Source: a virus. Taken from it: DNA of 21,296 bases. The notes under the pieces were generated by a model. That model had not been told where the DNA came from and did no database searches. It worked only from the letters and a program-made list of their open reading frames with translations. A program made the position numbers and the translations under genes. The stretch spans positions 1 through 21,296 of the IMG/VR virus record IMGVR_UViG_3300037961_006116; one strand, 5' to 3'. Positions 1 through 21,296 of the stretch are shown piece after piece. Every line of letters starts with the position of its first letter. Position 1 is the stretch's first letter.

Positions 1-1
1 T

Positions 2-3000
2 GTTCAACATCTTGGAGAAAAAGTAGATCCAACTGATCCTAGATTCAATCGTTGGTTCTATAACAATGTTACCTATACTAACGTAAAATCTACTCCTTCA
101 GCGACCACTATAATTACTGAAGTCGATCATTATTTGAACGTTGGTGATAGAGTAGATATTTTATTGAAAGATAGTAGAAATGTTGAAGAGTCTAATCGTG
201 AAGTTACTGCGGTTGCAAACAGAACTCAATTCCAAATAGGTGCAGGTTCTTTAACTTCGGATAAAAAATATATTATTAGAAAGAAACTTGATTTTGTAAA
301 TACAACTCTCAATAACGAAGGAGTTTTATCAAATATACAAAATAGTTTTCTTGATAATGATGGAAACACTTATGTTGCATTTTCGGGATATCCTGGTTAT
401 GACAATGTAACTACTACCAATAGATCAAAAGAGTTTACATCCTCCGCCATTGATCAAGGCACAGATATAATTAATATTCCAAATCATAATTTCATAAATG
501 GAGAAAAATTATATTATGAAAAAATTGTTGGTTCTTCTACCGGTGGAATTCCAGAGGGAAATTACTTTGTAAATGTAATCGATAACAATAGAATTCGTCT
601 ATCCTTAAGTTTAGTATCTCTTGACAATAAGATATATTTTGATATCAGTGGAGTTGTTGCTAACGAACAACATAAATTAACGCCAGCTGTATTGCATGGT
701 AAATCATTAGTTATTCAAAATAATTTCAAGAGAATTTATAAAGAACCAAAATTAGCGACAGAGCACAACGATATTACTGGACCAATTGGAGTCGCGTTGA
801 ATGGAGTAGAATTTTACTCACCAATTGGAGAAGATTCAATATTTTATGGTCAATTGGATGAAGTTAATATACTCAATAAAGGTGTTGGATACAATATTGT
901 AAATCCACCCCAAATAGGTGTTGCAGATACTTCTGGAACAAATGCTAAACTTATTGGTCATTTTGTCGGAAAAATTGAAGACATCATTCTTACAAACGCA
1001 GGATTTGATTTTGCAGAAACTCCTACAGTAACAATTAGTGGAGGTAATGGCACTCAGGCGACTGCTGAAGCAAGAATGAGAGGTTTTACATATTCTGAAT
1101 CTTTCAACGATTTTAGTGTCAATCTAGTTACTAATAGAATTACTATATCTGGCGGACATAAGTTTTCACATGGTGAAGAAGTTACTTATGTTGCTGCTGG
1201 TACACCAATTGGTATTGGATCGACAAACGTAGGATTTTCAACAAATAGACTAACATCAGGAGCAACTTACTTTATCTCAAAATTTAGTGATACCGAGTTT
1301 AGTCTTGCACCATCAAAAGAGGTAGCTTTAGCGGGTGTTGCTGGTAATCAAATTGACTTTACCGCTCAGGGTAATCAAGAGCATACTTTAAGATCAAGAA
1401 AGATTAGAAAAGTAATTGATACTATCAATATTGTTGATTCTACTGATGATTTTTCAAGTAGAAAAGTTGTTATTGATTCACAAGTTTGGCCACCAATAGA
1501 ACAAAAAGATATATACTCAAATTTTGTAGGAGTTAATACAGAAAATAATTACATTTATGCTAGAAATCATTCATTTAAGAATGGTGATAATTTAAGATAT
1601 TCGGTAGATGGCACTGCAATTGGTGGTTTATCTACAACTTCAAATTATAAAGTAAAAGTCTTAGATAATGACAGATTTATGCTGAGTGAAGCAGGAACTG
1701 CAACCACTATCAGTAGCGTAAATTATGATAGAAATATCTATGTAGACATTACTAGTGTTGGTGTTGGAACTCATACTTTTAAATATCCAGAAATTACAGT
1801 TAGTATTAATGGATTAGTTTCAGTTGGTGACACTAGTGTAATTCCATCATATTATAATGCTACTGCTAATCCCATAGTATCTGGAAAACTTGATAATGTA
1901 TTCATACAAAATGGTGGTGTTGGATACGGTGTAACCAATATTATAAATTATCAGAGAAAACCAGAGGTTAATGTTCTCACCGGAAAAAATGCAGATATCA
2001 AAGTTATTATTTCCGGTGGAAAAATATCTAGTGTTTATATTGCAGATTCAGGTGTAGAATATACGACACCACCAACAGTTAACGTAGTTGGTTCTGGCAG
2101 AGGAGCAAAATTAACTGCTACCATTGTTAATGGATCTATCACGGCAATTAATATTATTGATCCTGGCACCGGATATGAACAAGATACAACAACTGTTGAA
2201 GTCATTCCAACTGGAAATAATGCTCAATTAGATGTGGAAGTCCATGAGTGGAAGTTGAATAATGTAGAGAGATTTAAAAAAGAACTTCAACTGGATATTC
2301 AAGACAGAAGTCAGAGAACAAACAGAGAATTAGTTCAACTTAAATCACCGTTATCTATAAATGGGAATAAATTAGTTTCATTCTATCCAGGAACTAGACT
2401 TCGCCAAATATTGAATGATAACCTCAATAATTCTCTTCAAGAAAAAACAACAAATTTAGCACACTCTCCAATTATTGGGTGGGCATATGATGGAAATCCA
2501 ATTTATGGACCATATGGCAATGGAAATGCAATCATTGCTAATGGTGCGGGTGGTATCATAAAGATGGTCTCAAGTTATGAGAAAGATGCAGTTATAGTGC
2601 CTGGATTAAGACCACCTGGTGATGTCGGATATTATGTACAAGATTTTGTATATAAAGCAAATGGTACTCTTGATGAATACAATGGAAGATATCTTACCAA
2701 TACTGACTTTCCCAACGGCACTTACGCATATTTTGCTACAATAGATTCTAACGGTAATCTTGAATATCCATATATTACAAAATCACATTATAATCAAACA
2801 GATAATTTTAACTACAATATTTTAATCGAGCAATCTGATGAAAACGTTAATAATGGATTATATAAGAGGAATGTAACACATCTCGGATTAAATGATCCAT
2901 CTAGAGAATATCCATTCCTTTCAGATCCACTCAAGTCCAATACAAGGATTGATGTTGATCATGTCAATGCAGATAGAATTACTTCAATTGATGTAGAAAA

Positions 3001-6000
3001 TTCTGGTTCAGGATATAAAGTAGGAGAACAAATAAACTTAAATGATTCATCTGTAGATGCAGAAGTTGAAGAAATTCTTGGAAAAGAAATTGAGTCTATT
3101 GTAACTACTACCAATGAATTTAAAAATACAATCTTTAGTATCCAAGATGGCAAAATAACTGGAATCACCACAATTCCACACACAATATTGGATACAGATG
3201 TCGTTGAAATCAGTGGAATTTCTTCCGCTAGTTATAAAAACATTGAAGGATTTAGACCAGTTGGCGTAAGCACAATTAATACTTCTGTTCAAGTTGCTAT
3301 TGGTGCTACAACTGTTACTGGAATTACTACTGATATTAAACTGGGAGAATCCACACTGACTGGTAAATTTAAATCAGGTGATATTATTCAAATTGGTAAT
3401 GAGCAAATGTTAATTGCCAATGTTGATTTGGTAAACAACAAATATAAAGTTACTAGACTTTTTAGCAATACTGCAGGCAGTGCTCATACTGCTGGAAAAT
3501 TAGTAACAAGACTGCCTAAAGAATTTACATTTAATGTAAATGGTAAATTAGAAAACAAGAATATAAATTTCGCATATAAGAAAAACTTTGCTGCATCTGC
3601 TATTGGTATTGGATCAGCATATACTTCATCTGTTGTTGGAGTTGCTGGAAGTACAAATATTACGGTTTCAATCCCACCAAGAGCGATTTATATTCCAGGT
3701 CACCAATTTAAGACTGGAGACCCAGTATCTCTTGTCTCTGTTGGTGGAACAATAACAGCATCTGCAACCGCTGCTTTGACAAATGAATTTGATCTTTCTA
3801 CCGTTAATCTGTTTGTTTTAAAGGTAGCGTCTGATTTTATTGGTCTTGCAACATCAAAAGCTGGTGTTGCATCTTCTAGTGTTTTCTTTACTAACAATAC
3901 AGCAGGAAAAGATCATACACTTGAAGTGATAAAAACTAATATCACTGGTATAGTTAAAAAAACTAGTGCTCAAGTAACTCTTATAGAACCACATAGTCTA
4001 AAAGTAAATGATGAAGTAAAATTAGATGTAACTCCAAGTAAAACACAAAATTTTGTGTTTAAGTTCAATCCTGTTTTGAAAAAACTTGTCGTTGATCCAC
4101 AATCATTTGCTAATAGTGATATTACTACTTCTACCGATGAAATCACAATAGCAAATCATGGTTTTAAAACAGGAGATATAGTTGTTTATACAAATTCTGT
4201 TGGTGTTGCAACTCCTCTTCAGAGCAATAAAGAGTATTATGTTATAAAAATATCTGAAGATGCATTCAAACTTGCAGAAACAAGTTATTCTGCAAATGTG
4301 TTCCCATATCAAAATGTCGATATTACTGAACAGGGACATGGCACACATGTTGTTTCTAAACTAAGTCCAAAATTAGAAATTTTTAATGGAGGCAAAGTTT
4401 CAATTGCAGTTTCAGATTCAAGTTTGAGTGGTTATGATATTAATTTATATCAAGATAATGAGTTTTCTTCCAGATACGAATCAACTTTAATTGAAAGAAC
4501 TGGAACTATTGGTGATTCTAGTATAACCACAAGAATTGTTCTTGATGTCAAAGAATCACTTCCCAAAAATTTATACTATAGAATTGAAGGTGAAGGTAGT
4601 AATTATACTAATACTTATCCAGTAACTGTTGGTGATTATTCAAATATATGTGTAGTTGATTCTAAATTTAATCAAAACTATAAACTCACATCTGTAGGTT
4701 CTACTACTTTTGATTTCACTTTAGTTGGTTCAGCTGAAACAACTTCATATACTTCTGCTGGTTTTAGTAGCGCATTTTATTATACAAGTTCTTTAAATGA
4801 TAGAGGAGGAATCCATTCTGTAGATATTGTAAACCCAGGATATTCAATCAAAAAAATTCCAGTGGTAACATCAATTGGAACAACTACAGGAAAGAATGCT
4901 CTATTGAATGTAAATGGTCCTGAAATTGGTGAGATTGAAGATGTTACAGTTGTAGATACTGGAATTGAGTTCTTAGAAGATTCTACTTTAGCACCAAAAG
5001 CAGACGCTCCTGTCATTCTTAAACTTAGAAATACTTTTACTTTAGGATCAGTTGGTATCACTACTTCTGGAGAAAACTACACTACTGCTCCAACTGTAAT
5101 TGCTATTGGAAATTCAACTATACTTACGAGAACAGAAATTGAGGGAAGTTCAGTTTCTTCCGTTGAAGTTATTGTGAATGACACGAATCTGAACGAAGAT
5201 TTAAAACTCATAGCAATTAACAATACAAATGGTGTTCGAGTCACTGGTGCTACCTCAGTAAACCAACTTAATACTATTAGTTTAAGAGCACCTGTTAATG
5301 GATTTGAAGTATTTCCATTTGCAGTCAATGATAAAATTTTTGTAGAAAATATTGGAATTACTGACTCTGCAGATGGATACAATTCTAGTGATTATGGATA
5401 TAGATTCTTTACCGTAACTGGAATTAATACTATTGGTGGAACTGAAAGTGTTACATATTCAATTGCTGGAATTGGAAGCACTGGTGGTACATACAATAAT
5501 GCTCAAAATGCTGCGTTTGGTAGAGTAATCAAATCAACTGATCTTGCATCTTTTACTCCAATATTCAAAGAAATAACATTCTCAGAGTCTGAAAAAGTAA
5601 CTGTGGGAACTGGCATTACATATGGATTTGTGACAAAAGATGGTTGGGATCCAGAATCTAAAACATTGAAACTTACAGGTGTCGTTGGGGACTTTGGAAA
5701 AAATTCAATAATTAATGGAATTGTTGGAAATAACAAAGCAACTGTTGAAGAAAAGTATGAATTTGATTTTGATCTTAAGATAGGAAGCACATCTTCAGAT
5801 TATGGTATCTGGAAAGATGATATTGGTAAACTTAACTTTGATTCTCAAAGAATTCATGATAATGATTATTATCAAAGATTTTCATATAGTATTCGTGGCG
5901 AGATCCCACTACAAAATTGGGAAGAAGCAGTTAACAGTTTAGATCACACTGCTGGGTATAAAAACTTCTCTGATTTCCAAATAATTACATATCCTCCTGC

Positions 6001-9000
6001 AAAAGTTTCATTTGCATCAAGTGATACTTCGGAAATCAATTTGAATGTTGAACTCTCAAGTTCAGCATCTGTACACACAAGAATGTACTATGACCTTGCG
6101 TCTGAAGATACTGATACATCTAACTTCTCTAAGATTATAAAATTTGATTCTAAAGTGATCACTGATTATAATGAGTCTAGAACTAATAAAGTTTTAATGA
6201 TTGATGATATTAGTTCTCAATTTACTGGAGTTGGAAATTCCAGTGGACAATTGATTGGAATAAGCACATTTAACATATTCAATAATTCTAATACACTTCT
6301 TTATCACACAGTTGAACCAGGTGCAGGAATTGAAACTAATAATGGTGCTTCTATGGGCGTCATTACAATTAATGACCATAATTTTAATACTGGTGAAAGA
6401 TTGGTTTATGATCCAACAAATCGTGGCGAAGACGTTGGTCAACACATCTCAATTGTACAAACATCATCTACAGGCAGTGGACTTGCAGCAACTGATCGTT
6501 TACCCGAATCAGTTTATGCCATTAAATTGACTGACGATACATTTAGAGTTGCTGTAGGTAAGTCTGAAGCGGAAGCAGGACTTGGAGTTACATTTACAAA
6601 TACTGTAGGCATTGGCAGCACTCATAGTTTCTCAACAGAAACAGATTTAGCATCATCTAGATCAATTATTACAATTGATAACATCATTCAAAGTCCTCTA
6701 GCAAGAAAAGATGTTAGTGTTGGACTTACCACTGCTGTTGGAATTGGATCAACTCAGATCACAGTAAACGATGTATCAAATATTGCAGGTAAGACAATTA
6801 TTAGAATCGAGAATGAACTTCTTAAAGTTCAACTGGTCGGTGTAGGCGCTACCAATGTCCTTAACGTTCAACGTGGGCAAATGGGTACAGTTGCCACTGC
6901 ACACACGGTTGGTGCTGCTACTACCATTGTCTCAGGAGACTATAGGATCAATAAAGGTAAGATATACTTTAGTGAACCACCATATGGTCCTGCAGGAATT
7001 GGTTCTTTAACAACTAGATCATCATTTACAGGTAGAATCTATTACAAACTCAACTATGATAATAATCTTATCATGGACGATATCTCTGAAGAGTTTGATG
7101 GAACTAAAGATCAATTTGATTTAAAATCTAATGGTCAGCAAGTAACCGGAATAAGCACAAGTTTTGGTGCTGTTCTAGTTGATAATATTTTCCAAAAACC
7201 ATTCTATGGTGATGTTGGATCAATTTTAGAATCTGATTATCGTATTGTTGGTACTGGAGAGACTATTGATTTTACTGGAACCAGAAAAGAGGATTTACCC
7301 AAAGGTGGAACAATTAATGAATTTACAGTTGGTGTTGGTAGCAATTATCAAGTTCCTAGACAAGCAATAGGTATTGCGGTAGTAAATGGTTCTGGAGTTA
7401 TTACTTCTGTAAGTATTGGTGGAACAAGTGCCGGTGGTGCTGGATATCTATTCCCTCCTGTTGTCTCGATTGCAGATACTCTAGGCAATGGTGTAGGTGC
7501 TGCCGTCACTGCAACTGTTGGTTCTGCTGGAACGATCAGTGGATTTACAATCAATAATGGAGGAACTGGATATTCTCAGGCAAATCCACCATTAGTTACT
7601 ATTGATCCACCATCACCATACAAGAATCTTCCACTTATTGGTGGAACTGGTTCCGGTGCAAAGATGGATGTTGTTGTTGGAACTGGTGGAAGCATTATTT
7701 CATTCAATATGTCTAATCGTGGCATTGGATATTCAGTTGGTGATGTTCTTGAATTAAGTGGTCTGCCATTTAATCCAGTTGGTGTTGGTTCTACCAATAT
7801 GCTAGTTACTGTTAAAAACAAGTACCAAGATAAGTTTGCTGGTTGGACATTTGGACAAATGCTTGAATTAGATGATTTTAGTAATCAGTTTAATGGATTC
7901 AGAAAATCATTCTTAATTACCAGAACGATTGCAGAGACAGAATATTATAGTATTGTTGCACAAGATGGATCTGGAATTGTTCTTGCTAATAATTTGATGA
8001 TTTTCTTGAATGATGTTCTTCAAAAACCAAATGATGATTATGAATTTAACGGTGGCACGAGGATTACATTTAAAGAAGCACCAAAACCAGGAAGTAAGTT
8101 TAAAATTTATTTGTATACTGGTTCTGATCAAGATTTCGTCGCAATTGATGTAGATGAAACTGTTAAACCTGGTGATAGATTAAGATTACAAACTCAAGAT
8201 AATGTTCCATCTCAGGATAAAAGAATTATCTATGAGTTAATTGCTTCAGATACTGTTGAAACTGAAACATATGCTGGTGTTGGTATTGTTACTGATAGTA
8301 GTTTCAATAGACCTGTAGAATGGACAAAACAAACATCTGATATTATTATTGATGGTCAAATTATTTCTAAAGAAAGAAATTATCTTGAACTACAATATTT
8401 CCCAGCGACAAATATTATTGCATCGGTGGCAACTACGTCCACTAAACTATATGTGAATGATTCCTGGGCATTCAAAAGAGTTGATGATCTTGGTCAAACA
8501 TTAAATGATGTCAGAATAGTTGGATTTGGAACTACTGCGGTTGTAGAAGAAATTAAAAAAGTTACTTATGCTGGTGACTTTGGTACAATTACTTCAATTG
8601 GAGCATCTACTGTAGGAATTGGAACTACTACTTCACCTAGACTTGATTTTATTCTGAAACCAGATAGTACAATCTATGATCCAACTCCAAATGATAAACA
8701 AGTAGCAAAACCTGGTATTTCAACAGGAGACTTCTTTGTAATTAGAAACACGACTCTTGGTGCGGGTGTTACATCGATTGATAAACATATTAGTAACGTT
8801 GTCTCAACTGGAACTAGTTTTGTTGACAATATCTACATGGCACATGAAGTTGTCTCTATTGGAACTTCAGAAGTTCGTGTTTCCACTAACGTTGATTCAT
8901 TAGCAGGAATTAATACACTTACACAACCAACTGATGTTGTTAACTATGGAACTTATAGTTGGGGTGTCATAAATACAGGTTCTAGATCTGTTGCAACTGC

Positions 9001-9091
9001 AAGGTCATTTACACACAATACAAATGGTATTGCTGGTATTGAAACATCTGCACACGTCTCCAGACTACTACAGTTGAGAGTATCCTACTAA
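2..9091 (+). CDS. Giant virion structural (tail/baseplate) protein with YHYH-type domain, 5'-truncated by window edge
   Basis: The frame is open from base 2 to a TAA at 9089-9091, giving 3,029 visible residues and no start; the TTG at 134 lies in mid-protein. The sequence is rich in Gly, Ser, Thr, Asn and Val, with no signal peptide or membrane segment seen. Modules in order: Gly-x-Gly-Tyr beta repeats (about 848-1078, 1880-2251, 4802-5113, 7377-7763), six copies of an NHxFxxG module between 461 and 6634, a YHYH-type domain (about 2380-2796), and an FLNDVLQKP-type module (7073-7279, 7862-8140). The C-terminus (YSWG followed by GIETSAHVSR) resembles, from memory, large structural proteins upstream of gene 8 in marine T4-like phages, some annotated VrlC. 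Position before gp8 is where T4 has gene 7, so a baseplate role is inferred. Structural assignment is firm; exact role is not. Confidence 0.85.
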   Translation, partial: VQHLGEKVDPTDPRFNRWFYNNVTYTNVKSTPSATTIITEVDHYLNVGDRVDILLKDSRNVEESNREVTAVANRTQFQIGAGSLTSDKKYIIRKKLDFVNTTLNNEGVLSNIQNSFLDNDGNTYVAFSGYPGYDNVTTTNRSKEFTSSAIDQGTDIINIPNHNFINGEKLYYEKIVGSSTGGIPEGNYFVNVIDNNRIRLSLSLVSLDNKIYFDISGVVANEQHKLTPAVLHGKSLVIQNNFKRIYKEPKLATEHNDITGPIGVALNGVEFYSPIGEDSIFYGQLDEVNILNKGVGYNIVNPPQIGVADTSGTNAKLIGHFVGKIEDIILTNAGFDFAETPTVTISGGNGTQATAEARMRGFTYSESFNDFSVNLVTNRITISGGHKFSHGEEVTYVAAGTPIGIGSTNVGFSTNRLTSGATYFISKFSDTEFSLAPSKEVALAGVAGNQIDFTAQGNQEHTLRSRKIRKVIDTINIVDSTDDFSSRKVVIDSQVWPPIEQKDIYSNFVGVNTENNYIYARNHSFKNGDNLRYSVDGTAIGGLSTTSNYKVKVLDNDRFMLSEAGTATTISSVNYDRNIYVDITSVGVGTHTFKYPEITVSINGLVSVGDTSVIPSYYNATANPIVSGKLDNVFIQNGGVGYGVTNIINYQRKPEVNVLTGKNADIKVIISGGKISSVYIADSGVEYTTPPTVNVVGSGRGAKLTATIVNGSITAINIIDPGTGYEQDTTTVEVIPTGNNAQLDVEVHEWKLNNVERFKKELQLDIQDRSQRTNRELVQLKSPLSINGNKLVSFYPGTRLRQILNDNLNNSLQEKTTNLAHSPIIGWAYDGNPIYGPYGNGNAIIANGAGGIIKMVSSYEKDAVIVPGLRPPGDVGYYVQDFVYKANGTLDEYNGRYLTNTDFPNGTYAYFATIDSNGNLEYPYITKSHYNQTDNFNYNILIEQSDENVNNGLYKRNVTHLGLNDPSREYPFLSDPLKSNTRIDVDHVNADRITSIDVENSGSGYKVGEQINLNDSSVDAEVEEILGKEIESIVTTTNEFKNTIFSIQDGKITGITTIPHTILDTDVVEISGISSASYKNIEGFRPVGVSTINTSVQVAIGATTVTGITTDIKLGESTLTGKFKSGDIIQIGNEQMLIANVDLVNNKYKVTRLFSNTAGSAHTAGKLVTRLPKEFTFNVNGKLENKNINFAYKKNFAASAIGIGSAYTSSVVGVAGSTNITVSIPPRAIYIPGHQFKTGDPVSLVSVGGTITASATAALTNEFDLSTVNLFVLKVASDFIGLATSKAGVASSSVFFTNNTAGKDHTLEVIKTNITGIVKKTSAQVTLIEPHSLKVNDEVKLDVTPSKTQNFVFKFNPVLKKLVVDPQSFANSDITTSTDEITIANHGFKTGDIVVYTNSVGVATPLQSNKEYYVIKISEDAFKLAETSYSANVFPYQNVDITEQGHGTHVVSKLSPKLEIFNGGKVSIAVSDSSLSGYDINLYQDNEFSSRYESTLIERTGTIGDSSITTRIVLDVKESLPKNLYYRIEGEGSNYTNTYPVTVGDYSNICVVDSKFNQNYKLTSVGSTTFDFTLVGSAETTSYTSAGFSSAFYYTSSLNDRGGIHSVDIVNPGYSIKKIPVVTSIGTTTGKNALLNVNGPEIGEIEDVTVVDTGIEFLEDSTLAPKADAPVILKLRNTFTLGSVGITTSGENYTTAPTVIAIGNSTILTRTEIEGSSVSSVEVIVNDTNLNEDLKLIAINNTNGVRVTGATSVNQLNTISLRAPVNGFEVFPFAVNDKIFVENIGITDSADGYNSSDYGYRFFTVTGINTIGGTESVTYSIAGIGSTGGTYNNAQNAAFGRVIKSTDLASFTPIFKEITFSESEKVTVGTGITYGFVTKDGWDPESKTLKLTGVVGDFGKNSIINGIVGNNKATVEEKYEFDFDLKIGSTSSDYGIWKDDIGKLNFDSQRIHDNDYYQRFSYSIRGEIPLQNWEEAVNSLDHTAGYKNFSDFQIITYPPAKVSFASSDTSEINLNVELSSSASVHTRMYYDLASEDTDTSNFSKIIKFDSKVITDYNESRTNKVLMIDDISSQFTGVGNSSGQLIGISTFNIFNNSNTLLYHTVEPGAGIETNNGASMGVITINDHNFNTGERLVYDPTNRGEDVGQHISIVQTSSTGSGLAATDRLPESVYAIKLTDDTFRVAVGKSEAEAGLGVTFTNTVGIGSTHSFSTETDLASSRSIITIDNIIQSPLARKDVSVGLTTAVGIGSTQITVNDVSNIAGKTIIRIENELLKVQLVGVGATNVLNVQRGQMGTVATAHTVGAATTIVSGDYRINKGKIYFSEPPYGPAGIGSLTTRSSFTGRIYYKLNYDNNLIMDDISEEFDGTKDQFDLKSNGQQVTGISTSFGAVLVDNIFQKPFYGDVGSILESDYRIVGTGETIDFTGTRKEDLPKGGTINEFTVGVGSNYQVPRQAIGIAVVNGSGVITSVSIGGTSAGGAGYLFPPVVSIADTLGNGVGAAVTATVGSAGTISGFTINNGGTGYSQANPPLVTIDPPSPYKNLPLIGGTGSGAKMDVVVGTGGSIISFNMSNRGIGYSVGDVLELSGLPFNPVGVGSTNMLVTVKNKYQDKFAGWTFGQMLELDDFSNQFNGFRKSFLITRTIAETEYYSIVAQDGSGIVLANNLMIFLNDVLQKPNDDYEFNGGTRITFKEAPKPGSKFKIYLYTGSDQDFVAIDVDETVKPGDRLRLQTQDNVPSQDKRIIYELIASDTVETETYAGVGIVTDSSFNRPVEWTKQTSDIIIDGQIISKERNYLELQYFPATNIIASVATTSTKLYVNDSWAFKRVDDLGQTLNDVRIVGFGTTAVVEEIKKVTYAGDFGTITSIGASTVGIGTTTSPRLDFILKPDSTIYDPTPNDKQVAKPGISTGDFFVIRNTTLGAGVTSIDKHISNVVSTGTSFVDNIYMAHEVVSIGTSEVRVSTNVDSLAGINTLTQPTDVVNYGTYSWGVINTGSRSVATARSFTHNTNGIAGIETSAHVSRLLQLRVSY
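461..6634 (+). repeat. Six diverged copies of an NHxFxxG beta module within the giant gene
   Basis: Six protein-level repeats of about 75-95 residues share the order: short Ile/Val strand, NH(or GH)-x-F-x-x-G-[DE]-x-[VL]-x-Y, then Y-x-V and D-x-F-x-L, then a closing T-H or H-T-L. Copies lie at about 461-679 (NHNFINGEKLYY), 1121-1396 (GHKFSHGEEVTY), 1538-1786 (NHSFKNGDNLRY), 3668-3928 (GHQFKTGDPVSL), 4130-4354 (NHGFKTGDIVVY) and 6353-6634 (DHNFNTGERLVY). Weaker relatives occur near 3140-3290 (PHTILDTDVVEI) and 3965-4030 (PHSLKVNDEVKL). The copies are too diverged to be a DNA repeat; they are duplicated domains of unknown function. Confidence 0.75.
2380..2796 (+). other. YHYH-type domain inside the giant structural protein
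   Basis: Two signature stretches are readable. The first is HSPIIGWAYDGNPIYGPYG at 2462-2518. The second, about 70 residues later, contains LDEYNGRY, a PNGTYAYF core near 2710-2735, and EYPYIT followed by HY ending at 2796. This pairing (DG-PIYGPYG, then LDE-NGR, then PxGTYAYF, then PYI) is what I know of the YHYH family, found in secreted bacterial proteins and in large tail proteins of marine T4-like phages. The literal tetrad YHYH that names the family is not present here. Its function is not established to my knowledge; domain limits are approximate. Confidence 0.75.
7073..8140 (+). repeat. Two full copies of a DD-[IF]-S-x-x-F / VLQKP module near the giant protein's C-terminus
   Basis: Copy one (about 7073-7279) begins MDDISEEFDG, continues to VDNIFQKP and ends with a DYRIVGTGETIDF strand. 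Copy two (about 7862-8140) begins LDDFSNQFNG, continues to MIFLNDVLQKP and ends with DYEFNGGTRITFKEAPKPGS. A third, truncated start (IDDISSQFTG) occurs near 6200. The pattern of a partner strand, QKP, then D-Y-x-x-x-G-T-x-I-x-F is common in phage tail and fibre proteins as a beta-sandwich building block. That is family knowledge from memory; the duplication is directly visible. Confidence 0.65.
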
Positions 9092-9099
9092 ATTTAGTA
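9086..9099. repeat. Perfect 14-bp palindrome overlapping a stop codon and late promoter
   Basis: TACTAAATTTAGTA is its own reverse complement. It covers the last codons of the upstream giant gene (Tyr-stop) and its last two bases are the first two of the TATAAATA box. It is all but GC-free, so a stable RNA hairpin or intrinsic terminator is unlikely, and no T-run follows. It may be coincidental. Confidence 0.4.
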
Positions 9100-9105
9100 T
9101 AAATA
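9098..9105 (+). promoter_or_regulatory. T4-type late promoter (TATAAATA)
   Basis: This is an exact match to the T4 late promoter -10 consensus TATAAATA, with no -35 element needed in that class. It lies in the only gap between the giant gene and gp8, about 20 bases before the gp8 ATG. If initiation occurs a few bases downstream, as in T4, the leader would be only about 12-15 bases, carrying a weak GGA at 9117-9119 as the ribosome contact. It should drive gp8 and the DUF4815 gene and implies a gp55-like late sigma encoded elsewhere. Confidence 0.85.
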
Positions 9106-9124
9106 ATCAAAAAATCGGACAGAC

Positions 9125-10687
9125 ATGCCTGCCATAATTACTGACCAATTTAGAATATTGAATGCAGAGACTTTTGCGAAAAGTCTGACGGGTATTGGTA
9201 CTACCTCTAATTACTATTATACATTTTTGGCACACCCAAATCCAACTAATGTAAGTATTGAAGAATATGGCGATCTTAATTGGTCAACAAATCCTCCAGA
9301 ACCAAAAGATTCTTTTGAACAAGAGGATAGATATCATGATTCTATGCTCTTTTTAAAAAGAGTAACATCGAGTGATGTTGCTAGAGTTGTACCCAGAATT
9401 AATTGGACTTCTGGTATAACGTATGACATGTATAGAAATGACTATGACATCAGTAATGCAGCGCCTCAGACTAGTTCTAAGACACTGTATGATTCTCGTT
9501 TCTATGTTGTAAACTCTGAGTTTAAAGTTTATATTTGCATAAACAATGGTTCTCAACCTGGTGGTGACTCTGGTGGTAGAAAGTCATTGTACGAACCAAA
9601 TTTTGTAGATACATCACCTCAAGCAGCAGGTGCTGATGGATATCTATGGAAGTATTTGTATACCATTGCTCCTACTGATATTGTTAAATTCACGACTGAA
9701 AAATATATGCCTCTTCCTAGAGAGTGGGGTGATACAGCAACTGCCGCTGTTAAAAATGCTGCTATTCGTGGAAAAATAGAGACAGTAGTAATCAAAAACA
9801 GAGGTTCAGGTTACACTATTGCTGGTGATGGTGCAAGTGGCACTGTGGCAAATGTTCCTATTCTCGGAGATGGAACTGGAGGAGAAGTTTCTATTACTAC
9901 TACAGCAGGAGAAGTTACTTCTATTGTAGTCACATCTGGTGGATCTGGTTATACACGAGGAGTAGTTAATTTTGGTACTACTTCCACTGGATCGAAAGAT
10001 GTAACAGCCGGATCAGGTGCCACATTTGAGGTTGTGATTCCACCAAAAGGTGGACATGGAAATGATATTTACCGTGAGTTAGGATCATATAGAATTATGG
10101 TCTATTCTAAGTATGACTCTGATCCTGATTATGTTATCGGAAACACATTTTCAAGAGTTGGTCTTATAAAAAATCCAACAAGTTATGGCAGTTCTACTGC
10201 TATTTTGGATGTCCCTACTGCAACCAATCTTAATGCACTAAAACTAAAACCAGTGGGTGCCGGTCAAACTTCATCCACAACATATCCAATAAATGCCGAA
10301 ATTAGACAAACAGTTGGTGTTGGACAAACAGCAGTTGGATATGTTGCTTCGTGGAATGGTAATACTGGTGTATTGAAATATTATCAACCTGTTGGATTAT
10401 CTACTCTGTCAAATAATGGATTTAGACAGTTTGATTTTGTCGGAGCAGCAAACACAGTCACTTGCACAGGAATTATTGGAAACGCATTGATTCCTGATAT
10501 CAATTTCAATACTTCCAGCGTAACTGTTGGCGGAAAAATTATTGAATTGGGTCAAACATTTAACTCTGGAAAGGCAAATGCAGACGTTGAAATGCACTCC
10601 GGCGATGTCATCTATATAGATAACAGAGCACCAATCACTAGGTCCTCATCACAAAAAGAAGAAGTAAAAATCGTAGTAGAGTTCTAA
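9125..10687 (+). CDS. 8: Baseplate wedge protein gp8 (T4-like)
   Basis: A 520-residue protein. In T4, gp8 is a structural subunit of the baseplate wedge that joins gp7 and gp10. The N-terminus (MPAIITDQFRILNAETF) matches the start I recall for marine T4-like gp8. The GADGYLWKYLYTIAP region corresponds to GDGYVWEYLFEIPP of T4 gp8, and the C-terminal HSGDVIYIDNRAPI followed by EEVKIVVEF corresponds to HSGEMIYMENRPPI followed by EEINILFTF. T4 gp8 is 334 residues; much of the extra length is a Gly-x-Gly-Tyr module at residues 212-312. The ATG is chosen by family match and its place just behind a late promoter. The TAA ends 4 bases before the next start, implying coupled translation. No catalytic residues are expected. 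Confidence 0.92.
   Translation: MPAIITDQFRILNAETFAKSLTGIGTTSNYYYTFLAHPNPTNVSIEEYGDLNWSTNPPEPKDSFEQEDRYHDSMLFLKRVTSSDVARVVPRINWTSGITYDMYRNDYDISNAAPQTSSKTLYDSRFYVVNSEFKVYICINNGSQPGGDSGGRKSLYEPNFVDTSPQAAGADGYLWKYLYTIAPTDIVKFTTEKYMPLPREWGDTATAAVKNAAIRGKIETVVIKNRGSGYTIAGDGASGTVANVPILGDGTGGEVSITTTAGEVTSIVVTSGGSGYTRGVVNFGTTSTGSKDVTAGSGATFEVVIPPKGGHGNDIYRELGSYRIMVYSKYDSDPDYVIGNTFSRVGLIKNPTSYGSSTAILDVPTATNLNALKLKPVGAGQTSSTTYPINAEIRQTVGVGQTAVGYVASWNGNTGVLKYYQPVGLSTLSNNGFRQFDFVGAANTVTCTGIIGNALIPDINFNTSSVTVGGKIIELGQTFNSGKANADVEMHSGDVIYIDNRAPITRSSSQKEEVKIVVEF
9758..10060 (+). other. Gly-x-Gly-Tyr beta module inserted in gp8
   Basis: Residues 212-312 of gp8 contain two repeats of the pattern I/V-x-x-V-V-I-x-[NS]-x-G-S-G-Y (VVIKNRGSGYT, then IVVTSGGSGYT), each followed by a Gly-rich stretch. 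The same pattern occurs several times in the upstream giant and once in the DUF4815 protein. From memory T4 gp8 has no such segment: flanking sequence resumes gp8-like character at GSYRIMVYSKY and GNTFSRVGLIKNP. It is therefore read as an insertion, probably a surface-exposed domain. Confidence 0.65.
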
Positions 10688-10691
10688 GAAC

Positions 10692-13600
10692 ATGACCCAG
10701 AACACCAATCTAAATGTCTCGCCATATTTTGATGATTTTGATGAGGACAAGAATTATAATAAGGTGCTGTTTAAGCCTGGATTTCCTGTCCAGTCTCGGG
10801 AATTAACGACTCTGCAATCTATTCTTCAGGGTCAAATAGAGAAGTTTGGACAACACTTCTTCAAAGAAGGATCCATGGTGGTTCCTGGAGGTGTTTTTTA
10901 TGATAACAGATATTATGCAGTCAGAATTGATCCTACATTCTTAGAAGTTCCAGTTAGTGCTTACATTTCATATCTCAAAGAAAATAATATTGAGATTCAA
11001 GGTGAGACTTCTGGAGTTAAAGCAACTGTTGTTAATTGTGTTACCAGTATTGAGTCTGAAGATAATTTCGATACTCTGTATATCAAATACAGTTCTTCTG
11101 GAACAGATGGTGCCACTAAAGAATTTCAAGACGGTGAAAATTTAATTACATTATCTGATATTCTTTACTCCAATACTTCCATTCCCGCAAATAATCAATT
11201 TGCTAGAACGATTGTATCCGAGTCAACCAAAATCGGATCTTCATCTTCAATTAACGAAGGTGTATTTTTTATAAGAGGATACTTTGTAAAAGTTCCAGCA
11301 TCCACAGTAATCTTAGATCAATATACAAATACACCTAGTTACAAGGTTGGTCTTCAGATCAAAGAGGAAGTTGTAACTGCTTCCCCAGAATATAAAGACC
11401 TATATGATAATGCAAAAGGATTTTCTAATGAAGCAGCACCTGGTGCTGATAGATTTAAAATTACAGCAACTTTAACTAAAAAATCACTTACAGACAACAA
11501 TGATGCCGACTTTGCAGAGTTGTTGCGTGTAGATAATGGTGTTGTAGAAAAGTTAGTAAACAAAACTGACTATAATATTTTTAAAGATGAATTAGCAAGA
11601 AGAACATATGATGAATCTGGAGACTACTACATTAAACCATTTAATGTTGATATTAGAGAGTCTTTAAACAATAGAATTGGAAACAATGGAGTTTATCTTC
11701 CATCTCAAAACACTCGTAATGGAAACACTCCATCTGATGACATTTTTACCCTTCAAATATCTTCTGGCAAGGCATATGTAAGAGGATATGAAATTGATAA
11801 AATTTCTACATCTTCAATTGATGTTGTAAAACCAAGAACAACAAGAGAAAAAGAAAATATTAGTGTTCCAGTTAGAACCGGAAATAATCTTCAATTGGAG
11901 AATGTTTACGGTTCACCAACTATTGGTGTAACCACTACTTATAGTGTTCAATTTTTTGATCAAAGACTAAATCAAGCAAATCTAACTCAGGGCACTGTTA
12001 TTGGTGACGCTAGAGTATATGATTTTTCAAAGAAATCTATTTCTGGAGTTGGTACAGAAAGATTTGATATGAAATTGTTTGATATTCAAACATTTACAAA
12101 TCTTACAGTTGGTCTTGGTCTTACAGCAAGTGCCTCTTCACATGTTAAAGGACAATTTAGTGGAGCAAGCGGACATCTTGTAGATGCAATTGCAAATGGA
12201 ACAACTATTAAATTAAGAGACGTACAAGGTGAATTCCAAATCAATGAACCTATTGAAGTTAACGGATTGAATGTTGGTAGAAATATTACAACAATTAGAG
12301 ATCATGACATTACTGATGCAAAATCAGTTGGTAGATCTGTTGGAGTATCGACATTTGCCGCAAACATTGCTCTTACCAAAGAAAAATTTGTATTCCAAAC
12401 TGGCGCAGAATTTGATATTAATTCAAACGGTAATACTACAGGAGCAAGTGTAAGTGATTTCCGTACATTGCTTAAAGTTGGTGATATTGTTGCATATGGA
12501 GTATCATCACTCTCCACGCCAGTATTTAATAGAGTAACAAATTTTGCAAATAATGGTGCTGTAGTAGTTCTTGCTGGTATTCATACTGAAGCAGGTGTTA
12601 ATGTTGGTGCAGTAACAGCATCATCTCCAACTGATTTGAGAGTTGTTGTTCCTGTATTAGAAAAAGCAAATGATGCAGGAAAAGTTATTCCTCTACCTAA
12701 TGAAAACGTTTCTTTTATTAATCTACTTGACAGTAATTATATTGTAAGAAAGCAACTTTCAAAGAATGTAACTTCAACTACTTTCTCATTCTCAATTAAT
12801 GATCTTGGTGACAATGATTTATTCTTAGAACCATATACTGAAAATAATTATATTCTTACCTGGGAAGATGGTCATAAAGAAATTATTTTAGATTCACAAG
12901 TTACAATAAGTGCAGATCTTAAGTCAATTCAATTTGCAGCATTATCTAAAACTGGAAATGCAACTTTAACCGTTACATGTAAGAGAAGTAAGTTAACATC
13001 CAAAGTAAAAACTATCTCAAGGTGTACAGATCTCATTGTAAACAGATCTAAGTACGGTGGTTCTGGTATTGGATCTACAACTTTTAATGATGGTCTTACC
13101 GAAAATGGAGTTTATGGTACAAGAGTACAGGATGAAGAAATTTCACTCAACGTTCCAGATGTAACAAGAATTCTTGGAATTTTTGAGTCAAATGATACAG
13201 CTAATCCAGATATTCCATCTATTACTGTTTCAATTCAAAGTGATACATTTACTAATAATGTGACTATAGGTGAGCAATTCATTGGTGCTTCTTCTGGTGC
13301 TGTTGCTCGAGTTGTTAGTGTCGTCAGTGGCACTCAGATTGATTTTGTTTATGAGAATGATAAATTATTTGAATTAGAAGAACAAATTTCTCTACAAACT
13401 TCTGGAATTACTGGAAATATATCAACACTTCTTATTGGAGATAGAAATATAACTTCCAACTATATCTTTGACAACGGTCAGAGAGAAGAGTTCTGTGATT
13501 TTGGAAGAATTAGAAGAAAGTCTGGTGTTTCCGAACCAACGAGAAGACTAAGAATTATTTACGACAATTTCTCAACTGATGAAAGCACTGGAACTGTAGA

Positions 13601-16600
13601 ATCAATTAACAGTTACAATTCCCTTGATTATAGCAATGATATTCCAGTGAATATTGGAAGAAGAGCATCAGATCATATTGATCTGAGACCAAGAGTTAAT
13701 CCATATAACACTAGTTCTACTGATTCACCATTTTCTTTTGCATCTAGATCATTTACTAATTCAAGGTCTGAAACTGCTGTTACTGACAAGACTATTATTT
13801 TAGATTATGCTTATTATCTTGGAAGAATTGATAGATTGTACTTGACAAAAGAAGGAGTATTTGAAATCAAACAGGGTGAACCATCTGAGTATCCTAAGGC
13901 ACCTGTATCAAATAATGAAGGTTTTGAAGTTGGCATCCTTTCCTCAGAACCATATGTGTATGATGCAGCATTTGATGTATCCATCAAGATGGTTCCACAT
14001 AAGAGATTTACCATGAAAGATATTGGTAGTCTTGAGAACAGAATTAAAAATCTTGAGGAGTATACAACTCTTTCTTTACTTGAAACTGATACTAAGAATC
14101 TTTCCATCAAGGATCCTAACACAGGACTGGACAAGTTTAAGTCTGGATTCTTTGTAGACAACTTCAGAAGTCACGATAGTCATAATTTAACTGGTGAGTC
14201 TTTCTTTGATATTGACTTGGTACGTGGCGAGTGTCGTCCTCGTTCCACAGAAAGAAATGTTCCCCTGCAGTTTGAGACTAAATCAACAGCAGCAGATCCA
14301 GTAAATGCTGACTATCGTTGGGCAGAAGACTTTGCTGATGCAAATGCTACCAGAAATGGTACTGGTCTAACTCTGAACTTTACTGAGGTGATGTTTGTTG
14401 ATCAACCTCTTGCAACTAGAACAGAAAACCTTAATCCATTCCATATTGCACTTTATGCCGGTGCTCTTGAACTGACTCCTGCTACAGATTTCTGGATTGA
14501 AGAAGTCATTCTTCCAACTCCTGATATTGTAAAAGTAGATTCTGTATTTAATGGAATGGCAGATCTTCTTGGTGTTGAAGATCGTGAAAATGGTGGTATG
14601 TCAGCAAGTTACTGGAACTCTGTTGAGCAAACTTGGACTGGTAGACAAACACTCAGAGATGAAGTTCTGGAGGAAAGAGAAACTGGAAGAAGGAGAATTG
14701 GTAGAAGAACACAAAGAGGAAGAGGTATCCGTCAAGTCACAACTGACCGCGTAACTTTCGAACAAGATAGACTGAGAACAACTCTTGAAACCGGAACAGA
14801 AAGAACATTTGGATTTGAATTGACCGCTGGTGAAGATAATATCAGTCTCGGTGATAGAGTTATCGGTGTTGATATTATACACAACTGTCGTACCCGAAAT
14901 CTGCAAGTTCATGGTAAGAGATTAAAACCAAATACCAGATACTATGTCTTTATGGAAGACGTAGATATGAATGAATATGCGACTCCTAAGCAACTCCCAA
15001 TCTCTATGACTAGAGGTTCATTCAAGACTGGAGATATTGTTGACAGTCTCGGTGGATTTGTTTCTGGAAGTGCAAGCATCAGATTCCGTCTTGCACAACA
15101 TAATCATGAAGTTGGTCCCTTTAATGCTCCAACTAAAACTGTATCTTCTTTGAGTTCTTCTTACTCAGGAACATCTAATACTTTAAATCTCGATCTCCCT
15201 GGTCTTGCTGGTCAAATTAGACCTGACCACCTTGGTTATGTCAAGAAAGGAATGGTTCTTGTTAATCTTTCTGGAACTGCTGAAGCAAAAGTAACTGGTA
15301 CAGATCTCATCACAGATGAGAAAGGTGAATTACAGTTCTCATTACACATTCCAGATCCTAAGATTGCTGCTAATCCCAAATTTACCACTGGATCTAATAC
15401 AATCAGATTAACAACAGTTGCTAGTAATCCAAGTAATCTTGATCCTGGTGAAAGTTCTGCTGAAACTGAATATCAAGCAACTGGATATGCTGCTAATGTT
15501 CAGGAACAAACTTTATCAATTAAAACTGCACAAGTAGAAAGAAAGCAGATTGGTCAAGATCAACCTGCTAGAAGAATTACTCAAGACTTTAGAACTGAGA
15601 CAGTTCAGAGAACTGAAGAAACCTTCGGTCCTTGGTATGATCCCCTTGCACAGTCGTTCTTAGTTGATACTGATGAAACTTCTGATGGTGTATTCATTAC
15701 TGGTGGAGACTTATTCTTCAAGACTAAGGATAATACTATACCAGTAACAGTTCAAATTAGAACTATGAGAGATGGTACTCCAACAACAACTGTTGTGCCA
15801 TTTGGTCAAGTAAATATCGAACCACCTGATGTAAATCTTTCTGATGATGGTAGTGTTGCAACTAACTTTAAGTTTGATACTCCAGTCTATCTTCAGTCTG
15901 GATATGAATATGCGCTTGTTCTGATTGCTCCCACAGAGAAGTATCTAACCTTTATCACCAGAATGGGTGAGGAAGATCTGTTACTCAAGGCAATTTACAA
16001 CAAGCAACCATATCTTGGTTCACTGTTCAAGTCACAGAACCAGTCAACCTGGACTCCAAGTCAGTTGGAAGACCTTAAGTTCAAACTCAATAAAGCAAAG
16101 TTTGTTACTAACACTCCAACTTCTGTTACTTTCTACAACACTGAGTTACCAGTTGGGCAGATTAGAAAAAACAACCCAGTTACTGTATTCTCTAAGAGAT
16201 TATCTATTGGTATTGCTAATACAACTGATGCATATGTAGTTGGTAATGAAATTAGACAAGGAGATAATAATGGTAAAATCTTTGCGAGTGGTGGTCCATT
16301 AAAGACTGATACTCTTGCTCTTGTTCAACCAACTGCTGGTGTTGGTTTAACAAATGGAACATTTACTGGAATCGGATTCACAACTCTTACCGGATTTGGT
16401 AGTTCTTGCGTAGCAACAGTTAACGTTTCTGGCGGTGCAGTTAATACTATCACAGTTACCAATGGTGGTTCTGGATATCAAGTTGGTGATCTTTTGTTGA
16501 TGAACCAACTTGGTGCAACTGGAAGCGGAGTTAGAGTTAATGTTGGTGTATCAACAATGACCAATTTATTAATTGTTGACGATGTTGTTGATAATATTGT

Positions 16601-17930
16601 CACTGGAACTGGATATACTTATTACAACAGTGCTGGTGTTGGTGCAAATAAACCTGCTCCTCAATTTGTTAACGCTGACCCAATTAGAGATGGCGTAACT
16701 ATGCTGTTTGATCATCATAATCATGGTATGCACTCAAGTACAAACAAACTTAGAGTATACAATGTTGAAAGTGATGTTAAACCTACAACCCTGAGTGCAT
16801 CTATTGATGATGATACTACAGTTATTAAGGTGGCAGATGGATCAGCATTTGCTACATTTGAAGGAGCAACAGTTGGTGCTGCTAATACGGGTTATCTGAA
16901 GATTGACAAAGAAATCATTTCTTATGAAACAATTTCTGGAAATGATATTACAATTAAAAATAGAGTAGTTGACTCGAGTCTTAAGTCCAATCATGCTCAA
17001 AATGCAAATGTATTTAAGTATGAAGTTAGTGGAGTTTCCCTTCTCAAAGTTAATAAAGAACACAATATTGACCCAAGAGAAAAAACATTTAATAGTTATC
17101 ATGTAAAACTTTCAGATACTACTAAATCATTCAATTCAACTAGACCAGTTGGTGGAAAGAATGTTGAAGTTTCTCAAAATATACCATTTGAATATATTAA
17201 CCCTAACTTCAATATGATTAATCCTTCAGGGACATCAATTACTGCAAATATTAAGACAACTTCTGGAACAAGTTTAAGTGGTTCTGAGGCATCATTTAAT
17301 GATCTCGGAATGGAAAGTGTTACATTCAATAAATTGAATCGTCTTGATAGTCCAAGAATTGTTGCATCAAAGGTTAATGAATCTGGTCTTCTTGGTGGAG
17401 CAAAATCATTTGCACTTGAAATGATAATGTCAACTACTAATGAAGATGTTTCTCCTATGGTTGATCTTGATACTACTAATATAATTGTGGTTAGCAACCT
17501 TGTTGACAGTAAAGTCAGCAATTTTGAAACTGATAGTAGAGTTAAAGTTCCTGGATTTGATCCAAACTCTGGAATATATGAAACCAAAAAAATTGATCTT
17601 GAATTTGCATCTAATTCACTACTTGTACAATTTGATGGTCATAGAGAAGAGCAGTCTAATTTCCGTGTCTTCTATAAACTCTTTAGAAAAGATGGAAATG
17701 ATTCTCAACAGACATATATTCCATTCAATACCAACGGACTTCCAGATAAAACTGTAAATCCAAATGAGACTGAAAATGGATTTAGTGAGTATAAATTTAC
17801 TGCTGAAAATACACCACAGTTCAATGGTTTTATGATTAAAGTCGTGATGACCGCAACAAATCAGGCACAAGCACCTAGGTTTAAAAACTTTAGAGCAATT
17901 GCACTCAGAGCATTCGAAGCAGATGACTGA
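10692..17930 (+). CDS. DUF4815-type giant tail/baseplate structural protein
   Basis: A 2,412-residue protein. The N-terminus (PYFDDFDEDKNYNKVLFKPG, then QSRELTTLQSIL and GxVVPGG) is the signature I associate with DUF4815 proteins of phage tails. Further landmarks: an Arg-rich stretch at residues 1318-1348; LKPNTRYYVFMED near 14925-14960; WYDPLAQSFLVD starting at residue 1648; a Gly-x-Gly-Tyr module near 16395-16625; HHNHGMH at residues 2008-2014; an attachment-like module (16785-17010); and a C-terminal FRVFYKLFR domain from about residue 2324. It starts 4 bases after gp8 and overlaps the next gene by 8 bases. In T4 this position holds genes 9-10, so an outer baseplate or fibre-attachment role is inferred. 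No enzyme motif is seen. Confidence 0.85.
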   Translation: MTQNTNLNVSPYFDDFDEDKNYNKVLFKPGFPVQSRELTTLQSILQGQIEKFGQHFFKEGSMVVPGGVFYDNRYYAVRIDPTFLEVPVSAYISYLKENNIEIQGETSGVKATVVNCVTSIESEDNFDTLYIKYSSSGTDGATKEFQDGENLITLSDILYSNTSIPANNQFARTIVSESTKIGSSSSINEGVFFIRGYFVKVPASTVILDQYTNTPSYKVGLQIKEEVVTASPEYKDLYDNAKGFSNEAAPGADRFKITATLTKKSLTDNNDADFAELLRVDNGVVEKLVNKTDYNIFKDELARRTYDESGDYYIKPFNVDIRESLNNRIGNNGVYLPSQNTRNGNTPSDDIFTLQISSGKAYVRGYEIDKISTSSIDVVKPRTTREKENISVPVRTGNNLQLENVYGSPTIGVTTTYSVQFFDQRLNQANLTQGTVIGDARVYDFSKKSISGVGTERFDMKLFDIQTFTNLTVGLGLTASASSHVKGQFSGASGHLVDAIANGTTIKLRDVQGEFQINEPIEVNGLNVGRNITTIRDHDITDAKSVGRSVGVSTFAANIALTKEKFVFQTGAEFDINSNGNTTGASVSDFRTLLKVGDIVAYGVSSLSTPVFNRVTNFANNGAVVVLAGIHTEAGVNVGAVTASSPTDLRVVVPVLEKANDAGKVIPLPNENVSFINLLDSNYIVRKQLSKNVTSTTFSFSINDLGDNDLFLEPYTENNYILTWEDGHKEIILDSQVTISADLKSIQFAALSKTGNATLTVTCKRSKLTSKVKTISRCTDLIVNRSKYGGSGIGSTTFNDGLTENGVYGTRVQDEEISLNVPDVTRILGIFESNDTANPDIPSITVSIQSDTFTNNVTIGEQFIGASSGAVARVVSVVSGTQIDFVYENDKLFELEEQISLQTSGITGNISTLLIGDRNITSNYIFDNGQREEFCDFGRIRRKSGVSEPTRRLRIIYDNFSTDESTGTVESINSYNSLDYSNDIPVNIGRRASDHIDLRPRVNPYNTSSTDSPFSFASRSFTNSRSETAVTDKTIILDYAYYLGRIDRLYLTKEGVFEIKQGEPSEYPKAPVSNNEGFEVGILSSEPYVYDAAFDVSIKMVPHKRFTMKDIGSLENRIKNLEEYTTLSLLETDTKNLSIKDPNTGLDKFKSGFFVDNFRSHDSHNLTGESFFDIDLVRGECRPRSTERNVPLQFETKSTAADPVNADYRWAEDFADANATRNGTGLTLNFTEVMFVDQPLATRTENLNPFHIALYAGALELTPATDFWIEEVILPTPDIVKVDSVFNGMADLLGVEDRENGGMSASYWNSVEQTWTGRQTLRDEVLEERETGRRRIGRRTQRGRGIRQVTTDRVTFEQDRLRTTLETGTERTFGFELTAGEDNISLGDRVIGVDIIHNCRTRNLQVHGKRLKPNTRYYVFMEDVDMNEYATPKQLPISMTRGSFKTGDIVDSLGGFVSGSASIRFRLAQHNHEVGPFNAPTKTVSSLSSSYSGTSNTLNLDLPGLAGQIRPDHLGYVKKGMVLVNLSGTAEAKVTGTDLITDEKGELQFSLHIPDPKIAANPKFTTGSNTIRLTTVASNPSNLDPGESSAETEYQATGYAANVQEQTLSIKTAQVERKQIGQDQPARRITQDFRTETVQRTEETFGPWYDPLAQSFLVDTDETSDGVFITGGDLFFKTKDNTIPVTVQIRTMRDGTPTTTVVPFGQVNIEPPDVNLSDDGSVATNFKFDTPVYLQSGYEYALVLIAPTEKYLTFITRMGEEDLLLKAIYNKQPYLGSLFKSQNQSTWTPSQLEDLKFKLNKAKFVTNTPTSVTFYNTELPVGQIRKNNPVTVFSKRLSIGIANTTDAYVVGNEIRQGDNNGKIFASGGPLKTDTLALVQPTAGVGLTNGTFTGIGFTTLTGFGSSCVATVNVSGGAVNTITVTNGGSGYQVGDLLLMNQLGATGSGVRVNVGVSTMTNLLIVDDVVDNIVTGTGYTYYNSAGVGANKPAPQFVNADPIRDGVTMLFDHHNHGMHSSTNKLRVYNVESDVKPTTLSASIDDDTTVIKVADGSAFATFEGATVGAANTGYLKIDKEIISYETISGNDITIKNRVVDSSLKSNHAQNANVFKYEVSGVSLLKVNKEHNIDPREKTFNSYHVKLSDTTKSFNSTRPVGGKNVEVSQNIPFEYINPNFNMINPSGTSITANIKTTSGTSLSGSEASFNDLGMESVTFNKLNRLDSPRIVASKVNESGLLGGAKSFALEMIMSTTNEDVSPMVDLDTTNIIVVSNLVDSKVSNFETDSRVKVPGFDPNSGIYETKKIDLEFASNSLLVQFDGHREEQSNFRVFYKLFRKDGNDSQQTYIPFNTNGLPDKTVNPNETENGFSEYKFTAENTPQFNGFMIKVVMTATNQAQAPRFKNFRAIALRAFEADD

Positions 17931-18147
17931 TTATCTAAAGGTTGAATCGGACACATCTCTTTATAGAGATGTAAAAACTAACGCCATTGTCAATCAGAAT
18001 AAAAGTGAATTTGACAAATTTATGAAACTTTCTGAAAAAAGATACAAAGAAAAGATGGAGATGAAAAAGTTGAAAGATGATGTGGATGATATGAAATCAG
18101 ATATAGAGGAGATTAAAAATCTTCTTATATCCATTGTGAAAAAATGA
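17923..18147 (+). CDS. Small coiled-coil protein (74 aa), unknown function
   Basis: The ATG at 17923 lies inside the last codons of the DUF4815 gene (8-base overlap) and gives MTDYLKVESDTSLYRD. An in-frame ATG at 17899 exists, but would lie deeper in the upstream gene; the MTDYLK start resembles small proteins at this place in marine T4-like phages as I recall them. Residues about 33-74 are very Lys/Glu/Asp/Met-rich with spaced hydrophobics (MKKLKDDVDDMKSDIEEIKN), a likely amphipathic or coiled-coil helix. Position suggests co-translation with the tail protein, perhaps as an assembly helper or minor structural part; this is a guess. A late promoter lies immediately downstream. Confidence 0.75.
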   Translation: MTDYLKVESDTSLYRDVKTNAIVNQNKSEFDKFMKLSEKRYKEKMEMKKLKDDVDDMKSDIEEIKNLLISIVKK

Positions 18148-18149
18148 TT

Positions 18150-18157
18150 TATAAATA
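18150..18157 (+). promoter_or_regulatory. T4-type late promoter (TATAAATA)
   Basis: An exact TATAAATA in the 42-base gap between the coiled-coil gene (ends 18147) and the 113-residue gene (starts 18190), 32 bases before that ATG. No other feature occupies the gap, and no clear Shine-Dalgarno precedes 18190 (the bases are GATTGTAATA). It should drive the fibre-like cassette, the 59-residue gene and gp13 as one late unit. Confidence 0.85.
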
Positions 18158-18189
18158 CCAGTAGATAGATCCTATAACCGATTGTAATA

Positions 18190-18531
18190 ATGGCAGCATA
18201 TGTAAGCAACATTGTAATAGAAAGTGGCGCTAACTTTGATCAGTCATTCAATCTTGAAAATAGTGCTAACGCACCATTAAATTTAACAGGTTATAGCGGT
18301 GCTTCTATGTTAAAGAAACATCCTGCTTCTTTAACTACCGCTGCGTCTTTCAGTGTCTCGTTTCCCAACAGAACACAAGGACAACTGAGAATATCTCTAG
18401 GATCAACAGTGACTAGTAATTTAAAACCAGGTAGATATGTTTATGACATTCTACTAAGTGACGCTTCAGCAATGAAAACTAGAGTAGTTGAAGGTAGTGC
18501 AATCGTCACTGCCGGAGTAACCACGAGTTAA
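18190..18531 (+). CDS. Small virion-associated beta protein (113 aa), fibre/baseplate cassette
   Basis: The protein reads as a compact beta domain: an N-terminal strand (SNIVIESGANFDQSFNL), then LNLTGYSGASMLKKHP, a QGQLRISLGS strand and PGRYVYDILLS. This order (extreme N-terminal 'binding' strand, L-T-G-[YF]-x-x-x-x-x-x-[KR], then G-x-Y-x-Y-D) is a common small phage protein type that I recall from marine myoviruses, often next to fibre genes; I know no experimental role. It is first behind the late promoter and ends 5 bases before the next ATG. The start has no obvious Shine-Dalgarno. Structural annotation is likely, function unknown. Confidence 0.7.
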   Translation: MAAYVSNIVIESGANFDQSFNLENSANAPLNLTGYSGASMLKKHPASLTTAASFSVSFPNRTQGQLRISLGSTVTSNLKPGRYVYDILLSDASAMKTRVVEGSAIVTAGVTTS

Positions 18532-18536
18532 AACAT

Positions 18537-18764
18537 ATGTCAGACATTAAAGTCAGAGTTGGTTCACAAAATGCGATTAAGGTTCTATCCTCGTTTGCCG
18601 GGGGTGGAGGAACCTTAGGTGGTTTAAGTGATGTTGACATTTCAGGTGGACTACAGAACGGAATGGTTCTAGTCTACAATTCTTCCGCTGCGAAGTGGGA
18701 AGCAACTTTAGAACTAACGCCTGGAGCAACCCAGAACTTGGACATCAATGGAGGAAATTTCTAA
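18537..18764 (+). CDS. Small fibre-like protein (75 aa)
   Basis: The sequence has a Gly-rich linker (SSFAGGGGTLGG) followed by LSDVDISGGLQNGMVLVYNS and AAKWEAT. The L-S-D-V-D, D/N-G-x-V-L-V-Y-N, K-W-x pattern is a widespread phage tail-fibre unit known from many annotated fibres. At 75 residues this is far shorter than typical fibres, so it is either a stand-alone fragment of a once longer fibre or a small tip or connector protein. It ends NGGNF, with the codons for these residues doubling as the ribosome site for the next gene, which starts 3 bases after the stop. I am fairly sure it is a real gene because of tight packing and the matching C-terminal pattern. Confidence 0.75.
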   Translation: MSDIKVRVGSQNAIKVLSSFAGGGGTLGGLSDVDISGGLQNGMVLVYNSSAAKWEATLELTPGATQNLDINGGNF

Positions 18765-18770
18765 GCCATG
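18748..18770 (+). promoter_or_regulatory. Ribosome binding site inside the 75-aa gene's end
   Basis: GGAGGAA at 18750-18756 is a strong Shine-Dalgarno, followed by ATTTCTAAG and the ATG at 18768. It lies in the final codons (Asn-Gly-Gly-Asn-Phe-stop) of the preceding gene and decides the start of the 510-residue protein. A nearly identical arrangement precedes the gene at 20304. Confidence 0.8.
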
Positions 18771-20300
18771 GCAAGTATTATAAGAGTAAAAAGATCTACG
18801 GGCACTGGCGCTCCAGGTAGTCTTAATTTTGGTGAACTTGGTCTTACCGTTGGAGTAGGCACTCACGGTAATAAAGGTGGCAGACTGTTTGCTGGAGATA
18901 ACGCACAGAACGCTCAAGTAGTCGGTGGTAGATATTACACCGATTTATTAAGTATTGCACCTGGTCTTGTTGCCGGTCAACAAAACCCAACTACAGCAGC
19001 GAATGGTTTTGTTGCTATTGTTGACCAAAACCGAAAGGTTGATCAGTGGAACGTAGATAATCTAAGATTAGATACAAATACATTATCGTCTACAGATACT
19101 GATGGTGATATTATCTTTGATCCTAATGGATCTGGTGAGATTGTCATCCCTGACGACACATTCCTTACTTTTGGTACGAGTAAGGATGCTAAGATTGAAT
19201 ATGATGAAGATGGTACAAATTCTGTCGTAGTTACTGGTGCTGCCTGGCAGTGGAATTCTCCTCAGACATTTGGTAATGTTGGAATTTCTTCTAATGTAAT
19301 TTCAACCAAATCTGGTGGTGGTAATCAGTTATTCATTGACCCATATCCTGATGGTCTGAGTAACGAAGGTACTGTTGTTATTAAAGGTGACCTTCAAGTT
19401 GATGGAACTACCACTACTGTTAACTCGAATAATGTTACTGTTAATGATGCTATTTTCGCTATTGGCGATGTAACAAGCATCAGAACAGTCATGGCACCAG
19501 TTACATCTGGTGTATCTACTGTTACTTTAGACTCTGTTGTTGGTATCAATACTGGTGACCAACTGGCAGCAACAGGAATTGATGCTTCTGGTATTGGTAC
19601 AGTAACAGCATATAACACATCAACAAAAGTTGTAACATATACCGGAACTGCTACCGGAGTTACAACCACTACACAAGTAACTGTAACTCACGCATTTGAT
19701 ACCAATACCGATCGTGGTGTTTCATTCCAGTATAACACTAGCAGTGGAACTGGTAATAATAAAGTTGGTTTCTTTGGTTACAATGATAGTGCTGGTGAGG
19801 GAAGTTCTGCTCCAGCAAGAGCATTTACATATATTCCTGACGCCACTGTATCTGGAAGTGTTGTAACTGGAACCAGAGGTAATCTTGATATCAAGGGTAT
19901 CTACTATCAGACAGGAGACTATAATACACACGGTGTTGTATTCTTTGATGTCAATGGTTTACAGACATCTACTAATAATCCAACAGATGCAGTAAATACA
20001 AGAACTTCTACACAGATCTTGACTGCTGTTACTGAGATTACAATTGCTTTACCATCTGGACAAACAATTGCCCAAGATGCATTAGTAACTCAACAGAATA
20101 ACAGCACTGCTTTTGGTGTTTGTAAAACCTCAATCAGTGGAGGGACAACTCTTACACTTATTGGTGTTCAAGGAACATTTGACACCACAAATGATTTGGT
20201 AGTAGATGGTGCTAGTATTTCCGTTTCACCAAACACGGTAACTACCGTGTACACTAACAAACCAATCTGGACAAATACACTCGATGGAGGAACTTTCTAA
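18768..20300 (+). CDS. Tail-fibre-like structural protein with Mtd-type N-terminus (510 aa)
   Basis: Residues 1-60 (IIRVKRSTGTGAPGSLNFGE, then GGRLFAGDN and GGRYYTDLL) match the N-terminal pattern of phage tropism-determinant-type proteins and many marine phage fibres. Next come DGDIIFDPNG and KDAKIEYDEDG with GAAWQWN (about residues 110-165), then GDLQVDGTTTTVNSNNVTV (from about 206). From about residue 314 lies DRGVSFQYN with KVGFFGYND, followed by FTYIPDA, VVTGTRGNLDIKGIYYQTGD and a Gly/Thr-rich end closing LDGGTF. These units recur in marine T4-like fibre or baseplate-tip proteins. A host-contact or fibre role is inferred from domains and context, not shown. No reverse transcriptase or template repeat for diversity generation is present nearby. 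Confidence 0.82.
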   Translation: MASIIRVKRSTGTGAPGSLNFGELGLTVGVGTHGNKGGRLFAGDNAQNAQVVGGRYYTDLLSIAPGLVAGQQNPTTAANGFVAIVDQNRKVDQWNVDNLRLDTNTLSSTDTDGDIIFDPNGSGEIVIPDDTFLTFGTSKDAKIEYDEDGTNSVVVTGAAWQWNSPQTFGNVGISSNVISTKSGGGNQLFIDPYPDGLSNEGTVVIKGDLQVDGTTTTVNSNNVTVNDAIFAIGDVTSIRTVMAPVTSGVSTVTLDSVVGINTGDQLAATGIDASGIGTVTAYNTSTKVVTYTGTATGVTTTTQVTVTHAFDTNTDRGVSFQYNTSSGTGNNKVGFFGYNDSAGEGSSAPARAFTYIPDATVSGSVVTGTRGNLDIKGIYYQTGDYNTHGVVFFDVNGLQTSTNNPTDAVNTRTSTQILTAVTEITIALPSGQTIAQDALVTQQNNSTAFGVCKTSISGGTTLTLIGVQGTFDTTNDLVVDGASISVSPNTVTTVYTNKPIWTNTLDGGTF

Positions 20301-20306
20301 ACCATG
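20284..20306 (+). promoter_or_regulatory. Ribosome binding site inside the fibre-like gene's end
   Basis: GGAGGAA at 20286-20292 is followed by CTTTCTAAA and the ATG at 20304. It occupies the last codons (Asp-Gly-Gly-Thr-Phe-stop) of the 510-residue gene and sets the start of the 59-residue gene. It matches the site at 18748-18770 in 21 of 23 positions. Confidence 0.8.
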
Positions 20307-20483
20307 AACCAAGATGTTGACGTGAATATTTTGATTAAAAATTATCATTCTAAAATATCATCTTTAATGAATCAAAATATTCTTCTAGAATCTAAACTTG
20401 AGTCTTTAACAAAAGACTATATTGAATTGCAAGAAAAAATTAAAATACCAGATAAATATCAGGAAGCAGGTATCGAGGAATGA
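20304..20483 (+). CDS. Small coiled-coil protein (59 aa), unknown function
   Basis: The ATG follows the fibre-like gene's stop by 3 bases behind a strong GGAGGAA, and the frame runs 59 codons to TGA at 20481-20483. The protein begins MNQDVDVNILIKNYHSK and has a helix-like centre (LMNQNILLESKLESLTKDYI, then ELQEKIK) with heptad-like hydrophobic spacing, so a short coiled coil is likely. Its TGA overlaps the gp13 ATG in an ATGA, implying translational coupling. Without this gene a 179-base gap would separate the fibre-like gene from gp13. Its function is unknown; small coiled-coil proteins in this place could help assembly or oligomerise, but nothing in the sequence proves it. Confidence 0.8.
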   Translation: MNQDVDVNILIKNYHSKISSLMNQNILLESKLESLTKDYIELQEKIKIPDKYQEAGIEE

Positions 20484-21295
20484 GTAAACCATCGACCAGA
20501 CAGGAATTGATTGATTATTCTCTTAGGAGATTGGGATATCCTGTATTGGAAATTAATGTGGATGATGATCAAATTGACGATTTAGTTGATGATGCAATTC
20601 AAAAATTCCAAGACTTTCATTATGATGGTATTCAGAGAGTATTTTTAAAGCATAAAGTTACAGAAGCAGAAAAAGATATAATAAAGGCAGGCATTACTAC
20701 TACGACAGCAACTTCCAGTGTTGGTGTTGCATCTGTGGGTTGGGATGAGGGTCAAAACTTTCTTCAACTTCCAGAGCATGTCATTGGAATTAATAAAGTT
20801 TTTAAGATGGACAATAGCACCATTTCAAGTGGTCTGTTTAACATCAAGTATCAATTGTTCCTAAATGATCTTTATTATTATGGAGCACTTGACCTATTGA
20901 ACTTTACAATGACTAAGACATATCTTGAGGATCTTAGTAGAATAATTACACCAGATGTACAATTGAGATTTAACCGGAAGCAAGGTAGATTGTATATTGA
21001 TATTGACTGGAACTCGTTTACAGATGATAATTATATTGTACTTGACTGTTATAGATTAGTTGATCCTTCTGATGCGGCACTAGTCTACAATGACTCTTGG
21101 TTAAAGAAATATACCACTGCATTAATTAAGAAACAGTGGGGACAGAATTTGATAAAATTCCAAGGTGTATCTCTTCCTGGTGGAGTTCAGTTAAACGGAA
21201 GACAATTATATGATGATGCAATAGCAGAGATAGAACAATATGAAAAAGAACTCAGAGATACATATGAGGAACCACCTCTCGATCTGATAGGTTGA
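20480..21295 (+). CDS. 13: Neck protein gp13 (head completion, T4-like)
   Basis: A 271-residue protein, against 309 in T4. In T4, gp13 forms part of the neck with gp14 and closes the filled head so a tail can attach. The N-terminus (MSKPSTRQELIDYSLRRLGY, then VLEINVDDDQIDDLVDDAIQ and KFQDFHYDG) is the conserved start of marine T4-like gp13 as I recall it. Further landmarks are LQLPEHVIGINKVFKM, FLNDLYYYGALDL and the C-terminal DSWLKKYTTALIKKQWGQN with PGGVQLNG. The start overlaps the preceding TGA (ATGA). The GAGG just before it is too close to be a good ribosome site, so re-initiation after the 59-residue gene is likely. The TGA at 21293-21295 is one base from the window end; gene 14 would be expected next. 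Confidence 0.92.
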   Translation: MSKPSTRQELIDYSLRRLGYPVLEINVDDDQIDDLVDDAIQKFQDFHYDGIQRVFLKHKVTEAEKDIIKAGITTTTATSSVGVASVGWDEGQNFLQLPEHVIGINKVFKMDNSTISSGLFNIKYQLFLNDLYYYGALDLLNFTMTKTYLEDLSRIITPDVQLRFNRKQGRLYIDIDWNSFTDDNYIVLDCYRLVDPSDAALVYNDSWLKKYTTALIKKQWGQNLIKFQGVSLPGGVQLNGRQLYDDAIAEIEQYEKELRDTYEEPPLDLIG

Positions 21296-21296
21296 T

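Follow-up and report, generated by a model that had tools for sequence, protein, structure and literature searches.

Short conserved peptides are proposed as the docking elements of branched receptor-binding proteins in phages K1-5, K1E, and SP6 and in the Klebsiella phages KP32 and KP34 (PMC6872550). For the neck fiber of cyanophage A-1(L), a head-to-tail model has been presented in which gp82, gp81, and gp80 are encoded in one operon, with the anchor first (PMC10966104). Translationally coupled gene pairs, whose stop and start codons overlap or lie close together, are reported to be enriched for subunits of heteromeric complexes (PMC10666635), and cyanomyoviruses have been reported to be without wac, g10 to g12, g34, g35, and g37 (PMC2984593).

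We analyzed a fiber cassette in a 21,296-nucleotide viral stretch (IMGVR_UViG_3300037961_006116; hereafter, the window) and compared it with these systems as far as they are described in the parts of the sources used here. Like the K1-5 and Klebsiella type, the cassette has a putative anchor and a separately encoded fiber or spike, a short conserved peptide proposed as the joint, and variable fiber bodies; in the K1-5 and Klebsiella type, as described, the peptide is N-terminal on the second protein (PMC6872550), whereas here it is C-terminal on the first protein and its codons can form a Shine-Dalgarno (SD) sequence, and the second protein here has a longer N-terminal module instead of a short N-terminal peptide. 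The cassette also resembles the A-1(L) system, which is the neck-attached fiber of a cyanobacterial myophage with proteins in a chain from the anchor (PMC10966104); the A-1(L) neck fiber genes themselves were rejected as members, since no GGxF ends were found at the putative gp82, gp81, and gp80, which we assigned by length and order. Each window junction has the layout of a coupled pair, with the start 3 bases past the stop and the SD within the upstream coding region, but differs from ordinary coupled pairs as described (PMC10666635) in that codons of conserved amino acids make up a strong SD. We conclude that the repeated sequence at these junctions probably represents two instances of a conserved C-terminal tag of fiber and anchor proteins, which doubles as the SD of the next gene and would dock to the next fiber.

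Gene order and the repeated junction of the fiber cassette

The order gp8, large structural protein, small virion protein, fiber cassette, and gp13 in the window (based on PF09215 for gp8 and phrog_211 for gp13) is that of T4-like cyanophages of the Kyanoviridae, and the neighbors are as in S-T4, P-HM1, and P-SSM2, each of which has gene losses or changes. All window features with coordinates below lie on the + strand. Upstream of the cassette, a string search located the late-promoter-like TATAAATA (positions 18150 to 18157), which resembles the T4 late promoter consensus. The cassette begins with a 113-residue protein of the family "L-shaped tail fiber protein assembly" (18190 to 18531; phrog_3304, E = 1.1e-33), followed by a 75-residue protein (18537 to 18764; phrog_13853, E = 2e-22), the proposed anchor or adaptor of the fiber, which has homologues in P-SSM2, P-HM1, S-T4, and others and no recognized virion-attachment domain in Pfam or PHROGs. 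The 510-residue fiber protein (18768 to 20300; phrog_15769, E = 1e-118) starts with an N-terminal module (MASIIRVKRSTG...GELG; 18768 to 18887), a proposed socket that is like the N termini found after tagged genes elsewhere. Between the fiber and gp13 (20480 to 21295; neck protein, head-tail adaptor Ad2; phrog_211, E = 7.1e-46) lies an open reading frame for a 59-residue protein (20304 to 20483), judged coiled-coil-like by eye and without a PHROG match, and similar small proteins occur in relatives. The fiber gene stands upstream of gp13 in the position of wac, the T4 fibritin gene, although no sequence relation was detected: fibritin gave no match in Pfam or PHROGs (E up to 0.01), in PDB sequences, or among the 50 fold matches listed for the PDB.

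The AF2 monomer models of the 75- and 510-residue proteins were poor (mean pLDDT of 60.8 and 68.0, respectively), and both tags fall in low-confidence tails (pLDDT below 50 at residues 72 to 75 and 504 to 510); residues 421 to 490 of the longer model had ten-residue means of 91 to 94. In BFVD, this model matched best the P-HM1 homologue and then Major tropism determinant N-terminal domain and tail fiber proteins, all with low TM-scores. Membership in Mtd_N (PF18454) was nevertheless rejected, because the 510-residue protein had no Pfam match at E up to 0.01; the best Mtd_N score, 16.1 bits (E = 0.011) against a gathering cutoff of 26.3, belonged to the downstream fiber of locus L084. Among PDB sequences, no credible relative of either family was found, pentatricopeptide matches looking compositional, and the one fold match below an E value of 0.001, a phage tail tube (TM of 0.13 and 0.24), was not used.

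The 23-mers at 18748 to 18770 and 20284 to 20306 are identical at 21 of 23 positions, which confirms the match of two gene ends noticed in a sequence-only reading of the window; they are the top nonoverlapping same-strand pair of that length (1 pair at 21, 7 at 20, and 77 at 19). That reading was also correct, at both junctions, in holding that one sequence encodes the C terminus, the SD, and the next start. The 75-residue protein ends in INGGNF (18744 to 18764 with the stop) and the 510-residue protein in LDGGTF (20280 to 20300 with the stop). The two Gly codons of the first tag form the GGAGG at 18750 to 18754 (anti-SD duplex, -9.3 kcal/mol) that precedes the fiber ATG at 18768, and the GGAGG at 20286 to 20290, assigned likewise from sequence and anti-SD duplex, precedes the ATG of the 59-residue gene at 20304, so that the spacing to the start is 13 bases in both cases. 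Stop and start overlap at this junction in many relatives, and a CCATG ending is rare: among the distinct 23-mers, it occurs in 4 of 36 from short genes and in 1 of 78 from long genes.

The sequence-only reading proposed duplication of a gene junction, in which the copies, duplicated or gene converted, would be alike by descent and serve as a recombination site for gain and loss of fiber genes. In addition to its rank within the window, the pair, with 16 of 18 coding bases alike, ranks first among the 72 same-locus comparisons (loci L181, L170, and L169 have 15), and only 1 of 2,725 cross-locus short/long pairs is as alike at 21/23 once three misclassed fragments are removed (13 of 4,579 before this cleaning, when intermediate-length genes were counted as long). 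Such close identity is uncommon even for ends that share the peptide. Since the window was picked for standing out, its identity is the upper tail of a distribution rather than a test. Short and long ends share 12.19 of 18 coding bases within genomes and 12.29 between genomes (72 distinct pairs), and the same-genome identity was reached in 1,635 of 2,000 permutations (1,625 of 2,000 in a repeat run). This contradicts duplication as a general account; besides, codons and post-stop bases vary, and the likeness stops sharply at 23 bases, with flanks at chance level (19 of 60 bases to the left and 17 of 60 to the right). Duplication is thus very improbable, although a private gene conversion in the lineage of the window alone may have occurred, since no other same-locus pair is as alike.

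Relatives vary in gene content at this place. In S-T4 and Sf-CH5, the fiber gene is missing and the short gene, with its tag intact, leads straight onto gp13, and S-SRM01 has a single 213-residue gene that begins like the short gene and ends like a fiber; both observations would also suit a duplicated junction. P-TIM68 has neither the short nor the fiber gene annotated here. Such loss of fiber genes is compatible with the suggestion that the junction brackets variable fiber genes, but this is unproven, as nothing puts a crossover at the junction.

Conservation of the peptide and of its glycine codons

Using whole proteins as tblastn queries, we found that the tag [DN]-[GC]-G-x-[FYW]-stop ends 422 of 438 homologous genes, and the residue before it is I, L, or V in all but 2 of the 422. 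Genes matched by short-protein queries only end in [DN]GGx[FYW] without exception (101 of 101), and 183 of 197 genes matched by long-protein queries only end in [DN][GC]Gx[FYW]. The two adjoining marine-phage fiber genes of the window carry the same tag because many phage fiber proteins carry it. The genes examined in PSS2 and HTVC033P had no tag, a separate T7-domain anchor with GGxF was not seen in P-SSP2 (where the gene is incomplete at its end), S-SRP01, SS120-1, or P-SSP7, and the short proteins of loci L017 and L023 gave no named relatives. A description of the tag was not found in a literature search that was thin on subscription papers and preprints, and one may be published.

The tag is kept despite a distant next start in P-SSM2 (gene 118), P-HM1, MED4-213, S-8S55, S-CAM9, and S-CBS2, and SD-free versions occur as IDCGTY or IDCGSY in S-CAM9 and S-8S55, as GGT-GGT in P-HM1, and as GGC-GGC in S-CBS2. 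The sequence-only reading had named conservation of the GGAGG core alone as a result that would count against it, and the opposite was found, with the core lost while the peptide is kept. Comparison of the homologues demonstrates selection on the tag at the protein level, given that it persists while its codons and the surrounding DNA change and while the next start lies beyond the range of a ribosome site.

We scored the first Gly codon of the tag as GGA/GGG or not and defined the gap as the number of bases from GGNGG to the next start. GGA or GGG was used in 122 of 123 tags at gaps of 9 to 10, 34 of 55 at 11 to 13, 17 of 18 at 14 to 15, 17 of 24 at 16 to 20, 10 of 32 at 21 to 25, and 2 of 19 at 26 to 80 (nine of these 19 have Cys), against a background of 33% of all Gly codons and 12% of first Gly codons in Gly-Gly. 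Genes shorter than 260 codons had GGA/GGG in 145 of 145 cases at gaps up to 13 and in 0 of 4 beyond. For long fibers other than the P-HM1-like ones, the counts were 28 of 28 (gap of up to 15), 15 of 18 (16 to 20), 9 of 9 (21 to 25), and 2 of 10 beyond, whereas P-HM1-like long fibers had GGA/GGG in 0 of 23 cases at near starts (gap of up to 15), all 23 using GGT. When all genes of at least 260 residues were pooled, the near/far contrast was weak (28 of 51 versus 29 of 71; P = 0.14), and cluster means of GGA/GGG use were 0.97 for 9 near clusters and 0.23 for 6 far clusters. Much of the codon rule comes down to how clades and gene classes differ. The codon counts establish that the first Gly is read as GGA/GGG where the next start is near, P-HM1-like long fibers excepted, so that at close starts the codons of the tag itself form a strong SD for the next gene.

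Read alone, the near-universal GGA/GGG at the closest junctions and the very strong anti-SD pairing (median, -9.3 kcal/mol for 14 junction starts versus -3.2 kcal/mol for 76 other starts) could mean that GG-x-F simply follows from the need for a GGAGG where the upstream gene ends. This explanation is hardly tenable: the SD-free tags described above reject it, the flanking I/L/V, D/N, and F/Y are not needed for an SD, and a fiber module still comes next when the codons are GGT-GGT (see below). The evidence instead supports the earlier suggestion of selection on both the GG-x-F C terminus and the translation signal, the peptide being kept at far starts and GGA/GGG at close starts in most clades, again except in P-HM1-like long fibers.

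Association of the tag with the N-terminal module of the next gene

The module following tagged genes has the form MAxxI[RK]xK[KR]...GELAxN. In a blind scan, the basic motif starts 62 of 83 downstream genes versus 24 of 1,041 other open reading frames, with a regular expression that was widened after a narrower first version (37 of 107 versus 41 of 1,116). In a scan restricted to tags whose codons are unable to form GGAGG (GGT-GGT), the module was next in 42 of 84 cases versus 58 of 1,856 other open reading frames by profile and in 23 of 84 versus 39 of 1,017 by a strict regular expression; 10 of the 84 tagged genes precede MSILDKIKK-type genes and 7 precede MSRPKP-type genes, neither of which looks fiber-like by eye. 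In the reverse direction, with unselected pairs, [GC]Gx[FYW] ends 49 of 81 genes upstream of the module versus 19 of 1,356 others, leaving 32 of 81 module-bearing genes without such a neighbor; the pattern [DN].G.[FYW], picked after the SD-incompatible scan had been seen, gave 52 of 81 versus 16 of 1,356. This demonstrates a statistical association in which genes with the tag stand directly before genes with one fiber N-terminal module.

Serial arrangements were also found. Cultured S-CBS2 has two tagged-gene/fiber pairs in series, with tags that lack GGAGG, and the order of anchor, fiber 1 (ending in DGGTF or NGGTF), and fiber 2 occurs in L017, L022, L025, L035, and S-CBS2.

The tag might alternatively be needed by its own protein, as a trimer cap, in folding, or for recognition by a chaperone such as the neighbor of the "L-shaped fiber assembly" family, rather than as a plug. 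The 113-residue gene of that family does lie upstream, some tagged proteins are not fiber-looking, and the long fiber keeps its tag although none of 172 tagged long genes was followed by another fiber according to a regular expression that misses some fiber starts. What followed these 172 genes was a small coiled-coil-like gene (72), a gene labeled gp13 (15), or another gene (83), by labels that are imperfect: 8 of 12 "long/gp13" loci shown start with MVNSEVDIN or MMNSEVDIN and represent the small coiled-coil-like gene, and each of the 12 "short/other" loci shown is a MASNILIKRSTG fiber that the regular expression missed. An own-protein role is nonetheless unlikely, for the presence of the tag predicts that the following gene starts with the module, and P-SSM2 has tags without the 113-residue gene at that place. 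Furthermore, an unrelated anchor in L018, with a T7 tail fiber N-terminal domain (PF03906, E = 2.8e-17), ends in the same way and is followed by a fiber of the same kind, and in DSL-LC03 the short protein and the fiber are naturally fused across the junction, which joins both parts directly. No further fusion of this type was found in five related loci (L429 to L433), four of which have a separate MASII.. fiber start, with no start seen in L431.

A proposed joint for fiber chains

We propose that the tag is a flexible plug, located distally on an anchor or fiber trimer, that may dock into the module with which the next fiber begins, so that genes exchangeable one by one would supply the links of a fiber chain. 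Coupling of fiber translation to the end of the anchor would favor matched amounts and local assembly. In the window, the roles of anchor and fiber would fall to the 75- and 510-residue proteins, respectively, beside the neck gene gp13. Extending this, we see about an even chance that a standard plug and socket for building fiber chains is common to tailed phages, in which a six-residue C-terminal plug (approximately I-D-x-G-x-[FYW]) on any anchor or fiber fits one N-terminal module, IRIKRS...GELAIN. Unrelated anchors and fibers would then be interchangeable, and, with the Gly-Gly of the plug reused as a ribosome site for whichever part follows, a gene swap would keep both the protein joint and expression.

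The junction offers one stretch of bases under two separable selections, with natural controls in which the peptide occurs both with and without a start close by. Cyanomyoviruses are reported to be short of several T4 fiber and whisker genes (PMC2984593). Because tag and module predict each other, they provide a simple sequence rule by which fiber chains, and the order of their members, can be recognized in marine viruses that lack annotation. If the docking is real, the tag would be a general connector and would explain fiber swaps between phages.

Gene neighbourhood and the repeated junction

The window belongs to a viral record of 24,252 bases and has a gene order of the T4-like cyanophage type. 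A 2,985-aa ORF with a YHYH domain at residues 767 to 873 (PF14240; E = 5.2e-21) occupies positions 134-9091, followed by gp8 (9125-10687; PF09215), a 2,412-aa DUF4815 protein (10692-17930), a small virion protein (17923-18147; phrog_473), a 113-aa protein of the 'L-shaped tail fibre assembly' family (18190-18531) and a short 75-aa protein (18537-18764). Between the short protein and gp13 (20480-21295) lie a long 510-aa fibre protein (18768-20300) and a 59-aa coiled-coil-like protein (20304-20483). Small genes like the 59-aa one (MNAQIVISTLQKK..., MVNSEVDINVLV...) also lie 3' of the fibre in relatives. In Prochlorococcus phage P-SSM2, counterparts of the four genes from the 75-aa gene through gp13 are arranged identically, but the 113-aa gene is absent from the corresponding place. 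The string TATAAATA, which we take to be the T4-type late promoter string, occurs just twice on the plus strand, before gp8 (9098-9105) and before the fibre cassette (18150-18157), with no copy on the minus strand.

As the sequence-only reading had noted, the ends of the short and long genes (18748-18770 and 20284-20306) agree at 21 of 23 positions. They form the top-scoring 23-mer pair in the window, and 19 and 17 of 60 flanking bases are identical on either side. Each 23-mer indeed encodes x-[ND]-G-G-x-F-stop and contains GGAGG, with an ATG 13 bases after it.

The proposed duplication of the junction was not borne out. Among 72 distinct short/long pairs (152 loci), a mean of 12.19 of 18 coding bases was identical, against 12.29 in different-genome pairs, and the observed value was reached in 1,635 and, on repeat, 1,625 of 2,000 permutations; overall, identity is no higher within genomes than between them. 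At 16/18, the window pair lies at the top of the 72, and a match of 21/23 was seen in just 1 of 2,725 cross-locus pairs, so that a private conversion event may have occurred in this lineage. The suggestion that fibre genes are gained or lost by recombination is compatible with the variable gene content around the junction, but no sign places recombination at the junction itself. The short gene directly adjoins gp13 in S-T4 and Sf-CH5, S-SRM01-type phages have a single gene of intermediate length, DSL-LC03 (locus L127, 7806-9137) has a single 443-aa gene in which the short protein and the fibre are fused across the junction, and neither gene is annotated at the locus in P-TIM68.

A conserved C-terminal tag and the N terminus of the next gene

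We collected relatives of both proteins by whole-protein tblastn from 279 sequences (the window, named phages and IMG/VR loci). The peptide [DN]-[GC]-G-x-[FYW]-stop, hereafter the tag (INGGNF and LDGGTF in the window), ends 422 of 438 genes, with near-identical contigs counted separately and in a search not wholly blind to the tag, since the queries contain it and two locus-fetching peptide patterns overlap it. It ended 101/101 short-only, 183/197 long-only and 138/140 matches to both queries; 16 gene ends deviate. The tag also persists where the next start is distant, in line with the earlier idea of selection on the C terminus. P-SSM2 gene 118 keeps it with the ATG 22 bases past GGGGG and an anti-Shine-Dalgarno (anti-SD) energy of the normal region of +1.7 kcal/mol; P-HM1 and MED4-213 keep it as GGT-GGT before a distant start, and S-8S55 and S-CAM9 as TGC-GGT and TGT-GGC, 28 bases separating stop and next start. 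Our search of the available literature listed no description of the tag. Besides, the gp14 neck protein, beside the fibre cassette, has a similar G-x-aromatic end, NPFGx[FY]-stop, in 8 of 10 phages seen (loci L001, L003, L127, L128, L129, L131, L132 and L133; absent from L135 and L138).

The tag is associated with an N-terminal module (MAxxI[RK]xK[KR]...GELAxN) in the following gene. The DNA pattern GGAGG....TTYTAA..CATG matched at least 120 stretches of viral contigs; among the matches listed, 107 were distinct and 83 lay between two credible genes. The downstream protein opens with a basic motif resembling MANTIRIKKR in 62 of these listed 83, against 24 of 1,041 other ORFs. Upstream of the listed 62, 53 proteins have 66 to 102 aa and one has 546 aa, and others carry a T7 tail fibre N-terminal domain, tested in one locus (L018; PF03906, E = 2.8e-17). 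A profile of the short proteins without their tag matched 19 of 73 listed upstream proteins outside the main family (identical contigs counted separately, and two evident main-family members still included through the sorting regex), and thus about 40 residues before the tag are also partly shared.

A second pattern, GATGGTGGT...TTYTAA, which is incapable of forming GGAGG, again matched at least 120 stretches, with 112 distinct among those listed and 84 flanked by credible genes. By strict regex the basic motif begins 23 of the 84 listed downstream proteins (39/1,017 elsewhere); a profile built from 42 downstream N termini of the first scan (E cutoff, 0.01) found the module in 42 of the 84, against 58 of 1,856 other ORFs. 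By reading, the listed remainder included many cyanophage fibres with a small coiled-coil-like gene next downstream, and 17 non-fibre-looking pairs of two kinds, 10 before MSILDKIKK and 7 before MSRPKP. DGGDF or DGGKF ends 299- to 421-aa frames preceding a frame of about 355 to 360 aa that begins MSILDKIKK or similar (L447, L451, L486, L495, L509, L512, L524, L535, L555 and L558), an apparent occurrence of the tag outside fibres.

Conversely, in adjacent gene pairs of both scans other than the pattern-selected ones, [GC]Gx[FYW] ends 49 of 81 genes upstream of module genes and 19 of 1,356 upstream of others; the contigs, having been drawn by the scans, are rich in fibre loci, and they supplied the comparison genes too. 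Chains of tagged putative anchor, tagged fibre and another module-bearing fibre occur at four loci (L017, L022, L025 and L035). The cultured Synechococcus phage S-CBS2 has such a chain: gp050 (...FSGGSF) precedes gp051 (MSNAIRIKKR...IDGGTF) and gp052 (MANLIKLRRS...GELALNTYDG), with tag codons GGC-GGC and GGC-GGG and with 40 and 66 bases between stop and next start.

Glycine codons and distance to the next start

Codon use was compared in 271 distinct junctions, after dropping untagged genes, ends near a contig edge and those with no downstream ORF. The first Gly is GGA or GGG in 122/123 junctions with 9 to 10 bases from GGNGG to the next ATG, 34/55 at 11 to 13, 17/18 at 14 to 15, 17/24 at 16 to 20, 10/32 at 21 to 25 and 2/19 beyond; elsewhere in the same genes, these codons account for 33% of all glycines, and for 12% where the Gly is the first of a Gly-Gly pair. 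The rule is clade-structured. Genes under 260 aa use GGA/GGG in 145/145 cases up to 13 bases and 0/4 beyond. P-HM1-like long fibres fall outside the rule (0/23 up to 15 bases), and other long fibres show 28/28 up to 15 bases, 15/18 at 16 to 20, 9/9 at 21 to 25 and 2/10 beyond. The near-versus-far contrast over all genes of at least 260 aa is weak (28/51 versus 29/71; p = 0.14). After sequence clustering into 14 groups, near junctions occur in 9 of them (mean, 0.97) and far ones in 6 (mean, 0.23); both kinds are present in the largest (0.75 and 0.38). GGA/GGG accompanies near starts in most, not all, clades. Median anti-SD pairing was -9.3 kcal/mol at junction starts (n = 14) and -3.2 at other starts of the same phages (n = 76), 5 of which were at least as strong as -8.

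In P-SSP7 (L437, 6152-7901), three consecutive fibre genes end in EVAA-stop. E-V in the first two is GAG-GTA, giving GGAGGT, which would serve the overlapping next gene; the third has GAA-GTA, with the next annotated start 27 bases off. This would be the same double use with a different peptide.

A putative docking peptide

In the simplest account, the C-terminal tag would be a flexible plug and the N-terminal module of the following fibre its docking site. The tag-module association suggests this, as do the same end on an unrelated anchor domain, the natural fusion in DSL-LC03 (...KWVVTNEIDGQVNPTIKIKRTTST) and the placement of the tag, in admittedly poor AlphaFold2 monomer models, within low-confidence tails, as expected for a peptide that folds on its partner. 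Precedents are the branched receptor-binding proteins of K1-5-type and Klebsiella phages, which short peptides join together (PMC6872550), and, in cyanophage A-1(L), a neck fibre with a head-to-tail arrangement (PMC10966104). We infer that the tagged short protein may act as an anchor at the neck, onto which the next fibre would dock, and that coupling through the junction might set the stoichiometry.
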